From positions 1 to 64,000 of IMG/VR virus record IMGVR_UViG_3300034107_000446: a stretch of DNA of 64,000 nt; one strand, written 5' to 3'. The translations under genes were made by a program, and so were the position numbers. The notes under the pieces are model-generated. The model worked only from the letters and a program-made list of their open reading frames with translations, was not told the origin of the DNA and did not search any database. Each line of letters begins with the position of its first letter. Within the stretch, counting starts at the first letter, position 1. Shown piece after piece: positions 1 through 64,000 of the stretch. This stretch comes from a virus.

Positions 1-105
1 CATGTATTTTTCATCGGTTTTATTTTTTGTTTTCTTTGCAAGAAGTTTTGCAAGTTTCACAACAGAATGGAACTCTTGATCTTTTTTGTCGTTTGATTTG
101 GTCAT
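1..105 (-). CDS. Hypothetical protein, 3' end beyond window
   Basis: The first 35 codons are visible and the gene runs off the left edge. The visible N-terminus (MTKSNDKKDQEF and onward) is lysine-rich and probably helical. The ATG at 103-105 is preceded by a good GAGGAG ribosome binding site and by its own promoter. Family unknown. Confidence 0.6.
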   Translation of the reverse strand, partial: MTKSNDKKDQEFHSVVKLAKLLAKKTKNKTDEKYM

Positions 106-127
106 GGTAATTCTCCTCTATAGAATC

Positions 128-156
128 AATATAAACCAACTGTATTCATTTGTAAA
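128..156 (-). promoter_or_regulatory. sigma70-type promoter
   Basis: TTTACA, 17-base spacer, TATATT, followed by GATTCTATAGAGG. It drives the gene at 1-105. Confidence 0.75.
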
Positions 157-167
157 CAAAAGATTTG

Positions 168-695
168 TCAAGTTGAAAGTAATGTCATGGTCATGTATCT
201 TGAAAACTCTTCATAACCATGATAGAAATTAAAGATGGGTATGTTACGATCTTTGGCAATCCGAAGAGCTTGTCCAGTTCCACCCCTAGCTTTACCATCA
301 CGTGTCCAGCATAGAACGAATTCCACGGGTGTTTTCAAATCTTTTCCAAGTACCTGATATGAGTTTCTAGACATAAATTTCCACCCCTCATCTGACAAAG
401 CGCTTGGTTTTGGATGGTATTTTTCAACAAGATCGGCATTAAATGATGGTACTATATAACTACCTTCACCATGTAGTTTAGTCAGTGTGTCAATATATCT
501 TTTGTTAAATCCATCCCAAGGAAGAAAGATTTGTCTGTTAATAACTGCGCCTCTTTCGAATGCAGTATCAGCGCCATCAGCACCACCAGAGTTACAGGTA
601 TAGCCAAGAGACGCTAATCTCTTGGCTATTGCAGTCATATACAGGCATATATCTTTGGGTGTTTCCCTAGAACCTATCCCTGCATAGTATTTCAT
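168..695 (-). CDS. SLOG-superfamily protein (DprA/LOG-like)
   Basis: A 175-residue protein. The N-terminal AGIGSRETP and the later NSGGADGAD match the nucleotide-binding Rossmann signature of the SLOG superfamily, which includes DprA/Smf, LOG and TIR-associated sensors. A second glycine-rich motif, ARGGTGQALRIA, completes the fold near residues 135-150. The family binds nucleotides or nucleotide-derived ligands; the substrate here is unknown. The ATG overlaps the stop of the GapR-like gene by four bases, so the two are translationally coupled. A role in sensing or sequestering a nucleotide signal is possible but unproven. Confidence 0.65.
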   Translation of the reverse strand: MKYYAGIGSRETPKDICLYMTAIAKRLASLGYTCNSGGADGADTAFERGAVINRQIFLPWDGFNKRYIDTLTKLHGEGSYIVPSFNADLVEKYHPKPSALSDEGWKFMSRNSYQVLGKDLKTPVEFVLCWTRDGKARGGTGQALRIAKDRNIPIFNFYHGYEEFSRYMTMTLLST

Positions 696-946
696 TGCAT
701 CCCTAGCGCAGACTTGTACATTTCTAGAACGGCTTCTTCTTCGGCGATAGAATCTGCATCACGCTTTCGAAGAGCAATCAGCTTTTTCATTACTTTCGTA
801 TCATAGCCCCGACCTTTGGCCTCCTGCATTAGTTCTTTCTTTTGATTTTTAATTTCTTTTTCTTCTGAGTCAAATTGCTCGTGGCGCTCAATAAACTGGC
901 GAAGTTCATCTGCTGTTACATTATATGCACTGTTAGTGTCGTTCAT
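692..946 (-). CDS. GapR-like DNA-binding protein (DUF2312)
   Basis: An 84-residue protein. The pattern ADELRQFIERHE, a charged helix, AKGRGYDTKVMKKLIALRK and an ending in LEMYKSALGM closely follows GapR. GapR is the alphaproteobacterial nucleoid protein that clamps overtwisted DNA ahead of replication and transcription and stimulates topoisomerases. I chose the ATG at 944-946 because an AAGGAG motif sits six bases upstream. A longer reading to 1024 would overlap guaC heavily and has no similar site. The gene is nearly full length for the family. It could help phage replication or interfere with host GapR. The family call is firm; the role is inference. Confidence 0.85.
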   Translation of the reverse strand: MNDTNSAYNVTADELRQFIERHEQFDSEEKEIKNQKKELMQEAKGRGYDTKVMKKLIALRKRDADSIAEEEAVLEMYKSALGMQ

Positions 947-956
947 GTTAGTCTCC

Positions 957-2120
957 TTAATTTCCAATTGTAGATGATTCATAAATTCGATTATGAGTTT
1001 CAGTGCAACGGATAAATGTTGCACATTTTGAAAGATATTTCAGTTTTGATGCTCCTGCATATGTGCATGTTGACCGGACTCCACCAAGAATATCCTGTAT
1101 GGTTATATTAACATCACCTTTGTATTTTGTCAATACAGTCCTACCTTCAGATGAACGATAATCTTTCAGTCCGCCAAAGTGTTTATCATTGGCGGATTTT
1201 GAACTCATCCCGTAAAACTTAACAAACTGTTTTTCTTCAATTTTATAATCTTGTATCAAAAACCCTGCATCATCTTTTGCATATGAGTTTATCTCATTTG
1301 TTTTATAGTATTTGGTAATTACTTCTCCGCCGCCCTGATCATGACCTGCAAGCATCCCACCGAGCATTACAAAATCTGCACCAGCAGCAAATGCTTTGGC
1401 TACATCCCCAGGTGTAGAACACCCACCATCAGCGATAATGTGACCGCCGAGACCATGAGCAGCATCAGCACACTCGATGACTGCGGATAGTTGCGGAAAA
1501 CCCACGCCGGTCTGGATACGAGTCGTACAAACCGACCCAGGGCCAATCCCAACTTTAATGATGTCTGCTCCAGCAAGAATAAGTTCCTCCGTCATTTCTC
1601 CAGTAACAACATTACCAGCGATGATTACAAGTTCGGGATATCTTTCACGAATGTTACGAACATGTGTTACAAATGTTTCTGTATAACCATTTGCAACATC
1701 AATACATAGATACTTCAGTCTTTCACTTAGTGAAAGATATACTTTGCAAAATTTATCATAATCTGAATTACTGATACCGATACTCATTGCAACATGATCA
1801 GTACGGTAGCGATCACCTGTGTCATAGTTAAAGTAGGTAATCAGCTCCTCTACGGGATATGTCTTGACCAAACAGGTGAATAGCCCCTGACGTGCCAGCG
1901 TATCAGCCATCTCAAAAGTTCCAACACCATCCATATTGGCAGCCATAATAGGAACACCACGGTAATGCCAATCTTCAAAACTATCAGAAAAATTGGGTTT
2001 ATAATTACGGAATGTAAATTTGCGTTCTAAATCTACTTCTGCTCGACTACCAAGAGTACTTCGCTTTGGCCGAATAAGTACTGAATTATAATCCAATTTA
2101 ATTTCATTATCAATTCTCAT
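957..2120 (-). CDS. guaC: GMP reductase
   Basis: A 387-residue protein resembling enterobacterial GuaC along its whole length (MRI...[40 protein letters not shown]-like [34 protein letters not shown]). It reduces GMP to IMP with NADPH, returning guanine nucleotides to the IMP pool. The catalytic cysteine is residue 198. It is about 40 residues longer than E. coli GuaC. The extra residues lie near 45-55 and as a roughly 30-residue insertion after MLAGHDQGG, where the flap of IMPDH-type barrels lies. A start at 2120 matches the family N-terminus. Together with dNMP kinase and ribonucleotide reductase it suggests remodelling of host purine pools. Confidence 0.93.
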
Positions 2121-2286
2121 TATTGTTCGAGAGCTCCTTTAATCTAATTGTGGCAGATATTGCAGCGTCTAATTCACCTGGTGTCTCTGACATAAAGACA
2201 CAATCCCAGAGTTCATTAAATGAAACACCGCTGAAGTATGCATTTCCGATTGCACTACCAATATAATTATAATCAGTAATCTTCAC
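2110..2286 (-). CDS. Small hypothetical protein, GTG start
   Basis: A 58-residue ORF beginning [19 protein letters not shown] and ending [10 protein letters not shown]. It starts with GTG behind a GAGGAA ribosome binding site and ends inside the first codons of guaC. It shares four bases with the gene upstream. The tight overlaps on both sides and ordinary amino-acid composition argue that it is real. Family unknown. Confidence 0.6.
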
Positions 2287-2435
2287 TTTCGTTCCTCTGC
2301 AATTCGGATCAATTCGGCGAGTAATAGCAATCCTGCAGTTATATGTGCTGCAATAAAACCAAATGCAAGACCACCAAATGCAATCACTCTAAGTGTACTT
2401 TTAGTGTAAGATAGATATAATCTATAATCTTTCAT
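2283..2435 (-). CDS. Small membrane protein
   Basis: A 50-residue ORF with one hydrophobic helix (about residues 17-40, VIAFGGLAFGFIAAHITAGL) and a charged tail ending IRIAEERK. The ATG overlaps the stop of the peptidyl-tRNA hydrolase gene (ATGA) and its stop overlaps the next GTG, so it fits the chain of coupled genes. Function unknown. Confidence 0.55.
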   Translation of the reverse strand: MKDYRLYLSYTKSTLRVIAFGGLAFGFIAAHITAGLLLLAELIRIAEERK

Positions 2436-2875
2436 CTGTGTAGCGGAAACCTTTTCAGCAGAACAGTTGCAATCTCGTCCTTTTCCTTATTTGGAACAAA
2501 GATATATGCACAGGTATCCAGCGGAATGTGATGGACTACTTCACCATCAACAATTGGATATGTAGGATCGTGCACGACACCAGCCACATAGCCCATAGCA
2601 TTAAAAATGGAGACTACAGGGATAATATCAGCCATTCTGGCTTCGAGGGCCAGGACGGTTCCGAACCCCTGAGTGGTTGACTGTTCCCACTCGTTGAACC
2701 CGTTCATGGTAGCCGTTTGAATACTTTCATGAACTGATTTGGAATTGTATTCTTGTGCATAACCATTGAAATGATAAACAAATGCATTTGCAGCATGTGA
2801 ACCTTGTGCAATTGCTTTGCCTGAATTAAGAGAGTTCAAGTCATTTCTCATCATGATGTACAGAACTGCTGTCAT
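2432..2875 (-). CDS. Peptidyl-tRNA hydrolase, PTH2-like
   Basis: A 147-residue protein. The N-terminus VLYIMMRNDLNSLNSGKAIA followed by QGSHAANAF matches the PTH2 (archaeal/eukaryotic-type) core, where the lysine and the Q-x-SHA motif form the active site. The enzyme frees tRNA from stalled peptidyl-tRNA. The C-terminal half (VVHDPTYPIVDG, DTCAYIF) is phage-typical and differs from cellular PTH2, so substrate preference may differ. The gene overlaps the upstream membrane-protein gene by 35 bases. The start at 2875 keeps the first beta strand. Confidence 0.75.
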   Translation of the reverse strand: MTAVLYIMMRNDLNSLNSGKAIAQGSHAANAFVYHFNGYAQEYNSKSVHESIQTATMNGFNEWEQSTTQGFGTVLALEARMADIIPVVSIFNAMGYVAGVVHDPTYPIVDGEVVHHIPLDTCAYIFVPNKEKDEIATVLLKRFPLHR

Positions 2876-3239
2876 TTTTACTTGCTCCCATTAAATTAGT
2901 AAGAAGGTGAATTACCGAATGTGTTGCTGCAACCCACGCAAACCCCACAAAACCGATAAGATAGATATGGTAAGATGATACCATGTAAAGGAGTGAAATT
3001 AAAACATTAATTCCGGCTGTATTTGCAACGATTACTTTTGACGCTGGCGGTGTTAATCCAAAACCAGAAAATGCAACACTAGCTCCTAGTGTTTGAATTG
3101 CAATTACTATACAGATCATTGCCATTACAATATAGAAAGGCCAAATAACTGCAAGTTGTTGAAATGCAAACACTGCACATAATTGAATAGTAGCATTCAG
3201 ATAAAAGAATACCTGTGAGTTTTGTTTTTGTTCTTCCAT
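2841..3239 (-). CDS. Multi-pass membrane protein
   Basis: A 132-residue hydrophobic protein with about four predicted membrane helices (residues 10-30, 32-55, 68-88, 91-114) and a short hydrophilic tail ending in SSSVHHDEK. No family recognised. It precedes and overlaps the peptidyl-tRNA hydrolase gene. Confidence 0.65.
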   Translation of the reverse strand: MEEQKQNSQVFFYLNATIQLCAVFAFQQLAVIWPFYIVMAMICIVIAIQTLGASVAFSGFGLTPPASKVIVANTAGINVLISLLYMVSSYHIYLIGFVGFAWVAATHSVIHLLTNLMGASKNDSSSVHHDEK

Positions 3240-3267
3240 TTATTTTCTTTCTGGTAGAGAAGCGGCA

Positions 3268-4224
3268 TCAAGCCGCTTCTGCCATATCAACTGCAAGTTT
3301 CAGGGCATTGACCTTACGCTTTGCGTTACCACCGAACCAAGCGGAAGTCAGACGAGTATCTGCGGACCGACCAAGTTCGTGGTCCGTCATATAAGTTACG
3401 GCATTGAACATATTCCAGAAGGTGCCGGGACGAAACTCTGCGCCGGGCTGGTTTTCAACAAGTGCCAGAGCTTCCTCTGCGGTCCGAGAAAGTTCCTTGT
3501 CGTCCTTAGTCGACCGACCGAACACCTCACCGAAGTAAGTTTCCAGATCGGACTTCATGTAGGTCTTGGAACCAAGGAACTCTGCAGCATCCTTGAACTT
3601 TTCAACCTTGCGGTGAGACAAACCGAGAATTTCTTTGACACGTTCGGCATCAAACTGCGACCGGTGGTTGACACGAACCGATGGTTGGCCTTTTTCATTC
3701 AATGCAACAGCAATGGTGTTATTGCAGACCACCCGAGTCAAAACAAACTTCACGTCAATCGAGTTGCCGTAGAGGTGTGGGTTGGAGAACAACAGGTAAC
3801 CTTTGACTTCATCACCACCAAAGAGAGTGAAACCATCACGGACATCAGCAAGAGCCCAGACAATTTTTCCGCCTTTCAGTGAACCGGCAGTATCCATTGC
3901 CATGTCACCTTTATGAACAAAATCAGTAAAGAAGTCAAAAGCATCTTTGTTTTGGACGGGGTTCCAACCCTTGCCGACTTGTGTCAGGATCTTTCCGTCA
4001 GAGTCACGAATAAGTGCCTGCATACCGGTTTTGACTTTCTTGTCATTAAACTCGAAGAAAGTGTCGACCTTGCTGACGGTCCAGTCCAGACCAGCAGCTT
4101 TCATCATTTCGTCGGGGGTCATGTCATCGCCGACGGCGACACCCAGTCCGTGCCAGGGGAGACCTGCGGACTTGCGGTATGCCATTTGAGCTTGACCGTT
4201 GATCATTTCGAGTTCGTGTGCCAT
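3268..4224 (-). CDS. DUF932 protein
   Basis: A 318-residue protein matching DUF932, a family found mainly on phages and plasmids. Visible signatures are the N-terminal PWHGLGVAV, VGKGWNPVQNKDAF, a central RVVCNNT and a C-terminal TDHELGRSADTRL. The function of the family is unknown; conserved aromatics and glycines suggest a soluble enzyme or DNA-binding protein. It has its own promoter, an AAAGGAAC ribosome binding site and a higher GC content than neighbouring small genes, suggesting strong early expression. Confidence 0.85.
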   Translation of the reverse strand: MAHELEMINGQAQMAYRKSAGLPWHGLGVAVGDDMTPDEMMKAAGLDWTVSKVDTFFEFNDKKVKTGMQALIRDSDGKILTQVGKGWNPVQNKDAFDFFTDFVHKGDMAMDTAGSLKGGKIVWALADVRDGFTLFGGDEVKGYLLFSNPHLYGNSIDVKFVLTRVVCNNTIAVALNEKGQPSVRVNHRSQFDAERVKEILGLSHRKVEKFKDAAEFLGSKTYMKSDLETYFGEVFGRSTKDDKELSRTAEEALALVENQPGAEFRPGTFWNMFNAVTYMTDHELGRSADTRLTSAWFGGNAKRKVNALKLAVDMAEAA

Positions 4225-4268
4225 GGTATAGTTCCTTTCGGTGTGTGTCTGTATCGGTTTATAGTTTG

Positions 4269-4297
4269 AATATAAACCGATTCTCCTGATATGTCAA
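4269..4297 (-). promoter_or_regulatory. sigma70-type promoter
   Basis: TTGACA, 17 bases, TATATT. The spacer ends AGAATCGGTT, the variant in which the GAATC box lies upstream of the -10. Drives the DUF932 gene. Confidence 0.8.
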
Positions 4298-4314
4298 CCA
4301 TTATTTTGAAAAGA

Positions 4315-4875
4315 TTAATTACCTAGTTTCATAGGTTCTTCAAGTCCAGTCTCGAATGCGCCGTCTGCCCGCGCAGTTGAAACAATTTTATATTCTGCAA
4401 GATCAATACGAGGATAACCAGCCACCCCTAACCAAGTCCCTTGCCAGAAACTACCTAGGGATGTCTCATATACCCTTTTCTGGTCTGTGAGTTTGGTCTG
4501 TGCTGTCGTGAACTCGTTGCGTCCAGCTTCAATCATTCGCTGTAGTTGAACATATACAGTCGAGTCAATGGTTGGATTTTGTTCTTGAATCCACTGGAAT
4601 ACAGCCTGTGAACCATTTTCACCATATCGGCCCTCAAGAGCAGCGGTAACCACAGCAGATAGATCATCTCGCTGCATTGCAGGAACTTGAGCAGCTTCAG
4701 CGATCTTGTTGCCGTATTGCGCAAGAATATTTCTGTTATTCTCATACGTTGCTTTGATACTTTGTTCAAGACGGTTACCAGTGTTATATGCACTAATGTA
4801 ACTTCCGACACCAAGTGTAACTGCACCGCCGACGGTGACGGCAAGCACAACAGCGATAATAGTTCCAGTATTCAT
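4315..4875 (-). CDS. LemA-like membrane-anchored protein
   Basis: A 186-residue protein with an N-terminal membrane helix (about residues 5-30) followed by helical sequence (YNTGNRLEQSIKATYENNRN, then NKIAEAAQV). That pattern resembles LemA, where a periplasmic four-helix bundle follows an N-terminal anchor. In bacteria lemA commonly sits beside a TPM-domain gene, and the upstream neighbour here looks TPM-like, which supports the call. Biochemical role of LemA is unknown. Confidence 0.6.
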   Translation of the reverse strand: MNTGTIIAVVLAVTVGGAVTLGVGSYISAYNTGNRLEQSIKATYENNRNILAQYGNKIAEAAQVPAMQRDDLSAVVTAALEGRYGENGSQAVFQWIQEQNPTIDSTVYVQLQRMIEAGRNEFTTAQTKLTDQKRVYETSLGSFWQGTWLGVAGYPRIDLAEYKIVSTARADGAFETGLEEPMKLGN

Positions 4876-4889
4876 TTTCAGTTTTCTCC

Positions 4890-5990
4890 TTAAAACCTGT
4901 TAGTTGGACGTGAGAAGTAATATGTAACCAATGGACTGATTACCAAGAGGATAATTGCAGCAATGATATACAGCCATGTTGGAGGTGGGATATCTTCTGC
5001 TAGATACTCGAAGTTGTCCATTGATTCTTCATCATAGTATTCCATTACTGAGAATTTGATAATATCATTGATTCGAGTTTTGTCAATAGTTTTTAAGTTC
5101 ATAACTTCATCACGGATTGTAATATTCACCAGATCATTTTTGCTCCAGCTACGAACATCAACCCATTTAATGTTTTCACCATCAGCACCAATTACAACAA
5201 TCAAGTCATTAATATTATGTGCATCCCATGCTTGTGCTAGTCTTTCCGCCCAATCTGGATTTTGATTAGTAACAGCAATAATTGCGTTTGCTCCAGTTTT
5301 CCGAATGTCAGAGTTCACCTTTGCAAGTTCTTCATTCCATTTGTTTACAAAATCTGCGCTTGCGGGAATACCGAAATAGATTACTCTCCGAGCGTTATAG
5401 TAATCATAGATATCAGGATATGCAATTGGTGGCACATCTTCATACTTCTGGTTAAAGAGAGTACTCGACGCACCTTTAATGTAATTGGTATATGATACGG
5501 ATTGTGTTACTGGATCACCTACTTTAATTGAAGAAAATCGGGGCGGTGCTGTAGCGCCCTGTCGATCAACTCTACTAATTTCGTGTTCGGAAATTTCAGT
5601 TTTTACAAAATATTTAATTTCCCACGGATAAATTGAACGATATTGTGTCTTGTACTTTGGTGCACAGGTCCGGATTTTATTCACAGTAGTACACGTTTGT
5701 CCATTTCGAACTGATCTAGTGGTTTCATTTGTGCAGAAACTATCGGAATAGTCGCTCCAATTCTGATTACAAGATTCTTTTCTTGCATTCAATTTTGTCA
5801 CAACACCATTAACCAATTTTTCGTCGACTGTCTGATAGTGACTTGATGCCATGACAAGAATACTCAATACCCCTGCAGTAATAGCAGCTTGAATACCCAT
5901 TTCAGACCATGAAAATTCATGTCGGAAAATAATCTTTCCAATAATAATCCAAGCAATTAAAGGGATGATAAAAAGAAATGTAATATACAT
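4890..5990 (-). CDS. TPM-domain-like membrane protein
   Basis: A 366-residue protein with two N-terminal membrane helices (about 2-18 and 31-51), an extracytoplasmic region with four cysteines (SCNQ, SFCTN, QTCTT, RTCAP, likely disulfides) and a C-terminal helix (about 339-359). The segment ANAIIAVTNQNPDWAERLAQ followed by LIVVIGADGENIKWV resembles the TPM fold of YgcG-type proteins. It pairs with the LemA-like gene 14 bases downstream. It probably sits in the inner membrane with its soluble domain in the periplasm. The TPM call is moderate; no catalytic claim is made. Confidence 0.55.
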   Translation of the reverse strand: MYITFLFIIPLIAWIIIGKIIFRHEFSWSEMGIQAAITAGVLSILVMASSHYQTVDEKLVNGVVTKLNARKESCNQNWSDYSDSFCTNETTRSVRNGQTCTTVNKIRTCAPKYKTQYRSIYPWEIKYFVKTEISEHEISRVDRQGATAPPRFSSIKVGDPVTQSVSYTNYIKGASSTLFNQKYEDVPPIAYPDIYDYYNARRVIYFGIPASADFVNKWNEELAKVNSDIRKTGANAIIAVTNQNPDWAERLAQAWDAHNINDLIVVIGADGENIKWVDVRSWSKNDLVNITIRDEVMNLKTIDKTRINDIIKFSVMEYYDEESMDNFEYLAEDIPPPTWLYIIAAIILLVISPLVTYYFSRPTNRF

Positions 5991-6289
5991 CAGTGAATGG
6001 CCTCCGAGATCATTGGTATAAGGTCAATTAGTTCATGAATATATTCTTTATAACCAGATTTAATTACATCCACGATATTTACATATTTGGTGTTTGTTTC
6101 GATGCAAATCACACCATATGTTTTATCTTTTTTTGGAAAATATTTTTCGATATAGTATTCTGCATCTTCTTCAGAATCAAAACCAGGTGCTTTGATGATC
6201 GGAAAAACATTATGTTTAGCAAAGATAAAAATACCCTGGTAAACACCAAGAAATAGACCGAGTTCTTTTTCTACTACAAGATATCTCAT
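5990..6289 (-). CDS. Hypothetical protein
   Basis: A 99-residue protein, N-terminus MRYLVVEKELGLFLGVYQGI, looking like a small alpha/beta domain with the segment FDSEEDAEYYIEKYFP in the middle. It overlaps the DUF2786 gene by four bases upstream and abuts the TPM-like gene. Family not recognised. Confidence 0.65.
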   Translation of the reverse strand: MRYLVVEKELGLFLGVYQGIFIFAKHNVFPIIKAPGFDSEEDAEYYIEKYFPKKDKTYGVICIETNTKYVNIVDVIKSGYKEYIHELIDLIPMISEAIH

Positions 6290-7044
6290 GCGAGAAGTTT
6301 TACACCTCCCTGAGGCCCATCGTGAACTTCGCGGTTAAACCGAACAGATTCTGCAGCCTTTTTACCAGCTTCAAAGGCAGAACCTCTACGGAAGGTCACA
6401 CCTCCGCCACCACCTTTTCCAAGATTAGCAGTCACATCATTCTTGAAGGAAGTTTCAACAAGTTGCTTTTTCAAAACAACAAGCGATTTCCCGTTTGACT
6501 CGTCAATGTTTACCTTTTTCATATCAATCAGTCGATCACGGAGACGAATTGACATGCCGAGCTGAAATGTCGTCCGAGCTTTTGCCCGAGCACCTGCCGG
6601 CACAGTCCTAGAAAACTTTTTCCATTCCAATTCAACTGCAGCATCACAGATCTTGTAGATATATTCCGCAAGTTCAACATCGACTGAGTAACCGTAGAAC
6701 ATGATGTTTGATGTATACTTAGGTTTGGTATTTTTCTTGCCCATCTTGAAACCGTCGAACCCCTTCGAGTTCCAGACTTTGGTATCGGTGTAGGCTGCAA
6801 TAGCAGAAGCAACAAATTTGTCAACCACCGAAAGGTTCTTTGAACCTTCATTGACATGTCGTTTGGAAAAATCACGAGCCGCTGCATTATTCTCTTTGAT
6901 GTCTGCAAGTGTGACACCGTGTTCAGCCATAAGTTTGGATGCAATCGTCATTGCCGAAGCAGCTTCTGCTTCAGATGCACCGTTTGCCTCGGTCTTTTTC
7001 ATGAGAGCAGAGATTTTGGCGCGAATCTTATCAACGTTAGACAT
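6286..7044 (-). CDS. DUF2786 protein
   Basis: A 252-residue protein. The first 45 residues (DKIRAKISALMKKTEANGAS, then EAEAASAMTIASKLMAEHG) match DUF2786, a helical domain common in phages. The C-terminal part is rich in basic and glycine residues (KGGGGGVTFRRGSAFEAGKK), consistent with nucleic-acid contact. The ATG at 7044 was preferred over one five codons earlier because AAAGGAAC lies at the right distance. Function unknown. Confidence 0.75.
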   Translation of the reverse strand: MSNVDKIRAKISALMKKTEANGASEAEAASAMTIASKLMAEHGVTLADIKENNAAARDFSKRHVNEGSKNLSVVDKFVASAIAAYTDTKVWNSKGFDGFKMGKKNTKPKYTSNIMFYGYSVDVELAEYIYKICDAAVELEWKKFSRTVPAGARAKARTTFQLGMSIRLRDRLIDMKKVNIDESNGKSLVVLKKQLVETSFKNDVTANLGKGGGGGVTFRRGSAFEAGKKAAESVRFNREVHDGPQGGVKLLA

Positions 7045-7072
7045 GTCAGTTCCTTTCATACCTTATATTTTG

Positions 7073-7101
7073 AGTATAAACTGATTCTATTGTCGTGTCA
7101 A
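7073..7101 (-). promoter_or_regulatory. sigma70-type promoter
   Basis: TTGACA, 17 bases, TATACT; the spacer carries TAGAATCAGTT. The -35 box contains the stop of the gene at 7098-7493. Drives the DUF2786 gene. Confidence 0.85.
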
Positions 7102-7493
7102 CTAGAAAAAAGTGAAAGTACACCAAGAATTACAAATATCCAAAAAAACCACACCCACATTGGAGTTTTTCCATGGACATTTGGAATTACAGTATTTGTC
7201 ACTTTTGTAACTACAGTTAAATTTGGATTCACTGTACTTTGTATACTATAACAGTTTTTACATGACCAAACTGTCTTTTTTCTGCTATATGTTCTTTGTC
7301 CGCTATTAAAACCTGCTCTATTTATTGCTCGTTGCGATGCTTTATCACCAAGTCCAGAACCTAAATATGTCCAGCCAGATACTGTTGCCTGGCTTTTACC
7401 TGTTTCTTCGTAGATTTCTTCTTTATTCATTAGTGGTTGTGCTCTCTTAGCGCCACACTTATGACAAGTTTTATTTGCATATTTTACTGTCAT
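7098..7493 (-). CDS. Zinc-ribbon membrane protein
   Basis: A 131-residue protein starting MTVKYANKT at an ATG that overlaps the upstream stop (TAATG). Two CxxC pairs (CHKCGAK near the N-terminus and CKNC near residue 80) would bind one zinc ion. A single C-terminal membrane helix (MWVWFFWIFVILGVLSLF) makes it a tail-anchored protein. Function unknown. Confidence 0.65.
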   Translation of the reverse strand: MTVKYANKTCHKCGAKRAQPLMNKEEIYEETGKSQATVSGWTYLGSGLGDKASQRAINRAGFNSGQRTYSRKKTVWSCKNCYSIQSTVNPNLTVVTKVTNTVIPNVHGKTPMWVWFFWIFVILGVLSLFSS

Positions 7494-8062
7494 TATACAG
7501 CTTCCTTTACTTTGAACCAATCGGGAATTGGCCGCTTGGTCCAAGCCATTCGGAACCGTTCTTGTTTCGTTTGATAGAATGCACGATAAGAACCAACAAC
7601 ATCATTTGGATTCATACATTCTGGATTTGATTTCATTGCAAGCGGTTTGTTTGTAAGATATCCAACGGGAATATTCCGAGGAAGTTGCTTCAATCTATCA
7701 CGGAGAAGTTTATCGGTGGAATGAATTTTACCATACCTATAAGTATATTCATCACAGAGAGCAGTAAAATGAATCCAATGCCATGTGTAATTATTATTGG
7801 ACTTCATGGTCCACACCGTGCAGGGATGATAAATATGCACAGCTTTGTAAAGAACTTGTTCCATATCTGAATCAGGATGGATCCATTTCTTTGAAATACG
7901 TTTTCCAGAATTTGAAGGCCCAGTAGTTGCAGTACCATCCAGCATTCTATGTGCGGTGGAAAGCATTTGTGCGCTTTCCACTACCATTTTGCCACCAGCA
8001 TGCTTGTTACAAAGCAGCTGAGCAGCTTTTACAGGATCTTTATCCAACACAAAGATATTCAT
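7493..8062 (-). CDS. Conserved phage protein (MNIFVLD family)
   Basis: A 189-residue protein. The start MNIFVLDKDPVKAAQLLCNK and the nearby VVESAQMLSTAHRML place it in a widespread phage family whose members begin with a D-P-x-x-A-A-x-x-x-C-x-K-H pattern. Some databases label this family a pyrimidine-dimer glycosylase, but I see no DenV motif and do not adopt that label. Many conserved histidines, cysteines and tryptophans suggest an enzyme. Confidence 0.6.
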   Translation of the reverse strand: MNIFVLDKDPVKAAQLLCNKHAGGKMVVESAQMLSTAHRMLDGTATTGPSNSGKRISKKWIHPDSDMEQVLYKAVHIYHPCTVWTMKSNNNYTWHWIHFTALCDEYTYRYGKIHSTDKLLRDRLKQLPRNIPVGYLTNKPLAMKSNPECMNPNDVVGSYRAFYQTKQERFRMAWTKRPIPDWFKVKEAV

Positions 8063-8217
8063 TTCTTCAGTTTTCCCAGCAGTTCCAATTCATATTCTTT
8101 GGCAAGTTGACTGGCAAGAAAAAGAAGTTCTCCGGAGACTTCGTGAATTGAAAGTTCCTCGTGAAAAATTTTATGAACGATTTTTTTTAATTCTTCTGAA
8201 ATTGTATACTTATCCAT
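8059..8217 (-). CDS. Small helical protein
   Basis: A 52-residue ORF, acidic and probably all-helical (ISEELKKIVHKIF, then LASQLAKEYELELLGKL). It overlaps the next gene through ATGA and follows the upstream stop by two bases. Function unknown. Confidence 0.55.
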   Translation of the reverse strand: MDKYTISEELKKIVHKIFHEELSIHEVSGELLFLASQLAKEYELELLGKLKK

Positions 8218-8219
8218 GG

Positions 8220-8627
8220 TCAGTCCATCCGCGAGCCAGAGTAAGATTTCAGTCCGTTTGCACGGAGAACCTCTGCAAATGCACGAGCATAGGTTTCTTT
8301 TTTCTGCATGGACTGATTGAACTCCGAGATCCAGAGTTGATAACTTTTCTCGTAATCATTTTTACGGAAACCGAAGCGTTCGAGGATCTTACGCTCCTCT
8401 TTACCGGCACGAGTGTTACCTTTATTGACAGGATACACGTCAACCCAAGCAAATCCACAAACCCCGTCAGCAACATAATGCATCGGTTTGGTGCGGTCAA
8501 TCACATTCGAGAACAGAGAGGTCTCTTGACCGACAATCATCGGGACAACATTGAGTTTTTCAACGGCCGCCATACCTGCGGCATTTGCTTTTTTGCAGAT
8601 CAGTTCGAAAGTTTCGAGGTCAAGCAT
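8220..8627 (-). CDS. Conserved phage hypothetical protein
   Basis: A 135-residue protein. N-terminal helix LDLETFELICKKANAAGMAA, a core PMHYVADGVCGFAWVDVYP and a basic C-terminus. It has its own promoter and a good AAAGGAAC site. The phrase DGVCGFAWV recurs in uncharacterised phage proteins as I recall them. Function unknown. Confidence 0.65.
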   Translation of the reverse strand: MLDLETFELICKKANAAGMAAVEKLNVVPMIVGQETSLFSNVIDRTKPMHYVADGVCGFAWVDVYPVNKGNTRAGKEERKILERFGFRKNDYEKSYQLWISEFNQSMQKKETYARAFAEVLRANGLKSYSGSRMD

Positions 8628-8655
8628 GATAGTTCCTTTGTTACCTTATAGAATC

Positions 8656-8684
8656 AGTATAAACTAGTTGAAAACATTTGTCAA
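8656..8684 (-). promoter_or_regulatory. sigma70-type promoter
   Basis: TTGACA, 17 bases, TATACT, then GATTCTATAAGGTAAC. The -35 contains the stop codon of the gene at 8681-8932. Confidence 0.9.
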
Positions 8685-8932
8685 CCAAGAGATACGCGCC
8701 GCTTATAAGTTTTCCGTTGATGTTTAGGAGAACTTACATTAGCTTGAGCATTTTGGATTGCATGACGGATGATCCGAATTTCAAGATCACTCAATTTATA
8801 TTCTCTCTTCGCTACTTCGAGCCGAACTGCAAGCGCAGATGCTGCATTTGCAATTATGTCATTTGCATCTTTCTCTGCAATATTATAAAGAGGAATGAGA
8901 ATTTTACGAGCTTGGATATCATTGATGCGCAT
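8681..8932 (-). CDS. Small helical protein
   Basis: An 83-residue, mostly helical protein (MRINDIQARKILIPLYNIAE) with a very basic tail (KHQRKTYKRRVSLG), suggesting nucleic-acid binding. It has its own promoter and its stop lies in the next promoter. Family unknown. Confidence 0.6.
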   Translation of the reverse strand: MRINDIQARKILIPLYNIAEKDANDIIANAASALAVRLEVAKREYKLSDLEIRIIRHAIQNAQANVSSPKHQRKTYKRRVSLG

Positions 8933-8964
8933 CAGGTGTCCTTTCAGGTTAACCTTATAGAATC

Positions 8965-8993
8965 AGTATAAACCATTTGAAAGCAAATGTCAA
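8965..8993 (-). promoter_or_regulatory. sigma70-type promoter
   Basis: TTGACA, 17 bases, TATACT, then GATTCTATAAGGTTAAC. Drives the gene at 8681-8932. Confidence 0.9.
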
Positions 8994-8996
8994 CAA

Positions 8997-9308
8997 TTAT
9001 GTGTGTTCTACAAACTTAATTCCAGCAGCCTCGATTGCACTTCGGCAAACAGGGCAAGGTTTTGCATTCTTCTCCTCGCCTTCTTTATCAAACCGCATCA
9101 CGACAATCTTATGTGCACTATCCAGCTTTCTGCAGAGTGCAATTGCGTGAATTTCGGCATGTAGAAATTGCTTGTCAGGAAGACCGACTTTGCATGCATG
9201 ATGATTTTGGAGCGGGTGAGTTTTCACATAACTGTTCTTTCCAATCGAAAGAACTTTACCACGTTTATCATAGATAATGGCAGTAATATCGAATCGGGCT
9301 TTAGTCAT
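8997..9308 (-). CDS. Cytidine/deoxycytidylate deaminase-like protein
   Basis: A 103-residue protein with the zinc-binding signature of the deaminase superfamily: FLHAEIHAI (catalytic HAE) and, further on, KPCPVCRSAI (PCxxC). N-terminal TAIIYDKRGKVLSIGKNSY is the first beta-hairpin. It is shorter than T4 Cd (dCMP deaminase) and lacks obvious allosteric inserts, so the substrate (dCMP, cytidine or a modified base) is uncertain. It overlaps the upstream gene by eight bases. Confidence 0.8.
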   Translation of the reverse strand: MTKARFDITAIIYDKRGKVLSIGKNSYVKTHPLQNHHACKVGLPDKQFLHAEIHAIALCRKLDSAHKIVVMRFDKEGEEKNAKPCPVCRSAIEAAGIKFVEHT

Positions 9309-9576
9309 TGATCAGCAGGGCCTTCAGTTGCTTCAGGCCAGGAGTAACACAGTCAAAGCGGAGACCGGCGACTTCTTCAGCACAACGGTCAAACCCAACA
9401 AAAGCAAAAACAGCAGGTTTGCCGGTTTTCTGAGAAATGACAGTAAAACCGTAATCGGCTGCATCGTCATAAACACGCTCTAGTTTGGGATCACCAAGAC
9501 ATGAAAGTTCAGCAACAAACACGTTATTCTTGAACGAAAACTTCGAGGACGAGATCGGAGTGGGGTTCAGTAGCAT
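9301..9576 (-). CDS. Conserved phage hypothetical protein
   Basis: A 91-residue protein with a beta-rich first half (KNNVFVAELSCLGDPKLERV) and the phrase VISQKTGKPAVFAFVGFDRC. It has its own promoter, and its 3' end overlaps the start of the deaminase gene. Function unknown. Confidence 0.65.
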   Translation of the reverse strand: MLLNPTPISSSKFSFKNNVFVAELSCLGDPKLERVYDDAADYGFTVISQKTGKPAVFAFVGFDRCAEEVAGLRFDCVTPGLKQLKALLIND

Positions 9577-9604
9577 TGTATTTCCTTTGTTACCTTATAG
9601 AATC

Positions 9605-9633
9605 AGTATAAACTATTCACAGGTTACTGTCAA
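9605..9633 (-). promoter_or_regulatory. sigma70-type promoter
   Basis: TTGACA, 17 bases, TATACT, then GATTCTATAAGGTAAC. The -35 contains the stop of the gene at 9630-10013. Confidence 0.9.
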
Positions 9634-10013
9634 CACACAAGTTCGTCAAAGGTTTCCTTCATGTCGTAAGGTAGACCCAGTTCAAAGCAAATATATGAAC
9701 CACCATACCACTTGTCATTTTCAGAAAGGTCCATGGATTCGACAAGCCAACGGATCGCAGTCTCACGACTCGAAGCTCCCATATTCATAAGGAGTTCGAT
9801 CCGACCTTCGAACCGCTTGACTGCGGCTGCCTGTTCACTCCGCTCACGTGCGGCTTCCCACTCAAGTTCAACGAGCAGAGAATCCCATGTAGACTGCTTA
9901 TCTGCATCGGAAGATGCAGTCCACATTTCCCACCACACAGAATAAGGGCGATAACCGCGAGCATCTTTGTGGAGATCAGAGACAATGGATTCGTCGAAGG
10001 TATATACAGTCAT
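9630..10013 (-). CDS. Conserved phage hypothetical protein
   Basis: A 127-residue acidic protein rich in tryptophan. Phrases such as VWWEMWTASSDADKQSTWDS and ETAIRWLVESMDL look conserved, with the ending LGLPYDMKETFDELVC. It has its own promoter. Function unknown. Confidence 0.65.
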   Translation of the reverse strand: MTVYTFDESIVSDLHKDARGYRPYSVWWEMWTASSDADKQSTWDSLLVELEWEAARERSEQAAAVKRFEGRIELLMNMGASSRETAIRWLVESMDLSENDKWYGGSYICFELGLPYDMKETFDELVC

Positions 10014-10042
10014 GATCGGTTCCTTTGTTACCGTATAGAATC

Positions 10043-10071
10043 AGTATAAACTATTTGAAAACATTTGTCAA
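10043..10071 (-). promoter_or_regulatory. sigma70-type promoter
   Basis: TTGACA, 17 bases, TATACT, then GATTCTATACGGTAAC. The -35 contains the stop of the HD gene at 10068-10514. Confidence 0.9.
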
Positions 10072-10514
10072 CCGTTAAGTTTTGCTTTAATTTCAAGGAA
10101 GAACGTGTGGTACTTTGTCATTCGTTCAATGTCCTTAGGTGTCACACCCTTGAGTCGGCGGATATCAGTATTATGAGTCAAGTCTGCCATCTTGACAATC
10201 ATTGCATCTTTGCTCGAGAATACACCTTCTTTGTATTCTTCGTAGGATTGACCACGTTGTTTGGTGAGCAGTCGGACCGCATCAATGATTCGATCATTCA
10301 TACCTGCTTCACGCAATTCAATGTATGTGATCCTTGTATCTTCCACAACGTCGTGAAGAAGTGCAACACACTGAAGTTCTTCTTCAGCACTTTCAAGGAG
10401 ACCCATTACAGCGAACGGGTGTAGAATGTAAGGATTACCACCTTTGTCGAATTGCCCGTGATGGGCATTTGTTGCAATGTGGATGGCGGCGGAGAGCATT
10501 TCACCACGTTTCAT
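10068..10514 (-). CDS. HD-domain hydrolase, MESH1/SpoT-like
   Basis: A 148-residue protein that is only an HD domain. The order of motifs (NAHHGQFDKGGNPYILHPF, CVALLHDVVEDT, and MIVKMADLTHNTD) matches the (p)ppGpp-hydrolase part of RelA/SpoT and the stand-alone MESH1/SAH enzymes. Metal ligands would be the early H, the HD of LLHDVVED and the late D. No synthetase domain is present. It could remove (p)ppGpp made by the host during infection, or hydrolyse another 3'-pyrophosphorylated nucleotide or NADPH. It has its own promoter. Confidence 0.8.
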   Translation of the reverse strand: MKRGEMLSAAIHIATNAHHGQFDKGGNPYILHPFAVMGLLESAEEELQCVALLHDVVEDTRITYIELREAGMNDRIIDAVRLLTKQRGQSYEEYKEGVFSSKDAMIVKMADLTHNTDIRRLKGVTPKDIERMTKYHTFFLEIKAKLNG

Positions 10515-10550
10515 GATTTAGCCTTTCAGTTGAAGTTACCTTATAGAATC

Positions 10551-10579
10551 AGTATAAACTATACAAAGGATAATGTCAA
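10551..10579 (-). promoter_or_regulatory. sigma70-type promoter
   Basis: TTGACA, 17 bases, TATACT, then GATTCTATAAGGTAAC. Drives the MESH1-like gene. Confidence 0.9.
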
Positions 10580-10582
10580 CCA

Positions 10583-10786
10583 TTACCACCTCTTTGTGAT
10601 AACATTGTCACCACAATTTCCACAAGTAAAGCCCTCTGCACCGTCTGGACCATCTGGCCCGCCACCATAGTCCGTCCCAGACCAAAGTGTTCGGACTTCA
10701 TTCGGTGTATATTCATTGATAGCACTGCATTTCTGGCATGTTGCTTGTTTTAGTACCTTGGGATTAAATCCAACTACTTTTGCCAT
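10583..10786 (-). CDS. Zinc-ribbon protein
   Basis: A 67-residue protein with two CxxC knuckles (CQKC near residue 17, CGNC near residue 55) separated by a glycine/proline-rich loop. It could bind nucleic acid or protein. It starts behind AAAGGATAAAATA, 11 bases after the upstream stop. Confidence 0.65.
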   Translation of the reverse strand: MAKVVGFNPKVLKQATCQKCSAINEYTPNEVRTLWSGTDYGGGPDGPDGAEGFTCGNCGDNVITKRW

Positions 10787-10797
10787 TATTTTATCCT

Positions 10798-11184
10798 TTA
10801 TGCCATAATATTATCAAGGTTCATTTCAACTTCCTCAAAGCGAGGCCGAGATTGCCGACCTGCAGCATAGAACCAAACTGCACCATCAAAAAGATAGAGA
10901 TAATCAGCTCCAGCGTGATTATAACCACACTTCATGTAGACCTTTACCGAAGCATAAACAACAGGTTTTTCATTTTTGTGAACGGAAGATTCAATCGAGG
11001 CATTGAGATTTTCATTCAGCGCGGACAAGTAACCTGATTCGGCAACTGCACGAGCCCGATTGGGACTGTTATAATTGTCAACGAGTGTGCGCCCGTTACC
11101 TTCAAGATAGCCATCATAGTGGCAATATGTTGCGGTCACCGAGCCGTCTTCATTCACAATACCGATCATCGAGGGAGTACCCAT
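10798..11184 (-). CDS. Conserved phage hypothetical protein
   Basis: A 128-residue protein. The start MGTPSMIGIVNEDGSVTATY, followed by CHYDGYLEGNGRTLV, belongs to a phage family that I recognise by its N-terminal I-x-x-x-x-x-D-G-S-V-x-x-x-Y-x-H-x-D-G-Y pattern. Function unknown. It has its own promoter. Confidence 0.7.
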   Translation of the reverse strand: MGTPSMIGIVNEDGSVTATYCHYDGYLEGNGRTLVDNYNSPNRARAVAESGYLSALNENLNASIESSVHKNEKPVVYASVKVYMKCGYNHAGADYLYLFDGAVWFYAAGRQSRPRFEEVEMNLDNIMA

Positions 11185-11217
11185 AGTATAGTTCCTTTCA
11201 AGTTACCTTATAGAATC

Positions 11218-11246
11218 AGTATAAACTATTTGAAAGCAGTTGTCAA
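11218..11246 (-). promoter_or_regulatory. sigma70-type promoter
   Basis: TTGACA, 17 bases, TATACT, then GATTCTATAAGGTAAC. Drives the gene at 10798-11184. Confidence 0.9.
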
Positions 11247-11249
11247 CCA

Positions 11250-11420
11250 TTAATCGAAGAAGTTACCTTCAATCCACTTAAATTCTTTATGAGTGCAGTG
11301 CATCCAAGCACCTGGATGGTTCACTTCCAAATTACGATTGGCCTCGGCCATCGCTTTGAGATGAGTTTCTGCTTCAGTGACGAATTTCTGGTTGCCGGCG
11401 TAGAATATAAAAGTTGTCAT
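11250..11420 (-). CDS. Small hypothetical protein
   Basis: A 56-residue ORF (MTTFIFYAGNQKFVTEAETH at the start, EFKWIEGNFFD at the end). It ends four bases before the next -35 box and follows the upstream gene by 12 bases, so it fills the gap exactly. Function unknown. Confidence 0.6.
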   Translation of the reverse strand: MTTFIFYAGNQKFVTEAETHLKAMAEANRNLEVNHPGAWMHCTHKEFKWIEGNFFD

Positions 11421-11432
11421 CGTGTTTTCCTA

Positions 11433-11627
11433 TTACCAGTGATGTTGAGCAGCAGCGCCGAGTTGAATTTCACGAATCTCAAACGACTCAGAACCGCGCA
11501 ACTCGGGGTAGTGAGCGGTCTCGAACACTTCTGAAGCGGCAGTCGCAGCATCGGCGGACGAATAGACTCCGAGGATCATCTCGCCTTCGTAGGCAGTTGA
11601 GAGCATAAGTGCATATACAGTCGTCAT
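11433..11627 (-). CDS. Small hypothetical protein
   Basis: A 64-residue protein (MTTVYALMLSTAYEGEMILG). The pattern of a short beta-hairpin followed by the helix SADAATAASEVFE recurs in phage proteins that begin with a similar strand. It has its own promoter. Confidence 0.6.
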   Translation of the reverse strand: MTTVYALMLSTAYEGEMILGVYSSADAATAASEVFETAHYPELRGSESFEIREIQLGAAAQHHW

Positions 11628-11658
11628 ATCGTGTTCTCTTTCAGTTACCTTATAGAAT

Positions 11659-11687
11659 CAGTATAAACTATTTGAAAGCATTTGTCA
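11659..11687 (-). promoter_or_regulatory. sigma70-type promoter
   Basis: TTGACA, 17 bases, TATACT, then GATTCTATAAGGTAAC. The -35 contains the stop of the SWIM-type gene at 11685-11894. Confidence 0.9.
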
Positions 11688-11894
11688 ACCACAAAGTTTA
11701 GCTTCAACTTCTTTAATATGCTTACAACGTTTGAAAGACACGCAATCACAAGTAAAACCATGCGATCCCATGATTACCTTGTATGTCTTGTCACCCTTTG
11801 ACGAAAGGATATTCCAGCACATTCCGATAGCAAAGTGACATTTGGTGGCAATTTCAGTTGACGGCCAAGACTTCGGACCAGTTTTATATGCCAT
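11685..11894 (-). CDS. SWIM-type zinc-finger protein
   Basis: A 69-residue protein. The C-terminal half has FTCDCVSFKRCKHIKEVEAK, the CxCx(n)CxH arrangement of SWIM zinc fingers, which bind DNA or protein. The domain makes up nearly the whole protein. It lies between two promoter-led genes; a weak AGG-type site precedes the ATG. Confidence 0.7.
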   Translation of the reverse strand: MAYKTGPKSWPSTEIATKCHFAIGMCWNILSSKGDKTYKVIMGSHGFTCDCVSFKRCKHIKEVEAKLCG

Positions 11895-11914
11895 AGTAAA
11901 ACCTCAGTTAACTA

Positions 11915-12268
11915 TCAGATACCAAGAACTTCTCGTTCTTCAACTGTTAGTTTTGAAATAGCTGATGCTTTGAGTTCTGCTTTGCGGTGTAGTGCAGCTT
12001 CTAGCTTTAGTCGAGTTTCATCTGCAGCTTTATGCTTTTTCCACCATGTTTCGACCTTTTTTCGTGTAACTCCAGCTTCTTTCCAATCGACATTAGAAAG
12101 CCAGAGTGGCAACATGTCACTGATTTGGTCTTTACCTTCAAGTGCGGTGAATAGACCGCACAGAACTGCTTCAAAATCAGAAAGTTCCATTCCATGACGA
12201 TTTTCACGAGGAGTGGTAAGATTACGAGTACGAGTATCAGTCGGACCCCAGCCGTCTCTGCAAGGCAT
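11915..12268 (-). CDS. Conserved phage protein (MPCRD family)
   Basis: A 117-residue protein whose first residues MPCRDGWGP are typical of a phage family starting M-P-C-R-D. The remainder is helical (LSDFEAVLCGLFTALEGK, then RKKVETWWKKHKAADETR). Function unknown. The upstream promoter-like site has a poor -35. Confidence 0.65.
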   Translation of the reverse strand: MPCRDGWGPTDTRTRNLTTPRENRHGMELSDFEAVLCGLFTALEGKDQISDMLPLWLSNVDWKEAGVTRKKVETWWKKHKAADETRLKLEAALHRKAELKASAISKLTVEEREVLGI

Positions 12269-12302
12269 TTGATTTCTCCTTTATTGGTTACCTTATAGAA
12301 TC

Positions 12303-12331
12303 AGTATAAATTATTTAAGCTGCAAACATGA
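12303..12331 (-). promoter_or_regulatory. Degenerate copy of the repeated promoter
   Basis: TATACTGATTCTATAAGGTAACC is intact, but the -35 position reads TCATGT instead of TTGACA because it lies inside the last codons of the gene at 12315-12677. Activity is doubtful. Confidence 0.45.
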
Positions 12332-12677
12332 ATTTTGCCATGTCTTCGGCACACTTGTAGCGCTTGCCGTCAGCAGCTTTGAGATATATGAAAGGCATTT
12401 TGTGTGCACGAGTGTTATAACCAACAAGTTCATCACCTTTGGTATTTTTCAGTTTCAAACCTTTGAGTTTAATCATGGTTTCAAGCATCGAATCGGCTCG
12501 AGTCTTAGCACCGAGAACTTTAGCGGTCACTTTAATCTCAACTTCAGCTTCGGTGAACTTCATATTGCCGACAGCAATTTCAAGATTTGAGTCGATACCA
12601 TATTTGCTCAGGAGTGTGGACATCTCAGCGCGAAGGTTGTTGAGGTTTTTGCGGTCGAATTTTGCGAACTTGGTCAT
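12315..12677 (-). CDS. Conserved phage hypothetical protein
   Basis: A 120-residue basic protein (MTKFAKFDRKNLNNLRAEMS, then LSKYGIDSNLEIAVGNMKF). The pattern of a helix followed by two beta strands is shared with uncharacterised phage proteins. It ends LKAADGKRYKCAEDMAKFMF. It has its own promoter. Confidence 0.65.
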   Translation of the reverse strand: MTKFAKFDRKNLNNLRAEMSTLLSKYGIDSNLEIAVGNMKFTEAEVEIKVTAKVLGAKTRADSMLETMIKLKGLKLKNTKGDELVGYNTRAHKMPFIYLKAADGKRYKCAEDMAKFMFAA

Positions 12678-12708
12678 TTTGATTCTCTCTGTGTTACCTT
12701 ATAGAATC

Positions 12709-12737
12709 AGTATAAACTATTTGTAAGCAAATGTCAA
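12709..12737 (-). promoter_or_regulatory. sigma70-type promoter
   Basis: TTGACA, 17 bases, TATACT, then GATTCTATAAGGTAAC. Drives the gene at 12315-12677. Confidence 0.9.
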
Positions 12738-12740
12738 CAA

Positions 12741-13397
12741 TCAGAGTGAAACTTTTTCACGAAGTTCGATAAATTTTGGTAACCAGTCACGTGCTTTCTC
12801 CACAAAGATCTGAGCAGGTGCATCATCTACTGTCATAACAATGACAATGTTCTTTGGCAGAATACCAAGCCGCTCATAGACCATATAAGAATAACATGAC
12901 GCTTGCATAAAGTATCCATGGATCGAGTCTCGGTCTTTTGCTCGTTTGGATGTTTTGAAGTCGATAATTGCATACTCACCATCCCATTTTGCAAGACAAT
13001 CAACCCGTCCTGCAACTCTTAATTTGTCAGAATACAGTGGAAGTTCTAATCCACCGACAATTGTAATGTGCTTATCTAGATATGGCTTGATGTAATTAAA
13101 GCTTGCAATATTTGCAGGCATGTGACCTTTCTTGTAGTCAGGCCGATTCTTTAGGTAATGTTCCGCAATTTCATGGACTGCAGTCCCTCGGCGGGATGCT
13201 TGACCTGAAACTTTGGCTACTTGTTCTTCACCAACTCTGGCTTTCCAATCTTCCATCCACGATTTATCAGAACCAGCACCTAAAATTGTAGTTACGGATG
13301 GATACTTATTTCCTTCAGGTGTTGTGTAGAAACGGCCATTTTCAGTTGTTTCTGCACTCAATTCTGGTAATTCAATACCAGACATATGTTCAAACAT
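12741..13397 (-). CDS. PD-(D/E)XK nuclease, RecB/Cas4-like
   Basis: A 218-residue protein with the RecB-type nuclease order: RGTAVHEIAEHYL (His 75), GRVDCLAKW (Asp 133), AIIDFKTSK (Asp 146, Lys 148) and FMQASCYSYMV (Gln and Tyr after the core). These residues build the metal site of single-strand or end-processing exonucleases. No helicase domain or iron-sulfur cysteine cluster is visible, so it is a stand-alone nuclease. A role in recombination or in degrading host DNA is likely. It follows the 2H phosphodiesterase gene by one base. Confidence 0.8.
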   Translation of the reverse strand: MFEHMSGIELPELSAETTENGRFYTTPEGNKYPSVTTILGAGSDKSWMEDWKARVGEEQVAKVSGQASRRGTAVHEIAEHYLKNRPDYKKGHMPANIASFNYIKPYLDKHITIVGGLELPLYSDKLRVAGRVDCLAKWDGEYAIIDFKTSKRAKDRDSIHGYFMQASCYSYMVYERLGILPKNIVIVMTVDDAPAQIFVEKARDWLPKFIELREKVSL

Positions 13398-13398
13398 G

Positions 13399-13878
13399 TT
13401 ATTCCTCTATGTCTTCAATTATCAATTTATCATATTTTGGTTTGAAGTCGGGTAGTTCTATATCACTTACATCTCTTTGTTCTTTTGCATATGAAAGTGA
13501 AATATGTGGCTGATATGAAGGCCACTTATCTTCCAAACCGAGACTTTCATACTGTTCTCTTAGATCTTTGATACCGCCTGAAAGTTCTATTGAAAATACT
13601 GGAATATCTTTATCATCACCAAGAAACTTGATCCCAGTGATTATGACTTCAGTTGGAGTAATATTCTGTTCTTTATTACGAATGTTACTCTCATTAGTAC
13701 TATAAAACACTGTCGTGTGAAAGTCAAACTCTTTCGGGTCTTGTTTATCACCATTGTATTTGGCAGATAGATCAAATCTATTCTTTGTTGCCCAGTCTCT
13801 TAATTTATCTTGTGACTCTTTATCATATTGAACAGAAACGTATTTCCGTTTTGCCATAAATTCTTTTAATGTTTTCAT
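13399..13878 (-). CDS. 2H phosphodiesterase, Acb1-like
   Basis: A 159-residue protein with two H-x-T/S motifs, HTT at 54-56 (in DFHTTVFYS) and HIS at 125-127 (in YQPHISLSYA), the double signature of the 2H superfamily. Single-domain length, the N-terminal MKTLKEFMAKRKYVSVQYD and its place in a T4-like phage resemble Acb1 (T4 gene 57B), which cleaves cyclic nucleotides made by CBASS defence. A tRNA or 2'-5' ligase-type role is the alternative. Family confident; anti-CBASS function is inference. The next gene's nuclease start is one base away. Confidence 0.7.
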   Translation of the reverse strand: MKTLKEFMAKRKYVSVQYDKESQDKLRDWATKNRFDLSAKYNGDKQDPKEFDFHTTVFYSTNESNIRNKEQNITPTEVIITGIKFLGDDKDIPVFSIELSGGIKDLREQYESLGLEDKWPSYQPHISLSYAKEQRDVSDIELPDFKPKYDKLIIEDIEE

Positions 13879-14271
13879 TTATACCGCCACACTTGGTCCG
13901 CCAATAAACACCTTTGATGATCCAGTACTTATTGTATGGTCAAAAGATGTTCCTGTATTAAATTTACTTCCTATACGAACTGCTTTCTTTCCACCTATTG
14001 ATACTTTACCAGCACATAGTGAAGTAGTGGGTGCATGAAATACTGGAGCAGGTACACAGGGTAAGCCATCAGGGTGTGAAGCCATAGCATCACCTTCTAC
14101 CGCGACTAATTTGCCCTGTACAAATACTTTTGAATTGCTAGTTGATGCTGTTACTTGTGTACTTGAGACACTCCACGTCCAATATGGAGGTGGAGCACAC
14201 TGAGGACCTTTAGTCCCATCAGTACAAGCTATTTGACTCTCACCGAGAGCAAATGCGAAAGATTCTCCCAT
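13879..14271 (-). CDS. PAAR-like spike-tip protein
   Basis: A 130-residue protein rich in glycine, serine and threonine. Motifs GKLVAVEGDAMASHPDG, a PC pair, then GKVSIGGKKAVRIGSKF and an ending in TGSSKVFIGG show the repeated beta-turns of PAAR domains. PAAR proteins cap the central tail spike of contractile phages (T4 gp5.4) and help pierce the outer membrane. Its histidines and cysteines could bind the stabilising metal. It is the only structural gene I recognise in the window. Confidence 0.75.
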   Translation of the reverse strand: MGESFAFALGESQIACTDGTKGPQCAPPPYWTWSVSSTQVTASTSNSKVFVQGKLVAVEGDAMASHPDGLPCVPAPVFHAPTTSLCAGKVSIGGKKAVRIGSKFNTGTSFDHTISTGSSKVFIGGPSVAV

Positions 14272-14278
14272 ATGTTAA

Positions 14279-14302
14279 TTGGAGAGGCTTTCACCTCTCC
14301 AA
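14279..14302 (-). other. Intergenic hairpin
   Basis: A perfect 9-bp stem (TTGGAGAGG / CCTCTCCAA) with a six-base loop lies between phoH and the PAAR gene. On the minus strand it is followed by AATTAACAT rather than a uridine run, so it may be a processing or attenuation hairpin rather than a strong terminator. Confidence 0.6.
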
Positions 14303-14315
14303 CTCCTTCTTTAAA

Positions 14316-15059
14316 TTACGCTGCTTCTAGTTGTTCTTCGGCAATAATAAATTCTTTTACTAGTCCACTTCTAACAATATCATCTACAGTAAATTCAATT
14401 GTTTCGAAGCAATCTGTGCTCATTTTGTCAATAACTTTTTTAAAGTGTCTTAGACCTGAAACATCTAGTCTATTTTTTGATGTTGCAAGATCATCCTGTT
14501 TCGTGTCACCGCAAAGAATAATTCTGGAACTTTCTCCGACTCTCGTCATAATTGTTCTAAGTTCATCCCATCTCATATTTTGGCATTCATCAACAATAAT
14601 AAGAGCATTGTCAAATGTCAAACCCCTAATAAAGGATGTACTCATAAATCGAATCATATTTTTCTGCTTCATGATTTGATATGCATCACCTCGTTCAAAC
14701 AGATCATTTACAATATCAACATATGGTGCTTCAAAATACGACATCTTTTCCTGTGCACCACCCGGCATGTGACCTTGTTCACGTGATTGAACAGATGATC
14801 TAACGACTATAATCTCCTTGTATTGTTTTTTTGCCATAACGTCTTTAAGTGCCAAATAGAGAGAAATGTAAGTTTTTCCGGTACCTGCCGAACCTACTGC
14901 CAAAATATTCTTGCCATTATTATATGCATCAAATAATTTTGTTTGCGTATCTGTAATAGGTTCAATCCGTTTCATGCCAAATTTTGTATCTATCAGATAA
15001 TCAGTTTCTCTAACGACTTGGGTTCTTTTTGTTTTTGTCAGACGTTTTCTAGTTGACAT
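14316..15059 (-). CDS. phoH: PhoH-like ATPase
   Basis: A 247-residue P-loop protein. Walker A is GSAGTGKT (about residues 56-63), Walker B is ALIIVDECQNM, and the intervening IIVVRSSVQSREQGHMPGG is the PhoH signature. PhoH proteins are predicted RNA helicases/nucleases, frequent in T4-like and marine phages; their role in infection is unsettled. Length is close to the usual phage size. The ribosome binding site is CAGGAG, seven bases before the ATG. Confidence 0.92.
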   Translation of the reverse strand: MSTRKRLTKTKRTQVVRETDYLIDTKFGMKRIEPITDTQTKLFDAYNNGKNILAVGSAGTGKTYISLYLALKDVMAKKQYKEIIVVRSSVQSREQGHMPGGAQEKMSYFEAPYVDIVNDLFERGDAYQIMKQKNMIRFMSTSFIRGLTFDNALIIVDECQNMRWDELRTIMTRVGESSRIILCGDTKQDDLATSKNRLDVSGLRHFKKVIDKMSTDCFETIEFTVDDIVRSGLVKEFIIAEEQLEAA

Positions 15060-15089
15060 GTAAACTCCTGTTATTGATTAAGAGTAAAT

Positions 15090-15326
15090 TTAAAACGTAT
15101 TGATACTATCCTTCTTATGATGGTGTCTTACGTTCCTTAGAACATCACGAAAACCGTCGTCGGGCTTTCTTATCCCAAGACGGACCGGGTCACCGAATCC
15201 CGGAAACTTATTAAAAATTTGTGTGATATGAGAATTGTCTTCTAAATAACCCGCAAGTTCTGAGTATTTCAGAACTACTTCAAACTCTTCTTGAGTGTTG
15301 TCATTTCGCATAGAGTAGATTGGCAT
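15090..15326 (-). CDS. Conserved T4-like phage protein
   Basis: A 78-residue protein. MPIYSMRNDNTQEEFEVVLK, then PGFGDPVRLGIRKPDDGFRD and a histidine cluster (RHHHKK). It looks like a FmdB-type regulator domain that has lost its cysteines, and close relatives sit in other T4-like phages. Function unknown. It lies between phoH and a strong terminator. Confidence 0.65.
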   Translation of the reverse strand: MPIYSMRNDNTQEEFEVVLKYSELAGYLEDNSHITQIFNKFPGFGDPVRLGIRKPDDGFRDVLRNVRHHHKKDSINTF

Positions 15327-15337
15327 TTAGTCTCCTA

Positions 15338-15371
15338 TAAAAAAATGGGGTCGGCTTTGTAGACCGACCCC
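15338..15371 (-). terminator. Intrinsic terminator
   Basis: On the minus strand GGGGTCGG, a nine-base loop and CCGACCCC are followed by ATTTTTTT. It ends transcripts coming from the two HAD-phosphatase genes. Confidence 0.9.
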
Positions 15372-15406
15372 GTATCAAAATATCATTATTCCTACGATCT
15401 ACAAGT

Positions 15407-16018
15407 TTATTTATACCAATTATGATTTTCCGAACCATCAATTAGTGAATAAATTTGCTTCCAGTTATCAACTCTTTTGATCCTTGAATTAACTGCATCA
15501 TTTGCATTATAGTGATGGTTTACTAAAATACAGCGCATGTTATAGTCTAGACCATATTCTGCATTCTTTGTAAGATCTTCCAACCAGAAACAATCTGTAT
15601 CTTTGTATTCCTTAAGAAGTTCCTTTTTATTTTTGGATGAACCACAAAGAATTAATTGTTCGAATGTTGTTTTACCAAATAGATTGTGAATATTTTCCAT
15701 CCGAGCTTCATACATATCCTGTGTATTAGGGATTGCAGAGATACAATGAAAAACATATCCATGTTCCTCGTGTAGTTTTCGGATATACTTGATTGCATCT
15801 TTGAAAGGTGCTAGTCGTTTAAGTGCAGCACTTTCATTGAAGGCTTGTGTTAGCATTTCAGCTTCACTAGATGAGATACCATACATATCTTCAATATCAT
15901 AGCAACCCATTTTCAGGATTTTATAACCATTTGCAATCATCCATTTATGGAAACCTGGTTCCCAATATCCGCATACACCATCATAATCTGTGACAATTAC
16001 ATTTCCATAAACTTGCAT
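15407..16018 (-). CDS. HAD-superfamily phosphatase-like protein
   Basis: A 203-residue protein. Motif I is VTDYDGVCG near residue 10, with the two aspartates of HAD enzymes; a later lysine cluster (SSKNKKELLKEY) and WLEDLTKN fit motifs III and IV. It resembles the deoxyribonucleotidase encoded next to it, and the two form a coupled pair (one-base overlap). Substrate unknown, probably a nucleotide or sugar phosphate. Confidence 0.7.
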   Translation of the reverse strand: MQVYGNVIVTDYDGVCGYWEPGFHKWMIANGYKILKMGCYDIEDMYGISSSEAEMLTQAFNESAALKRLAPFKDAIKYIRKLHEEHGYVFHCISAIPNTQDMYEARMENIHNLFGKTTFEQLILCGSSKNKKELLKEYKDTDCFWLEDLTKNAEYGLDYNMRCILVNHHYNANDAVNSRIKRVDNWKQIYSLIDGSENHNWYK

Positions 16019-16497
16019 TATTTTGATCCTAAACTTAAAGCAATGGCAAGATTGTGATTTGTTGTTTCAAAATCTTTGTGGTGAATTGCAAAACCACCAT
16101 GTTCAGCCCATGGAATACAGTTCTTTTCAAAATCATCAATAAGGACATCGCCGGGTGAATGCATAAACAAGCACTTATTCTTGCCACCCATCATCGGGAT
16201 AACTGTGATATCAGGTGAAAGATGTTTATAAACCCACTGACGTTTCTGCACAGCAGCTACTGTATAGTTTGATTTTGGGCATGCAGTCAAAATGGTTGGA
16301 TTCATATGCTCAACTGAACGAAAGAACTCAAGAGCACCTGGCATAAGCGGGAGATTACTAAAGAAATTTCCATGCCCGTTAATCCATTTCCAAAGTGTAG
16401 GATCATCAAGTTTATGGCTTTCGATTCCAAATGCTTCAAGAAAGTATTTGTCAAAGTCAGCCATCACACCGTCTAGGTCGATATAAAGCTTAGTCAT
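16018..16497 (-). CDS. 5'(3')-deoxyribonucleotidase-like HAD protein
   Basis: A 159-residue protein with motif I YIDLDGVMADFD (nucleophile Asp 7, acid Asp 9), the aromatic cap WKWINGHGNFFSNLPLMPGA, motif II ILTACPKS and motif IV DVLIDDFEKN. This is the NT5C-type deoxyribonucleotidase pattern common in phages; it dephosphorylates nucleoside monophosphates. Near-minimal length. Confidence 0.82.
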   Translation of the reverse strand: MTKLYIDLDGVMADFDKYFLEAFGIESHKLDDPTLWKWINGHGNFFSNLPLMPGALEFFRSVEHMNPTILTACPKSNYTVAAVQKRQWVYKHLSPDITVIPMMGGKNKCLFMHSPGDVLIDDFEKNCIPWAEHGGFAIHHKDFETTNHNLAIALSLGSK

Positions 16498-16520
16498 AAT
16501 ATAGTATAACCTTTCAGGAA

Positions 16521-16676
16521 TTATTCATCTTCACGATCTTCAAACCGCGAAAGTTTTTCATTTGTTTTCTTGCGACGATTATCACGGCGTTCACGCAATT
16601 TACGATCCTTCTCGTAATCATCGTTACCCCACTCGTCGTCCCATTCTTCGCGGAACTTCTTGAAGGATTTAGTCAT
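16521..16676 (-). CDS. Small highly charged protein
   Basis: A 51-residue ORF, mostly Asp, Glu, Arg and Lys (KKFREEWDDEWGNDDYEKDR, then RRDNRRKK). It has its own promoter and an AAAAGGAATC site. Charge pattern suggests a disordered or coiled protein. Function unknown. Confidence 0.6.
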   Translation of the reverse strand: MTKSFKKFREEWDDEWGNDDYEKDRKLRERRDNRRKKTNEKLSRFEDREDE

Positions 16677-16705
16677 TTAGTGATTCCTTTTCCATTTATA
16701 GATAT

Positions 16706-16734
16706 AATATATTATGATTCTTTTGATTTGTCAA
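16706..16734 (-). promoter_or_regulatory. sigma70-type promoter inside a coding end
   Basis: TTGACA, 17 bases, TATATT. The -35 and most of the spacer lie within the last codons of the DUF6433 gene; it drives the small ORF at 16521-16676. Confidence 0.75.
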
Positions 16735-17155
16735 TAGTTTCTAGCGGAAACTCTTGTGGAAATGCAGTAATAACGACATTTTTTGACAAACCTTTTAGTG
16801 GTTTTTGTTCGATCATTTTGCAAAGAAGTTCCGCATCTTCATTATCCACATCTTCCAAAAGTGATATAAAGAGTTGTTCTCTCTTTACACTATTTAGATT
16901 ATCATATCCACCACCTTTGACAAATATTCTTAGACGTCTTGCTTCTGCATATAACATACCTTCAACTCCAACATAGGAATTTTTCTTCCATGGTGGTGCT
17001 GTATTAGGAATCAAAAATTCCACATTTTTATCATATGTATATTTCAAAACTGTGCGAAGAGCAGGGTTATCGTGCTTTCTAAGCCAATCCACTTTTTCTT
17101 CCACAGTCTTTAATTCTGTTGCTTTATTTACAATTTCTGCTATTGAAAATCGCAT
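16712..17155 (-). CDS. DUF6433 protein
   Basis: A 147-residue protein with NPALRTVLKYTYDKNVEFLI and AEARRLRIFVKGGG, then KREQLFISLLEDVDNEDAEL. This matches DUF6433, a family seen beside replication genes in T4-like phages of cyanobacteria and others. Its ATG overlaps the stop of the upstream exonuclease gene (TGATG). Function unknown. Confidence 0.8.
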   Translation of the reverse strand: MRFSIAEIVNKATELKTVEEKVDWLRKHDNPALRTVLKYTYDKNVEFLIPNTAPPWKKNSYVGVEGMLYAEARRLRIFVKGGGYDNLNSVKREQLFISLLEDVDNEDAELLCKMIEQKPLKGLSKNVVITAFPQEFPLETIDKSKES

Positions 17156-18012
17156 CAAAAGTCTCCAATATCTGTTATAAGGTTCTTTAGTTTACGTGTT
17201 ACAAAATAGTTAAATAGCGATGATCTACCTACTTCTTTCTCTTTTGCAAATTCTGTTAGAATTTGTTCTTTATAGTTGGCAGGAACTTCAGCAAGATCAA
17301 TCATTGTCTTGTTGCGGAAATATCTACTTTTGGTAGTTTCATCCATATGTTCAGGGCCCCTCATCAAGTCTTCCAGTCGCTTCGATGTAACGGCTTTTTG
17401 GCGTTCACCAACTACAATCGAATTGTCTGGAGACAAAATATTAGGAACTCCGTCACTGCCATCACCCCGGATAATGTGTTCAGCTAGATATTTATTTGGT
17501 TCATTATTTTGAACCCACTTTTTCTGCACTGGATTGTATTGTTTGACATTTGCATATTTTTGCAGCTGGATATAGTCTTTATCTCCGGACAATACCAAAA
17601 TACTTTCAGTACCATTATTCATTTCCACGCCATATTTATGACAGATAGTACCGATAGTATCATCAGCTTCGCAGTGATCAAAGTGTAATACTTTGTATGG
17701 AAAAAACTCGTCTAGTTCTTCACGAATAGTATTGATGATACGGAATAATTCATTCCAATCAAGTTCAGACTCTTCACGAGATTTGCGGCGGCCTGCCTTG
17801 TAGTATGGAAAAATCTGACGGCGCCAAGACTTTTGACCATCTGCACAGATCACGAGTTCACCAAAATTTTCAGTAAACTTTTTTCGATTAGCTCGTAGGG
17901 AATTTAGAAACATATGACGAATTAAATTTTCGTCAATATCAACATTTGTATGATTACCAATACTCATAAAGAGTGAGGCAAGCATGACCTGGTTATAGTC
18001 TACAAGTATCAT
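17155..18012 (-). CDS. rnh: RNase H / 5'-3' exonuclease, T4 Rnh-like
   Basis: A 285-residue FEN-family nuclease. Acidic residues of the active site sit in MILVDYNQ, VICADGQKSWRRQIFPYYKA, FDHCEADDTIG and LVLSGDKDYIQL. T4 Rnh uses this fold to remove RNA primers from lagging-strand fragments. The helical arch segment with basic residues (YYKAGRRKSREE) is present. It has its own promoter and is coupled to the DUF6433 gene. Confidence 0.92.
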   Translation of the reverse strand: MILVDYNQVMLASLFMSIGNHTNVDIDENLIRHMFLNSLRANRKKFTENFGELVICADGQKSWRRQIFPYYKAGRRKSREESELDWNELFRIINTIREELDEFFPYKVLHFDHCEADDTIGTICHKYGVEMNNGTESILVLSGDKDYIQLQKYANVKQYNPVQKKWVQNNEPNKYLAEHIIRGDGSDGVPNILSPDNSIVVGERQKAVTSKRLEDLMRGPEHMDETTKSRYFRNKTMIDLAEVPANYKEQILTEFAKEKEVGRSSLFNYFVTRKLKNLITDIGDF

Positions 18013-18046
18013 CCTATTTTATCCTTATTCAATTTTATACATAATA

Positions 18047-18074
18047 ACTATAACATACTTTAAGCAAATGTCAA
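18047..18074 (-). promoter_or_regulatory. sigma70-type promoter
   Basis: TTGACA, 16 bases, TATAGT. The -35 overlaps the stop of the gene at 18071-18370. Drives rnh. Confidence 0.75.
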
Positions 18075-18370
18075 CTATTTTCATCAGTGATAGTGAATAC
18101 ATTTCTTGCATAGTCCTGTAGAAAATGTTCTTCTTTTCTTAGATTTAATTGTAGTGATGTTATTGCTTCTTTCAATAAAATTATGGATGGCAGTATTTCA
18201 TTAAAATTCTCTTCGAGATTATAACCAAGTCTAACTAATGATTCAAGAGATGAACTTAAGATTGTATCAGTGATTACTTCTACTTCATAGTCCAGTTTAG
18301 GTTCTTGAATAGTTGTTGTGTTTGTTTTACTCAATCGTGATTTAAAATCAATTATTTCAGCCATTTCCAT
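18071..18370 (-). CDS. Conserved T4-like phage protein
   Basis: A 99-residue, largely helical protein (start MEMAEIIDFKSRLSK; an alternative ATG lies two codons in). The stretch LESLVRLGYNLEENFNEILP and a later helix look like a small dimerising domain. It overlaps the glycosyltransferase gene by 14 bases. Function unknown. Confidence 0.6.
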   Translation of the reverse strand: MEMAEIIDFKSRLSKTNTTTIQEPKLDYEVEVITDTILSSSLESLVRLGYNLEENFNEILPSIILLKEAITSLQLNLRKEEHFLQDYARNVFTITDENS

Positions 18371-19313
18371 TTAACTGCTTTAGAAGACTAATCCATTTAG
18401 ATTGAAAATGTGGTATCGAGTTTTTATTAAGTTCTCTGATTGTATCTGCAGAAAGTGCACTAATAAATCCAGGGTTTTTATGTTCTTGCTTTAGAAGTGA
18501 CTTTGTCATTATATATGCAACATTTGCATGCATATTATGATTTTCAGTATAGTCATACATGACAGTTGCACCTCCTGCAGTTTCTGGGAGCGCACCTAAA
18601 CTTGGGTGTATTACTGTGCAGCCACACTTAATTGCTTCAATCATAGCAATACAAGATGTTTCAGTCCAAATGCAGGGATACAAAAATACATGTGATTGCT
18701 TGAGTGCTGCAAGTACTTCTTCGTTTGATTTTGTTCCGTGATATGTAATCTTTGGATGTGTTTTCAAAGCATCAAAAAGTTTTTCATAATGTTTGTCACG
18801 TTCTTTCCAACCATAGATTTCAAAAGATGAGTAGACATCCAAGTGAATATTATCAAATTCTTTTGAAAGTGCATCAAAAATTGGATACAAAAGTTCCAGC
18901 CCGCGATGGGGTGTTGTGTGATATATAAACCGAATAGGACCAATCGGCCTTTCAATATATTCAAACTCAGTTTCAATGGCATTTTCAATTACAGAACACA
19001 TCGAATACGGAATACCATACATAGTAATATATTGATCTCTTTGCCAGTGTGAAACAAACACTAATTTTGAAAATTTATTCCACCCACCATTTAGAAGGAT
19101 TTTATTCTCTGGATCGGCTGCCAAATCATGGCAATAAAAGATATTTTTAACATCATCATAAATTTGTCTAGGTCTAGAAAAATGGATGGCAAAATTATCT
19201 AGTAGAGATGAGGGAACCGCCGCTAAAAGCCGATCCCTCATCATTTCAGTGCCACCTCTAGCGTTTCTAGATAGATCAGTATCTACTATTGCGCCTCGGT
19301 AAATACAACTCAT
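18357..19313 (-). CDS. GT4-family glycosyltransferase
   Basis: A 318-residue GT-B glycosyltransferase. The C-terminal half shows IRFIYHTTPHRGLELLYPIF, a GTKSNEEVLAALKQSHVFLY segment and ETSCIAMIEAIKCGCTVI, typical of retaining GT4 enzymes (the E-x7-E region). The N-terminal RNARGGTEMMRDRL is the acceptor-side loop. It may modify phage DNA, virion glycans or host surface polymers; the substrate cannot be told from sequence. Confidence 0.82.
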   Translation of the reverse strand: MSCIYRGAIVDTDLSRNARGGTEMMRDRLLAAVPSSLLDNFAIHFSRPRQIYDDVKNIFYCHDLAADPENKILLNGGWNKFSKLVFVSHWQRDQYITMYGIPYSMCSVIENAIETEFEYIERPIGPIRFIYHTTPHRGLELLYPIFDALSKEFDNIHLDVYSSFEIYGWKERDKHYEKLFDALKTHPKITYHGTKSNEEVLAALKQSHVFLYPCIWTETSCIAMIEAIKCGCTVIHPSLGALPETAGGATVMYDYTENHNMHANVAYIMTKSLLKQEHKNPGFISALSADTIRELNKNSIPHFQSKWISLLKQLNGNG

Positions 19314-19576
19314 GCAATAAACTCACTTGTAAAATCTTTGACTGAGTCCCATCTAAAACTGCGCCAGCCAGGTGCATTTACATCATATACTGGCTGGACG
19401 GCGGGATTTTCTGTCTTCGATTTAGTTGTTTCGGACAATACACCATCAGAAGGAATCATTAATTCATTGAGAGTGCAATACATCACTCGCTCTTCACCAT
19501 TAACCTTTGTAAATGTTACTTTACAGATTTTCTCATAAAGGGCATTTTTAATTGTGTCTCTATCTAGCAATTCCAT
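19310..19576 (-). CDS. DUF2693-like protein
   Basis: An 88-residue protein. VTFTKVNGEERVMYCTLNEL and the ending GWRSFRWDSVKDF match the SH3-like DUF2693 family of phages. The ATG at 19576 has a GGGGGTTG site and follows the previous stop by one base; an in-frame TTG lies two codons earlier. Function unknown. Confidence 0.7.
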   Translation of the reverse strand: MELLDRDTIKNALYEKICKVTFTKVNGEERVMYCTLNELMIPSDGVLSETTKSKTENPAVQPVYDVNAPGWRSFRWDSVKDFTSEFIA

Positions 19577-19578
19577 TA

Positions 19579-19857
19579 TCAACCCCCAGTCATACTGAAT
19601 GATTTCTTTTCGAGTTCCTTGCGTGATCCGTGCATAAGATCATTGTAGCGAACTCGAATAAATTTCTTATCAGTCTGTTCTTTATTTGGATTTGCCATAG
19701 TAACCCAAGGATTACTACCATTAATCCAAGCACTCTGGCGGTTCAACATATCTTGTCCGGTATCACGATCTGCGCGGATTGCATTACATGTAGCATTTGC
19801 TACATTCTTGCGTTCGCCTTTTGAGATATATGTCTTACCGCTTGCCTTTTTAGCCAT
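19579..19857 (-). CDS. Conserved T4-like phage protein
   Basis: A 92-residue basic protein (KKASGKTYISKGERKNVANA) with a conserved tail RVRYNDLMHGSRKELEKKSF. Relatives occur in T4-like phages near rnh-type genes as I recall them. Function unknown. Confidence 0.6.
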   Translation of the reverse strand: MAKKASGKTYISKGERKNVANATCNAIRADRDTGQDMLNRQSAWINGSNPWVTMANPNKEQTDKKFIRVRYNDLMHGSRKELEKKSFSMTGG

Positions 19858-19872
19858 AGTATATTCACTCCT

Positions 19873-20109
19873 TCATTTTTTTGGTAATTTTATTAGACCT
19901 AAGTCCATGAGAATTTTATAATTAATTTCTGTAAGATCACCGAATGGGTTTAATCTTAGGGCCGTAATTAATCTATCTATATAAATTAATTCTTTTTCAT
20001 TTTTACTTGCAATACTAAAAGATTCAAAGAAAGTTTCTATGTCATATGGATTTTCACATAATATCCTGGTCGATACCACCTTTTTCTTTTTTATTGATTT
20101 TTCTTCCAT
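19873..20109 (-). CDS. Small hypothetical protein
   Basis: A 78-residue protein (PYDIETFFESFSIASKNEKE, then LIYIDRLITALRLNPFGDLT). It overlaps the dNMP kinase gene by 56 bases, which is unusually long here; an internal start would reduce the overlap but none has a good ribosome binding site. Function unknown. Confidence 0.5.
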   Translation of the reverse strand: MEEKSIKKKKVVSTRILCENPYDIETFFESFSIASKNEKELIYIDRLITALRLNPFGDLTEINYKILMDLGLIKLPKK

Positions 20110-20734
20110 TGGATTCCTTTTCGTGGATCATTTGAATCGCACTAAAGAACTCTGTCTTAGTGCCGTTATTATGAACACGATAGGTGCGAATATCTGGTTG
20201 TTCAGAAAGAAGATGTGATTTTATAATAGGGGTTTGTTTGCCCAAAACAAGTTCTTCCACAAGGTTTCCATTAAAGTATCTTCTTGAATCCGAAGAAAAA
20301 TTGCAACCTTCTCGTGTAAGCTGAATGACTAATATAATTTCAGCTCCAAACTTATTTATAATTGGAGAAAGTTCCTCTTGGAAGCCGCCGTCACTGACAC
20401 AGAAATTGCGGTCAGTTGTTATCTGTTCTGATAACTTTTTGCCAAAATATTCTTTACCGTATTTAGGTTTGATATATTGTTCGGAAACATAGATCATTGC
20501 ATCTCTACGACTTAATGACTGTCCGTTTATTTTTAATTGGGGAACAGGTTGCTCTTTTATTGTTCTATCATTATAACCTTTCATAAACCAACCTTTAGAA
20601 ACACCAAAGAATTTGAATGTTTCTTTGAATAGTTCTTCTTTGAATGAAAGGTGTTTGTATCCTAGTGTCTCATAAAATAAACAGGCTGCGTCTTTGCCGC
20701 AGCCTGGAGGACCATTAAAAACTATTACTGACAA
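20054..20734 (-). CDS. Deoxynucleoside monophosphate kinase
   Basis: A 226-residue P-loop kinase. Walker A is NGPPGCGKDA near residue 10, the lid contains FSSDSRRYFNG and the substrate side shows RRDAMIYVSEQYIKPKYG. The fold and length fit T4 gene 1, which phosphorylates dGMP, dTMP and modified dCMP. It supplies dNDPs between the deoxyribonucleotide reductase step and DNA synthesis. A basic tail (NGRKINKKEKGG) is variable. Confidence 0.82.
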   Translation of the reverse strand: MSVIVFNGPPGCGKDAACLFYETLGYKHLSFKEELFKETFKFFGVSKGWFMKGYNDRTIKEQPVPQLKINGQSLSRRDAMIYVSEQYIKPKYGKEYFGKKLSEQITTDRNFCVSDGGFQEELSPIINKFGAEIILVIQLTREGCNFSSDSRRYFNGNLVEELVLGKQTPIIKSHLLSEQPDIRTYRVHNNGTKTEFFSAIQMIHEKESNGRKINKKEKGGIDQDIM

Positions 20735-20947
20735 TTAAACCTCTGCACCTAGATCTGAAAAGGCGTCATCCCATTCTTCTGCTGTAATACCAGAAAGAAT
20801 AAATTCACGGTCGCTGTCAGTAAGATAGGGCATAATGTCGTGGATATTCCCATGACCTGCCTGCCATGCCATGTAATCATCAAGATTAACGGGAATGCTA
20901 CGAGTACGTTCGATGCCAGAGATTACGCTTTTACGTTTGATATACAT
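20735..20947 (-). CDS. Conserved phage hypothetical protein
   Basis: A 70-residue protein (start MYIKRKSVISGIERTRSIPV). IMPYLTDSDREFILSGITAE and an acidic end resemble a widespread phage family with a conserved Q-D-x-x-P-x-L-T-x-x-x-R-E-F-I pattern. It ends next to the dNMP kinase start and has its own promoter. Confidence 0.7.
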   Translation of the reverse strand: MYIKRKSVISGIERTRSIPVNLDDYMAWQAGHGNIHDIMPYLTDSDREFILSGITAEEWDDAFSDLGAEV

Positions 20948-20983
20948 GTCGATCCATCCTCATTTATATTTGTCGTATAATTC

Positions 20984-21012
20984 AATATATACTCATTCAT
21001 TTGGTTTGTCAA
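20984..21012 (-). promoter_or_regulatory. sigma70-type promoter inside a coding end
   Basis: TTGACA, 17 bases, TATATT. The -35 lies inside the RuvC-like gene just before its stop. Drives the gene at 20735-20947. Confidence 0.8.
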
Positions 21013-21559
21013 CCATTTTGTTGAACCCAAGTTTTGCTATATAGTAAGCATCAACTATGTCAGAGACTGGGTTCCATATTTTCTCGTTCATTATGTCGAG
21101 TGTCTTTCGAATGTCGACATTTGTTTCTTCTAGAAAACATTCATACAAACGTTCTTTATTTGAATTTCCCTTTCCCGTGGCGTGTTTCTTTATTTCAGAT
21201 GGCGCAAAAACAGAAAATGGTATTCCATCTTTCCATAATTTATATTTAAGAAGACCAGTGTTTTCGGCAATCTGAAAGACTCTACCTACTGCATTATATG
21301 CATAACCTTCAATGAAGCATTTTTCTGCTTTATTTTCCATAATAATACGAGAAGACCAACCTGATATATTATCATATCTGTGAGCATCCGAATCATATTT
21401 TTCGTATTCAGTCCCAAAGAACTGCCCAGAAAAAACAATCCATTTTGGTTTTGGGGAAAGATAATAAAACTTACAATTCTTGACATCCCACGTGTCACCA
21501 TCGTGAACACAAATAGATGGACTTGTTAAACTATAATCAATACCAGCAATAATAGTCAT
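20993..21559 (-). CDS. RuvC-like Holliday-junction nuclease
   Basis: A 188-residue RNase H-fold protein. Catalytic acids appear in IIAGIDYSLTSPS (Asp 8), CFIEGYAY (Glu) and the late SDIVDAYYIAKLGF. The middle TGLLKYKLW and a serine-rich PSEIKKHATGKGNSNKERL match RuvC and phage relatives. It likely resolves recombination intermediates before packaging. Its start codon and ribosome binding site are buried in a 13-bp hairpin. Confidence 0.8.
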   Translation of the reverse strand: MTIIAGIDYSLTSPSICVHDGDTWDVKNCKFYYLSPKPKWIVFSGQFFGTEYEKYDSDAHRYDNISGWSSRIIMENKAEKCFIEGYAYNAVGRVFQIAENTGLLKYKLWKDGIPFSVFAPSEIKKHATGKGNSNKERLYECFLEETNVDIRKTLDIMNEKIWNPVSDIVDAYYIAKLGFNKMVDKPNE

Positions 21560-21592
21560 AAATACCTCTACATTTTCTATAGAGGTATTTAT
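21558..21592 (-). promoter_or_regulatory. Start-sequestering hairpin
   Basis: A perfect 13-bp stem with a 9-base loop. Its 3' arm contains AGAGG and the first two bases of the start codon of the RuvC-like gene. Folding would block initiation. Thermodynamics not computed. Confidence 0.65.
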
Positions 21593-21600
21593 TTCATTAC

Positions 21601-21786
21601 TTACATGTTGTCAGAATACCGCTTCATTTGTTCTCGTGCTTCTTCCAAGTAATTAGAAGCACCACCGACTCCACCAGTTTCATCAAACCAGACAAAGACA
21701 CCTTCATCATATTGATAGATATGACTTTCAATTACAATGGGATATTTTGGTTTGGCAAGATATTCGGTATTATCATAATATTCCAT
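21601..21786 (-). CDS. Small conserved phage protein
   Basis: A 61-residue protein (EYYDNTEYLAKPKYPIVIES, then GVFVWFDETGGVGGASNYLE). The ATG at 21786 follows AAGGAATTGACT; a TTG two codons upstream is possible. The phrase WFDETG is a recurring phage motif. Function unknown. Confidence 0.6.
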   Translation of the reverse strand: MEYYDNTEYLAKPKYPIVIESHIYQYDEGVFVWFDETGGVGGASNYLEEAREQMKRYSDNM

Positions 21787-21788
21787 AG

Positions 21789-22091
21789 TCAATTCCTTCT
21801 CATTTGAGCAACATCAATAGCGGCTTCTCTGTTATCACGCCGAATAGGAACAAGATTTGATTTGTGCATTACTGTAATTCCCATAATCTCGTTTCCGGAA
21901 TATACATTTTCAAGTTTTTTTGGTGTTTGGCCTGGAATAGTATCTGAAGTTTTTGGAAGTGTTGATTTTACTCTGTAGTCTGGTATTTCATTAACGATAA
22001 TACCCTTATATCTACCAGTAAACCCAACACGAACCAAAAGTAATTCCATTTGTCTTTCAGCTTCAATTAGTGATTTTCTTTTCTTTTTCAT
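21789..22091 (-). CDS. Conserved phage protein
   Basis: A 100-residue protein beginning MKKKRKSLIEAERQMELLLV. Basic, with beta-rich centre (YKGIIVNEIPDYRVKS) and a conserved-looking end MHKSNLVPIRRDNREAAIDV. Related proteins are known from T4-like phages. Function unknown. Confidence 0.6.
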   Translation of the reverse strand: MKKKRKSLIEAERQMELLLVRVGFTGRYKGIIVNEIPDYRVKSTLPKTSDTIPGQTPKKLENVYSGNEIMGITVMHKSNLVPIRRDNREAAIDVAQMRRN

Positions 22092-22282
22092 GTCAATGGT
22101 TTCAATTTGAAGTCGGGAATTTGATAAGTGTAAATCTGCATTAACATACTGACCTTGTATAGATCTTGATTCAATCTACCTTCTAGATAATCCACAAGAT
22201 CTATAGTTGAGTTTGTATCTACAAGATGCATATCAAAATCAACTTCAAGAGCTTCAGATATTGTACAATCCAAATCAATCAT
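22088..22282 (-). CDS. Small acidic protein, start uncertain
   Basis: A 64-residue protein (MIDLDCTISEALEVDFDMHL, then NSTIDLVDYLEGRLNQDLYK). The reading frame stays open upstream to 22393, but a promoter with TTGACA and TATTAT lies inside that upstream part, so transcripts from it can only make the shorter form. The ATG at 22282 has no strong ribosome binding site. Either form is possible. Confidence 0.5.
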   Translation of the reverse strand: MIDLDCTISEALEVDFDMHLVDTNSTIDLVDYLEGRLNQDLYKVSMLMQIYTYQIPDFKLKPLT

Positions 22283-22330
22283 AATTTCTACAATACTTTG
22301 TTCATATGAACAAATAGTGACGTGAGTTTT

Positions 22331-22359
22331 ATAATAAACCGATTCTAGTAAATTGTCAA
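22331..22359 (-). promoter_or_regulatory. sigma70-type promoter
   Basis: TTGACA, 17 bases, TATTAT. The spacer ends AGAATCGGTT, as in the DUF932 promoter. It lies within the open frame upstream of the gene at 22088-22282. Confidence 0.75.
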
Positions 22360-22367
22360 TAATTGAT

Positions 22368-22619
22368 TTAGAATGGTTGGTCACCATACCCACCGATCGT
22401 ATTTTCTACTTCTTTTACTAAATCTTCATAACCACCAATGTATCTATCATCCCACCATATCTGCGGTACTGTTTTTACACTAGGTAATTTTACTTTCATA
22501 TCGTTCAGATTCTTGTCATCATCTGTGTCTTTCCATTCATATCTGAGACTATATCGTTCCGCAAGTCGTTTTGCTCGGATACACCAACCACATCTTGAAT
22601 GGCCATAAATTGTAATCAT
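22368..22619 (-). CDS. Glutaredoxin
   Basis: An 83-residue protein. ITIYGHSRCGWCIRAKRLAE has the redox pair CGWC at residues 10-13, and VKTVPQIWWDDRYIGGYEDL supplies the cis-proline TVP and the GGYDD-type motif of glutaredoxins. T4 NrdC plays the same part, giving electrons to ribonucleotide reductase. The ATG at 22619 overlaps the previous stop (ATGA). Confidence 0.9.
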   Translation of the reverse strand: MITIYGHSRCGWCIRAKRLAERYSLRYEWKDTDDDKNLNDMKVKLPSVKTVPQIWWDDRYIGGYEDLVKEVENTIGGYGDQPF

Positions 22620-22852
22620 TTCTTTAAATCCTTTCTTGTAAACCAATAACTCCAAGAGTGTAGACAGTGATGTGGATCAAACCAAAATATGGAATCAATT
22701 AACAATACTAAATTAAACTTACCTTCTCTTTTTCGTTGGTAGTTTCGTGCGCTGAAACTTTGATTGCTATAACCACCAAGAATTACGTTTAATAATATCG
22801 AAAATGCTATAAATATTCGCTGAAAATATTTCTTTATTTTTATTGGTTCCAT
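22616..22852 (-). CDS. Small membrane-associated phage protein
   Basis: A 78-residue protein with one N-terminal hydrophobic helix (IFIAFSILLNVILGG) and a conserved-looking core YSNQSFSARNYQRKREGKF followed by DPHHCLHSWSYWF. The pattern of a helix followed by GG-x-x-x-Q-x-F-S-A-R-x and a C-terminal HC occurs in other phages. Function unknown. Confidence 0.55.
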   Translation of the reverse strand: MEPIKIKKYFQRIFIAFSILLNVILGGYSNQSFSARNYQRKREGKFNLVLLIDSIFWFDPHHCLHSWSYWFTRKDLKK

Positions 22853-22912
22853 GGAATAACTCCTTCATAATGCCATGGTGTATTTATTCCATATCAGATA
22901 TCTTTTATGTGT

Positions 22913-23374
22913 TCACTCCTTAAACTCAACTGGCACACAAAAGCCATTCTTCCATGACGAATATTTTGCCTTAGCAAGACTAGTTTCAGTTTCTCCGCTG
23001 TACAGAATTTTATTGAGCTTGATTTTTTTACGCTTGTCGAGCCAAGTTCCGAGCATAATAATCCCTATAAAGGAAGCAACAAAAACCGTTAATACACCAG
23101 TTGTTACTAAAGCGTCGGCTGTGTGGTAGATAAACCCATATCCAATTGAATATACAAGCCAAATGAAGGCCGCGGCGACAGCAAGTACAAATGTAGCAAC
23201 AACAAGAACTTTAAAGATACTATAGAGAGTCAGTTGCCAATATGAACAAAGATTATCTTTACTCTGGACATATCGCTGGGCATAACCTTCACTTTTTAAA
23301 GTACCATTTGTCTGGCACATCTCAAGATTAAGTTTATAATGCCAGGAATTTTTATTTACGGAAAATAGTTTCAT
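22913..23374 (-). CDS. Membrane protein
   Basis: A 153-residue protein with two membrane helices (about 52-76 and 89-112) flanked by cytoplasmic basic segments; the C-terminus is SWKNGFCVPVEFKE. Family unknown; it overlaps the upstream deoxyribosyltransferase-like gene by four bases. Confidence 0.6.
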   Translation of the reverse strand: MKLFSVNKNSWHYKLNLEMCQTNGTLKSEGYAQRYVQSKDNLCSYWQLTLYSIFKVLVVATFVLAVAAAFIWLVYSIGYGFIYHTADALVTTGVLTVFVASFIGIIMLGTWLDKRKKIKLNKILYSGETETSLAKAKYSSWKNGFCVPVEFKE

Positions 23375-23850
23375 TTGATACCTTCTTCATCTAGTGCTTC
23401 ACGGAGCAGTTTAAGCAATTCATCATATGTCTCTACCATAGGCATAGCATACCGATCACATACCATCTTTACATTACCATACCGATAAAACTCTTTTGGG
23501 CAACAAACAATGACATTATCGCCGTTAAATAGTCCAAGTTCAAGAAGAGTGATTGGTGCTTTTGAATCAGCAGTAAAGTAGTATAAATTTGCATCTGCTT
23601 GCTCTTGACATTCCAGTTCCCATTCTACTTGTTCATAGAATTTTGTTCCTGGTGTTGGATCTTGAATCCAAGATGAATCCCAATCATCGCGGCGGGGATT
23701 TAGAAGGACCAGATCGGTATAATCTGAAAGATCATTTGTTAGGCGTACTTGCCAATTCTCTGCTGCACCCATGTCGATTGATCCGCCGAGGAAAATACTC
23801 ATTGACTCGTCTTGAATGTAGGGTTCTGGTGCTTTAATTACCCGTGCCAT
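23371..23850 (-). CDS. Nucleoside 2-deoxyribosyltransferase-like protein
   Basis: A 159-residue protein. SIFLGGSIDMGAAENWQVRL is the substrate-binding glycine-rich loop, NPRRDDWDSSW and an EQVEWELECQEQADANLYYF helix-strand carry the conserved acids, and ITLLELGLF gives the catalytic glutamate of this family. Phage members may exchange or remove bases from nucleosides, or bind nucleotides only. ATG at 23850 with GGAG six bases upstream. Confidence 0.72.
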   Translation of the reverse strand: MARVIKAPEPYIQDESMSIFLGGSIDMGAAENWQVRLTNDLSDYTDLVLLNPRRDDWDSSWIQDPTPGTKFYEQVEWELECQEQADANLYYFTADSKAPITLLELGLFNGDNVIVCCPKEFYRYGNVKMVCDRYAMPMVETYDELLKLLREALDEEGIK

Positions 23851-23851
23851 A

Positions 23852-24292
23852 TTATACTCCGTAAATATCTGTTGCAATTTGACCTGCGCGTTTCATGTCA
23901 GCAAGTGCGCCAAACTGATCACGGAGTGCTTTCATAATTTCACCTTTCTTAGGTACAGAACTCATTTTACTGTGACCAGTCATGAATACTCTAAGAAATG
24001 TAGTGATTTCTTCATCTGATGCCATTTGTGGTAGAACACCAACCAGAATTTGTTTTTCAAAGTTAAGAGAAATACGACGACCATCATCAATATTCAACTT
24101 AAGATTTTCATCAATCGTAGCAACAAGTTTTTGGATTACTTTAATTGCTTCATCTTCAGTCGTGGCACGATTACCGTTATTTTTACCTACTTTTTCAATT
24201 TCACTAAGAGCAAATAGAATAGCAGGTGCAACGGGGCTTCGTACTTTTCGAAGAGCCATAGACTCGGTTTTTAGTTTTTCTACGATATTCAT
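23852..24292 (-). CDS. GatB/YqeY-like protein
   Basis: A 146-residue all-helical protein. VEKLKTESMALRKVRSPVAP, then a second helix pair, then ILVGVLPQMASDEEITTFLR and GEIMKALRDQFGALADMKRA follow the YqeY layout (LPQ-x-S-x-E-E and the C-terminal K-x-M-G-x-V-M-x-x-L). The domain is the tRNA-binding tail of GatB; free-standing YqeY has no settled function. The ATG overlaps the previous stop. Confidence 0.75.
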   Translation of the reverse strand: MNIVEKLKTESMALRKVRSPVAPAILFALSEIEKVGKNNGNRATTEDEAIKVIQKLVATIDENLKLNIDDGRRISLNFEKQILVGVLPQMASDEEITTFLRVFMTGHSKMSSVPKKGEIMKALRDQFGALADMKRAGQIATDIYGV

Positions 24293-24576
24293 TTTACTTT
24301 CCATTGTTTTTTTACTGATTGAATCGCAGATATCATTGCAACAGAGTTGCCTTGAACATCAACGATTCTTTTCCAATATTTGAGTTTACGTTTTGCAATT
24401 AAAATTTCTGCTTCTGCTTGACGTTTTTCAGCAAAAGTTGATCGAGAGTTTACTGCGATAAAGTCAAGATACATCAAATTCGAAAAGTGTTTTTCATATT
24501 GTTTAACTCCATCGTAATGATAAGGATCAAACGGACCTTCGAACTTAGAAGAAGCAGTATCGTAGATGATTCCCAT
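24289..24576 (-). CDS. Conserved phage hypothetical protein
   Basis: A 95-residue protein (start MGIIYDTASSKFEGPFDPYH). RQAEAEILIAKRKLKYWKRI looks like a basic helix. It has its own promoter and a CAGGAGAATATGTC leader. Function unknown. Confidence 0.6.
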   Translation of the reverse strand: MGIIYDTASSKFEGPFDPYHYDGVKQYEKHFSNLMYLDFIAVNSRSTFAEKRQAEAEILIAKRKLKYWKRIVDVQGNSVAMISAIQSVKKQWKVK

Positions 24577-24602
24577 GACATATTCTCCTGATTTATTAAT
24601 CT

Positions 24603-24631
24603 ATAATAATACAAGTGTTAAGAAATGTCAA
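24603..24631 (-). promoter_or_regulatory. sigma70-type promoter
   Basis: TTGACA, 17 bases, TATTAT. Drives the gene at 24289-24576 and probably the yqeY-like gene after it. Confidence 0.75.
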
Positions 24632-24667
24632 CTGTATTTTACGACACATAAACAACTTAAACTATCA

Positions 24668-25117
24668 CTATCGAAGTGTTCTTCGATTTTCAACAACTGT
24701 GACCAAATCAAATCCAATAATCTTGACGGTAACCGATCCTTTATGAATTCCATCTACAGTAATTTCCATGAACCCCTCACCATTACCATATGCTGTACCC
24801 CAAATGTCAAGCATTTCATGCACCATTTCTTCGGAGGCATAACCATCAATACACATACGAAGATTGTTTATAGAAGATGAATCCAGTGCATATGGCGATG
24901 ATCCATATTCAGTGTCAAAATTCATAAACTCAATTGGCAATTCGGGATACTCTTCATCCACATCACTGAGAAGTGGTCTAACTTTAGCATCAAAAACTTT
25001 TCGAGCCTGTTCTGCACCGTATCGTTCTGCACCCCAACCAGTCAACGCAACACAAACAATCTCGTCAACATTGCCAGCATACTGGTCCAGTTTTACTACT
25101 AGGAATTTATCTTTCAT
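24668..25117 (-). CDS. Hypothetical protein
   Basis: A 149-residue acidic protein (VALTGWGAERYGAEQARKVF, later CIDGYASEEMVHEMLDIWGT, ending VTVKIIGFDLVTVVENRRTLR with 21 residues cut short here). It shares four bases with the small gene upstream. Family not recognised. About 90 bases between its stop and the next promoter hold nothing I can name. Confidence 0.55.
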   Translation of the reverse strand: MKDKFLVVKLDQYAGNVDEIVCVALTGWGAERYGAEQARKVFDAKVRPLLSDVDEEYPELPIEFMNFDTEYGSSPYALDSSSINNLRMCIDGYASEEMVHEMLDIWGTAYGNGEGFMEITVDGIHKGSVTVKIIGFDLVTVVENRRTLR

Positions 25118-25284
25118 TTCAAATCATCCAATTCAGGGTCATACTTCAAAGTTACTTGGTATTCTTTTTGTAGGTGGTCGCGTATCCATTCTGCAACACC
25201 TGGCACCGCTTCACAGAGCGCCAGGTCTTCTAGTGTTGAATAGACTTCTTGAAGGTCTACTTGAAGGTCTACTTGAATTCCCAT
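25114..25284 (-). CDS. Small hypothetical protein with tandem repeat
   Basis: A 56-residue acidic ORF. Its second to ninth residues repeat the same four-residue unit (QVDL QVDL) because a 12-base unit GTAGACCTTCAA is duplicated in frame. The ATG overlaps the stop of the RNA ligase gene and the stop overlaps the next start. Function unknown. Confidence 0.55.
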   Translation of the reverse strand: MGIQVDLQVDLQEVYSTLEDLALCEAVPGVAEWIRDHLQKEYQVTLKYDPELDDLK

Positions 25285-26435
25285 CAATCGCCGCCTTTCA
25301 GCAAAAACGAGTTGGAAATGGTTTTGAAGCTGAAGCTCGGGTCTTCATTGCACTTCCACACAAGGCCTTCGCGGATTTTGTGACTGATACTTGGTCCTTC
25401 TGCAAGAGCAAGACCTTCGTCAACGCTGTTAGGCGCTTTCCAGTCAGTGCCAAGAACAGGAACATGATCTAGCTCATGAAAATCGGCAACCCATTGGCGA
25501 TTTGCCGGAGTAAGGTATTCGTGCTTTACAATGTCAAAAATGTCGAATACAAAGAAACGATGTTCCTTAAAGTTTTCACGGTTACCTTGGATCGAAGGCC
25601 CGCACATTTCTCCCTGAAATGCTAGACCATCTTTGATCTTATCACCAATCTTGAGAGCCATAGCAACAAAGGTGTTGCCTGCATTTTCTTCATTGATCTT
25701 GAGCTCAAGGTTACGACTGCAAACACGAAGAACACCTTCCCAGCGGAAGATTGTGCAACTCGAACCGTCCAGTTTCATTGTAACTTCGTAGGTAGGTTCT
25801 TGGAAGTCAGCAGGAACAACGACAGGATGCTCTTGAAGAGTCTGAGTCTCAGCATTCCAGACCTTCTCAGTAGCAAACCTCTTGGCCCGCTTTTGAATAT
25901 CACCAAAACAGTTCTGAATACGCTCTTGATCGGTCTTGGGGATCAAGGAAGTCGGAAACATACCCACAGCTTGGCCTTGAAGCTGAGCAGGAATTGGAGA
26001 TTCCCACTTTTGGATGCCGAGGTATTCAGTGCAGTCGTATCCTTCAGACAATGATACTGAAGTATCATTTGCACCAAACCAAACTACATCTTTCTCATCT
26101 TCTGGATTTGTTGCTCGTGGGCCAAAGACATCAAGAATGTCGGTATCGAGTAGAAGCCCTTGAGAAACCTGACCACGCAAGCGAATAGTTCGTAGACGTT
26201 CGCCTTTCACTCCGTTGTATTCGCGCGGTTCATTGCCTTTCGACAAGAAAGGAGCAAGTTCAGTTGGGACCCAAGCGTCAATTTCAATGTAGGCTGCAAG
26301 GTCACCGACCGCAAACTCACTTTTTTTCACTACGACTTTCCAGCCGTCAATAGTTGCTACTTCGATGGCGTCAGCACCTTCGATGGGCTGAATATCGGCA
26401 ATCCGACGAATAGAAGCAAGTTTACGTTCGGTCAT
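25284..26435 (-). CDS. RNA ligase, Rnl2/Rnl5-like
   Basis: A 383-residue protein. An N-terminal OB-like domain (about 1-120, RRIADIQPIEGADAIEVATI) precedes the nucleotidyltransferase core. Motif I is MKLDGSS with adenylated lysine 221; later motifs are FQGEMCG, FFVFDIFDI, EGLVWKC and SFKTISNSF. The N-terminal domain before the catalytic one is the arrangement of Deinococcus RnlA-type (Rnl5) and phage relatives. It seals breaks in RNA, probably tRNA or other RNA nicked by host defence. The window holds a second, unrelated RNA ligase. Confidence 0.82.
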   Translation of the reverse strand: MTERKLASIRRIADIQPIEGADAIEVATIDGWKVVVKKSEFAVGDLAAYIEIDAWVPTELAPFLSKGNEPREYNGVKGERLRTIRLRGQVSQGLLLDTDILDVFGPRATNPEDEKDVVWFGANDTSVSLSEGYDCTEYLGIQKWESPIPAQLQGQAVGMFPTSLIPKTDQERIQNCFGDIQKRAKRFATEKVWNAETQTLQEHPVVVPADFQEPTYEVTMKLDGSSCTIFRWEGVLRVCSRNLELKINEENAGNTFVAMALKIGDKIKDGLAFQGEMCGPSIQGNRENFKEHRFFVFDIFDIVKHEYLTPANRQWVADFHELDHVPVLGTDWKAPNSVDEGLALAEGPSISHKIREGLVWKCNEDPSFSFKTISNSFLLKGGD

Positions 26436-26444
26436 GTGATTTCC

Positions 26445-26828
26445 TTAATCGGACGAGGATGAGTAAGAGGGGCCAGAGTCATACGACGAAGAACTCGAAG
26501 AGTCGTGTGAATGTGAGTGAGAAGACCAACTAGACCCAGAGTCGTGAGAGTGTTTTGGTGGATCATAGTCTGGTTGATTCAAGGGATTTAGAGGGGAAAT
26601 TGGATTTAGTGGGTTGAAAGGATCCGTCAATGGATCGTATGTCGAGGATGGTGTTTCACGCCGATATGTCGAGTATTTGTTTCCACCAACAATATCACCA
26701 GATGCTTTGGCACCTCGTTGATTTACAATATTTGTGGTTTGTGTAACACGATTACGGTTACTCGAGAAGTTGACCTCTTGAGTCACCTTCACTTCAGTCT
26801 TCTTTTTTCCGAAAAGCCATCCGAACAT
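26445..26828 (-). CDS. Low-complexity Ser/His-rich protein
   Basis: A 127-residue protein in three parts: a start MFGWLFGKKKTEVKVTQEV, a proline-rich repeat PLTDPFNPLNPISPLNPLN, and a tail almost entirely Ser, His, Asp and Tyr. The tail looks disordered and could bind metal through histidines. No family recognised. It has its own promoter and a GGAGAT site. Confidence 0.55.
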   Translation of the reverse strand: MFGWLFGKKKTEVKVTQEVNFSSNRNRVTQTTNIVNQRGAKASGDIVGGNKYSTYRRETPSSTYDPLTDPFNPLNPISPLNPLNQPDYDPPKHSHDSGSSWSSHSHSHDSSSSSSYDSGPSYSSSSD

Positions 26829-26852
26829 CTATATCTCCTTCATTACAAGATC

Positions 26853-26881
26853 ATATTATACTGATTCTTTAACTATGTCAA
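26853..26881 (-). promoter_or_regulatory. sigma70-type promoter
   Basis: TTGACA, 17 bases, TAATAT; AAAGAATCAGTA precedes the -10. The -35 contains the stop of the gene at 26878-27072. Confidence 0.75.
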
Positions 26882-27072
26882 CCGACAAGTTCAGATTCAT
26901 CGGTAAAGTATGCAAGTATTTTATGATCGTTTACAATTGATCCCATGGATTGATATTCATCAGGCCAACGTGGTTCATTGACTTTTTCATAGACTTGCAT
27001 AAGATCAGGTTCTTTCCTGTGATCCGCATGTACTAGATAATGATTGCAATCATATTCAACGAGTACTTTCAT
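26878..27072 (-). CDS. Small hypothetical protein
   Basis: A 64-residue acidic protein (MKVLVEYDCNHYLVHADHRK, ending KILAYFTDESELVG). The ATG at 27072 lies within the last codons of the upstream gene. A longer frame to 27204 is an overlap shadow and was not used. Function unknown. Confidence 0.55.
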   Translation of the reverse strand: MKVLVEYDCNHYLVHADHRKEPDLMQVYEKVNEPRWPDEYQSMGSIVNDHKILAYFTDESELVG

Positions 27073-27247
27073 TATTCTGTTCCTCTTGAATTTCCTTGAT
27101 AATAGCAGCCATTTCATCAGTATTAACTTCGGCAAATTCATCAACATAGGCTTGAATTTCCCAAGCAACAGTTTTTGGTTCCCAATCCCAAACTGGTTGG
27201 CCATTTTCAGCAGAGTTCTGCATCAGTTCAAGCAATTGCTCTTTCAT
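27056..27247 (-). CDS. Small conserved phage protein
   Basis: A 63-residue acidic helical protein (KEQLLELMQNSAENGQPVWD, then AYVDEFAEVNTDEMAAIIKE). The ATG at 27247 has a GGAGGT site seven bases upstream, which decides the start over ones further up. Confidence 0.6.
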   Translation of the reverse strand: MKEQLLELMQNSAENGQPVWDWEPKTVAWEIQAYVDEFAEVNTDEMAAIIKEIQEEQNNESTR

Positions 27248-27251
27248 TTCG

Positions 27252-27680
27252 TTAACCTCCATAATATTCATGCCCGCTCCAGTTACAAAGAACTTTTCCG
27301 ATTGCATCATATACGGGACTAACACCGCAATCGGTTGTAGGTTCATATTTAGCCGCATAATCATACAAGTCAGGAAACAAATAGATAGAAAGAATATGAA
27401 TATTCATCGGCGGGCCTGGATGCCGTGGATTTTGGAACACGTCTACACGCTCGATCAGATTTTTAATATGTTCTTTTTGTTCTAGAGCATGAATTGCGGT
27501 TTTCATATCTCTCACTGTAACAATATTACTCGGAATACGCTCGTTAACATAAGAGAGACTTTTATTCAGATAAGCAATAATTGGTGTAAGATCAATAGAA
27601 TTTTTCTGATCATGTTCATCGATTGCTTTTTTAATATGTTTTCCAAGCAGTCGAGCTTTTGTTGCTGCAATGTCAGTCAT
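27252..27680 (-). CDS. Hypothetical protein
   Basis: A 142-residue protein. The first half is helical (TKARLLGKHIKKAIDEHDQK) and the second half has NPRHPGPPMNIHILSIYLFP and a Cys/Tyr-rich end. Family unknown. Confidence 0.55.
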   Translation of the reverse strand: MTDIAATKARLLGKHIKKAIDEHDQKNSIDLTPIIAYLNKSLSYVNERIPSNIVTVRDMKTAIHALEQKEHIKNLIERVDVFQNPRHPGPPMNIHILSIYLFPDLYDYAAKYEPTTDCGVSPVYDAIGKVLCNWSGHEYYGG

Positions 27681-27682
27681 AA

Positions 27683-27886
27683 TTAATTTCCTTCACAGCG
27701 AATGTAGGTAAGAGTTTCGGCATCAATTGCAGGTGCCAGACTTTTTCCATATCCACCTGCACTATCAAAATAATATTTGACACCATTCAAGCAAGCAACT
27801 TCAAACCCATTCACAACTTCATTTGTAGTTTCAGTTGGTTTACAAGCAACAAGAAATAGAACGGATACAATGACAAGATATTTCAT
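27683..27886 (-). CDS. Small lipoprotein
   Basis: A 67-residue protein with a lipoprotein signal: MKYLVIVSVLFLVACKPTET, cleavage expected before Cys 15. The mature part is about 53 residues with two further cysteines. It overlaps the upstream SH3-like gene by four bases. Role unknown; outer-membrane spanin or surface exclusion are possible. Confidence 0.65.
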   Translation of the reverse strand: MKYLVIVSVLFLVACKPTETTNEVVNGFEVACLNGVKYYFDSAGGYGKSLAPAIDAETLTYIRCEGN

Positions 27887-28092
27887 TGGACTTCACCTTC
27901 AACAAAAATATTGGTAGCATGGATTTCACGAACCGATTCATCATCCCATTGGACTTTAAGAATTGTTTGAAATCCATTATTTGAGAACCCAACGATGTGA
28001 CCAAACATAGGACGAGCATCTTCTCCAGTGTGTAGACCACCGCAAGAACCATCTTTCTCACGAACAACAGTTCCGATTTTATATTTCCACAT
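27883..28092 (-). CDS. Small beta-barrel-like protein
   Basis: A 69-residue protein (KIGTVVREKDGSCGGLHTGE, then HIVGFSNNGFQTILKVQWDD) with the look of an SH3-type barrel. It abuts the next gene upstream. Function unknown. Confidence 0.55.
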   Translation of the reverse strand: MWKYKIGTVVREKDGSCGGLHTGEDARPMFGHIVGFSNNGFQTILKVQWDDESVREIHATNIFVEGEVQ

Positions 28093-28512
28093 TCATTTTA
28101 CTCCGAAGAAAGTTTTGACGTCCTTCCAGGTGCCCGTCACGAGCGGCTGATTGAATCCATTTTCATGACCCCAAACCTCGGCCCGACCTTTAGTTGCATT
28201 AAAACCGGAGGAAGGAATAATGGTGTAAAGAACATCACCGGTTACCATGTCGCAGATACGAATGTCGTCATAGAGACTACCGATCATCGGACAGTTATTC
28301 TTGAAGAACACATAGTTCTTTTCAGTGTCGATTTTGGAAGACTTCATGAGACGAAGAACTTTTTTGCCGAGGTTCTGGGTTTTTGCAGCAAGAGAAGTGT
28401 CGCGGCAGAACCAGTCATACCAACCGGCTTCAATCTGAGTGGATCGCTTGTTTGCATCAAAGTCACCGCGGAGAAAACGAATAGCAAAGTCGGCGATGGG
28501 CATATTAGACAT
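28093..28512 (-). CDS. Conserved phage hypothetical protein
   Basis: A 139-residue basic protein (FAIRFLRGDFDANKRSTQIE, later YVFFKNNCPMIGSLYDDIRI). KNNCP followed by YDDIR is a phrase I recognise from phage proteins of unknown function. Own promoter and AGAGGAACC site. Confidence 0.65.
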   Translation of the reverse strand: MSNMPIADFAIRFLRGDFDANKRSTQIEAGWYDWFCRDTSLAAKTQNLGKKVLRLMKSSKIDTEKNYVFFKNNCPMIGSLYDDIRICDMVTGDVLYTIIPSSGFNATKGRAEVWGHENGFNQPLVTGTWKDVKTFFGVK

Positions 28513-28543
28513 CTTGTAGGTTCCTCTGTTACCTTATAGAATC

Positions 28544-28572
28544 AGTATAAACTATTTGTAAGTAAATGTCAA
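28544..28572 (-). promoter_or_regulatory. sigma70-type promoter
   Basis: TTGACA, 17 bases, TATACT, then GATTCTATAAGGTAAC. The -35 contains the stop of the membrane gene at 28569-28763. Confidence 0.9.
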
Positions 28573-28763
28573 CCACTAAAAAGTTTCCAAAGTACAAAAA
28601 TTGGAATTGACAACGGCCAAAAAAGCCCCGCAGCACAAGATACCAGTGCATCGAGACCTTCAGGATCACCATCTTTATTTTGTTTATCAAAATATTTAAG
28701 TGACTTAAAATAAACAAATAATCCAATAACTAGGTAACTTGCAAATAAAAGTTCAGTTACCAT
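28569..28763 (-). CDS. Small membrane protein
   Basis: A 64-residue protein with an N-terminal helix (LLFASYLVIGLFVYF) and a C-terminal helix (VSCAAGLFWPLSIPIFVLW). Overlaps the neighbouring gene by seven bases. Family unknown. Confidence 0.6.
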   Translation of the reverse strand: MVTELLFASYLVIGLFVYFKSLKYFDKQNKDGDPEGLDALVSCAAGLFWPLSIPIFVLWKLFSG

Positions 28764-28996
28764 ACACTCAATCCTTTCTTGCGGATTACATTATTAATCC
28801 GCTTCTTCAGAACATCTACGTTAATGTCATAATCTTCTTGGATATCATAGAATGCTTCCCATTTTTCATTCTGGGACATTTGCATCTTATTATCTACAAA
28901 CCATTCAATACGCTTATTGAGATTTAGAACACGAATTTTATCTTCGTAATCAAGCTCTTCGAGAAGATTTTTTCTTTGTTTTTCAAGTACTTCCAT
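28757..28996 (-). CDS. Small helical protein
   Basis: A 79-residue protein, mainly charged helices (LEKQRKNLLEELDYEDKIRV, then IEWFVDNKMQMSQNEKWEAF). The ATG at 28996 sits inside the TGA of the upstream gene (TGATG). Function unknown. Confidence 0.55.
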   Translation of the reverse strand: MEVLEKQRKNLLEELDYEDKIRVLNLNKRIEWFVDNKMQMSQNEKWEAFYDIQEDYDINVDVLKKRINNVIRKKGLSVW

Positions 28997-29340
28997 CATG
29001 CTACGTTCCAATCAAGATCTTCTTTTGTTTCAACAGATTCATAACCATCATATTCAGTGATACGGTACAAATTGCCTTCTGGAACATCTTCGATCCGAAG
29101 TTTTGCAAAGGTGCCGCTAGCCTTGTCACCAAGCGTTTCTACGACTTGAACAAGAATCGGATCATCTCGTTTAATCGAGTGGGGACCATAGAAGTTTTCT
29201 AGTCCTTCTACTTTAAACGTATTACCCCATTTAGTTTTTTCTTCTGTATACTTGAAACCTTTTAGATCAAGATACATGCGAGTTGCTTCATCAGAAATAC
29301 CAAATCCACCATAACAAGCATTATATACAATTTTAGTCAT
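28996..29340 (-). CDS. Conserved phage protein
   Basis: A 114-residue protein. The start VYNACYGGFGISDEATRMYL and the later YDGYESVETKEDLDW match a phage family with C-Y-G-G-F-G-x-S near the N-terminus. Function unknown, but broad distribution suggests it is useful. Confidence 0.75.
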   Translation of the reverse strand: MTKIVYNACYGGFGISDEATRMYLDLKGFKYTEEKTKWGNTFKVEGLENFYGPHSIKRDDPILVQVVETLGDKASGTFAKLRIEDVPEGNLYRITEYDGYESVETKEDLDWNVA

Positions 29341-29534
29341 TTTGATTCCTCATATTGTTTTAAAACATTTGTAATACGATCATTAGATTCTCGAAACCAT
29401 TCTACACAAGATTCTGCGCAGGCTTTTGCTTGTGGATCATTAATATAAAATGAAAGCACATGAAATTTATCTTCTGCTTCAAACATATCAACAAGACACC
29501 GTTTTAGTTCTGCAATTAAACTAGCTTCAGTCAT
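29337..29534 (-). CDS. Small helical protein
   Basis: A 65-residue acidic helical protein (AELKRCLVDMFEAEDKFHVL, then CAESCVEWFRESNDRITNVL). Its stop and start overlap both neighbours. Function unknown. Confidence 0.5.
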   Translation of the reverse strand: MTEASLIAELKRCLVDMFEAEDKFHVLSFYINDPQAKACAESCVEWFRESNDRITNVLKQYEESK

Positions 29535-29787
29535 TAGTCAAACCTTTCCAAAATGAATGTTCCAGAATATATTCGGCAGATATTATAAAAACTGATTTAT
29601 GTTCATCAGTCCGTTTTTCACCTTCTGGAAGTTTTCGTTCAATCAGATGAAATACTACAGAATGATCCAGTGGCTGGGGTTTCTCAATTCCAATCACAAG
29701 TTTATTTCGATGTGTCGGTTTAATATGGTGCAAAAATTGCGTTGCACGGGCTAAATCACTGATAGAAGAATCTGCAAAGTCCACCAT
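29527..29787 (-). CDS. Hypothetical protein
   Basis: An 86-residue protein (DFADSSISDLARATQFLHHI, later DHSVVFHLIERKLPEGEKRT). Sits one base after the RnlA-type ligase. Family unknown. Confidence 0.55.
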   Translation of the reverse strand: MVDFADSSISDLARATQFLHHIKPTHRNKLVIGIEKPQPLDHSVVFHLIERKLPEGEKRTDEHKSVFIISAEYILEHSFWKGLTND

Positions 29788-29788
29788 A

Positions 29789-30916
29789 TTAAACCTCCAT
29801 CCAGTTCATCATTGCTTCGTACTTCGGACCGTTACCAACAGAGTCACGTATCTTCTTGATTACAAGGGCCCGAAGTTCCTTTCCGTCAAGAGCAGAGAAG
29901 ATGAAAGCAGCATCTTCTTTGTTAAGGAGGTTCGGAACAAAGTTGATAGCAACTTCCTTCTTTACTCCACCATGCAGGACACGAGCAAGAGTGACAAGAC
30001 CTTCGAGTCGACCAAGAACGTTTTCAATAGCAGCATCGAGTCGAAGTTCATATGCGCGAACAACAGCAAGATCAGTTGCATCCAACAAAGGCAGGACGTC
30101 ATCGAGTTGTTCATTCACGATGATATCAGCAATGTTCCGATCAGAACGGATCAGGTCCTTGGTCTTGTGGATACGGACATACCAATCATTCTTGATTTTC
30201 AGCATGTGGCCCGTGGTAAAACGGATGATGTCACCCTCACGTCCCTGTTGTTGGCGGGCACGTACGATGTAGTCTGACAGCCCACCGTCTACAGACCCAT
30301 ACTGCGGAACAACCTCGAAAGGAGCACCGAAATGCAAGTTGCTGATATACTCACCAGTAACAGTGTTACGAATGGCGGTCAGGATCAACTTCGGCTCAGA
30401 GTAGTCAATAACGATCTTGTTGGTCGGTGCAATGTATTCAAAGATCGGAGTTAAGCCATCGTCCATCATATATTCAAGCCAATCATACTGATTAGCATCA
30501 AGCAACTTTTCAGACTCGACAGCGATATCAGTCACACCCATCTTGGTGGCAAGACGAATCATTCCGTTCATGCGGAGCGGACGAATCATCGAGCCGTCCA
30601 TCTTTTCCATGATAACATGAGGTTGAGTCATGTCAATCATATAAATCTGAGTCTCTTCACGCTCGTTCACGTTGAAGAACTTGTGATAGGGCCGCGACAT
30701 GATGTTGCCTTCAGTATCGAAGATGATACCGCGGCACTCACGACGAATAGCAGCGCCAAGATCATCAGGACCAGCCATGTTGAAAGTATCCGCCATGGCC
30801 ACAACATAGTTAATTACCGTGCCAAACTCGCGCTCAGCAACAATAAATTCGGAACGGCCTTCGATGTAAGGAAGGACATCAGTGATGGTACGAATTTCAG
30901 GAAACACATAGTTCAT
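29789..30916 (-). CDS. rnlA: T4 RNA ligase 1-like protein
   Basis: A 375-residue RNA ligase, nearly the same length as T4 RnlA. Motif I is VIMEKMDGSMI with adenylated Lys 105; motif V is MLKIKNDWYVRIHKTKD. CRGIIFDTEGNIMSRPYHKF is the Rnl1-specific N-terminal strand pair. In T4 this enzyme repairs the tRNA-Lys anticodon cut by the PrrC defence nuclease together with Pnkp. Here a P-loop kinase at 50709-51197 could be the partner. GC content is higher than that of nearby genes. Confidence 0.9.
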   Translation of the reverse strand: MNYVFPEIRTITDVLPYIEGRSEFIVAEREFGTVINYVVAMADTFNMAGPDDLGAAIRRECRGIIFDTEGNIMSRPYHKFFNVNEREETQIYMIDMTQPHVIMEKMDGSMIRPLRMNGMIRLATKMGVTDIAVESEKLLDANQYDWLEYMMDDGLTPIFEYIAPTNKIVIDYSEPKLILTAIRNTVTGEYISNLHFGAPFEVVPQYGSVDGGLSDYIVRARQQQGREGDIIRFTTGHMLKIKNDWYVRIHKTKDLIRSDRNIADIIVNEQLDDVLPLLDATDLAVVRAYELRLDAAIENVLGRLEGLVTLARVLHGGVKKEVAINFVPNLLNKEDAAFIFSALDGKELRALVIKKIRDSVGNGPKYEAMMNWMEV

Positions 30917-30918
30917 TT

Positions 30919-31098
30919 TCAGTCTTCCATCATTACAAAAAAGTTGTGGGTGCCAGCAAAGAAGTCGTTCAGCCAGTCATTGATCATTTGCTTGTAGTCG
31001 CTATAGTGAGCGACTGGATGAGTCAGGAGCTTTAGACCTTTGATTGGATCAAAGGTCGTGTAGGCAGTTTCATAAACCGTGTATTCTACATTGATCAT
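30919..31098 (-). CDS. Small hypothetical protein
   Basis: A 59-residue ORF (MINVEYTVYETAYTTFDPIK, later MINDWLNDFFAGTHNFFVMM). It has its own promoter and lies directly upstream of rnlA with two bases between. Function unknown. Confidence 0.6.
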   Translation of the reverse strand: MINVEYTVYETAYTTFDPIKGLKLLTHPVAHYSDYKQMINDWLNDFFAGTHNFFVMMED

Positions 31099-31125
31099 GG
31101 TCAGTTCCTCTTACCTTATAGAATC

Positions 31126-31154
31126 AGTATAAACTATTCAGGTGGTAATGTCAA
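31126..31154 (-). promoter_or_regulatory. sigma70-type promoter read through by a coding end
   Basis: TTGACA, 17 bases, TATACT, then GATTCTATAAGGTAAG. The -35 and part of the spacer also encode the last residues (VDITT) of the gene at 31138-31476. Drives the small ORF and probably rnlA. Confidence 0.9.
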
Positions 31155-31476
31155 CCCACTTAATCAAATTAAAATCAGGAAAAACAATTTTTGCATGCAC
31201 AACTTCACAGAGACCATTCTGAACTCTTGCTTTCCAAAAATCATCAGATCCTTCGCCCTTACCTTCAAGTTCAATTAGAATTTTTGGATATTGCAAGGAG
31301 ACTCGCGCGCAATCTTCTTTCCAGTCATACCATTTTGATTCAAAATAATTTGTAAGTGTGGTCCCATCATCCAAAAATTCATAGTCATGAAGATCAAGAT
31401 CTTTTGCAATCTTCAAACCTTGGTTTGCATTATCAAGATTTGAAATTTTTAACTCATATTGTGTGTAGTATCCCAT
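31138..31476 (-). CDS. Conserved phage protein (MGYYT family)
   Basis: A 112-residue protein. MGYYTQYELKISNLDNANQG is the typical start of a phage family with a small alpha/beta domain; later SKWYDWKEDCARVSLQYPKI. Function unknown. The ATG overlaps the next stop (TAATG). Confidence 0.7.
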   Translation of the reverse strand: MGYYTQYELKISNLDNANQGLKIAKDLDLHDYEFLDDGTTLTNYFESKWYDWKEDCARVSLQYPKILIELEGKGEGSDDFWKARVQNGLCEVVHAKIVFPDFNLIKWVDITT

Positions 31477-31727
31477 TAAAATCCCCCGTTAGTGTCCCAG
31501 TATTCTGCATTTTCTTTTTCAATTTGATCCCACTGTTCTTTGAGAATCGACACATCATATTCATTAGCCAAATATGGCTCTTGCCAGTAAGGTTCTCCGA
31601 CAGGTGCCATTACAGAGGTTCCACCTTCATGAACATAGAACATATCGCTGTAATCTGCATCTACATAGATGCGAATTTCCCCGCCTTCTTCATAAGAAGA
31701 CCAGCTAGCTTCATAAACAAGTTGCAT
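31476..31727 (-). CDS. Hypothetical protein
   Basis: An 83-residue acidic protein rich in Tyr and Trp (EASWSSYEEGGEIRIYVDAD, later YWDTNGGF). Family not recognised. Confidence 0.55.
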   Translation of the reverse strand: MQLVYEASWSSYEEGGEIRIYVDADYSDMFYVHEGGTSVMAPVGEPYWQEPYLANEYDVSILKEQWDQIEKENAEYWDTNGGF

Positions 31728-31728
31728 T

Positions 31729-31884
31729 TTAAACCTTCATACATAGAAGTGTAAGTTTGGCATAGCGCCGAATTTCTTCATCGGATGATTCTGAAAAGTC
31801 AAACGAATACATTCGTTCATAGACTAGACTGGCAGTTTCCATAGGAATATTCAGAAGTTCAGAGATAACACTAACCCAGTACAT
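31729..31884 (-). CDS. Small hypothetical protein
   Basis: A 51-residue ORF (MYWVSVISELLNIPMETASL, then ESSDEEIRRYAKLTLLCMKV). It has its own promoter and lies one base from the gene at 31476. Function unknown. Confidence 0.55.
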   Translation of the reverse strand: MYWVSVISELLNIPMETASLVYERMYSFDFSESSDEEIRRYAKLTLLCMKV

Positions 31885-31913
31885 TGTGTTTCCTTTTCAT
31901 GCCTTATAGAATC

Positions 31914-31942
31914 AGTATAAACTATTTGAAATCAAATGTCAA
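31914..31942 (-). promoter_or_regulatory. sigma70-type promoter
   Basis: TTGACA, 17 bases, TATACT, then GATTCTATAAGGCATG. It starts directly after the terminator of the SPFH gene. Drives the small ORF at 31729. Confidence 0.9.
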
Positions 31943-31943
31943 C

Positions 31944-31971
31944 AAAAAAGGCGAGGAATTTCTCCCTCGCC
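31944..31971 (-). terminator. Intrinsic terminator
   Basis: On the minus strand GGCGAGG, eight-base loop, CCTCGCC and TTTTTT. It ends the SPFH transcript, and a promoter for the next gene begins two bases later. Confidence 0.92.
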
Positions 31972-31995
31972 GAAATTTATTTGTAAGGATAGATC

Positions 31996-33387
31996 TTATT
32001 TTGTAGTAATGGTTGTATCCACTGCAAGATCTTTTGCGGTTTTCACCATCAGCATGTTCATGAAACTTTCAACAGTCCCAAGGGCCGAACCAGAATTTCC
32101 TGAACCATTGCCACCAGCAATAACTGTGGATGGAACATTGATCTTGGAAGCAGCATCAGCCCATACTTTTTGTGCTTCGGTCCATGCCGCAAGTTTTTGT
32201 GCAAGAGCACCATCGGCCTCAAGGATTACACGCTTTTCATATGCAGCAGCATCGGCACCAACTTGAACAGATTCAGCATCAATTCGAGCACGTTCAAGGT
32301 TAATAGCAGCAGTTTCCTTTGCTACACGAGCCTCTTCACGGACACGTTCAGCAGCAGTAATTGCAAGTTTCTTCTGGGTTTCGGCCTCGGTGGTCAACTG
32401 GATTTGTTCGGTCTTTGCTTCTGCTTGACGCTTTGCAATTTCAGTATCACCTTCTGCAATTCGGAGCAGACGCTGTTCCTCTTGTTCAAGCCGCTGTTCC
32501 TTTGCAATGACCCGACGAGATACAGCATCCTTACGCTTCTTTTGTTGTTCCTCGAATGCAGGGTCAGCCTCGATTTTTTCTAGGATTGCCTGACTAACTA
32601 GGATACCATATTGCAGATATTCCGGAACAGTACGAATTTCTTTACCATTACCATCAAGCACCTTTTCGGCAACCATGATAGTGACGGTGGTAGCACCAAC
32701 ATCTGAAGTATCAGCTGCGTTTACAGTATCAGATGCAGCAGCACCGGAAGAATCAGCATTCAGTGCATCAATTACTTTTGGAACAAGTTGGACTTTGGGT
32801 TGACCTTTCATCAGAGTATCTTTGAACTCGATTTTAAATTGATCTCGCATCTGGCCAGAGAAATACTGTTCCATAGTAAACATGTTAGCAACAGTGTCGA
32901 TTGCTGTAGTAACACTTGGACGAAGTGTCGTGGTAATCAGGCGCTCTGGTGACCGAAAGTCGCGGGCCATTTTCAAGAATTGGTCCGAATCTTGAGGAAT
33001 ACCGAAACGAGTTGTTTGGAATACATCGCCAGTCCAGTTATCACTCATACGAACATTATATGAGCCGCTAACTGAACTTCCTTCAGCGTCAGGATCAAGT
33101 GTATGTGCTACAGTAATGAAGTAAGGCCATGCAGTTGAAGTTCCCCAGGCAGAAAAATACCAACCAGTTTCACAAGTTGAACTTTCAGATCCAAAAATTG
33201 TTCGGACGTGTTGGCAATAACCAGCATCATTATAACTGATGGCACCAAAACCACCGATGAGAAGACCAAATGATGCAAGAATAGGAACAAAAATCCTTTT
33301 CAAAGTACCAAGTTCTGCCGGCACCCTGACAAGTTTAAGTACAGTAGCAAGTACCAAAAATAGTACGGCCATAAAAATAGTAAACAT
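31996..33387 (-). CDS. SPFH/band-7 membrane protein
   Basis: A 463-residue protein. Two N-terminal hydrophobic segments (about 1-18 and 30-52) anchor it; the segment SDQFLKMARDFRSPERLITT and VTTAIDTVANMFTMEQYFSG belong to the SPFH fold; residues about 280-410 are a long alanine/glutamate-rich coiled coil (KRQAEAKTEQIQLTTEAETQ). The tail is glycine/serine-rich. Such proteins oligomerise in membranes and may protect host proteases or shape the membrane. It is followed by a strong terminator and has a CTTAGTGTG-type leader without a clear promoter. Confidence 0.8.
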   Translation of the reverse strand: MFTIFMAVLFLVLATVLKLVRVPAELGTLKRIFVPILASFGLLIGGFGAISYNDAGYCQHVRTIFGSESSTCETGWYFSAWGTSTAWPYFITVAHTLDPDAEGSSVSGSYNVRMSDNWTGDVFQTTRFGIPQDSDQFLKMARDFRSPERLITTTLRPSVTTAIDTVANMFTMEQYFSGQMRDQFKIEFKDTLMKGQPKVQLVPKVIDALNADSSGAAASDTVNAADTSDVGATTVTIMVAEKVLDGNGKEIRTVPEYLQYGILVSQAILEKIEADPAFEEQQKKRKDAVSRRVIAKEQRLEQEEQRLLRIAEGDTEIAKRQAEAKTEQIQLTTEAETQKKLAITAAERVREEARVAKETAAINLERARIDAESVQVGADAAAYEKRVILEADGALAQKLAAWTEAQKVWADAASKINVPSTVIAGGNGSGNSGSALGTVESFMNMLMVKTAKDLAVDTTITTK

Positions 33388-33401
33388 TGTATAGTTTCTC
33401 C

Positions 33402-33503
33402 TTAGTGTGTTTTATTTAGTTGTGTTTGTTGATCTTTGTATTCGGTGTAAACCCATACAAAGAATGGAATATATGCTAGAAAAAGTGCAATCGCTAAGTT
33501 CAT
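33402..33503 (-). CDS. Tiny membrane protein
   Basis: A 33-residue ORF with one hydrophobic helix (IALFLAYIPFFVWVY) and a polar tail. It overlaps the small gene upstream by four bases. Whether it is translated is uncertain. Confidence 0.45.
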   Translation of the reverse strand: MNLAIALFLAYIPFFVWVYTEYKDQQTQLNKTH

Positions 33504-33655
33504 TTATCTTGTTCCCTATTATCAACTACCTTTTCGACAATATTTCCATCTTCGTCCTTATCTTTGACATATGTATAAGTATTTTTACTTTTAACAGGCC
33601 AGAAGATACCGATAACAAGAACGATAAAACATGTAATAAGAATTAGCGTAATCAT
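33500..33655 (-). CDS. Small membrane protein
   Basis: A 51-residue ORF with an N-terminal helix (ITLILITCFIVLVIGIFWP) and a charged tail. It overlaps both neighbours by four bases. Function unknown. Confidence 0.55.
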   Translation of the reverse strand: MITLILITCFIVLVIGIFWPVKSKNTYTYVKDKDEDGNIVEKVVDNREQDK

Positions 33656-33882
33656 GATAGAATCTCAGCTGGTTCAAATTCTGTTCGGACTGTTTCAGGA
33701 GTCCCGTAATAGACACTCCATTTCATACGAAACTTCTTTCCAGTTTTGTGTAAAAAATCACGGGTGAATACTCCATAATCCTCTTGACTGTCAATACATT
33801 CTTCATCTGAGATTGCAGTAAAAAGTGGATGAAGTTCATCAATGATGCAGTGTAGGTGTTGCTCGATAATTGATATTGTCAT
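33652..33882 (-). CDS. Hypothetical protein
   Basis: A 76-residue protein starting at the ATG that overlaps the upstream stop (TAATG): TISIIEQHLHCIIDELHPLF, later TRDFLHKTGKKFRMKWSVYY. Family unknown. An upstream in-frame extension to 33966 was not used because it would bury the small membrane gene. Confidence 0.5.
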   Translation of the reverse strand: MTISIIEQHLHCIIDELHPLFTAISDEECIDSQEDYGVFTRDFLHKTGKKFRMKWSVYYGTPETVRTEFEPAEILS

Positions 33883-34052
33883 TAGGTTTTTCCAATAAGT
33901 CCTCTGATAAATGCCCAAATGAAGAAGATAGGAGTTAGAAAAATCAGTAACAATAACCCTATCCAAAAATGTTCTACAAGTACAAGTGCAGAACCATATA
34001 CTGTTACTAGAATGAAAGCAAAAACAATAATTGCAAAAACCAGTTCAACCAT
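33882..34052 (-). CDS. Small two-helix membrane protein
   Basis: A 56-residue ORF with two hydrophobic helices (LVFAIIVFAFILVTVYGSAL and IGLLLLIFLTPIFFIWAFI). Start and stop overlap both neighbours in TAATG. Could be a holin-like or antiholin-like protein, but nothing proves it. Confidence 0.55.
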   Translation of the reverse strand: MVELVFAIIVFAFILVTVYGSALVLVEHFWIGLLLLIFLTPIFFIWAFIRGLIGKT

Positions 34053-34390
34053 TATGGTCTCACAATAATATTGTTGTCTCTATAGCGAGAAACTAGAATT
34101 ACTTCATAACCTTTGAGTTCTGGGTGTTTCCGAAGATGCCGCAGGAATGCCCGATATGATTTGCAATCAGAATGAGTAGATGCACCCGCGGGTGTCATCG
34201 TATTAGCAGTTACCCACTTCTTTGTCTGAAAGCACCACCAAAGTGAAGGTTGATCATCATTCCGAAATACGGTGATTCCCATGAACCATCGACGGAGAAT
34301 ACGTTGACCTTTTGGTGCTTCGAAAGTGATGTTCATTTGATTCTTTAATGATATTAAGTAAGAAGATTTTGCGAGTTTGCTGTTGGTCAT
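34052..34390 (-). CDS. Conserved phage hypothetical protein
   Basis: A 112-residue basic protein (APKGQRILRRWFMGITVFRN, then HSDCKSYRAFLRHLRKHPEL). Rich in Arg and Trp, consistent with nucleic-acid contact. Function unknown. Confidence 0.6.
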   Translation of the reverse strand: MTNSKLAKSSYLISLKNQMNITFEAPKGQRILRRWFMGITVFRNDDQPSLWWCFQTKKWVTANTMTPAGASTHSDCKSYRAFLRHLRKHPELKGYEVILVSRYRDNNIIVRP

Positions 34391-34647
34391 TACACTTCCA
34401 CATCTTGATATTGAACTTCCAAGATTTCATAGTCATGCTTTGGGTTTTTAGGAATCCAACGACCTGTTACATAACGATGTTTATTACCATGGTTTGGTAA
34501 ATCCAAGTATGCTTCTTTCGATGTCGGCCACGATTCCAATACAGACCTGTCACCTCGTATGGACATACCATATTGATCTACTTGTTGAATGACGACTTGC
34601 CACTCACATCGCATTGTTTTGATACGGAAATTCTTCGTTTGGTTCAT
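34390..34647 (-). CDS. Conserved phage hypothetical protein
   Basis: An 85-residue basic protein (MNQTKNFRIKTMRCEWQVVI, later NHGNKHRYVTGRWIPKNPKH). It has its own promoter; the ATG at 34647 follows GAGGTAC. Function unknown. Confidence 0.55.
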   Translation of the reverse strand: MNQTKNFRIKTMRCEWQVVIQQVDQYGMSIRGDRSVLESWPTSKEAYLDLPNHGNKHRYVTGRWIPKNPKHDYEILEVQYQDVEV

Positions 34648-34665
34648 TTTGTACCTCATATAGAC

Positions 34666-34694
34666 AATATATACTGATTCTCTACTGTTGTAAA
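34666..34694 (-). promoter_or_regulatory. sigma70-type promoter
   Basis: TTTACA, 17 bases, TATATT. The spacer ends AGAATCAGTA. Drives the gene at 34390. Confidence 0.75.
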
Positions 34695-34702
34695 CAAAAA
34701 TA

Positions 34703-34912
34703 TTATGCCAACACGATTTTAATTTCTTTCAACTCAAAGTCAGGAAGATCATCTTTTGCATATGAAGGTTGATTTGTCATTGTACGAGTTGCTGCACCTT
34801 TCGATGTGTAGACACGAGCTTTCTGAAGCTCATCGGTCAATGTGTGACCCCATGCATCTGTTTTCTGCAGATATTTCAGAGTAAGTTTATCTCGGAGAAC
34901 ATATGAGGTCAT
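34703..34912 (-). CDS. Small conserved phage protein
   Basis: A 69-residue basic protein (TSYVLRDKLTLKYLQKTDAW, then RVYTSKGAATRTMTNQPSYA). The ATG at 34912 has AAGGTG eight bases upstream and lies downstream of its promoter; an in-frame ATG seven codons earlier is possible. Function unknown. Confidence 0.55.
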   Translation of the reverse strand: MTSYVLRDKLTLKYLQKTDAWGHTLTDELQKARVYTSKGAATRTMTNQPSYAKDDLPDFELKEIKIVLA

Positions 34913-34942
34913 GGTCGTTTCACCTTTTGTTTTCATAATAGC

Positions 34943-34971
34943 AATATATACTGATTCTATTTCATTGTAAA
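34943..34971 (-). promoter_or_regulatory. sigma70-type promoter
   Basis: TTTACA, 17 bases, TATATT with TAGAATCAGTA before the -10. Drives the gene at 34703. Confidence 0.75.
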
Positions 34972-34982
34972 CCAAATTATTT

Positions 34983-35104
34983 TACTTAAGTACGATATTT
35001 TTAGTTGACATTATCTTAACACATGGTATAATTGGATTATCATCCATAAAGATATATGAATCAGTTAATTGAATTTAAACTGAAAGAATCAAGAAAAGTA
35101 TATA
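34983..35104. other. Low-coding gap with plus-strand promoter
   Basis: The gap between two minus-strand genes. The plus strand carries a promoter and an ATG at 35056. The minus strand has only a 21-codon frame (MDDNPIIPCVKIMSTKNIVL, 34983-35048). Neither product is convincing. Confidence 0.35.
35005..35032 (+). promoter_or_regulatory. Plus-strand sigma70-type promoter
   Basis: TTGACA, 16 bases, TATAAT, an almost perfect consensus and the only such site I found on the plus strand. It would transcribe toward 35056 and antisense to the gene at 35105-35290. Confidence 0.65.
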
Positions 35105-35290
35105 TTAGTCGTCCCAGGCAGCATTGCTCCATCCTTCATCCCAAGCAAGGTAAAAATCCCACTCGTCATTGTTGTTATACTGGTTATCCTCCGATCCCAT
35201 ACCGTTTTGATATGCACGATAGCATTCTTCACGTGCATCCGATACAGTATGATCCGAAGAATGAACCCAGTTGTAGTATTCTTCGTCCAT
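35105..35290 (-). CDS. Small acidic protein
   Basis: A 61-residue acidic protein rich in Trp and Tyr (NWVHSSDHTVSDAREECYRA, then GMGSEDNQYNNNDEWDFYLA). Shares TAATG with the small membrane gene upstream. Function unknown. Confidence 0.6.
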   Translation of the reverse strand: MDEEYYNWVHSSDHTVSDAREECYRAYQNGMGSEDNQYNNNDEWDFYLAWDEGWSNAAWDD

Positions 35291-35424
35291 TAACTTGCTC
35301 CCAAAATTAACATCATCACGCCGAAAACAGTAAACAAGATTGCAAATGCAGTACCTACTTTATCGGTAGATATAACAAATAGCAATGGTGTGATCACAAG
35401 CATAATTAGACCTGCGGCAGCCAT
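35290..35424 (-). CDS. Small two-helix membrane protein
   Basis: A 44-residue ORF, almost entirely hydrophobic (GLIMLVITPLLFVIS and AFAILFTVFGVMMLILGAS). Start follows the upstream stop closely and its stop overlaps the next start. Function unknown. Confidence 0.55.
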   Translation of the reverse strand: MAAAGLIMLVITPLLFVISTDKVGTAFAILFTVFGVMMLILGAS

Positions 35425-35425
35425 T

Positions 35426-35695
35426 TCACTTCACTCCGTCACGAAGATAAGCGGATTCCAGAAGAAGAATGACGCCAAGAGCTTCAAGCGGATTAAGCTT
35501 TTCGCCGAGAGCACTTGCAGTCACAGCCCGTTTTTCAAAGAAGTCGATTGCTTCGCGAACCGGCTTGCCTTCCATGTATCCAATATTTGAGTGGATACCC
35601 ATCTTAACAATGTCGTAGTCAGCACGGTTCACCCATTCAGGGTTGTGAGGAGTAAGGTTTTCGCGCATTTGTTGAAGCAATTCTAGAAAGTTCAT
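35426..35695 (-). CDS. Conserved phage hypothetical protein
   Basis: An 89-residue protein (MNFLELLQQMRENLTPHNPE, later AIDFFEKRAVTASALGEKLN). It has its own promoter and an AAAGGAACC site. Function unknown. Confidence 0.65.
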   Translation of the reverse strand: MNFLELLQQMRENLTPHNPEWVNRADYDIVKMGIHSNIGYMEGKPVREAIDFFEKRAVTASALGEKLNPLEALGVILLLESAYLRDGVK

Positions 35696-35723
35696 GGTCG
35701 GTTCCTTTATACCTTATAGAATC

Positions 35724-35752
35724 AGTATAAACTATTTGAAAGCAAATGTCAA
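35724..35752 (-). promoter_or_regulatory. sigma70-type promoter
   Basis: TTGACA, 17 bases, TATACT, then GATTCTATAAGGTATA. The -35 contains the stop of the gene at 35749. Confidence 0.9.
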
Positions 35753-36018
35753 ACGTTATCAATACGCCTGTTGTGCATCTTTAAAAACTTTTTTGCATTC
35801 TTAAAAGTTTCACGATCTATAACATCAAAGTCAGGTGTCCATGGATGATTCGAAGAATAAGGATGATCAGAAAATCTGAACAAGTATGTTTTATTTCGTA
35901 CATCCAGTTCAATATACCTTGAAGTTTGCGACCCACGCACACGATATTTGCACATCCTTTTGGTGCAAAGATTCTTGAAGAAACCGTAAAACTTATTCTT
36001 TTCAGTAAAGTTTTCCAT
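35749..36018 (-). CDS. Hypothetical protein
   Basis: An 89-residue basic, aromatic protein (KNKFYGFFKNLCTKRMCKYR, then YSSNHPWTPDFDVIDRETFK). Own promoter. Function unknown. Confidence 0.6.
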   Translation of the reverse strand: MENFTEKNKFYGFFKNLCTKRMCKYRVRGSQTSRYIELDVRNKTYLFRFSDHPYSSNHPWTPDFDVIDRETFKNAKKFLKMHNRRIDNV

Positions 36019-36042
36019 GCTGACCTCTTTGATTATAGAATC

Positions 36043-36071
36043 AGTATAAACTATTTGAAAGCAAATGTCAA
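36043..36071 (-). promoter_or_regulatory. sigma70-type promoter
   Basis: TTGACA, 17 bases, TATACT, then GATTCTATAATCAAAG. The -35 contains the stop of the gene at 36068. Confidence 0.9.
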
Positions 36072-36319
36072 CGGATAATTAGTTCTTTCTTTGCAAAAAC
36101 CATTTCTGGATCCAACCCAACAAGATCAATACCACAAAGATCGAACTTCTTGTAACTCAAGCATTCTTTATAATCTAGAATTTCACCAAGAAGTTCCTTG
36201 ATCTTTGCGATGTATTTCTCTGGTGCTGTGCTGTTTATTCTTGAAACATTTTCATAGAGACCAATTTCATCATATCTAATACCACTTTTTAATTTTGGAA
36301 ATGTCGGTAATTTTTCCAT
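36068..36319 (-). CDS. Hypothetical protein
   Basis: An 83-residue protein (YDEIGLYENVSRINSTAPEK, then EILDYKECLSYKKFDLCGID). The ATG overlaps the stop of the DNA ligase gene. Function unknown. Confidence 0.55.
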   Translation of the reverse strand: MEKLPTFPKLKSGIRYDEIGLYENVSRINSTAPEKYIAKIKELLGEILDYKECLSYKKFDLCGIDLVGLDPEMVFAKKELIIR

Positions 36320-37665
36320 TATTTTAAACCTTTTGCCATGTCTTTAGTTTCAAGTGCCCGTTCCAGTGTATCGGTTTCGGTTTTATCATCACGGACCTCA
36401 ATGAACCGAGGATGTGAAAGTGCATAGTGCTCATTTGCACGACCACGAGTCAAGTCATTGCACCGAACAGTGACAATTTTACCGATCATTTCTGCTCGAC
36501 GAGAATTGAAGTCCTGAAGTAGATCATCAGTAAAACCAGATGTCCGACCTTTAATCTTACCATCATCAGTTTCAAAGAGTATTGCACCAAACGTTTCTGC
36601 ACGTGCAGTTCCAGGTGTTCCTTCTTGGAACCCAGTAATCCGAACCTCAAGATCAATTTCGAGCTTCAGCTTCAACTGATGTTTACTAGTCCCATTCTTG
36701 AAAATACCATCTTTATCCTTCAAAACACCACCTTCAAGATCTTGATCCATCCACATTGAAGTCACTTCAAGTGCTTCATCAATGGTTTTGACCTCGTGAT
36801 ACGCAATCACGTGAATATTAGACGAATTCATTTCCGAAACAAGATTTTCAAGTTGTCGCAGTCGGTCTTTGTATTTGGTCTTGTTTGGCACTTTATTATG
36901 TGCATTTGCATATTCTTCTGGTGTAATATAATCCCAAACATGAAAATCAATAATATCGTGTGGCGGTGTATCAGAATTGATCAAGCCGTTTGATTCTGCA
37001 CGATTTGGTGACCCACGGACAAGCAACTCACCCACGTAGTAACCGTCTGGCGATTGAGCCAGGTACGATTCTAGCACAGGATATGTATATGATTCGCCAG
37101 ATCGAGAAACAAATTCAACTTTGCCACCGGAGACAGATGCCTCACGATAAGTACCATCAGCTTTCAACTGAATATATGCAGGGAACTTGATGTCTTTTGC
37201 GGTTTTTGGACCAAAAATGCCGCAGCGCATATAGACGGGTTTCATAATCAGATCAGGGAACACTTTATTGATCTGAGTCCGACCCATGTTTGTACGAAGG
37301 TCTCGGTTTAAAATTCGTGTCGCAACAATTGTATCTTCCGGAGAAAGTCCGATCAGACATTCATGCATCTTGGCAATAGCTTCATTGCCAGTAACATTAC
37401 GAGTCGAAAGTTTATTTGCCATGAACTCGAGGACTTCATCAAGTGTGTGAGTTACAGTTTTTGTTTCCGCAAAAACTTCATCATGCATATCACCAGATAG
37501 CCAATGTTTAATAGAAAGACCATATGTAAACTTGACTCGATCATGTGTCATTTGGAGAACACGTTGTAATTGTGTATGATCGGTATACTTTTTGAGAACG
37601 GCTAGCTTGTAATTACTACCATTCTCGATGTTTAATTCATTGATAATTTCAAATACTGATTTCAT
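36319..37665 (-). CDS. ATP-dependent DNA ligase, T4 gp30-like
   Basis: A 448-residue ligase. Motif I is AYIQLKADGTY with adenylated Lys 168; later EFVSRSGESYTYP (motif III), YYVGELLVRG, LEGGVLKDKDG (motif IV) and KHQLKLKLEIDLEVRITGF (motifs V and VI region). An OB-fold domain ends the protein. It seals Okazaki fragments and repair nicks. Length and order match T4 gene 30 and relatives. The ATG at 37665 overlaps the upstream stop (ATGA), which decides the start. Confidence 0.9.
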   Translation of the reverse strand: MKSVFEIINELNIENGSNYKLAVLKKYTDHTQLQRVLQMTHDRVKFTYGLSIKHWLSGDMHDEVFAETKTVTHTLDEVLEFMANKLSTRNVTGNEAIAKMHECLIGLSPEDTIVATRILNRDLRTNMGRTQINKVFPDLIMKPVYMRCGIFGPKTAKDIKFPAYIQLKADGTYREASVSGGKVEFVSRSGESYTYPVLESYLAQSPDGYYVGELLVRGSPNRAESNGLINSDTPPHDIIDFHVWDYITPEEYANAHNKVPNKTKYKDRLRQLENLVSEMNSSNIHVIAYHEVKTIDEALEVTSMWMDQDLEGGVLKDKDGIFKNGTSKHQLKLKLEIDLEVRITGFQEGTPGTARAETFGAILFETDDGKIKGRTSGFTDDLLQDFNSRRAEMIGKIVTVRCNDLTRGRANEHYALSHPRFIEVRDDKTETDTLERALETKDMAKGLK

Positions 37666-37865
37666 TCTTTTTCCTTCCATTCAATCATAATATATGCTTC
37701 GTCACCTTGGTCGTAGGCACCATATTCATGCCGGAATGCAACTTGAACAAGTTCGCAACCTTCAGGAATCCATTTATTGAAGAAACTCATATCAGAAAAA
37801 GCATCACAGTCCAACTCGTGCATTTGAACATTTACATAACCTTCAAAAGGCTTTTTCTTTTTCAT
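37662..37865 (-). CDS. Small hypothetical protein
   Basis: A 67-residue protein (MKKKKPFEGYVNVQMHELDC, then SFFNKWIPEGCELVQVAFRH). It looks like a small beta domain. Couples to the ligase and to the small ORF upstream by ATGA overlaps. Confidence 0.6.
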   Translation of the reverse strand: MKKKKPFEGYVNVQMHELDCDAFSDMSFFNKWIPEGCELVQVAFRHEYGAYDQGDEAYIMIEWKEKE

Positions 37866-38014
37866 TCCACGTTCCCCACAAGTTTATAGCCACGATCTTC
37901 TTCCCAGATGAGCATTTGTGCGTCAATCCAGATTTCTGCCGATATAGCAGACGCAAAAGGTACCGAGTCGATAATCTCCTCGGTACGCATGTCTTTTACG
38001 AGAACAGTCATCAT
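37862..38014 (-). CDS. Small hypothetical protein
   Basis: A 50-residue acidic ORF (TVLVKDMRTEEIIDSVPFAS, then AEIWIDAQMLIWEEDRGYKL). Two tandem ATGs begin it behind AAAGGAACC. Own promoter. Function unknown. Confidence 0.6.
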   Translation of the reverse strand: MMTVLVKDMRTEEIIDSVPFASAISAEIWIDAQMLIWEEDRGYKLVGNVE

Positions 38015-38044
38015 AGCAGGTTCCTTTATTCACCTTATAGAATC

Positions 38045-38073
38045 AGTATATACTATTTGTAAGCAAATGTCAA
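38045..38073 (-). promoter_or_regulatory. sigma70-type promoter
   Basis: TTGACA, 17 bases, TATACT, then GATTCTATAAGGTGAA. Drives the operon 37862-36319 including the ligase. Confidence 0.9.
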
Positions 38074-38119
38074 CTCAGAAGTTGTGTTCTTCCTTATATT
38101 TTTGAAGCCATTTCAGTCT

Positions 38120-38353
38120 TCATTCTTCATCACCATCATCAGTGTCGTCATCAATATCATCATCAGTTTCATCATAGATCGTATCTACTTCGTGACCAAG
38201 AAGTTCTTCCAGAACATACCGATAAGCATCTTCTGTATTCATAAATAGGCGATCTTCGACTTCCTTGCCGTCAATATAAAGGATAGTTCCATACTCGGAG
38301 CAGCAACCAGGTTCACCACAAGTCCAGTAATAATCTTTTGTTACAATTTTCAT
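38120..38353 (-). CDS. Hypothetical protein with acidic tail
   Basis: A 77-residue protein with TCGEPGCCSEYGTILYIDG near the start (a likely zinc site) and an Asp/Glu-only tail. After its TGA the same frame stays open for 14 more coding-like codons to 38075. Function unknown. Confidence 0.6.
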   Translation of the reverse strand: MKIVTKDYYWTCGEPGCCSEYGTILYIDGKEVEDRLFMNTEDAYRYVLEELLGHEVDTIYDETDDDIDDDTDDGDEE

Positions 38354-38709
38354 TAGAATGCTACCTCATCTTCATATGTTTCTTTGACTCGTTTCTTTTT
38401 CTTGGCAAGAATATAGTTTGTCTCTTCACCTGATTTATATCGTTCTCTGGCATCTTCAATTACAGAATTATAACCAAAACCAACTGGATCACCGGCCCAA
38501 GTCAATTTTGTTTTACTTTCTGTCACTGGTTTCCAACCATTGGTTTTCTCTCCGCGGCCGTTATATGCTTGAAGAATACTTGAATTTTCATCAAAGTGTA
38601 GATACCAAGCACCATTCTCTACCCAACCAGTCCAGATACCATTCTTGTATGTGACATCAGAACAGTATAACCAATGGTTTTCATCAAATAGAAATACTTT
38701 ACTAGCCAC
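38353..38709 (-). CDS. Hypothetical protein, GTG start
   Basis: A 118-residue protein (VASKVFLFDENHWLYCSDVT, later NSSILQAYNGRGEKTNGWKP). The GTG at 38709 has AGGTG six bases upstream; another GTG lies three codons earlier. Tail is lysine-rich (KKKKRVKETYEDEVAF). Function unknown. Confidence 0.55.
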   Translation of the reverse strand: MASKVFLFDENHWLYCSDVTYKNGIWTGWVENGAWYLHFDENSSILQAYNGRGEKTNGWKPVTESKTKLTWAGDPVGFGYNSVIEDARERYKSGEETNYILAKKKKRVKETYEDEVAF

Positions 38710-38950
38710 GATAATCACCTACACCGAGATCACTTTTTAGACCCTGTCCTCCTGGCATAAATCCCACAGAGGACCTGGTATTAGATTTTACTTTCAGACT
38801 AACATCAATCGTAATTTCATTCCCAAGTTGATAGATTTTATCACCATTCTCTGGTTTATATTCACCACTTTTGTAGACCTCAAGCGGATCATCAATTAAT
38901 CCTATAGCGCTTTCACCAGTTTCAAACTTTTTTATGAATACATATTTCAT
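38702..38950 (-). CDS. Small conserved phage protein
   Basis: An 82-residue protein (KYVFIKKFETGESAIGLIDD, then NTRSSVGFMPGGQGLKSDLG). The ATG at 38950 overlaps the upstream stop. Function unknown. Confidence 0.6.
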   Translation of the reverse strand: MKYVFIKKFETGESAIGLIDDPLEVYKSGEYKPENGDKIYQLGNEITIDVSLKVKSNTRSSVGFMPGGQGLKSDLGVGDYRG

Positions 38951-39303
38951 AACCAATCTCTCCCAATCTTTTTCTCTGGAACATTTGCAACAGCAATAGA
39001 AATTTCTTCGATATAGAATTCGGATTTTAATCCATTTTCTTCATCATCATCGTGATACCATTCAGACCAATAATCATAAACAAGACGAAATGATTTACCA
39101 TCTTCAAATACAAAATCATGTGTTTCATTACCACCGCAGTCGTAGTCCCAATGTCTGATGTGAGCATAAAAGTAATTTATAATTGAATTTTGATATACAT
39201 CACCGTGATCATCATAATTTTTGTCTGTATATTCAATCCAAGCTTTAGGTATATTACCAATACCAGCTCTATAGACAGTGTTTTTGGTGGTTGTAAATTT
39301 CAT
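38947..39303 (-). CDS. Hypothetical protein
   Basis: A 118-residue acidic, aromatic protein (AHIRHWDYDCGGNETHDFVF, then YDYWSEWYHDDDEENGLKSE). Family unknown. Confidence 0.55.
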   Translation of the reverse strand: MKFTTTKNTVYRAGIGNIPKAWIEYTDKNYDDHGDVYQNSIINYFYAHIRHWDYDCGGNETHDFVFEDGKSFRLVYDYWSEWYHDDDEENGLKSEFYIEEISIAVANVPEKKIGRDWL

Positions 39304-39536
39304 TCTTTGTATAACTCATCTGGTTTTAAAAAGTCGACTTGGCACGTTGTCGTGAATTTATTATCGGGAAATGCAGATTGCTTCAACTCTATTAGAGTAT
39401 CTTGATCCGAATATGACGCATTTATATCACTCGCAATAAGTTGAGTTAGATCAAGACATTCTCCGAGTGTCTGGCCTTCGTATCCCATTGAAAATACTAC
39501 GGTACCTGCATACCATAATGTAGCCCAATAAGTCAT
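39300..39536 (-). CDS. Hypothetical protein
   Basis: A 78-residue protein (TYWATLWYAGTVVFSMGYEG, then LDLTQLIASDINASYSDQDT). The ATG at 39536 overlaps the upstream stop. Function unknown. Confidence 0.55.
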   Translation of the reverse strand: MTYWATLWYAGTVVFSMGYEGQTLGECLDLTQLIASDINASYSDQDTLIELKQSAFPDNKFTTTCQVDFLKPDELYKE

Positions 39537-39733
39537 ATTGTAGTGAACCACTTCTTGAGGTATTTTGCCATATCATCCCTGCATTCAAATGTAAAACTTT
39601 TAGTAAATTCAGATGCGTCATATACCCATTCAAAGAAACTCATAAAAATAAATGTGATATAAGAAAATACAAGGAATGCAACAACAAATGGTGTTGCTGG
39701 TAATTTAATTAGTATACGAATTATTTTTTTCAT
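39533..39733 (-). CDS. Small membrane protein
   Basis: A 66-residue protein with a basic start (KKIIRILIKLP), one hydrophobic helix (FVVAFLVFSYITFIFMSFF) and a polar tail. Function unknown. Confidence 0.55.
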   Translation of the reverse strand: MKKIIRILIKLPATPFVVAFLVFSYITFIFMSFFEWVYDASEFTKSFTFECRDDMAKYLKKWFTTI

Positions 39734-39876
39734 TCATCATCATCCTCGTGAACCCATTCTTGGTCCTGATCGGTGAATCCATCTTCTAGCATTGCAGCAA
39801 AGATATCATCATAGATATGATCATCACCTTCGATAAGCATCATGCACCATTTTGCGTATTGTTCAGCCGTTGCCAT
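39730..39876 (-). CDS. Small acidic protein
   Basis: A 48-residue acidic ORF (TAEQYAKWCMMLIEGDDHIY, then EDGFTDQDQEWVHEDDDE). Overlaps both neighbours. Function unknown. Confidence 0.55.
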   Translation of the reverse strand: MATAEQYAKWCMMLIEGDDHIYDDIFAAMLEDGFTDQDQEWVHEDDDE

Positions 39877-40078
39877 CTTGTATTCCTTCTTTGTTAATAA
39901 GTTCAATTACTTTCAGTATTGAGTGCCGAGTCATATAACACTCATCCTTGTAGCGTTGTATAATTTCGTCTTTGGTAAGTGGACTGTGTCTGAAACCAAC
40001 TTCTAGCGGATTGTATGTTGGATTTTCTAGACAGTTTGCCCAATATTCAAGATTCACTAGAATATCAATAGTCTTCAT
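39863..40078 (-). CDS. Small hypothetical protein
   Basis: A 71-residue protein (KTIDILVNLEYWANCLENPT, then KDEIIQRYKDECYMTRHSIL). The ATG at 40078 lies in the end of the upstream gene. Function unknown. Confidence 0.5.
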   Translation of the reverse strand: MKTIDILVNLEYWANCLENPTYNPLEVGFRHSPLTKDEIIQRYKDECYMTRHSILKVIELINKEGIQDGNG

Positions 40079-40268
40079 CTGGACCAAATACTGTTAGGAT
40101 ACTTTGTATTTCTTCAAATACTAGTTTATATTGTCTGACTGCTTTTAATAGTTGTTTATCTTGAATATCATCAATGTTTAGATAATCAAGGAACGTATGT
40201 TCAATTCCTTCGTACTCTGCTTTATTCCACAGTTCTTCATTACTGAAACCTTTAACTAGTTGTGCCAT
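40065..40268 (-). CDS. Small helical protein
   Basis: A 67-residue helical protein (QLVKGFSNEELWNKAEYEGI, ending VFGPDEDY). The ATG overlaps the stop of the phosphoesterase gene. Function unknown. Confidence 0.5.
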   Translation of the reverse strand: MAQLVKGFSNEELWNKAEYEGIEHTFLDYLNIDDIQDKQLLKAVRQYKLVFEEIQSILTVFGPDEDY

Positions 40269-40861
40269 TAAATCATTCCGATACTTTCAAATAGTAGCCT
40301 ATCAATAGGCCACTGCTTTTCACGGTAATTCTTTGCATCAAGAGCAAGATCTTCAATATTGACTGGTGTATAGTTCCGCATTTCTACACATACGGAAGTA
40401 TAAGGGCCCATTTTTGGCGAACCCATTGTATGGGTATGACCGTGAACTTGGAACATCGGTGTGTCAATATTCTTGCCACGGAATAGTGAAGATGGATGTA
40501 ATGGCACGTGATGAAAGACTAAACCATGATCAGTAAACATTCTCCAAAATAGTGTCTTCTTAAAAAATCCACCACTCGATAGAAATTGAATATCATCGTG
40601 ATTACCAACGATCAATCGCTTGGAGCCATTAAACTTTGGCCACGCGATTTTAAACTCGTCTTTGCTCCCAAAAAACGTGTCACCAAGTGTGTATACAATA
40701 TCACCAGGCTTCACAACAGAATTCCAACGGTCGATCAAGAACTCATTCATCTGATCTACAGTATCAAATTCACGAGTACGATTACCTTTATAGTCAATAA
40801 AATTCAAAATGTTAGCGTGATTGTAGTGTAAATCCGAAATAACCCAGATATCTTTACTCAT
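40268..40861 (-). CDS. Metallophosphoesterase
   Basis: A 197-residue calcineurin-type phosphoesterase. Metal motifs in order: VISDLHYNH (D-x-H), IVYTLGDTF (G-D), RLIVGNHDD (GNHD), HHVPLHP and QVHGHTHTM (GHTH). Related phage enzymes act as nucleotide or cyclic-nucleotide phosphatases. It may be a counter-defence or nucleotide-recycling enzyme. Sits upstream of a chain of small genes. Confidence 0.85.
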   Translation of the reverse strand: MSKDIWVISDLHYNHANILNFIDYKGNRTREFDTVDQMNEFLIDRWNSVVKPGDIVYTLGDTFFGSKDEFKIAWPKFNGSKRLIVGNHDDIQFLSSGGFFKKTLFWRMFTDHGLVFHHVPLHPSSLFRGKNIDTPMFQVHGHTHTMGSPKMGPYTSVCVEMRNYTPVNIEDLALDAKNYREKQWPIDRLLFESIGMI

Positions 40862-40885
40862 GATATATTCTTTCTTTGTACTCAG

Positions 40886-40910
40886 TTTACTATATACAAA
40901 ATATAGTAAA
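40886..40910 (-). promoter_or_regulatory. Inverted repeat overlapping promoter
   Basis: A perfect 9-bp inverted repeat (TTTACTATA / TATAGTAAA, seven-base spacer) lies between and across the promoter elements of the phosphoesterase gene. It could be an operator. No regulator identified. Confidence 0.6.
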
Positions 40911-40916
40911 TGTCAA
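40889..40916 (-). promoter_or_regulatory. sigma70-type promoter
   Basis: TTGACA, 16 bases, TATAGT. The -35 contains the stop of the gene at 40913. Drives the phosphoesterase gene and the small genes after it. Confidence 0.75.
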
Positions 40917-41179
40917 CCATTTTTTAACTTTTCCCACACTTCTTGCATTATTTTTAGTGAAAGTTGATCTGGGTGCTCGAGAGCATAATCAACACCATCA
41001 CGTATCTCGGGAGTCCAACTTGTATCCCAGAGTTTAAATTCATTCCGAATTGTCCTTCCGATAGTTCCATGATATACTGACAATTTGTCTTTTGGTGTAT
41101 TTACAAATTCTTTCTTTATTTCTTTAAGTGTTTCTTTATTCAGAAGTTGCACGACTTCACTTACCATATCATCAAACAT
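40913..41179 (-). CDS. DUF6794-like protein
   Basis: An 88-residue helical protein. KEFVNTPKDKLSVYHGTIGR followed by TIRNEFKLWDTSW and an ending ALEHPDQLSLKIMQEVWEKL match DUF6794, a small family found in phages and bacteria. Function unknown. It follows the Dda-type helicase by one base. Confidence 0.7.
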   Translation of the reverse strand: MFDDMVSEVVQLLNKETLKEIKKEFVNTPKDKLSVYHGTIGRTIRNEFKLWDTSWTPEIRDGVDYALEHPDQLSLKIMQEVWEKLKNG

Positions 41180-41180
41180 C

Positions 41181-42290
41181 TTAGTTCCTCACCAATTTAA
41201 TTTTTTCACTTGCTCTTGTTACCGCAGTATAAAGCCACTTCCACCTATCATCACGGAAACACCACGACTCGTCTTGGATCAAAACATACGGCCATTGAGA
41301 ACCTTGTGCTTTGTGAGTTGTAATTGCATATGCATAATCAAATTGTTGTGAACCCTTTAGGAGTTTCCAATCTGGTTTTGCAACATCATCCATGAATAAA
41401 CTTTTGTGAACCTTTGCCATAATCGGTGGCCGTTCTTCATCTTGTGACTCAAGTCTCATGTGCATAAAACTTGTTTTATATTTAGAAGTAAGAATTTGTT
41501 GAATGTCAAAAATCCCGCCATTGAAGATACCAAGGTCTTTATCATTCTGTAAACAAATAATCTTGTCTCCGACCACTGGTGTATCTGGATCAAGTTTCTT
41601 CAATTTACGAATTTTTCTATTCATTTCAAAACGAGTAATATTTCTTCCAACCAATAATTGATCTGCTTCTAGAACATCTTTAGAACTTATCTTTTCAACC
41701 ACACTACTTTGCTCATAGTCACCATAATCTGGCATGATACCTTGCCGAACTTGAGTTGCTAGATAGATAATTGGATTGTCTTTTGCCTGGCGATGAATTT
41801 CAGTCAACATGAAGTCCGGTGTTCCGGCAGTAAAATATCCAGTGCCTGAAATAGGTGGCAACTGACCTGGATCACCTAGAACAAGAATTGGTTTTTTAAA
41901 CCACAAAAGATCCTTGGCAAGATCTTCATCAACCATGGAACATTCGTCAATAATAATCAGTTTTGCACTATTAATGAACGAACCTTTATTTAAGTGAAAA
42001 GTCACTTCCCCTGTATTCTTATCTTGTTCTGCAAGGTAGATCATGCTGTGGATTGTTCGAGCTTCCTCACACCCATTTTTGCGCATGACCAGTGATGCTT
42101 TACCTGTAAATGCCCCGAAAAATACGTCACCATCAATACCTTCCGCAAAATGTTTGGCCAGAGTAGTCTTACCTACACCAGCAAACCCGCCAAGATAAAA
42201 GAATGGTTTGTCGGGTCTTCTGCTAGTGTAATACTCTTGCACCCATTTATCTACGGCCTTTAAAGCCTCATTTTGTTGTGATGTCCACAT
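41181..42290 (-). CDS. dda: Dda-like SF1B DNA helicase
   Basis: A 369-residue helicase. Walker A is FYLGGFAGVGKTTL, Walker B IIIDECSMVDEDLA, motif III LVLGDPGQLPPISG, and motif VI AYAITTHKAQGSQWPYVLIQ of the UvrD-C2 region. T4 Dda is a 5'-3' helicase that helps initiation, fork passage past proteins, and recombination. Start ATG at 42290 with AAAGGATATTTT; ten further in-frame codons upstream lack a site. No promoter of the common type precedes it. Confidence 0.88.
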   Translation of the reverse strand: MWTSQQNEALKAVDKWVQEYYTSRRPDKPFFYLGGFAGVGKTTLAKHFAEGIDGDVFFGAFTGKASLVMRKNGCEEARTIHSMIYLAEQDKNTGEVTFHLNKGSFINSAKLIIIDECSMVDEDLAKDLLWFKKPILVLGDPGQLPPISGTGYFTAGTPDFMLTEIHRQAKDNPIIYLATQVRQGIMPDYGDYEQSSVVEKISSKDVLEADQLLVGRNITRFEMNRKIRKLKKLDPDTPVVGDKIICLQNDKDLGIFNGGIFDIQQILTSKYKTSFMHMRLESQDEERPPIMAKVHKSLFMDDVAKPDWKLLKGSQQFDYAYAITTHKAQGSQWPYVLIQDESWCFRDDRWKWLYTAVTRASEKIKLVRN

Positions 42291-42348
42291 AAAATATCCT
42301 TTATAGTATAATGGTACCAATTTAACATATATATTTGATTAGTCAACT

Positions 42349-42373
42349 AAAAAAGCGACCGAAGTCGCTTTTT
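42349..42373 (-). terminator. Intrinsic terminator, UUCG loop
   Basis: GCGAC, TTCG loop, GTCGC, then TTTTTT on the minus strand. It separates the nadV-led transcript from the dda gene. The plus strand also reads into TTTTTC, so it may work both ways. Confidence 0.92.
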
Positions 42374-42374
42374 C

Positions 42375-42629
42375 TTATTTTGTCTTTTCAAGAACTTTTT
42401 TCATGAACCTGTGCTCTTTAATCTTAGGGTATAGAGCGATTCCAATTTGTCTTGTATTTTCGAGCATTTTCTCTGTAACAACTGGCCGTGTCAATTCAAA
42501 TAATGCTTGATTTTCAACTTTGATCCGGTTATTTCGTGCATCATTGAGTTTCCAAACATTTGCCATCCATTTAACATACTCTTTATATTCTGGAGTATGC
42601 ATTTCATCGGCTGTGAAGTACATTTTCAT
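42375..42629 (-). CDS. Hypothetical protein
   Basis: An 84-residue helical protein (FTADEMHTPEYKEYVKWMAN, then ARNNRIKVENQALFELTRPV). It lies one base after nadV and before the UUCG terminator, so it is the last gene of that transcript. Function unknown. Confidence 0.6.
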   Translation of the reverse strand: MKMYFTADEMHTPEYKEYVKWMANVWKLNDARNNRIKVENQALFELTRPVVTEKMLENTRQIGIALYPKIKEHRFMKKVLEKTK

Positions 42630-42630
42630 G

Positions 42631-44130
42631 TTAATACCTATCTACAATAACGTCTTCGTACTCTGCTGGTTTGAGCTCAGACCGCTCACGAACTTGCTCG
42701 AACGTAGACTTGTTGAACAGCTCGCCGTTCAGGTATACCAGCTTCAAGAGGTTGTCTTCTGGTGTTACCATTTCCTCTGGTAGAGTTCTGTATCCGCAAG
42801 ACCCCAAACCACATTGGCGTACCAGAGCAAGACGACCCTCTTTAGACTTTTTGCCGTGATCGCCAACTGGATCCTTGCTGAACCCAACCCAAGGACCGTC
42901 AGCAATTCGAATTGCACTGGCCTTCATTGCATATTTCAGAGTATCACGATTCCATGCTTGCAACAGTCCGCCTCCCATACCAAATGCGATATTCTCTAGA
43001 CTATAACCTGCCGCAATGATATTGTCAACAAGTACTTGCAGAGTATGTTCGTTCAAACCGTCACCTTGAATAACTTTGACAATAGGTGATCCGTCTGGAC
43101 GTTTTGCAAGAACTTTGTAGCCCTTGCTATTGACAGTGTAGCCAAAGCATTCTGCGAGGATGTCCATGATTTCAATTGGAACGGTCATCGGATCGCCAGA
43201 GTCAGGGCGGACGACCAAAGTGCCACCACTGTCGATCACCAAGTCTTTGAGTTGATTACCCCAAAGTTCACGAACTGCTTCGTAGATGTTGTAACTATCA
43301 GACACGCAGGCATAGATGCTTCCCGCAAAGCTGAACTGCGTAACCATATTGCGGTATGCTTCAACCTCGTTAGCACGACCCCAGCTGGTAACGGTGCTGT
43401 GCTCACTAGCAGGAATGGTCCGAGCAACAGGAGGTGCATCCAGACTAGTAATGTCAGCATCGTAGTATGCATATGCACCAAGAATACCTTCGACTGTATC
43501 CGACCCCCAGAAGTTAACCAAGTGACTCATACCACCAAGAACAGCACTTTCAGTTGAGCTTACACCGCGTCCACCAAAGTCGTGCAGAGCAAACTTGATC
43601 ACCAAATTCATCAACACGTCAACGGGAATGTCAGAGGTTTTCACCAGAGCCTTTGCAATGATCTTCTTGAACTTACGGCTCTTGGTAGCAACAGTAGAAG
43701 GATACCAAACCCCACGCAACAGTGCCATTTCGATGTAGGAGGTCAGCCAGCCAAATCCACTCGTGGTATTTTTGACCTGCACTTGGACGTTATGAGTTTC
43801 CATAACGGTTCCCTCTGGAACGGCAGTGATTTCGAGTGGCAAAAATCCACCAAACTCGTTGAGCACACGTTCCCAACCTTCACGATTGAAGGGAGCGCCG
43901 TATACTTTGAAGATCAGCTCAGCAAAGTTGATGTCCGCCATAGTAATTGGTGTGGTCATGTAATCCATGATCCAAGCCTGTCCACCAAAGAAGGTACTTT
44001 TGTCTTCCCCACCACGAGACTCAATATATGAGCTGATGTGAGTTGTGCCTGGCGGGTATTGTTTAAATTGGGATGGTTTGTAACCGTCAGTGCGCAGAAT
44101 CGCAGTGAGTAGGTGTAGAATGTTTTTCAT
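42631..44130 (-). CDS. nadV: Nicotinamide phosphoribosyltransferase
   Basis: A 499-residue enzyme that joins nicotinamide and PRPP to make NMN, the first step of NAD+ salvage. Signatures of the NAMPT family are the N-terminal TDGYKPSQFKQYPPG, the HDFGGRGVSS motif, IPASEHSTVTSWGR, VVRPDSGDP and VIQGDGLN, then FGMGGGLLQ. It is close to full length. The KVP40 phage encodes a comparable nadV with natV. Its start codon follows a hairpin whose loop carries the ribosome binding site, and it has its own promoter. GC content is higher than that of the small genes nearby. Confidence 0.93.
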   Translation of the reverse strand: MKNILHLLTAILRTDGYKPSQFKQYPPGTTHISSYIESRGGEDKSTFFGGQAWIMDYMTTPITMADINFAELIFKVYGAPFNREGWERVLNEFGGFLPLEITAVPEGTVMETHNVQVQVKNTTSGFGWLTSYIEMALLRGVWYPSTVATKSRKFKKIIAKALVKTSDIPVDVLMNLVIKFALHDFGGRGVSSTESAVLGGMSHLVNFWGSDTVEGILGAYAYYDADITSLDAPPVARTIPASEHSTVTSWGRANEVEAYRNMVTQFSFAGSIYACVSDSYNIYEAVRELWGNQLKDLVIDSGGTLVVRPDSGDPMTVPIEIMDILAECFGYTVNSKGYKVLAKRPDGSPIVKVIQGDGLNEHTLQVLVDNIIAAGYSLENIAFGMGGGLLQAWNRDTLKYAMKASAIRIADGPWVGFSKDPVGDHGKKSKEGRLALVRQCGLGSCGYRTLPEEMVTPEDNLLKLVYLNGELFNKSTFEQVRERSELKPAEYEDVIVDRY

Positions 44131-44147
44131 AATAGAACTCCTCTATT
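44131..44147 (-). promoter_or_regulatory. Leader hairpin with exposed ribosome site
   Basis: AATAGA-GGAGT-TCTATT directly before the nadV ATG: a 6-bp perfect stem that displays GGAG in the loop. Confidence 0.65.
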
Positions 44148-44189
44148 GTTAGTGTTGTTACCAATTCTCTCTGAACTGGATTTAGTTTA

Positions 44190-44217
44190 AATATATACTA
44201 CTTTACTTGTTTGTCAA
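44190..44217 (-). promoter_or_regulatory. sigma70-type promoter
   Basis: TTGACA, 16 bases, TATATT. Drives nadV, with a leader of roughly 50 bases that includes the hairpin. Confidence 0.75.
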
Positions 44218-44224
44218 CTGATTC

Positions 44225-44518
44225 TTATGCGGCTTGATCTTGGGCATCATGCCATTCTACAGTCCATTTTTGTAATTTTCTGTGGCCTTTTGGCCAATCA
44301 TTCATGCCAAGGTATGTGACTTGATCACAGCATGGGCATTTAAAGCATACAGTTGGATTACAATCACATTTTTCATCAAAGTAACCTGGGCGATAGCGTA
44401 GATCATTCCAATCAATTTCAAGTAGTGCTTCGCAGCCTTCATTATCGCCACCCCAACCAGTGCAGCGATGTTGAATGGTCCATTGTTCTTTTGTTTTGCC
44501 TAGTTCAAGAATTTTCAT
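44225..44518 (-). CDS. Zinc-binding phage protein
   Basis: A 97-residue protein with seven cysteines (CTGWGGDNEGCEALLEI, then CDCNPTVCFKCPCC), able to hold two zinc ions. Trp-rich C-terminus. Widespread small phage family; function unknown. Confidence 0.65.
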   Translation of the reverse strand: MKILELGKTKEQWTIQHRCTGWGGDNEGCEALLEIDWNDLRYRPGYFDEKCDCNPTVCFKCPCCDQVTYLGMNDWPKGHRKLQKWTVEWHDAQDQAA

Positions 44519-44586
44519 AGCTTCTCCAATACTTCATCTAATTCTTTCAGGAAACTCCAGGCGGGATTATCGCCCGAAGTATGTTT
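44515..44586 (-). pseudogene. Out-of-frame 3' part of the small gene at 44547
   Basis: A 23-codon frame (KHTSGDNPAWSFLKELDEVL and onward) with no start codon; a TGA lies immediately upstream. It reads more like protein than the in-frame tail of the overlapping gene, suggesting a frameshift. See findings. Confidence 0.4.
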
Positions 44587-44690
44587 TCATTATCAATATA
44601 TAATGAAACCAAATAACCTAATTCTTGAAGTTCTCGTTTATTGGCAGAGATATTCAAGACATAATCTGATGCTGTTAGTTGTACATCCAT
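44547..44690 (-). CDS. Small protein, possibly frameshifted
   Basis: A 47-residue ORF starting four bases after the natV stop (MDVQLTASDYVLNISANKRE, then LGYLVSLYIDNEN). The ATG has GGA seven bases upstream. Its last 11 residues (ILRAIIPPGVS) look unlike the rest; the other frame continues with a better sequence. Function unknown. Confidence 0.5.
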   Translation of the reverse strand: MDVQLTASDYVLNISANKRELQELGYLVSLYIDNENILRAIIPPGVS

Positions 44691-44694
44691 TTGT

Positions 44695-45759
44695 TTATCC
44701 AATGTTAATGAAGTTGTCGATGATATGAAAATGATCTTCGAAGAGCTTCTCTTGTTTGACTTGGTTGAATGGAACCCAGAACGCTTTTTCAGCATCATCG
44801 GAACCTTTGACCTTTGGAAGTTCACCAACACCAAGGTCAATCAAGAATGCCTGTGTGATGGTACGACCACGAGATGAGCGGTTCGGAGCATCAAAAGTCT
44901 TGGACTCTTTGATAGAACCCTTGAGAACGGGAACAGGAACCTTGATTTTTGTTTCCTCTTTCAACTCACGGATAGCCCCATCAAGCATAGTTTCATCTTG
45001 ATTGAGGAACCCGCCAGGCAGCGCCCATAGTCCTTTTCCTGGCATGTCGCCACGTTTCACGAGAAGGATGTGACCTGACTGAATAACAACAGAGTCAACA
45101 GTCATGAAGGTTGGTGGGAACGGCGCAGATTTCCAAGCTTCCTTGTATTTCTTGACCATATCATATTCTTTAGAAAGAGTATCCCATGCACCGCCAATTT
45201 TGGCATTTTGCATGATAGTATTAGCCATCGCATCATATGAAGGTTTTGGCATTGCGGCAGCAATTTTACTTGGGGACCCATTTTCACCGAACAACATCTT
45301 CCGAATATCAGTAGCATTGATACCGTTAACATCACCAACTTCGACATGGTCCTTCCAACGAGGAAAGATGTTCAAGTAGTAACTAGTACTGTCCTTCGAA
45401 TGACCGATAAGACCAACATCTTTTGCATCAGGGACGGTTTCATCAACAATCTTCTGGATCGCGTTGACCCACTTGTTGTCGTCATATGGAAAGTCAGAGA
45501 CTGGAACCACTTTGATGCGAGGTGTCTTGTTTCGACCCTGTGCACCGTCATAAGTGAAGTGCTTTGGTTCATTGAAGCAAGCTTCAATCATAGTCTTGCG
45601 TTCTTGGAATGTAAAGGGATTTCGGATATTTCGTGCGGCAAAAGAGGAACCGACTACGATTACTACTTCTTTTGCTTGTTCTAATGCAGCATCAATAACT
45701 GCTTTGTGTCCATTGTGAAACGGTTGGAATCTTCCGATAAAAACTAGTGCATCGCGCAT
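44695..45759 (-). CDS. natV: Bifunctional NMN adenylyltransferase/Nudix h.
   Basis: A 354-residue two-domain enzyme. Residues about 1-180 are NMN adenylyltransferase: VFIGRFQPFHNGHKAVIDAA with the HxGH-type signature (His 15, His 18), VVGSSFAARNIRNPFTFQER and a later ISATDIR-like GINATDIRKML. Residues about 210-340 are a Nudix domain with box GGFLNQDETMLDGAIRELKE plus ETKI. The first domain turns NMN into NAD+; the second may clean ADP-ribose. With nadV it makes a two-step NAD+ salvage route, as in phage KVP40. Its leader carries two hairpins shared with the next gene upstream. Confidence 0.92.
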   Translation of the reverse strand: MRDALVFIGRFQPFHNGHKAVIDAALEQAKEVVIVVGSSFAARNIRNPFTFQERKTMIEACFNEPKHFTYDGAQGRNKTPRIKVVPVSDFPYDDNKWVNAIQKIVDETVPDAKDVGLIGHSKDSTSYYLNIFPRWKDHVEVGDVNGINATDIRKMLFGENGSPSKIAAAMPKPSYDAMANTIMQNAKIGGAWDTLSKEYDMVKKYKEAWKSAPFPPTFMTVDSVVIQSGHILLVKRGDMPGKGLWALPGGFLNQDETMLDGAIRELKEETKIKVPVPVLKGSIKESKTFDAPNRSSRGRTITQAFLIDLGVGELPKVKGSDDAEKAFWVPFNQVKQEKLFEDHFHIIDNFINIG

Positions 45760-45761
45760 TT

Positions 45762-45804
45762 GCAAAAACTCCTTTTGCTATATTGAGTGATCCTCTCTGG
45801 ATCA
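45762..45804 (-). promoter_or_regulatory. Shared two-hairpin leader, copy 1
   Basis: TGATCC-AGAGA-GGATCA followed by GCAAAA-GGAGT-TTTTGC just before the natV ATG. Nearly identical to the leader at 46490-46531. Confidence 0.7.
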
Positions 45805-45812
45805 CATGTTTA

Positions 45813-45841
45813 TTTATAATCTATAGTTGGTATTTTGTCAA
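45813..45841 (-). promoter_or_regulatory. sigma70-type promoter
   Basis: TTGACA, 17 bases, TATAAA. Drives natV through the two-hairpin leader. Confidence 0.65.
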
Positions 45842-45844
45842 CAA

Positions 45845-46486
45845 TTATTTACGACCAGTTGGGCAATTTCGTTCGGCACCACGTTTCTGGTATGTTTCAG
45901 CAATCGCCAATTCATGATTAATTGAGTTACCTTTCAGTGCATACACATCTTTTGAAACACTGATTTTAACAAATGTACGAATACCAGGTTGAATGTTTGT
46001 ATCAACTTTATGCAAGACTCGTTGATCAAGTTTCATGAGGTTCTTATTTGCATAACGGAATTGTTTTGACGGATCAGGTTCACATAATTGGTTCATTTCA
46101 TCTAGTGAATGAACATGATCAGCAGAAAAACTGTGAAGTGAATTGTCACAGAAAAACACTGTGGGATTTTTGTCAGACCAAATGTAGTTTAGATCACCCG
46201 TCATAAAACCATCGCTGTGCCAACCAGGGCGATTGCCAGGTGTTTCGGGTTTGACATAAAGTGTTTTTGCAGTAATGTAAACATAATCATTGTCCCATTC
46301 ATCGGCACGATCAAGTTTTACTTTTTCAACTAATGGCAAGAATTGCATTAGATTTGCGGGGATTACGGTATCAGACATGCCAGGAGTTTTAATTGGACAA
46401 TACATCCAAAACATCATTTCAGTAGGATCAAGTTCTACCGGACCTAAATTTTCAGGTTGGGTTCCATAAATCTTATCAGTCGTCAT
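45845..46486 (-). CDS. 2OG-Fe(II) oxygenase-like protein
   Basis: A 213-residue protein. RPGWHSDGFM contains a His-x-Asp pair (residues 90 and 92), VFFCDNS is a core strand, and VLHKVDTNIQPGIRTFVKIS holds a distal His 159 and Arg 170. This is the metal and 2-oxoglutarate binding layout of double-stranded beta-helix oxygenases. Substrate unknown; the common leader ties its expression to natV, so a nucleotide or NAD-linked target is conceivable. Alternative: a cupin-fold isomerase. Confidence 0.6.
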   Translation of the reverse strand: MTTDKIYGTQPENLGPVELDPTEMMFWMYCPIKTPGMSDTVIPANLMQFLPLVEKVKLDRADEWDNDYVYITAKTLYVKPETPGNRPGWHSDGFMTGDLNYIWSDKNPTVFFCDNSLHSFSADHVHSLDEMNQLCEPDPSKQFRYANKNLMKLDQRVLHKVDTNIQPGIRTFVKISVSKDVYALKGNSINHELAIAETYQKRGAERNCPTGRK

Positions 46487-46489
46487 GAT

Positions 46490-46531
46490 GCAAAAACTCC
46501 TTTTGCGGTATCAATGATCCTCTCTGGATCA
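46490..46531 (-). promoter_or_regulatory. Shared two-hairpin leader, copy 2
   Basis: Same pair of hairpins as at 45762-45804 (TGATCC-AGAGA-GGATCA and GCAAAA-GGAGT-TTTTGC), here before the ATG at 46486. No promoter of the common type lies between it and the small gene upstream. Confidence 0.7.
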
Positions 46532-46543
46532 GATGCTTATTTA

Positions 46544-46663
46544 TTAATTTGCTTTACAGATGCGAACCATCCAACGGTAAAAACCGAATTTTCGGCTTTG
46601 ACTGACTTTAGCACCTTGAGAAAGAATAAAGTCACGGTCGATATTCATCTTACGTAGAGGCAT
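46544..46663 (-). CDS. Small basic protein
   Basis: A 39-residue ORF with many Arg and Lys residues (MPLRKMNIDRDFILSQGAKV, then SRKFGFYRWMVRICKAN). It has its own promoter. Function unknown. Confidence 0.5.
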   Translation of the reverse strand: MPLRKMNIDRDFILSQGAKVSQSRKFGFYRWMVRICKAN

Positions 46664-46691
46664 GTGTTGTTCCTTTTCACCTTATAGAATC

Positions 46692-46720
46692 AGTATAAAC
46701 TATTCAGGTGGTACTGTCAA
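46692..46720 (-). promoter_or_regulatory. sigma70-type promoter
   Basis: TTGACA, 17 bases, TATACT, then GATTCTATAAGGTGAA. The -35 overlaps the stop of the gene at 46717. Drives the small gene at 46544 and probably the oxygenase-like gene. Confidence 0.9.
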
Positions 46721-47025
46721 CCCTTCTTTTCACAATCGGGATAAGTACAATGCAAATTATGTAAAGGGCAGTTACCGTTTTCATCTTTGTTTGGACATAT
46801 TGACTCTGTTTCTTCTAATAGACTAATGAGTCGTTCAGCACCTGCTTTTGCATCAGCTGCCATTACATCAGGTGAATATCCAAGCAGATATGCAGCAACC
46901 ATGGCACCATAAAGGGAAGCAAGAAGATCATCAGCATCTTTACTATCTTCAAGTTGTTGCAGCCATTCCTGTAGGTGAATGGCTGCATTATTATTGATTT
47001 TCTTTACTCGTTCATCTTCACTCAT
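46717..47025 (-). CDS. Conserved phage protein with Cys tail
   Basis: A 102-residue helical protein (AAIHLQEWLQQLEDSKDADD) whose tail CPNKDENGNCPLHNLHCTYP followed by DCEKKG is a likely zinc knuckle. The tail pattern C-P-L-H-N-L-H-C-x-Y-P-x-C recurs in phages. It overlaps the thg1 start. Function unknown. Confidence 0.65.
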   Translation of the reverse strand: MSEDERVKKINNNAAIHLQEWLQQLEDSKDADDLLASLYGAMVAAYLLGYSPDVMAADAKAGAERLISLLEETESICPNKDENGNCPLHNLHCTYPDCEKKG

Positions 47026-47801
47026 TTCACATATCCTACTCTCTGGTCAAGTGTATAGTCACCAAAGAACACAAGATCAAGTTCTTGAATTTTAGTTCGT
47101 TTAACAAGAACATCAGCATCTGGACGTTTATGTTCTGGTATCTTCATAAGTTCTGCTTGAGTCAAATATGACTCAACAGTAACTGGCTTTGCATAAGTGC
47201 CATACTTATATTTGTTTGGAAGCTCGGCCCAATCAGTAAAATAGTCAGACTTAAGAAGTGCTTTCATTTCTTCACCTGATAGACCGTGCATCTTCGAATG
47301 ACCCACAGTCCAACGAAATAGTGATGAAATACTGTTCTTTCGAGCATCTTGAACACGCCACAAAAGTACGTTTGATGCTTCGGCAAGGTCAGGAACAGCC
47401 CATGCACGGCAGTCAAAGAAAGCAGGTTTATCCATCTTTACACACTCAGAAAGAGTGGCATTAAAATGGAATGTTGCCATAGATGCAAGGATCGAGTTGA
47501 TCTTTGATACTTTACCACCGAACATATATTCAGATGACTTCTCACCTGGTGTGTAGATCAATGTGATTTCGTCCGATTGTGTATACCCAATACTTGCATG
47601 AGTGTACTTGACAAGGTTCATCATAGTGTTGACCATGACACCACCAAGGATATCATCGAATGGCTTCTTGAAACCTTTTGTGAATTTACTGAAACCTTTG
47701 CCGTCGATCCGAACACAAAGGATCTTATCAATTGGTACATAAGCTTCTGTATATTCGTGTTCGTGTGCTTTCATCCTGTCGCCAAATTCATCGTTTTTCA
47801 T
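47022..47801 (-). CDS. thg1: tRNA(His) guanylyltransferase-like protein
   Basis: A 259-residue protein of the Thg1 family, which adds nucleotides to the 5' end of tRNA in the 3'-5' direction. Motifs are MKNDEFGDRMKAHEHEYTEA, RIDGKGFSKFTKGF (metal Asp 33) and GYTQSDEITLIY (Asp 77). Thg1-like proteins of bacteria mostly repair 5'-truncated tRNAs. No tRNA gene lies in the window. Slight overlap with both neighbours. Likely acts on host or phage tRNA damaged during infection. Confidence 0.92.
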   Translation of the reverse strand: MKNDEFGDRMKAHEHEYTEAYVPIDKILCVRIDGKGFSKFTKGFKKPFDDILGGVMVNTMMNLVKYTHASIGYTQSDEITLIYTPGEKSSEYMFGGKVSKINSILASMATFHFNATLSECVKMDKPAFFDCRAWAVPDLAEASNVLLWRVQDARKNSISSLFRWTVGHSKMHGLSGEEMKALLKSDYFTDWAELPNKYKYGTYAKPVTVESYLTQAELMKIPEHKRPDADVLVKRTKIQELDLVFFGDYTLDQRVGYVK

Positions 47802-48051
47802 GTCTTGCTACTTCTTTCACAACTTCAATAAAATTATCCCATGTTAATTCTTCTCTGGTTATATTAATTTTCCTACCCTTATGAGAATCATTGGGCTCCA
47901 GTGTCACCCAAAAACAATCTATATCATTTTGTGACAAATGTAAAGGGAAAAATCCAAGTTCTCGAACCTTTGTTCTAAGATCTTCTAGAATATCTTCTCT
48001 TCGTCCAAAGTGACCTGGATCAAAACTTTCAATTGTCTGCTTTAGATTCAT
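47788..48051 (-). CDS. Hypothetical protein
   Basis: An 87-residue protein (NLKQTIESFDPGHFGRREDI, then DIDCFWVTLEPNDSHKGRKI). An upstream in-frame extension to 48171 reads as low-quality sequence and was not used. Overlaps thg1 by 14 bases. Function unknown. Confidence 0.55.
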   Translation of the reverse strand: MNLKQTIESFDPGHFGRREDILEDLRTKVRELGFFPLHLSQNDIDCFWVTLEPNDSHKGRKINITREELTWDNFIEVVKEVARHEKR

Positions 48052-48277
48052 CTTTTGATTTCCAGTTAAGTTTAAACAACTTTGCAAGCATCCATGCACT
48101 TCCGATAATAATAATAGCAGGGACTGTAATGAACCAAAGCATAGCAAACATAAACACCATGAAAAGTCCAAGTATTGTATCTTCAGTTAATGGATATTTC
48201 TTTTTATTTTGGTGGACAAATACAAAAATACTTCCGACAAGCATTGTAAGTGCAAACATAATAGCATAGATACTCAT
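48029..48277 (-). CDS. Membrane protein
   Basis: An 82-residue protein with two hydrophobic helices (IMFALTMLVGSIFVFVH and LGLFMVFMFAMLWFITVPAI) and a polar tail. Function unknown. Confidence 0.6.
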   Translation of the reverse strand: MSIYAIMFALTMLVGSIFVFVHQNKKKYPLTEDTILGLFMVFMFAMLWFITVPAIIIIGSAWMLAKLFKLNWKSKDESKADN

Positions 48278-48888
48278 TACAAATCTCCTTTTAGAATACG
48301 GGCTAGATTCATGGTAGATACGATACCTCGCATCACTTGTTTGTAAAATTCACGATGATCTGGATCAGTTTCCATGTTCTTTTGAACTCGATCATATAGA
48401 CCACCCATGAACTTGATGTTGTTATCTACAAATGTGACTTCATTAATATTATAGAGGTTCATTGATTCATCCATAATAGATTGAAAATTGTAGAAGGTAT
48501 CAAGTGGACTTGTCAATGCATGAAGGTCTGCACGAATGATAGCAGAAGAATTAACTACACTTGCATGAACAGCATGATCGGTGGTCCGCATAATCAGACT
48601 GTAAACCTGAGCTTGTGTCGAAGGACTCAATTCACATCCGCTATACTCAGAAACCATTTTAACAAAAATCTTAGCAGATCTAAGTTCTTTTTCCGGCAAT
48701 GCGTCATACACAATATCATGAAATAGAACAGCCCAATCAAGAGCTTCATCATAAGGTTCGTCGGTTTTGTGTAGATACTCGTACATAGCAAGAACATGAC
48801 ATCCATTGTGGTATTCGCAATCAGAATAATCTAGAATATCCCAGGCGGCGCTTCCAAGTTCCGTATCTGCAATTTTGGTCCAGTTCAT
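48277..48888 (-). CDS. HD-domain hydrolase
   Basis: A 203-residue protein. HNGCHVLAMYEYL and ALDWAVLFHDIVYDA supply the H...HD metal site, and residues further on (DHREFYKQVMRG) fit the helical tail of phage HD hydrolases such as YfbR relatives. These enzymes dephosphorylate nucleotides. The ATG at 48888 overlaps the upstream stop. It differs from the small MESH1-like protein elsewhere in the window. Confidence 0.75.
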   Translation of the reverse strand: MNWTKIADTELGSAAWDILDYSDCEYHNGCHVLAMYEYLHKTDEPYDEALDWAVLFHDIVYDALPEKELRSAKIFVKMVSEYSGCELSPSTQAQVYSLIMRTTDHAVHASVVNSSAIIRADLHALTSPLDTFYNFQSIMDESMNLYNINEVTFVDNNIKFMGGLYDRVQKNMETDPDHREFYKQVMRGIVSTMNLARILKGDL

Positions 48889-49220
48889 GTAATAACCCAA
48901 TCATTTTTGTTAATAACATCCGTAGCATCAACTTCATCCAAAGTTTGGAAATGCGGTGCCAGTTTTTCTTCATACTGTTTTGCGACACTCATGCCATATG
49001 AACTTGCGCCATATGTATCTTTATGACACGCATATGTGGAACCACTAGAACCAATGAAGAGATAATAATCATCTTCTTCAATCAGTTTAGTAATCCCGCT
49101 ATTCATACGCCAGCTGTCACTGCCACCGTATCCACCATACCAAGATCCAAAGACTCGGTAGTGTGGATCTTTACCAGTAATCTTGATAATCATCCACTTA
49201 TCTGGTTGATAGTAACTCAT
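48885..49220 (-). CDS. Conserved phage protein
   Basis: A 111-residue protein (QPDKWMIIKITGKDPHYRVF, then GSWYGGYGGSDSWRMNSGIT and YLFIGSSGSTYACHKDTYGA). The run of glycines and aromatics is shared with a phage family I recognise. Function unknown. Confidence 0.65.
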   Translation of the reverse strand: MSYYQPDKWMIIKITGKDPHYRVFGSWYGGYGGSDSWRMNSGITKLIEEDDYYLFIGSSGSTYACHKDTYGASSYGMSVAKQYEEKLAPHFQTLDEVDATDVINKNDWVIT

Positions 49221-49906
49221 GGTTTACCTCTCTTTCGTTGCATCTCTGGCCACGTAACTTCCAATGTTTCCATATCTACGTCAATGTAGCTGAGTTCATT
49301 TAGGCAAATGAAGCGCGTTCCATCAATCACCTCGTCTGCATCGCAGTGCCAGTGGCCAAAAATGTGAAGTTTTGGTTTATGAATTTCAAACATCGTTTCA
49401 AATGCCGAACCTGTTCTAGTACGATATTGAGCACCAGATAGTGATTTATTCCGTTCAATAAACAACTTGTTTGAAACTGAAAGCGGACAATCGTGAGTCA
49501 CCATCACTCGAGGCTGAACAGTTTCATAGATCGAGATCAGTCGATTAAATTCTTCATATGAAAGTTCTTCATCTTCAAATAGATCAATACCTTTTGTGCG
49601 CCATTGATAATCAATAGACCAAGCACCGCCAATAAACATCACGTCATTTTGAATAGTACCATCTTTAATCCATGGCAGCATTTCTCGGCACTGAGCAGGA
49701 TTATCGTGATTACCACGGATGAAGTGGCCATTCACTCGAATTAACATATCTTCGAGTGACTCATGCCAAAAATCACCTTGACCCATGCCGACATTCATGT
49801 CACCGACTTGGATCACAGTATTGACATCATTGGGAATATTGTCTAGTACAAGACTCAACTCATATTTGTAACCGTGTACATCACCAATAAACCTAGTTTT
49901 AGCCAT
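49217..49906 (-). CDS. Metallophosphoesterase
   Basis: A 229-residue calcineurin-like enzyme. Metal motifs are FIGDVHGYKYE, VIQVGDMNVG, FIRGNHDNP, VMVTHDCPL and HIFGHWHCDAD. This is a second, separate phosphoesterase in the window. It resembles diadenosine-tetraphosphatase-like phage enzymes. Substrate unknown. The ATG overlaps the gene upstream by eight bases. Confidence 0.85.
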   Translation of the reverse strand: MAKTRFIGDVHGYKYELSLVLDNIPNDVNTVIQVGDMNVGMGQGDFWHESLEDMLIRVNGHFIRGNHDNPAQCREMLPWIKDGTIQNDVMFIGGAWSIDYQWRTKGIDLFEDEELSYEEFNRLISIYETVQPRVMVTHDCPLSVSNKLFIERNKSLSGAQYRTRTGSAFETMFEIHKPKLHIFGHWHCDADEVIDGTRFICLNELSYIDVDMETLEVTWPEMQRKRGKP

Positions 49907-50120
49907 TCTTTTTCTCTTTCAAGTAAACATAGACTGTGTTCATTGAATTACTATGCGCTGGTCCTGCAAAGTTCCACTGAACGTGATCAACCCACCCGCC
50001 TGCTTTATCACCGTCGACAAATTCACCAACTCGTGGGATGTGAAAAGGATCATCAATGTAAAATTTATTATCAGAAACTCCATTCTGATCAATTTCTATA
50101 ACCCACATACGAAGTTTCAT
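49899..50120 (-). CDS. Hypothetical protein
   Basis: A 73-residue protein (KLRMWVIEIDQNGVSDNKFY, then YIDDPFHIPRVGEFVDGDKA). The ATG at 50120 was preferred over one five codons upstream by family-style start. Function unknown. Confidence 0.55.
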   Translation of the reverse strand: MKLRMWVIEIDQNGVSDNKFYIDDPFHIPRVGEFVDGDKAGGWVDHVQWNFAGPAHSNSMNTVYVYLKEKKNG

Positions 50121-50161
50121 TTGATTCAGACTCATTTGATTCTCTCCATTGATATAGAATC

Positions 50162-50190
50162 AGTATATACTATTCTTCGAAAACTTCGAC
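50162..50190 (-). promoter_or_regulatory. Degenerate copy of the repeated promoter
   Basis: TATACTGATTCTATA is intact, but the -35 position reads GTCGAA rather than TTGACA. Activity doubtful. The replaced sequence reads as a 14-codon peptide (MVETFSDRVEVFEE). Confidence 0.4.
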
Positions 50191-50224
50191 CCTATCACTA
50201 AAGGTCTCGACCATTTCCAAAACC

Positions 50225-50437
50225 TCAAGTAACCGATTTGGCAGGTTTAACAGGCTTGTTAGCCTTGCGGAACTCGCGGCGGCGCCGCGCAACCAATTCG
50301 CGAGTAGCACGGGGAGATTCGTTGCCTGGTGCCAAGAAAGGTTGGAAAACAGTTGCTCCTTTATTACGAAGGAATTCGTCAATCAGATCGCGGGACTCAG
50401 GTGTAATATCGTCGCGGCCAGTTTGAGGTTGTGCCAT
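50225..50437 (-). CDS. Small basic protein
   Basis: A 70-residue protein (MAQPQTGRDDITPESRDLID, then PRATRELVARRRREFRKANK). The C-terminal half is strongly basic, suggesting nucleic-acid binding. Higher GC than its neighbours. Function unknown. Own promoter. Confidence 0.65.
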   Translation of the reverse strand: MAQPQTGRDDITPESRDLIDEFLRNKGATVFQPFLAPGNESPRATRELVARRRREFRKANKPVKPAKSVT

Positions 50438-50472
50438 GGGGTATTTCCTTTTGTTGTATTTTCGATATATTA

Positions 50473-50501
50473 TATATATCAGGTTCTGTAGGTATTGTCA
50501 A
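50473..50501 (-). promoter_or_regulatory. sigma70-type promoter
   Basis: TTGACA, 17 bases, TATATA. Drives the gene at 50225 behind AAAAGGAAAT. Confidence 0.75.
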
Positions 50502-50526
50502 CCGATTCTTTTGGTACTACGAGTTT

Positions 50527-50709
50527 TTATTTTACAAGTCCTTGGTCTAACCAATCCATCATTAAAATTTTGAGGTCCTCAATTGATTGACATTCGAGGA
50601 CCTCTTGTATTCGTTTTTCTTTTTGAATTAGTTCACGTTGTTCTTTTATGATCTCGCGAACTTGACTTGGTGTCAGACCGATTTCTCTGCCTTTTGCAAT
50701 CAAGTTCAT
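50527..50709 (-). CDS. Small helical protein
   Basis: A 60-residue basic helical protein. AKGREIGLTPSQVREIIKEQ looks like a helix-turn-helix-type or SinI-like start, so DNA binding is possible but unproven. Its ATG overlaps the stop of the P-loop kinase gene. Confidence 0.5.
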   Translation of the reverse strand: MNLIAKGREIGLTPSQVREIIKEQRELIQKEKRIQEVLECQSIEDLKILMMDWLDQGLVK

Positions 50710-51197
50710 TAGATCTTGTTTCCATAGATATCATACAGATGAACCTCATCAAATCCTTCACCAAGAGTCGGTTCAACATATGAATCAGCCATGGTTTCAA
50801 TGATATGCATTGGAATGATCTTACCAGGACGTGCACCTAGACGAATACCAAGTTCAAGCCATTCATCTCCAGTCTGTGGAGGTACACGACAGATACAGAT
50901 TTTCCGATACGACTTTGGAAACTTCGACAGGATACCAAGGCGCTTCTTGGAAGACATGTTTGTCTGGTCGATTATGACATCTTTGCCTTTTTGTATAGCA
51001 AAACCAAGAAGACTATTACAGGCGGCTGTAGCAGCCTTGATAGTATGTGCAAATTCTTCATTGTAAGATGTACCCATTCGTCTAGCTACATCTTCAATAT
51101 AATTATCGGTGCTGTAAATAAAACCATCAAAATCTTCAGGAATAGAAGTAGACTTGCCTGAACCAGGCAGACCAACGAGAACAGTTAAAGTAGGCAT
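50709..51197 (-). CDS. P-loop kinase, polynucleotide-kinase-like
   Basis: A 162-residue P-loop protein with LTVLVGLPGSGKSTSIPEDF (Walker A, GLPGSGKST) and VIIDQTNMSSKKRLGILSKF, a lid resembling polynucleotide kinases and AAA-type kinases. No phosphatase domain is present, unlike T4 Pnkp. It could phosphorylate RNA 5' ends for RnlA, or nucleosides. Start at 51197 follows the usual MPTLTVL pattern. Confidence in the fold is high, in the role low. Confidence 0.65.
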   Translation of the reverse strand: MPTLTVLVGLPGSGKSTSIPEDFDGFIYSTDNYIEDVARRMGTSYNEEFAHTIKAATAACNSLLGFAIQKGKDVIIDQTNMSSKKRLGILSKFPKSYRKICICRVPPQTGDEWLELGIRLGARPGKIIPMHIIETMADSYVEPTLGEGFDEVHLYDIYGNKI

Positions 51198-51199
51198 TG

Positions 51200-51472
51200 T
51201 TAACTCCAATCCATATCAATTTCTTCAGTTTGCGAACCGGGTGCATAAACGACACCATTCATGCTGATAGTACCCGGACCTATCCATGTCCAATTCATAC
51301 CTGAGCGCCAGGTATTTTTTTCTGACATGCCAACCACTCGTAAGTCACCAATAGCAAGGGAGTGAGCAGAATATGATGCGTCAATTACAGCAACAATTTC
51401 ACCCGCAAGCAGTCTTTGCCTCGCATCTTCAACTTGTTTGACTTTTTCGTCATGCGACATAAGTTTCAGCAT
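51200..51472 (-). CDS. Hypothetical protein
   Basis: A 90-residue protein (AGEIVAVIDASYSAHSLAIG, then GMNWTWIGPGTISMNGVVYA). Beta-rich; the ATG has GAGGAAACA upstream and a promoter. Function unknown. Confidence 0.6.
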   Translation of the reverse strand: MLKLMSHDEKVKQVEDARQRLLAGEIVAVIDASYSAHSLAIGDLRVVGMSEKNTWRSGMNWTWIGPGTISMNGVVYAPGSQTEEIDMDWS

Positions 51473-51498
51473 TTCTGTTTCCTCTACCTTATAGAATC

Positions 51499-51527
51499 AG
51501 TATAAACTATCTAAGAGATAATGTCAA
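51499..51527 (-). promoter_or_regulatory. sigma70-type promoter
   Basis: TTGACA, 17 bases, TATACT, then GATTCTATAAGGTAGA. The -35 contains the stop of a 14-codon peptide frame. Drives the gene at 51200. Confidence 0.9.
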
Positions 51528-51568
51528 CTTGTTTGTTTGATAAATTCTTCATCAACAATACGAGTCAT
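51524..51568 (-). CDS. Tiny peptide ORF
   Basis: A 14-codon frame (MTRIVDEEFIKQTS) whose stop lies in the next -35 box. Whether it is translated is uncertain; there is no strong ribosome site. Confidence 0.3.
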   Translation of the reverse strand: MTRIVDEEFIKQTS

Positions 51569-51574
51569 ATTGAT

Positions 51575-51778
51575 TCATCCAACCAAAATGGTATCTTTCC
51601 AGACTGACCAGTAACCTAGACCAAGTTCTTTTTGAAACCGAACATCTGGGCCGTGAACCGACCCCTTAAACATTTCCTTTCCGACTTCTGCTGAAGTGAC
51701 AGCTAATGGGCAGGAAGGATCAGCGGCGAGAATACAAATATAATGAAGTTTTTTATTTGAATTTTTATCCCAAAACTT
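51575..51778 (-). pseudogene. Out-of-frame 3' half of the gene at 51765
   Basis: A 67-codon coding-like frame with no start codon, in the +1 frame of the gene at 51765-51974 (FWDKNSNKKLHYICILAADP onward, then RFQKELGLGYWSVWKDTILV). Removing one T from the run GTTTTGGG would join the two halves. Confidence 0.55.
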
Positions 51779-51974
51779 TCATATAATCACGACTCCAAGC
51801 ATGGAGAGTTTGAAGAAGTGCATGGTATGTCCCGCACTTGATCTTTTTGCCGGACTCTTTGTGGATACCAATCCACCCGTTGCATGTGTACATTGTCCAC
51901 TCTTTTTTGAGTTCATCGACAAGTTCAGCGGTAGGTTTGAAAACAGTGAAACCGGTCATATTGGGGTTATTCAT
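51765..51974 (-). CDS. 5' half of a frameshifted gene
   Basis: A 69-residue frame (NNPNMTGFTVFKPTAELVDE, then CNGWIGIHKESGKKIKCGTY). It has its own promoter and AAAGGAACC site, and stops just after DYMKVLG, where the next frame takes over. The composite would be about 133 residues. Function unknown. Confidence 0.55.
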   Translation of the reverse strand: MNNPNMTGFTVFKPTAELVDELKKEWTMYTCNGWIGIHKESGKKIKCGTYHALLQTLHAWSRDYMKVLG

Positions 51975-52001
51975 TTGAGGTTCCTTTCACCTTATAGAAT
52001 C

Positions 52002-52030
52002 AGTATAAACTATTCTAATGCAAATGTAAA
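52002..52030 (-). promoter_or_regulatory. sigma70-type promoter
   Basis: TTTACA, 17 bases, TATACT, then GATTCTATAAGGTGAA. Drives the gene at 51765. Confidence 0.85.
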
Positions 52031-52087
52031 TAGTAAAAATTATCTTTTTGCTATTTTGTTTCCTCGAAGAAACCCCAAGTTGTTGAT

Positions 52088-52192
52088 CTAGTATCTTTTT
52101 TTAAGTTGTTCCAAGACTTTCAGCAGAATTTCTCTGTCTTTGTAAGATCCGGTTCTGTTGATTAGTTGTTCTAATTCTTGGATGAGTGACAT
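52088..52192 (-). CDS. Tiny helical protein
   Basis: A 34-residue ORF (SLIQELEQLINRTGSYKDRE, ending VLEQLKKRY). ATG has AAGGAG eight bases upstream. Likely a coiled coil. About 55 bases after its stop hold nothing recognisable apart from the promoter at 52002. Confidence 0.45.
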   Translation of the reverse strand: MSLIQELEQLINRTGSYKDREILLKVLEQLKKRY

Positions 52193-52222
52193 AAAGAATC
52201 TCCTTGTGCTCCAGAAGATTAT

Positions 52223-52594
52223 TTATCTTCCACGGTCGAGTTTCAGTTGTTCAATACGGGCTTCAGCCTCTTCTCTACTATAGAACCATTTTTTTCGGTC
52301 TATATCAAAGATATCAGTTTCATCATACTCTGGATAAATTTGGCCATCAGAGTGTTTAAAATGATACTCTGTTTGTTTATCTTCATCGAATCGGACATCA
52401 CCTCTTGCGATAAATGTTACCTTACCGCAATATGTGATTTCTTCAATTTCGTAAGTAAACCGATCCCTATCATAGCGATACCATTCAATTCCATCTGTAT
52501 CAATCATCGTGATTCGTTTTTGAGCAAAGACGTGATTATCTTCTTTGACAACATATACCTTATCACCAAATTTAAGTTCTTTTAACTTAATCAT
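52223..52594 (-). CDS. Hypothetical protein
   Basis: A 123-residue protein (IKLKELKFGDKVYVVKEDNH, later KKWFYSREEAEARIEQLKLD). The start looks like an SH3-type barrel. It follows a 12-bp hairpin. Function unknown. Confidence 0.6.
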   Translation of the reverse strand: MIKLKELKFGDKVYVVKEDNHVFAQKRITMIDTDGIEWYRYDRDRFTYEIEEITYCGKVTFIARGDVRFDEDKQTEYHFKHSDGQIYPEYDETDIFDIDRKKWFYSREEAEARIEQLKLDRGR

Positions 52595-52606
52595 TTATTT
52601 CTCCAT

Positions 52607-52635
52607 ATGTCCCATCGGTTAAACCGATGGGACAT
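52607..52635 (-). other. Intergenic hairpin
   Basis: A perfect 12-bp stem (ATGTCCCATCGG / CCGATGGGACAT) with a five-base loop between clpP and the next gene; no uridine run follows, and the ribosome site of the next gene starts two bases later. Confidence 0.7.
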
Positions 52636-52643
52636 TTGTCAAT

Positions 52644-53330
52644 TTATTCTTGAGTTTCTTTTGCTTTTCGTCTTGATTTAAATTTTGGTTTCTCTTCGGG
52701 TTCTTTATCAACTTCTTCAGTTGATTCTTTATTCTTTTCTTTTTCTTCTTCTGCATCCAGAATTTCTTGTCTAGACTTAAGTCTTTTAATTACATCAGTC
52801 CCATCCATCCAGATGTCTTTGTTTTCTAGCATTGATGTAATTTCTTCGTCGGTAAGAAAATGCTTGTATATATCACGTAATAGATTTTCAGACCATGCAC
52901 GTTCGTGTTTCAGCTGGTCAAACATTTCACCACCTTTACCGAATACACCACTTGAATAGTTATGGAACATAAACATAGAATGTTCGGATATTTCAAATGT
53001 TTCACCACAGAGCATAATCATTGTTGCAGCTGAGGCACATAGACCTTCAACTGAAATAACTATATTTGCTGATGTTTCTCTCAATGCTCGCATAAATTGA
53101 ATTGCTGTAAATACATCGCCACCATGCGAGTTGACATATATTTTAATTACATCATTTTCTCCAGCGTGACGAATAGTATCAAACCATTGAATGTAATTTT
53201 CCGAAGATTCAATATCTCCACTCAAATAAAATTCGTGGATATTTACCAATTGCTTATGGAATGTTCTATCGTCTTGTTTTACACCTTTACCTAGTAAGAT
53301 GTCCATAAGATCTAATTTATTGGCTTTCAA
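52644..53330 (-). CDS. ClpP-like serine protease
   Basis: A 228-residue ClpP-fold protease. IKIYVNSHGGDVFTAIQFMR is the oxyanion region, VEGLCASAATMIMLCG carries the nucleophile Ser 100, MFHNYSSG His 123, and the catalytic Asp is in KDIWMDGTDV (about 172-179). The tail from about 195 is very acidic and lysine-rich. Phage ClpP-like enzymes mature capsid proteins or cleave host proteins. TTG at 53330 has GGAG eight bases upstream; an ATG nine codons later is the other option. Confidence 0.82.
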   Translation of the reverse strand: MKANKLDLMDILLGKGVKQDDRTFHKQLVNIHEFYLSGDIESSENYIQWFDTIRHAGENDVIKIYVNSHGGDVFTAIQFMRALRETSANIVISVEGLCASAATMIMLCGETFEISEHSMFMFHNYSSGVFGKGGEMFDQLKHERAWSENLLRDIYKHFLTDEEITSMLENKDIWMDGTDVIKRLKSRQEILDAEEEKEKNKESTEEVDKEPEEKPKFKSRRKAKETQE

Positions 53331-53647
53331 TTATTATTCTCCTTTTTATTCCAATAGTCTGTAGGCATATTGGTCCATTGTGTAGACCAGTAGATAGTAA
53401 AAAAGTATAGATTTAGTTGAGCATGTGGACAATCATACCAAAACTTGTGAAGTCCAAAGTTAGGTAAACCAAAAACTTTACGAACATGTGTATCATTTTC
53501 AAATTCACGATATGCATCTCGCATATCTTTATCCATCAACCCCCAACGGAAGTAATAGAAGTAGTGGTTGGTTCCAAGAGTTTTCTCAGATTGCCACCAT
53601 TCAATTCCCGTCCAGTCGAGTTTAAATTTCCAAGGATACTGTTTCAT
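53327..53647 (-). CDS. Aromatic-rich hypothetical protein
   Basis: A 106-residue protein very rich in Trp, Tyr and Phe (PWKFKLDWTGIEWWQSEKTL, then NHYFYYFRWGLMDKDMRDAY). Start at 53647 lies in the end of the gene upstream; the frame further back is a shadow. Function unknown. Confidence 0.6.
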   Translation of the reverse strand: MKQYPWKFKLDWTGIEWWQSEKTLGTNHYFYYFRWGLMDKDMRDAYREFENDTHVRKVFGLPNFGLHKFWYDCPHAQLNLYFFTIYWSTQWTNMPTDYWNKKENNN

Positions 53648-53813
53648 TATCAATTCCCTTAAAATATAATTCATATGCAGATGGGCATACATCGCATTCT
53701 TTGCCGTCAACTTCGCCATATCCGCCATTGCAAGTATTATTTCCGCATTTACCGCAGATTACAACCTCGTGGTCGCAGAGACTACAATGTATCCAATAAT
53801 GTTTATCTGTCAT
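53622..53813 (-). CDS. Zinc-ribbon protein
   Basis: A 63-residue protein with seven cysteines (CSLCDHEVVICGKCGNNTCN, then ECDVC), enough for two zinc sites. The pattern is shared by many phages. The ATG overlaps the previous stop. Function unknown. Confidence 0.65.
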   Translation of the reverse strand: MTDKHYWIHCSLCDHEVVICGKCGNNTCNGGYGEVDGKECDVCPSAYELYFKGIDNETVSLEI

Positions 53814-54025
53814 TGATCTTCCATCCAAAATTTTTTGCAATCTGGGCACCTAAATTCAATCCAATAGCAATCGGAACTTCGATCGTAATTTCCACTGCTA
53901 CCATCTTTCTTCTTGCTTACATTCGGATGAGGACACAGATTCTGAAGAATTGTTTCTTCAGTATCCCATTTCAGTTGATTTTTAGTAATTGTTGCAAGTT
54001 TACGTCTTACTTGTGCTGGTGTCAT
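53810..54025 (-). CDS. Small zinc-ribbon-like protein
   Basis: A 71-residue protein. A basic helix (TPAQVRRKLATITKNQLKWD) precedes LCPHPNVSKKK and a late CPDC knuckle. Function unknown. Confidence 0.6.
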   Translation of the reverse strand: MTPAQVRRKLATITKNQLKWDTEETILQNLCPHPNVSKKKDGSSGNYDRSSDCYWIEFRCPDCKKFWMEDQ

Positions 54026-54189
54026 GTTTCATCCCATACTCTTTCACAGATCTTACATTTACATTCTGTATATTGCAGGAAACCACCGCCTGAAGTACAT
54101 TCACTAATTGATTTTCGTTCAACATTAGAACTTATAATACTACGAATTGTATGTGCTACATTCCAGCATTCACATCTTTCTTTATTCAT
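54022..54189 (-). CDS. Small zinc-binding protein
   Basis: A 55-residue ORF with a Cys-rich end (CTSGGGFLQYTECKCKICER) and CECW near the start. Overlaps both neighbours by four bases. Function unknown. Confidence 0.6.
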   Translation of the reverse strand: MNKERCECWNVAHTIRSIISSNVERKSISECTSGGGFLQYTECKCKICERVWDET

Positions 54190-54266
54190 TTTCTATCAAA
54201 CTCACTTGGATTGAATGCAGCAATCAATACAATTATAACAATAGTAACAAATATAGAACTTATCAT
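54186..54266 (-). CDS. Tiny membrane protein
   Basis: A 26-residue ORF with one hydrophobic helix (ISSIFVTIVIIVLIAAFNP) behind a GAGGTGACT site. It overlaps the next gene by four bases. Function unknown. Confidence 0.5.
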   Translation of the reverse strand: MISSIFVTIVIIVLIAAFNPSEFDRK

Positions 54267-54276
54267 AGTCACCTCT

Positions 54277-54711
54277 TTAAAATAATTTTGTTATATCATC
54301 TCGGACAGACATTAGGATTTTACCTAATTCATTGCGGCCTGTCCCGAGAGGTGACTGTCCCCAAAATTTGTCACCCCAGGTATTCCCTTCAATCAACTCG
54401 TATGATCTTGTTTCTTGGAGTAATTTCATTAAATTTGCATTCTGGTCAAATTTTGACTCTACTATATTCTTCATGATAGAAACTTTAATAGAGTCCCAGT
54501 TGGATTTTAATTTCAAAGTTCTCCCGAACCGTTTTACATCAGAAGTATTTGGTATTTCTGATATTGCTATTTTTTGAAGTTGATTGTCAGTCTTTGCTGC
54601 GACATACGCGTGTTCAGAAGAAGGATATTCAATACCTTCATATGAGACATTACACGGATAGAAATTTGAAAGAAACCTAAAAGAACCAGAAAATGATGTT
54701 ATTTTAGCCAT
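54277..54711 (-). CDS. NADAR-domain protein
   Basis: A 144-residue protein. FLSNFYPCNVSYEGIEYPSS followed by EHAYVAAKT is the NADAR start; EGNTWGDKFWGQSPLGTGRN and ELGKILMSVRDDI complete it. NADAR enzymes remove ADP-ribose from modified guanine or from ADP-ribosylated substrates, and some act as antitoxins to DarT-type toxins. In a phage it could undo defence-linked ADP-ribosylation or act in NAD-linked metabolism. Overlaps the DUF454 gene by 13 bases. Confidence 0.82.
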   Translation of the reverse strand: MAKITSFSGSFRFLSNFYPCNVSYEGIEYPSSEHAYVAAKTDNQLQKIAISEIPNTSDVKRFGRTLKLKSNWDSIKVSIMKNIVESKFDQNANLMKLLQETRSYELIEGNTWGDKFWGQSPLGTGRNELGKILMSVRDDITKLF

Positions 54712-55109
54712 GTAATCCTTTTGCCTTCATTCACTCGGCGCTGATATTCTTCTTCGGAACCAGGATATCTCCAACCCCAAATTGCAACAAGTAACATAAA
54801 AATACCAGAACCAAGAATAGCAGCAATATTACCAGTAGTAAACCACATAATGATAAGTGAAGAGGTCATTGTTGCAATCATGAAATATTTGAATTTAGTA
54901 GGGAAAATTTTCTTCTCTTGCCAACCAATAAGGAATGGGCCGAAAATCTTATGTGAATATATCCACTTATGCATACGGTCACTCGATTTAGCAAAGCAAA
55001 AGGCTGCTCCAACCGCTGGTGTACTCCAAGGAATACCTGGGAGCACCACACCAGCATATGCAACAGCCAATAAAAATATTCCTAAACTAAACCACAGTAT
55101 CTTTTTCAT
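54699..55109 (-). CDS. DUF454/YbaN-like membrane protein
   Basis: A 136-residue membrane protein. ILWFSLGIFLLAVAYAGVVL, then PGIPWSTPAVGAAFCFAKSS, match DUF454 (YbaN), an inner-membrane family of unknown function; SHKIFGPFLIGW fits the loop. Two further helices end the protein. Overlaps a gene upstream by 23 bases. Confidence 0.75.
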   Translation of the reverse strand: MKKILWFSLGIFLLAVAYAGVVLPGIPWSTPAVGAAFCFAKSSDRMHKWIYSHKIFGPFLIGWQEKKIFPTKFKYFMIATMTSSLIIMWFTTGNIAAILGSGIFMLLVAIWGWRYPGSEEEYQRRVNEGKRITWLK

Positions 55110-55332
55110 TTTTCTCTTTCCGGCAATATGAACATTCTATATAACTTTTCATATCACTCATGTTAAACACGTGGTGGTATTGGTGATTTCCAAATAAACA
55201 GTTAATCCAGCCTTTGAAGAATCTGTAATAACCTTTGATACCACCACCGTGTGCGGTTGCCATTAGATGTATATTTATCCAATGTCCGCCATACCATACA
55301 AACACTCGTTTATGTTTAAAGAGAATTTTCAA
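55087..55332 (-). CDS. Small hypothetical protein, TTG start
   Basis: An 81-residue protein (LKILFKHKRVFVWYGGHWIN, then HLMATAHGGGIKGYYRFFKG) with CSYC near the end. It starts at a TTG that overlaps the stop upstream; another TTG lies two codons earlier. Function unknown. Confidence 0.45.
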   Translation of the reverse strand: MKILFKHKRVFVWYGGHWINIHLMATAHGGGIKGYYRFFKGWINCLFGNHQYHHVFNMSDMKSYIECSYCRKEKNEKDTVV

Positions 55333-56141
55333 GTCCAAAGACTATTTCTGTTTTTAATCAAACGTATCAGCATTTCGGTATCTTCTGCTTCATATGCAGC
55401 CTCAATCTCTCGATTTTTGTCAAGAATCTTTCTAGTCTCTACGTGATCTTCCTCTGGATCATCATGCATGAAACCAATTCCGCGCACACGTTTACTTTTG
55501 CAATGTGCAGACCAACCGCTTAGATCATAAGGGTCTGGGCGGTTAGGATACACCTCTGTCCACCATTTATAAAGTGCAATGATTTCTGTTGCTACTAGAG
55601 CTTGAGCAGTAGGCTTTACTTCGTGCTTTTTATCTTCATCGAGCCACTCTTCATCTGTAAGACTAGTTTCCCACTCGAGGTGTTGAAGCCCAGCTTCAGG
55701 ACTACGCCAGGTTCGAGTTCGCCAGCGACCTACCTGCCACCACTTCATACCTTTTTGTTTTTCTTCACTCCAGCGATAGTTGCTGTAAGCCTTTTCAATC
55801 TCGACAAAATCCGCAAGTTCGTCAAAGAGACATATAAGAATTCGACTATCAAAATCACGATACTGCCCGGGTTTGATGTGTTTAGGGTGAGATACAAGAG
55901 CATGACTCTGGTCCACCCAACGATTCACAACGTAGTACTTTAAACTATAAACGCGGTCGGGAACCCATGTAATAATATTCTGGATATAATCTATTAATTC
56001 ATCAGCAATCCAATAACGAATAGGATACTTACTTTTAGCATCAGACTCCCAGTCTTCCCAACCTTTCGCACTAAGCACAAGTGGTTTACCAGTACCTCGA
56101 ATGATATTCGCAATTTTGCTACACGACCAGTAGTTCTTCAT
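55329..56141 (-). CDS. Conserved phage protein
   Basis: A 270-residue protein rich in Trp and Arg (RYWIADELIDYIQNIITWVP, then FDSRILICLFDELADFVEIE and ALVATEIIALYKWWTEVYPN). Relatives appear in large phages; function unknown. It starts behind GGAGATTAGATC and a promoter. Confidence 0.7.
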   Translation of the reverse strand: MKNYWSCSKIANIIRGTGKPLVLSAKGWEDWESDAKSKYPIRYWIADELIDYIQNIITWVPDRVYSLKYYVVNRWVDQSHALVSHPKHIKPGQYRDFDSRILICLFDELADFVEIEKAYSNYRWSEEKQKGMKWWQVGRWRTRTWRSPEAGLQHLEWETSLTDEEWLDEDKKHEVKPTAQALVATEIIALYKWWTEVYPNRPDPYDLSGWSAHCKSKRVRGIGFMHDDPEEDHVETRKILDKNREIEAAYEAEDTEMLIRLIKNRNSLWT

Positions 56142-56165
56142 GATCTAATCTCCTTGAGTAATTAC

Positions 56166-56194
56166 TTTATATCATCAATTAGTAGGTTTGTCAA
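56166..56194 (-). promoter_or_regulatory. sigma70-type promoter inside a coding end
   Basis: TTGACA, 17 bases, TATAAA. It lies inside the last codons of the gene at 56175. Drives the gene at 55329. Confidence 0.65.
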
Positions 56195-56528
56195 CATTTT
56201 GTTTGGACTTAAATAACTTTATATCATTGATAGCACTCTTGAGTGTTTCTGCATAGTTGAGTGCAGTCTGTTCATTCATCACGATGGTTGTTTCCATTTC
56301 AGCATGCCCTTTAGTAAGGATTTGCCAAATTTGTTTCCAACGATTATTTTCCCACCACTTTGTGTGATTTTTCACATAAACATGAACCTGAATACCGCAT
56401 TCATCTGCTTCAATATTTACTTCATGAGAACAATCTTCATTTCCACAATCACAGCGAATGTGGTACCACTTACTATCACCCCATTCAGATGTTTTTAAGA
56501 TACCTTCAGCTGGTTTTTGTACTCGCAT
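56175..56528 (-). CDS. Conserved phage hypothetical protein
   Basis: A 117-residue protein. WYHIRCDCGNEDCSHEVNIE is a likely zinc site; later ENNRWKQIWQILTKGHAEME and a helical tail. Relatives are known from phages; function unknown. Confidence 0.65.
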   Translation of the reverse strand: MRVQKPAEGILKTSEWGDSKWYHIRCDCGNEDCSHEVNIEADECGIQVHVYVKNHTKWWENNRWKQIWQILTKGHAEMETTIVMNEQTALNYAETLKSAINDIKLFKSKQNVDKPTN

Positions 56529-56821
56529 TATCCGTGCCTCTCCATTGTATCAATAAGTATATCTACATTATCTTCTAAATCTTTTTTGCCGGTTCCGCGG
56601 ACCTTATCTAGGTTCTTCATAATACAAAGATCACAAATAGCCAAGTCAAGATACTCACCGGTTCCCATTGGATCAAATATCGAAGACCCGTAGTGCCCAT
56701 ATGTACGAAAATGAAGACCACCCATAGGATGAACTTCAACTATCTTGTCTTTCATATCATATTCGAGATTATCAAGTTCTTCTCCACATGCAATACAATC
56801 AATTTTGGTTTCAGTTTTCAT
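56528..56821 (-). CDS. Zinc-binding phage protein
   Basis: A 97-residue protein with CIACGEEL at the start and CDLCIMKNL later, forming a CxxC pair set around GGLHFRTYGHYGSSIFDPMG. This middle motif is conserved in many phages. Function unknown. Confidence 0.7.
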   Translation of the reverse strand: MKTETKIDCIACGEELDNLEYDMKDKIVEVHPMGGLHFRTYGHYGSSIFDPMGTGEYLDLAICDLCIMKNLDKVRGTGKKDLEDNVDILIDTMERHG

Positions 56822-57006
56822 TGTCCCTCAATCAGTTCCCAGCGAGCATCAATTGTTAATTCATTGTGATAATTAGTTGTAATAATTTTTTGGTATAGTT
56901 TGCCGTTGATAAACCTTAGTTCATTAGTTTTTTGTTCGCCGAGGATAAATTCCCCAGCATCATCAGCAATTATAATGTCTCCATCATAGATATTATCTTC
57001 TTCCAT
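56818..57006 (-). CDS. Small acidic protein
   Basis: A 62-residue protein (EEDNIYDGDIIIADDAGEFI, then YHNELTIDARWELIEGQ). Overlaps both neighbours. Function unknown. Confidence 0.5.
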   Translation of the reverse strand: MEEDNIYDGDIIIADDAGEFILGEQKTNELRFINGKLYQKIITTNYHNELTIDARWELIEGQ

Positions 57007-57170
57007 TACTGTGTTTCCTTAACTTCTTGCATTCGTTTATAGTGTTCATATGACTTTACAAGAAATTCAAAACGTTTTGGATACTGAAATGGATTTGGAA
57101 TGTTTTCTACACCATAATGCTCTATAAATTCTTCAATAAATGCATCATCTCTGTTCACCGAATAAGTCAT
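57006..57170 (-). CDS. Small hypothetical protein
   Basis: A 54-residue ORF (TYSVNRDDAFIEEFIEHYGV, then QYPKRFEFLVKSYEHYKRMQ). It overlaps the gene upstream by 26 bases and shares TAATG with the next start. Function unknown. Confidence 0.55.
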   Translation of the reverse strand: MTYSVNRDDAFIEEFIEHYGVENIPNPFQYPKRFEFLVKSYEHYKRMQEVKETQ

Positions 57171-57420
57171 AAATGTCCTTTTTTAATCTTTTAGCATATG
57201 GTGTTAACATTTCTTCATCTTCTAAAATATAATCTTTGATGAGAAACTTAAGATAGTTTTGAAGTTCTTTCATATAGTTTGGAGTATCAGAAACTATCAC
57301 TCGTTCTATGAAACCTGAAGGATACCTAAGTCCGAATACCTGGTATTCACATGATCGCTTAATACGAAAGAATGGAAAATACTGTGTTGAGTAAAGTTTT
57401 CCTTCGTATTCTACTTGCAT
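57145..57420 (-). CDS. Hypothetical protein
   Basis: A 91-residue protein (QVEYEGKLYSTQYFPFFRIK, then SGFIERVIVSDTPNYMKELQ). Abuts the gene upstream. Function unknown. Confidence 0.55.
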   Translation of the reverse strand: MQVEYEGKLYSTQYFPFFRIKRSCEYQVFGLRYPSGFIERVIVSDTPNYMKELQNYLKFLIKDYILEDEEMLTPYAKRLKKDIYDLFGEQR

Positions 57421-57738
57421 TTAATCCCAGACTTGTGATACTCGATACGAATATTTATTATACTTTTCTTGTTTTGGGTCTGACCATTCAAGAGTATTTT
57501 TATCAGCAACTTGTGAAAGTTTAATTGCTTGATCAGATGTTGCAGCTTCGACTGTTAGGACTGCAGTCCTATATGAAGTTGCAATATCTTGAACTTCTAC
57601 TGAATACTTACGGAGAGGCTTTCCTTTTGTCTGCTTTTTAATACCAGTTACCATTTCTTTAAATTTGCCATAAGGCAAATCTTGCCATTCTTGAACTTTT
57701 TCGGGAGTTGGTTTTCCAAGAATACCCCATGAATTCAT
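57421..57738 (-). CDS. Hypothetical protein
   Basis: A 105-residue protein (GILGKPTPEKVQEWQDLPYG, then SVEVQDIATSYRTAVLTVEA). A mid-protein alpha/beta segment with VEAATSDQAIKLSQVA resembles small phage domains. Function unknown. Confidence 0.55.
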   Translation of the reverse strand: MNSWGILGKPTPEKVQEWQDLPYGKFKEMVTGIKKQTKGKPLRKYSVEVQDIATSYRTAVLTVEAATSDQAIKLSQVADKNTLEWSDPKQEKYNKYSYRVSQVWD

Positions 57739-57881
57739 TTTCTAGTCTCCTGTTCTTTTCTAAAATCACAATATAGTTCAAAGATTAGATATGGTATGAA
57801 TACAAGTATGCTACCTACAAAAAGCATTGCTGTAAGATAATCAGCAATTAAGAAACATACAATGTAATCATACCATTTCAT
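57735..57881 (-). CDS. Small membrane protein
   Basis: A 48-residue protein with hydrophobic helices (DYIVCFLIADYLTAMLFVGS and ILVFIPYLIFELY). The ATG at 57881 follows the SleB stop by a few bases; longer frames are shadows. Could be a holin because it lies beside a cell-wall hydrolase, but this is a guess. Confidence 0.5.
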   Translation of the reverse strand: MKWYDYIVCFLIADYLTAMLFVGSILVFIPYLIFELYCDFRKEQETRK

Positions 57882-57885
57882 TTTG

Positions 57886-58347
57886 TTACATCCTATAGAA
57901 AGTGTGTTCACCAATAGTTCCAACCTTGGTGAATTTTCTTGCCCACCTTGGCAATCTTTTTATGTCATGTTTATTAATAAAGTGTGTCGCTAAGTGACTA
58001 TATGATGTAACATTTTCATCTAATAGTTCTTTTGCAATTGACGAAGCTTGTTCCCAAGCTTCGTGTTCACTAGGTGTTTTATTCTTTCTAGAACAAGTCC
58101 AAGCAAATTGGCAACCTTGATATACTACAGCGCATATAGTGTCAGGATAATGCAGTGAAGCAACACGATTGATGGTGACTTCACCAACCATTCTCATTCC
58201 TTTTTCTGATTCTCCGCGTGCCTCGTGATAGATATTTAAAGCGAGTGCTTGCAATTCTGCCCGTTCATCGCAATTTCCGGCGACGGCAGCAGTACTCATC
58301 AAAGATAAAGCAATACATACAGTCGCCACAAATGTGAATAATCTCAT
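57886..58347 (-). CDS. Cell-wall hydrolase, SleB-like
   Basis: A 153-residue protein. A signal peptide (residues 1-23, VATVCIALSLMSTAAVAG) precedes a Hydrolase_2/SleB domain: LALNIYHEARGESEKGMRMV, GEVTINRVASLHYPDTICAV and VYQGCQFAWTCS. The catalytic glutamate is in YHEARGE. It cleaves peptidoglycan in the periplasm and is likely a lysis enzyme exported through Sec. The final domain is short for the family. Confidence 0.85.
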   Translation of the reverse strand: MRLFTFVATVCIALSLMSTAAVAGNCDERAELQALALNIYHEARGESEKGMRMVGEVTINRVASLHYPDTICAVVYQGCQFAWTCSRKNKTPSEHEAWEQASSIAKELLDENVTSYSHLATHFINKHDIKRLPRWARKFTKVGTIGEHTFYRM

Positions 58348-58380
58348 TTGTAGTCCCTTTTTGTTTGTTACAGATAGAGC

Positions 58381-58402
58381 AAAGGGAGCATAAGCCCCCT
58401 TT
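58381..58402. other. Intergenic hairpin
   Basis: AAAGGG...CCCTTT with a nine-pair stem including a wobble, four-base loop. On the plus strand a T-rich stretch follows after four bases; on the minus strand no uridine run follows. Possible weak terminator. Confidence 0.45.
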
Positions 58403-58412
58403 GAAGTTTTAT

Positions 58413-58628
58413 TTATTTACGAGTGATACCCCGAGATCCTTCAAAGAAGTGGCGTTCAAGAACTCGATTGTTCTTTCGAGAGAACTTGATATTCTTGATA
58501 TTATCACCAAGGATGATTTCATCTTGAGTTCGTGAAACAATGACAAAGTCAGATGAAAATTCTTTAAGAACAGATTTCATCAATGCATCACCGCCGATAC
58601 GAGTCACTTCAATAGCATATTTGTTCAT
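58413..58628 (-). CDS. Hypothetical protein
   Basis: A 71-residue basic protein (NKYAIEVTRIGGDALMKSVL, then GDNIKNIKFSRKNNRVLERH). The ATG at 58628 has AAAGGAACC upstream and its own promoter. Function unknown. Confidence 0.6.
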   Translation of the reverse strand: MNKYAIEVTRIGGDALMKSVLKEFSSDFVIVSRTQDEIILGDNIKNIKFSRKNNRVLERHFFEGSRGITRK

Positions 58629-58654
58629 TGAGGTTCCTTTCACCTTATAGAATC

Positions 58655-58683
58655 AGTATATACTATTTGAAATGAAATGTCAA
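58655..58683 (-). promoter_or_regulatory. sigma70-type promoter
   Basis: TTGACA, 17 bases, TATACT, then GATTCTATAAGGTGAA. Drives the gene at 58413 and lies directly behind the Pal-like gene. Confidence 0.9.
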
Positions 58684-58684
58684 C

Positions 58685-59266
58685 TCATTTGTTTAGAATA
58701 AATGCCCCACGGCGATTTTGTGACCAAGCAGCTTCAGTGGAACCTAGGACAGACGGGCGCTCTTTTCCATAACTAACTGTTTGAATTCTGTTGGCATCAA
58801 TTCCTTTGGAGATAAGACTTGCTTTAAGAGTCGATGCACGCTTCTCTCCTAGATACAAGTTATATTCTCTTGTTCCACGTTCGTCCGCATGCCCTTCGAT
58901 GGTTACCACATATGCAGGATAGTCTTTCATAAACTTTGCTACGTCATCAATAAGCCAATTACTCTCAACATTAGCAGTATCTGCGCTATAATTAAAAAAT
59001 GCGCGAGTATGTCCAATTTTATCTTTGCGAGTCATTTCATCAACTATTGATTTTAATTCAACAACTTGGTTTTCTAAAACTTCAAAATTTGTCTGAAGTT
59101 CGGATTTATGATCTGTAATAGTATTAGTTAGTTGTGTCACTGCATCAGTAATCTGATCATTGATATAAGTTTTAATATCTTCTGCCGGTGCAGTAATAGG
59201 GGTCGTAGTTTGTGCAAATGCAGCCGTACCTAGTAACATAGCAGCAATTAGTGTAAGTTTTTTCAT
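58685..59266 (-). CDS. OmpA-family protein, Pal-like
   Basis: A 193-residue protein. A signal peptide ends ...GTAAFAQ (about residue 18), there is a helical linker, and the OmpA C-terminal domain follows: VVTIEGHADERGTREYNLYL, GEKRASTLKASLISKGIDAN, then VSYGKERPSVLG and AAWSQNRRGAF. This is extremely close to bacterial Pal, which binds peptidoglycan and TolB. Unlike Pal there is no lipobox cysteine, so the protein may be soluble in the periplasm. It could disturb the Tol-Pal system or anchor a lysis complex. The ATG at 59266 was chosen because the signal peptide starts there. Confidence 0.9.
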   Translation of the reverse strand: MKKLTLIAAMLLGTAAFAQTTTPITAPAEDIKTYINDQITDAVTQLTNTITDHKSELQTNFEVLENQVVELKSIVDEMTRKDKIGHTRAFFNYSADTANVESNWLIDDVAKFMKDYPAYVVTIEGHADERGTREYNLYLGEKRASTLKASLISKGIDANRIQTVSYGKERPSVLGSTEAAWSQNRRGAFILNK

Positions 59267-59302
59267 TTTATTCTCCATTATAAATTAAATTCTGATATTT
59301 GT

Positions 59303-60013
59303 TTATTTCCACCATTTCTCGCCTTTAGACTTTGATTCCCAGAAATGATCAATAATTTGATTGCAGATAAAAATACCTTCTTTGTTTAGATATCTATCAC
59401 ATATTGAAATACTTAAACCGATCTGCTCGTCTAGTTTATTCCCATATCTAAGTTCTGGATCTTTTCCGTCATTTAACCTATCAACAATCCAAAGTGCTTT
59501 TCTGCAAATTTCTTTTCTATCTAGTTTTGGTATGTATATAACGCCAGTATTATACATGATGTATGATGTATTAAAGTCAATATCAACTTCATACCATGGT
59601 AAAGATGGAAGAATTTTATCCAAATTACGGAATTGCGTAATATAATATTCGGCAGACCATAAAATTGGATTATTTCCCCAGATAGAATTATCTATATGTG
59701 ATTTAAATGCCGTATCAACATCTAATAGTACAACATCTTCACTATCTGAGAAGTCCATTAAAATAAAGATCTTTTCGATCAAGATTCTAATCAGACCAGT
59801 AAAAGGTCTGCGGGACGTGATAATTTTAGAGATATATCCATTTTCTTGACAATACGTCTGGATTTCTAAATCTGAGAAAGAGTGATAAATGTATATAGCA
59901 GGATTTACTGTATACATTTTCAAGCATTCTATTGACTTCTTTAATTGCTCGAAGAAGTCAACTTTATCTTGCGCATTTTTGTACTCGTTAATATAAAGAT
60001 ATGCAAAATTCAA
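59303..60013 (-). CDS. GT-A-type glycosyltransferase
   Basis: A 236-residue protein with the metal-binding DxD in SEDVVLLDVDTAFKSHID, a nucleotide-binding N-terminal half and MYNTGVIYIPKLDRKEICRK in the acceptor region. It resembles small glycosyltransferases of phages and pathogens. No ATG lies near the start; a TTG at 60013, three bases after the upstream stop, is the best start. Substrate unknown. Confidence 0.65.
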   Translation of the reverse strand: MNFAYLYINEYKNAQDKVDFFEQLKKSIECLKMYTVNPAIYIYHSFSDLEIQTYCQENGYISKIITSRRPFTGLIRILIEKIFILMDFSDSEDVVLLDVDTAFKSHIDNSIWGNNPILWSAEYYITQFRNLDKILPSLPWYEVDIDFNTSYIMYNTGVIYIPKLDRKEICRKALWIVDRLNDGKDPELRYGNKLDEQIGLSISICDRYLNKEGIFICNQIIDHFWESKSKGEKWWK

Positions 60014-60014
60014 A

Positions 60015-60215
60015 TTAATACTCAGCAACTGCTGTAAAGTTATCCATTGTCATGCCACTTTTAAAATTTTGAAAACGACGGATAGTGTGGCGCCCTTTAA
60101 ACGCCACACCAATCTCGGTATCATGCCTGTATGGATGCACCTTGTGACCACTCCCACGGCCATTTGTAGTAATAGTATAAAGCAGTCCGTTTTTCTTGTA
60201 GCGGAACAGTGTCAT
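60015..60215 (-). CDS. Small conserved phage protein
   Basis: A 66-residue basic protein (TLFRYKKNGLLYTITTNGRG, then FKGRHTIRRFQNFKSGMTMD). The start looks like a phage family beginning with L-F-R-x-K-K-N-G-x-L-Y. It follows the gene upstream by two bases. Confidence 0.65.
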   Translation of the reverse strand: MTLFRYKKNGLLYTITTNGRGSGHKVHPYRHDTEIGVAFKGRHTIRRFQNFKSGMTMDNFTAVAEY

Positions 60216-60217
60216 GA

Positions 60218-60562
60218 TCAAGCTCCTAGATTATATTTGCCGATATTGACAAAACCGAAGTTGTCAACGATGTAACAATCACCGTCCTTGACAAAGATAT
60301 CACCGACAGATCCACTCGAACCACGAGCAAGCCGCCGAACCAATCCATCTTCCCAGAGGTTTGTCGATTCAAATGCTTGATCTAGGTCATCAGTATCAAC
60401 TTCATAAGTTGCATCGTAATACTCTACAAAGTCTTCATTCCACTTACGAGCACCGAGCATCATATCTGCACGAGCAACTGCTTTAGGAACTGCGTCCCAA
60501 CCTCGTGCATTGACAGCGATAATGTCAGAATCACTCAGTCGGATTTGGTAAATAGTGATCAT
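60218..60562 (-). CDS. Conserved phage protein
   Basis: A 114-residue acidic protein (TIYQIRLSDSDIIAVNARGW, then DAVPKAVARADMMLGARKWN). The phrase N-A-R-G-W-D and the later YDATYEVDTDDLDQAFE recur in phages. Function unknown. Own promoter. Confidence 0.65.
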   Translation of the reverse strand: MITIYQIRLSDSDIIAVNARGWDAVPKAVARADMMLGARKWNEDFVEYYDATYEVDTDDLDQAFESTNLWEDGLVRRLARGSSGSVGDIFVKDGDCYIVDNFGFVNIGKYNLGA

Positions 60563-60593
60563 GTTAGGTTCCTCTGTGTTACCTTATAGAATC

Positions 60594-60622
60594 AGTATAA
60601 ACTATTTAAAAGCATTTGTCAA
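60594..60622 (-). promoter_or_regulatory. sigma70-type promoter
   Basis: TTGACA, 17 bases, TATACT, then GATTCTATAAGGTAAC. The -35 contains the stop of the gene at 60619. Confidence 0.9.
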
Positions 60623-60780
60623 CCCACCAAAGATACTTTTTTCAACTCATCCAACTTTTTACAGACTTCATCCACTTGTTTCCAATCTTGAGCATTTTTA
60701 GCGGTTACCAATGCAAGAATTAGATCAAGTTTGGTATTTACACGATCAAGAGCAACATTCACATCACGGAAGTTTTTCAT
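60619..60780 (-). CDS. Small helical protein
   Basis: A 53-residue helical ORF (FRDVNVALDRVNTKLDLILA, then QVDEVCKKLDELKKVSL). Own promoter and GGAGACACC site. Function unknown. Confidence 0.6.
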   Translation of the reverse strand: MKNFRDVNVALDRVNTKLDLILALVTAKNAQDWKQVDEVCKKLDELKKVSLVG

Positions 60781-60808
60781 GGTGTCTCCTTTTATTCATT
60801 ACGGTACC

Positions 60809-60837
60809 ATTATATACCGATTCTTTACATTTGTAAA
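60809..60837 (-). promoter_or_regulatory. sigma70-type promoter
   Basis: TTTACA, 17 bases, TATAAT with AAGAATCGGTA before the -10. It follows the reductase terminator. Drives the small gene at 60619. Confidence 0.8.
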
Positions 60838-60842
60838 TAGAA

Positions 60843-60862
60843 AAGAGGCCCGAAGGCCTCTT
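60843..60862 (-). terminator. Intrinsic terminator, UUCG loop
   Basis: AAGAGGCC, TTCG, GGCCTCTT, then TTCTATTT on the minus strand. It closes the ribonucleotide reductase operon. Confidence 0.88.
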
Positions 60863-60864
60863 TC

Positions 60865-61884
60865 TTAAGCTTCACATGCAGCGCACCCAGCGGCTGTTAC
60901 TCTTTTTCTGGTCAATGCTTGGGCGGCCGACATTGAGTAACTGTAATACAAGCTCTTGACACCCATTTCCCATGCATATAGATAAAGTGCATTTATTTCT
61001 TTTACAGGCATATCTGGATCAACCATCAAGTTCAAACTTTGACCTTGGTCAATGTATTGTTGACGAACACCAGCGTGATCAATAATAGTGTAAGGGTTAA
61101 TTTCAGCAAAGGTCTTGAATACTTCTTTTTCATTTGGAGACAAGAAGTCTAGATGTTGGATTGAACCATCTGCATTTTTAATTGTTTCCCATACCTCTGT
61201 TGTGTTTTTACCTTTTTCTTCTAGCAATTCCTGAAGGTAAGGATTTTTAATAGTCACTTTCATCTTTGCAAGATCTTTGACATAGCAATTAGAGAACTCA
61301 GGCTCGATAGACTGACTTACCTGTCCTAGAATAAAACTACTAGATTTAGTAGGTGCAATTGCCATGGTTGTAGTATTACGCATACCATAACCCTTAAGTA
61401 ATGGTGGTTCACCTAGTTTTATTGCAAGTTCACGTGATGCAGCGTGTGAACGTTCCTGTAATGTTTTTGCAATTTCCATGTTCTTCTTTGCTGCTTCTTT
61501 AGATTCAAAACCAATCATATTAGATTGAAGATATGAATGCCAACCAAGAATACCAACACCGATTGCACGATGATTAATTGCAAATTCACGTGCACGCTTC
61601 AGATATTCTTGACCTTCAGCTTTACGGATAAACTCTTCACAAACTGTATCAAGGAACATTGTCATAACTTCGATAGCGTCTGTTTCAATAATCTCATCCC
61701 AGTGAAGAGCATTAATTGATGAAAGGACACAAGTAAAAGTTTCAGTGACAGACGACGGAAGTGCAATTTCGATACAATTATGTACCAATATATCGTTGGC
61801 AAAAAAAGATGATGTTTCCGGAACTGTTATATCGTACACGGGTATTTCTTCATCATAATCAATGTATTCTATTCTTATACCCAA
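60865..61884 (-). CDS. nrdA: C-terminal half of split-intein NrdA
   Basis: A 339-residue product made of two parts. Residues 1-36 are a C-terminal intein half: VYDITVPETSSFFANDILVH is the block F/G pattern, ending in the His-Asn of the splice junction. Residues 37 to the end are NrdA C-extein (about 303): CIEIALPSSVTETF opens with the catalytic Cys, followed by SLNLMVDPDMPVKEI, KSLYYSYSMSAAQAL and a terminal GCAACEA redox pair. The gene starts at TTG 61884 with AAGGAAA seven bases upstream, overlapping the endonuclease stop. Trans-splicing with 62794-63882 should restore one chain. Confidence 0.92.
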   Translation of the reverse strand: MGIRIEYIDYDEEIPVYDITVPETSSFFANDILVHNCIEIALPSSVTETFTCVLSSINALHWDEIIETDAIEVMTMFLDTVCEEFIRKAEGQEYLKRAREFAINHRAIGVGILGWHSYLQSNMIGFESKEAAKKNMEIAKTLQERSHAASRELAIKLGEPPLLKGYGMRNTTTMAIAPTKSSSFILGQVSQSIEPEFSNCYVKDLAKMKVTIKNPYLQELLEEKGKNTTEVWETIKNADGSIQHLDFLSPNEKEVFKTFAEINPYTIIDHAGVRQQYIDQGQSLNLMVDPDMPVKEINALYLYAWEMGVKSLYYSYSMSAAQALTRKRVTAAGCAACEA

Positions 61885-62723
61885 TTTTTAGTTTCCTTTT
61901 TTGTAAATTGTCTCCATTCGTTTGAATGGAAGCTGTTATATTTTTCTAAAGTTATTCCATCTTTTTCGGAACATTTTATTAATTCATCTACCATACCCCA
62001 AAATCCTCTATTTGAAAATCTAAACATTTTCCAATGTTTTAGATGAGGTAAATTATAGTAAACAGAATGTTGAATCCAAAAACTACCATTAACCAGTTTA
62101 TTGTACTTATAGCAACAATTTTTATAAGATTCTAATAAATCTGTGTCGGAATATTTGCTATTTTGATTAGCATATCCTAGACTCTCGTTACTTCTTATTT
62201 TATTCTGTTCAGCAGTTTTCTTTAATCCTTTAGTAATATGAACCCATTCGCCATTTAAAACCTTTGGATCATTCATTGATACTATACCCAATCTTTCGCC
62301 AGTAAGTAGATTTTTTGCTGGCATAGTTCCAGTTTTACCTTTACTTATAGCTTTATTTGTTTGTATTTTATATTTTTCATATATTCTTGAACTATAGTTA
62401 TATACAGACCTTTTATTATTTACAGGGCCGCCATTTAAAAACATTTTTAATGAAAGATAGCAGCGATATTCCCATTTTGTATTATTCCATATCTTACAAA
62501 GTATTAAATGTGCTATAAAATGTTCTCTTGGAGTAAGATATGTAATATTACCTACGTGCTCGCCATCACCTTCATATATTCCATCATTATGACGAAGTTT
62601 TCTTTTATTATTTTTATAAAAAAATACCGGTACTATATGATGTTTTTCCAAACTACCGCCCCGAATTTTTTTCCTTCTTATACCTCGTTGGCACATATTT
62701 TGGTATATTTTTTCATAATTCAT
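61875..62723 (-). CDS. HNH homing endonuclease between nrdA halves
   Basis: A 282-residue protein. An N-terminal HNH core has LEKHHIVPVFFYKN (His 28/29), EHVGNITYLT (Asn 59) and PREHFIAHLIL (His 68, His 72). The middle carries ERLGIVSMNDPKVLNGEWVH, a phrase common in phage homing endonucleases, and DNA-binding repeats follow. T4 MobE and Aeh1 MobE are homing enzymes between or within nrd genes. It should copy itself and the split into intact nrdA. It is AT-rich compared with nrdA, suggesting recent arrival, and its start is inside a hairpin. Confidence 0.88.
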   Translation of the reverse strand: MNYEKIYQNMCQRGIRRKKIRGGSLEKHHIVPVFFYKNNKRKLRHNDGIYEGDGEHVGNITYLTPREHFIAHLILCKIWNNTKWEYRCYLSLKMFLNGGPVNNKRSVYNYSSRIYEKYKIQTNKAISKGKTGTMPAKNLLTGERLGIVSMNDPKVLNGEWVHITKGLKKTAEQNKIRSNESLGYANQNSKYSDTDLLESYKNCCYKYNKLVNGSFWIQHSVYYNLPHLKHWKMFRFSNRGFWGMVDELIKCSEKDGITLEKYNSFHSNEWRQFTKKETKNWV

Positions 62724-62774
62724 GCAGTAAAATCTCCTTTTTATTTTTATTTATAATAAGGGAGATTTCACTAC
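62724..62774 (-). promoter_or_regulatory. Hairpin hiding the endonuclease start
   Basis: A 14-bp stem (two G-U wobbles) with a 23-base AT loop. The 3' arm contains GGAG and ends next to the ATG of the endonuclease. It should restrain translation. Confidence 0.72.
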
Positions 62775-62793
62775 ATTATAGAGTGTTTAGAGA

Positions 62794-63882
62794 TTATTCA
62801 CCTATTAGAAGTTCATCATCTTCTGTAAGATCTTTAGCTTCTACCCAACCTCTGTTTTGAGTAAAGATTTTATGATCTGGTGTGCACTCAACAACTTTGC
62901 CTGTTTTATCATCAGTAATACGTATCATTTTTTTAGTAGAACCAGTTTGGGCGGCCGCAGTAACTTTACAGAAACCTTTTTCTGTTTTTACTTTAGTCTC
63001 AGCTGGTATTCCACCTATTGACCAAAGTTTAACAAATGTTTCTATATCTATTGTTTGTGGTTCTTTTTCAAACGGAAACCACACTGTCATAATACTATCA
63101 CCACGTAGACACATGTTTGACGCATGGATCTTCATCTTTTTATCTTTATAGACTTGAGGCTTGTTATTGTTAACATTATCACCAAATAGGATATAAGGAT
63201 ACCCAATCTCTGATCTACGCTGAAGTACTTTTGCCCAGATTCGGCGCTTCTCTGCATCACCTTTTTTCATTGACTCTATAAATGAGTCTGAAACAACAAT
63301 ACCAGTAGTTAGTCCCTGAATTGGATTTCCTTCGGTTCCAATATCTAAAAACTCGTCGGCATCTGGATGATCAATATCTTGATATGCAGCAAAGAAACCT
63401 CTGCGAACTGAACCTTGTGAAACTACTGATGCGAGTGTATCATATAGTTGCATAAAGTGGACGGAACCTGATGATGCGCCGGAATCTGTAATATTAGCCC
63501 CACGGTGACGGACTGCACCGAAGTAACCGGAACAACCACCACCATTTTTCATTAACATACCGTTTTCTGCAACGCCAAAAAGAATTGATTCCATATTATC
63601 ATCAATATAAGAGCCAAAGCAAGAAACTGGTAAACCACGCTTCTTACCATAATTAGCCCAAACAGGTGATGAGAGAGAATAGAAACCACGTGACATATAA
63701 TCATAAAATTTGTCTGCATATCCAGGAATACCTAGATATTTTTCTGCTGTTGCGGCGATCTCTCTAATTCGACTTTCTGCAGTTTCACCCGCATCTTCAT
63801 TGATGTAGCCCCTTGAAAGAAACTTTCGTGAGTCTTCATTCAACCAATAAAATTTTTCGTACGTCTTTGTTACCTCTATCAA
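62794..63882 (-). CDS. nrdA: N-terminal half of split-intein NrdA
   Basis: A 362-residue product. Residues 1-257 are the NrdA N-extein (GLPVSCFGSYIDDNMESILF holds a redox Cys; KNGGGCSGYFGAVRHRGANI and VRRGFFAAYQDIDHPDADEF are class I motifs), ending ...KIHASNM. Residues 258-362 are an N-terminal intein half: CLRGDSIMTV opens it (block A, splice Cys), GKVVECTPDHKIFT is block B with its Thr and His, and it stops at LIGE. No ATP-cone is present. A TTG at 63882 overlaps the stop of nrdB; GGAGG lies ten bases upstream. Ligation with the C half gives about 560 residues. Confidence 0.93.
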   Translation of the reverse strand: MIEVTKTYEKFYWLNEDSRKFLSRGYINEDAGETAESRIREIAATAEKYLGIPGYADKFYDYMSRGFYSLSSPVWANYGKKRGLPVSCFGSYIDDNMESILFGVAENGMLMKNGGGCSGYFGAVRHRGANITDSGASSGSVHFMQLYDTLASVVSQGSVRRGFFAAYQDIDHPDADEFLDIGTEGNPIQGLTTGIVVSDSFIESMKKGDAEKRRIWAKVLQRRSEIGYPYILFGDNVNNNKPQVYKDKKMKIHASNMCLRGDSIMTVWFPFEKEPQTIDIETFVKLWSIGGIPAETKVKTEKGFCKVTAAAQTGSTKKMIRITDDKTGKVVECTPDHKIFTQNRGWVEAKDLTEDDELLIGE

Positions 63883-64000
63883 AATAGATCATCCTCCGTA
63901 AATGCTTTTGTTTTCTTTGAATATGCTGTGCTTCTCTTAACAAAGAAGTCAACATTTTTTGTACTTAAAATTTCTTCAACAAACCAATCTGTGCTTGAAA
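63879..64000 (-). CDS. nrdB: Ribonucleotide reductase beta subunit, partial
   Basis: The last 39 codons of a gene that extends past the window edge. SSTDWFVEEILSTKNVDFFV, then KRSTAYSKKTKAFTEDDLF, resembles the C-terminus of phage and T4 NrdB, where the tail binds NrdA. It ends in TTGA overlap with the nrdA start. Identity rests on this tail and on position, so moderate certainty. Confidence 0.75.
   Translation of the reverse strand, partial: SSTDWFVEEILSTKNVDFFVKRSTAYSKKTKAFTEDDLF

What the first reader, a model, noticed from the sequence alone, without database searches (positions are those of the whole stretch)
60865..63882. nrdA fractured into two genes with split-intein halves around a homing endonuclease
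Seen directly: one gene ends with an N-terminal intein half (105 residues, CLRGDSIMTV start, CTPDHK block B, stop after LIGE). The other begins with a C-terminal half (36 residues, ending DILVHN). An HNH endonuclease lies between them. The exteins meet at SNM | CIE, so the +1 extein Cys is the predicted thiyl-radical Cys of NrdA. If splicing fails there is no working reductase. Known: fractured genes with split inteins were described from marine metagenomes (Dassa et al.) with a different endonuclease family, and Aeh1 MobE splits nrdA without an intein. The combination of trans-splicing split intein and an HNH intruder in one nrdA appears to unite both patterns.
Basis: partly seen in the sequence, partly recalled or inferred. 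Interest (0 to 1): 0.88.

Follow-up and report, generated by a model that had tools for sequence, protein, structure and literature searches.

The report
Split reductase gene with homing endonuclease
In this uncultured T4-like phage the gene for an essential DNA-building enzyme is broken in two by a mobile DNA-cutting gene, and the two protein halves carry matching tags that are predicted to weld them back together; the arrangement is a known kind, but relatives found here, including one in a cultured phage, make it directly testable.

Summary
On the minus strand nrdA is two genes: an N-half (257 extein + 105 intein residues) and a C-half (36 + 303), with an HNH endonuclease gene between. The exteins meet at the predicted thiyl-radical cysteine. 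It is not an assembly error: identical contigs, two diverged relatives and cultured Yersinia phage TG1 share the layout, while 75 of 78 spanning relatives are uninterrupted. The splicing residues are kept in 22 of 22 same-site inteins compared. The HNH protein is a relative of T4 MobE/MobB/MobC, behind a covarying hairpin that buries its ribosome-binding site and holds a T4-type late promoter in the loop, as published for I-TevI and Aeh1 mobE; the C-half has its own exposed site. Carriers do not form one clade, and TG1 shows divergent flanks around the insert: signs of homing. Best reading: trans-splicing restores NrdA; the endonuclease is made late and spreads the cassette. The kind (fractured genes) is known, and HNH in a fractured polB was reported. 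Added here: contiguous, split, decayed and endonuclease-free inteins at one codon, and one phage genome with three fractured genes. Splicing and cleavage remain untested.

The parts
63112..63882 (-). nrdA N-half, extein part (257 residues; TTG start overlaps the stop of the upstream nrdB)
   Evidence: nrdB ending here is 45-47% identical to annotated beta subunits of phages SCTP-2 and St1.CM
62797..63111 (-). N-terminal split-intein half, 105 residues (Cys1, block B CTPDH); stop at 62794-62796
   Evidence: homologous to the contiguous mini-intein of L133, which in turn matches NrdJ-1
62722..62776 (-). RNA hairpin, 16 counted pairs in the outer stem, enclosing the Shine-Dalgarno site and reaching the HNH start codon
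   Evidence: z -6.9; 4 compensatory pairs in 3 sequences; lowest z of 147 ORF upstream regions; letters checked
62748..62755 (-). TATAAATA, T4-type late promoter, in the hairpin loop
62734..62739 (-). AAGGAG Shine-Dalgarno of the HNH gene, in the 3' arm of the hairpin
   Evidence: probability unpaired 0.11 in the long transcript, 0.67 in the modelled late transcript
61875..62723 (-). HNH endonuclease gene (282 aa), relative of T4 MobE/MobB/MobC
61894..61898 (-). AAGGA Shine-Dalgarno of the C-half, inside the 3' end of the HNH gene
   Evidence: probability unpaired 0.78
61777..61884 (-). C-terminal split-intein half, 36 residues (VYDITV ... DILVHN), TTG start overlapping the HNH stop by 10 nt
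60865..61776 (-). nrdA C-half, extein part (303 residues, first residue the predicted radical Cys; ends CAACEA)

Best explanation
A mobile 'fracture' cassette sits at the codon of the thiyl-radical cysteine of a T4-like phage's only detected NrdA. Shown by sequence: a split class-1 intein, a mob-type HNH gene between its halves, a hairpin that covers the HNH ribosome-binding site and holds a T4-type late promoter in its loop, a separate exposed ribosome-binding site for the C-half, precise empty sites in close relatives, scattered distribution, and divergent flanks around the equivalent insert in cultured phage TG1. Inferred: on the early transcript only the two NrdA halves are translated; the intein halves associate and splice NrdA together; late transcripts start inside the hairpin loop, free the HNH ribosome-binding site, and the endonuclease then cuts intein-less nrdA of co-infecting phages so that repair copies in the cassette.
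For: Cys1, T-x-x-H, block F Asp, HN end and Cys+1 in 22 of 22 same-site inteins. Purifying selection on both intein halves and the HNH gene (pN 0.10-0.14 vs pS 0.64-0.86 for the halves; 0.23-0.28 vs 0.65-0.73 for HNH). NrdA catalytic positions keep their residues against T4 NrdA (by eye), and no second PF02867 gene was found in G000, G001 or G002. Contiguous mini-intein L133 is the close homologue of the halves; its predicted fold (mean pLDDT 69) is closest to NrdJ-1. 75 of 78 spanning relatives are empty. Extein tree: 3 changes, one clade rejected (p-AU 0.0003). TG1 against phiR1-RT: dense differences within about 43 nt left and 84 nt right of the insert. Hairpin: z -6.9, -7.5, -8.7, 4 compensatory pairs, 47 of 47 counted cells paired. 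TATAAATA: 29 of 54 sites lie 8-50 nt before an ORF start, against a mean of 2.6 and a maximum of 7 for 55 permuted 8-mers. T4-type gp55 in the relative G001.
Against: No splicing, cleavage or expression data. Only 9 of 33 T4 proteins tried match G000, three of them the mob endonucleases, and gp55 was not found in G000 or G002, which are fragments. TATAAATA is not enriched in number inside the window (5 found, 4.5 expected) or in G000 (17 against 15 for the pattern read backwards); the evidence is its position before genes and its excess in G001 (54 against 18). No divergent flanking tract is visible between window and L005 or the empty relatives. Hairpin and late promoter are not universal: of 12 HEGs at this site, 7 have TATAAATA; z is -4 or lower in 8, about -3 in 2 and near 0 in 2 (L142, L171); 5 of 12 have no recognised Shine-Dalgarno site before the HEG, nor before the C-half; in L145 and L185 the modelled late transcript does not expose the site, and in the window the start codon itself is no freer (0.35 to 0.36). 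The late start was assumed 5 nt after TATAAATA, not mapped. The HNH structure model was too poor to use (mean pLDDT 55).
Confidence: 0.85

Rival explanations
1. The two NrdA polypeptides assemble without splicing, as in phage Aeh1, and the intein halves are leftovers.
For: Aeh1 NrdA split by mobE is active as two chains (PMC2988022 passages). A T4-like Escherichia phage, AV111, has a split nrdA with a MobE-like gene and no intein.
Against: The intein halves sit exactly at the catalytic Cys, so unspliced halves would carry 105 and 36 foreign residues at the active site. The splicing residues are kept in 22 of 22, also where the endonuclease is gone or decayed (L181, L206, L140, L141), and the halves are under purifying selection.
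Confidence: 0.05
2. The endonuclease is kept mainly as a weapon against co-infecting intein-less phages (interference competition) rather than as a selfish homing gene.
For: Such a role is claimed for an intron endonuclease of phage PhiPA3 (PMC11620839, start of abstract in a search listing). The HNH gene is under purifying selection.
Against: Patchy, non-clade distribution and the TG1 flanks point to movement of the cassette itself. The two roles are not exclusive.
Confidence: 0.15
3. A decaying or artefactual locus: an assembly break in a normal intein, or a pseudogene.
For: Decayed versions exist elsewhere (L140, L141).
Against: Identical layout on separate contigs L004 and L009, diverged intact copies L005 and L087 and cultured phage TG1; pN well below pS in every part.
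Confidence: 0.01
4. The hairpin is a transcription terminator or RNA-processing site, not a translational switch.
For: Another strong hairpin in the record, before the ORF starting at 52594, looks like a terminator between genes. Two of 12 cassettes at this site lack a strong structure.
Against: The stem contains the HNH Shine-Dalgarno site and reaches the start codon, and the late promoter is in its loop in window, L005, L087 and TG1. A terminator here would silence the C-half, which is needed for NrdA.
Confidence: 0.12

Closest known systems
Fractured genes with split inteins and a free-standing endonuclease (Dassa et al. 2009, NAR 37:2560; paper not held, content recalled and seen second-hand)
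   Same: An enzyme gene broken by a split intein with an endonuclease gene between the halves; nrdA among the targets (7 nrdA loci according to PMC3653736).
   Different: The endonuclease here is mob-type HNH; about half of the 2009 loci had Vsr-like enzymes (recalled). I could not check which types the other half had, nor what control elements that paper described.
NrdJ-1 split intein (PDB 8ubs)
   Same: Nearest solved structure by sequence (4e-14) and by fold (Foldseek E 2e-7) to the contiguous homologue L133; its natural split near this place is recalled.
   Different: 26% identical in the structural alignment; host gene name differs.
Aeh1 mobE insertion in nrdA
   Same: mob-type HNH inside nrdA, ribosome-binding site sequestered by an RNA structure, promoter arrangement like I-TevI (PMC2988022 passages).
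   Different: Described there without an intein; the halves work as separate chains.
Pseudomonas phage MIJ3 polB with putative split intein and HNH gene (PMC6892783, passages)
   Same: Same three-part layout with an HNH endonuclease.
   Different: Different host gene; no regulatory hairpin or mobility evidence in the passages seen.
Yersinia phage vB_YenM_TG1 nrdA (KP202158)
   Same: Same insertion site, split intein, mob-type HNH, hairpin with TATAAATA, overlapping C-half start.
   Different: Longer NrdA with an N-terminal extension; HNH only 30% identical over 185 residues; annotated as two nrdA genes plus a homing endonuclease.

Membership tests
Fractured gene with split intein (2009 kind) | one conserved enzyme gene in two ORFs, N-half ending and C-half starting with intein halves | tested here: met
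Fractured gene with split intein (2009 kind) | free-standing endonuclease gene between the halves | tested here: met
Fractured gene with split intein (2009 kind) | protein trans-splicing | not testable with these tools
   needs expression; residues present
Class-1 intein | Cys1, TxxH, block F Asp, penultimate His and terminal Asn, nucleophilic +1 | tested here: met
   block names and class recalled
T4 mob-type HNH endonucleases | sequence homology over the HNH domain | tested here: met
   T4 MobE 1.6e-9, MobB 3e-8, MobC 6e-7
T4 mob-type HNH endonucleases | H-N-H catalytic residues | tested here: met
   H28/H29, N59, H68 invariant in 3 of 3; assignment of the motif by eye
T4 mob-type HNH endonucleases | site-specific DNA cleavage | not testable with these tools
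   needs protein
I-TevI / Aeh1 mobE regulation | hairpin sequestering the ribosome-binding site | tested here: met
   (window, L005, L087)
I-TevI / Aeh1 mobE regulation | late promoter placed so that late RNA lacks the 5' arm | tested here: met
   position by sequence, promoter class; transcript start not mapped
I-TevI / Aeh1 mobE regulation | late-only expression of the endonuclease | not testable with these tools
   needs RNA and protein time course
Aeh1-type split NrdA without intein | no intein sequence at the break | tested here: not met
   intein halves present
Group I or II intron with HEG | intron RNA around the HEG | tested here: not met
   no Rfam match in 60500-64000 up to E = 1

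The most novel reading that the evidence does not exclude
The HEG with its hairpin, late promoter and terminal overlap with the C-half start is a portable fracture module. It turns contiguous mini-inteins into trans-splicing ones, separates early enzyme synthesis from late endonuclease synthesis, and recurs in unrelated genes: the relative G001 (194,645 bp) has uvsX, gp41 and nrdA all fractured, each HEG behind TATAAATA and each C-half start overlapping the HEG stop (10-20 nt). At the nrdA site alone, contiguous, HNH-split, GIY-YIG-split, decayed and endonuclease-free split forms coexist, so the birth and decay of split inteins can be read at one codon.
Probability: 0.55. Interest if true: 0.72.

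Novelty: new member of a known kind. Interest (0 to 1): 0.52.

Why it matters
How split inteins arise is an open question. Here one insertion site holds contiguous mini-inteins, split inteins with intact, decayed or no endonuclease, and empty genes, and a cultured pair (TG1 with the insert, phiR1-RT without) makes homing, trans-splicing and the predicted late-only endonuclease testable. The halves are also new candidates for split-intein tools, being relatives of NrdJ-1, one of the fast ones (PMC7090010 passages).

Tried and rejected
Assembly artefact and pseudogene: rejected by separate contigs, diverged copies, TG1 and selection. Intron: no Rfam match. Divergent flanking tract around the window's own cassette: looked for against L005, L006, L008, L012 and L022, none seen. 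Genome contigs: of the 80 loci kept (of 303 relatives) nearly all match only the extein residues before the junction; four that reach further were checked: L284 and L285, the same sequence in a Methylophaga MAG, have a large contiguous intein at this site, L337 and L353 are uninterrupted; the other 76 were not examined. HNH fold: model too poor, not searched. Dassa 2009 could not be read (PMC2677866 not held; one search was a wrong identifier guessed by me). KP13-7 nrdA was not worked out. The intein tree has only 2 of 18 starred branches; contiguous rows need 5 changes on the best tree, but starred branches force only 2, so repeated fracture or re-fusion is suggested, not shown. In that tree L141 was labelled as lacking a HEG; later showed a hairpin and 11 codons of an HNH start, so it is counted as decayed here. 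In one search seven loci were dropped for missing extein parts, 25 identical rows were merged, and six copies of the window or L005 (L001, L004, L009, L084-L086) were left out beforehand; L087 entered with 61 of 257 N-extein residues. In one search, 36 of 88 loci had no recognisable NrdA C-extein and 11 no N-extein; they were left out and not identified. Types were merged by contig name or by equal gap length and near-equal identity, not by full comparison. The 80 loci are the best of 261 relatives and those the best of 294, so counts are not a census.
Full report
What is there. The N-half ends in a 105-residue intein half, the C-half starts with a 36-residue one, and both match complementary parts of the Pfam splicing domain, below its curated cut-off. 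An nrdB gene ends where the N-half starts. Aligned with T4 NrdA, the joined exteins keep the cysteines, the S-N-M/L-C-x-E motif and the C-terminal C-x-x-C; the first C-extein residue is the predicted radical Cys (the role is recalled from class I reductases). No second large-subunit gene was found in G000, G001 or G002; G000 and G002 are overlapping fragments of what looks like one phage (spacing of matches). G000 matches 9 of 33 T4 proteins tried: gp61, gp41, UvsX, ligase, RNA ligase, NrdA and three mob endonucleases.

The same thing elsewhere. L004 and L009 are identical to the window over the 8.1 kb compared. L005 and L087 are diverged copies: N-extein 85 and 66, N-intein 78 and 79, HNH 65 and 57, C-intein 86 and 78, C-extein 83 and 75 percent. 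Of 80 relatives kept (the best of 294), 78 span the junction; 75 are uninterrupted and 3 split. The closest, L006 and L008, read through SNM-CIE without scar. On the extein tree of 50 distinct rows, window, L005 and L087 fall in three places; three changes are needed and a single clade is rejected (p-AU 0.00028; window with L005 0.0067).

A series at one codon. With profiles of the intein halves, 88 loci were examined: 41 had both exteins, 30 split and 11 contiguous. Merged, these are 16 split types and 5 contiguous mini-inteins of 140-150 residues. Of the 16, 11 have an HNH gene, one (L185) a GIY-YIG gene (by eye), two a decayed HNH (L140 truncated, L141 only a hairpin and 11 codons) and two none, with spacers of 36 and 40 nt (L206, L181). 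Of 12 intervening ORFs other than the window's, 11 match the window HNH at 1e-12 or better; L185 has no match at 1e-3. L133 is contiguous and groups with window, L005 and L087 (100/99). With TG1 added, 22 of 22 inteins keep the four motifs tested.

A cultured example. Yersinia phage TG1 has nrdA, HNH and nrdA in a row, with intein halves at the same cysteine, TATAAATA in a hairpin before the HNH gene (z -4.8) and a 14-nt overlap with the C-half. Its relative phiR1-RT has one uninterrupted nrdA. Per 100 nt the two are 97-100 percent identical along nrdA, apart from the bins on either side of the insert (85 and 76 percent) and one other bin of 90 percent; base by base, the dense differences lie in the 43 nt left and from 18 to about 84 nt right of the insert. 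That is the flanking-marker pattern expected of homing; a review describes co-conversion of flanking exons for T4 introns (PMC2988022 passages). A larger divergent stretch upstream of nrdA lies where phiR1-RT has its own annotated endonuclease gene. In the phages collection TG1 alone has this HNH at 1e-10 or better (two records of one phage).

Control of the endonuclease. A hairpin of 16 counted pairs covers the Shine-Dalgarno site: z -6.9 (window), -7.5 (L005), -8.7 (L087). Over these three sequences 47 of 47 counted cells pair and 4 of 16 pairs change on both sides; 17 of 500 shuffles reach that score, so with three sequences this is support, not proof. It is the most structured of 147 ORF upstream regions tested in the record, of which 4 have z of -4 or lower. 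The loop holds TATAAATA. In G000 and 97 kb of G001, 29 of 54 TATAAATA sites lie 8-50 nt before an ORF start, against a mean of 2.6 and at most 7 for 55 permuted words, including sites before genes whose sequences look like the major capsid protein and tail sheath (those two names by eye). In number it is not enriched in the window or in G000 (17 against 15), but it is in G001 (54 against 18). G001 has a gp55 homologue (4e-26); G000 and G002 do not. RNA modelled to start 5 nt after TATAAATA frees the HNH Shine-Dalgarno site (0.11 to 0.67 in the window, 0.00 to 0.83 in L087, 0.00 to 0.92 in L005), while the C-half site is open on the long RNA (0.78, 0.86, 0.82). Exceptions among the 12 HEGs are listed under evidence against. 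This is the arrangement reviewed for I-TevI and, as similar, for I-TevII, I-TevIII, segB and Aeh1 mobE (PMC2988022 passages).

More than one gene. G000 has a second fractured gene outside the window: uvsX, with a GIY-YIG-like gene (by eye) between the halves and +1 Thr. G001 has three: uvsX, gp41 (+1 Ser, HNH-like gene by eye) and nrdA; half of G001 was not read. In the six cases checked (window and TG1 nrdA, G000 uvsX, three of G001) the HEG has TATAAATA within 72 nt of its start and the C-half start overlaps the HEG stop by 10-20 nt. The gp41 HEG has a strong hairpin (z -6.2) while the two uvsX HEGs do not (z -0.9, -1.2).

What is known. Fractured genes were described in 2009; I could not read that paper. 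[quoted passage not shown] a 2020 paper lists NrdA-2 as identified by metagenomics but not characterised before (PMC7090010 passages). HNH in a fractured gene was reported for MIJ3 polB (PMC6892783 passages). No paper combining split inteins with the hairpin and late-promoter control came up in the one search for it (2 papers hold 4 of 5 terms, neither has 'split intein'). In the search for TG1 none of the 8 papers listed, of 41, holds 'phage TG1'. The library holds only open-licence papers, so absence there means little.

Verdict. A sound observation of a known kind, in a well-preserved form. Trans-splicing is very likely, homing likely, late-only endonuclease expression probable; none is shown by experiment.

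Noticed in passing
G000 99299-96912 (L119, outside the window): uvsX of the same phage is also fractured: N-intein half, GIY-YIG-like gene behind TATAAATA, C-half with +1 Thr overlapping the endonuclease stop by 20 nt.
   Followed up: partly
G001 18076-23016 (L125, L126): In the relative that carries L005, uvsX and gp41 are fractured next to each other, each with its own endonuclease gene; with nrdA that makes three fractured genes in one phage genome.
   Followed up: partly
L141, spacer after the N-intein stop: Fossil of an HNH gene: a hairpin and the first 11 codons remain while the split intein is intact.
   Followed up: partly
L444 (Escherichia phage AV111) 1501-4660: nrdA split shortly after the same cysteine by a MobE-like gene (46% to T4 MobE) without any intein, similar to the Aeh1 case.
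   Followed up: no
L443 (Campylobacter phage CPt10) and L441 (F379): nrdA is annotated as a disrupted pseudogene in CPt10 and as two genes in F379; in both it ends in an N-intein half and resumes with a C-intein half (...LCVHN), with two hypothetical genes between that do not look like endonucleases by eye: probably a split intein, not a pseudogene.
   Followed up: no
L091 831-1268 and L092 5686-6123: Short ORFs that look like the start of a radical-SAM protein (CxxxCxxC motif, by eye) end in an N-intein half; possibly another fractured gene.
   Followed up: no
L002 4004-6673, L003 3992-6673, L284 and L285 around 5064-6056: Large contiguous inteins at the same nrdA cysteine in Salicola phage SCTP-2, Staphylococcus phage St1.CM and a Methylophaga MAG.
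   Followed up: no
window 42631-45765 (-): Genes that look like a nicotinamide phosphoribosyltransferase and an NMN adenylyltransferase/Nudix protein (by eye): a possible phage NAD salvage pathway.
   Followed up: no
window, just upstream of 52594 (-): Strong GC-rich hairpin between two genes, probably a terminator.
   Followed up: no
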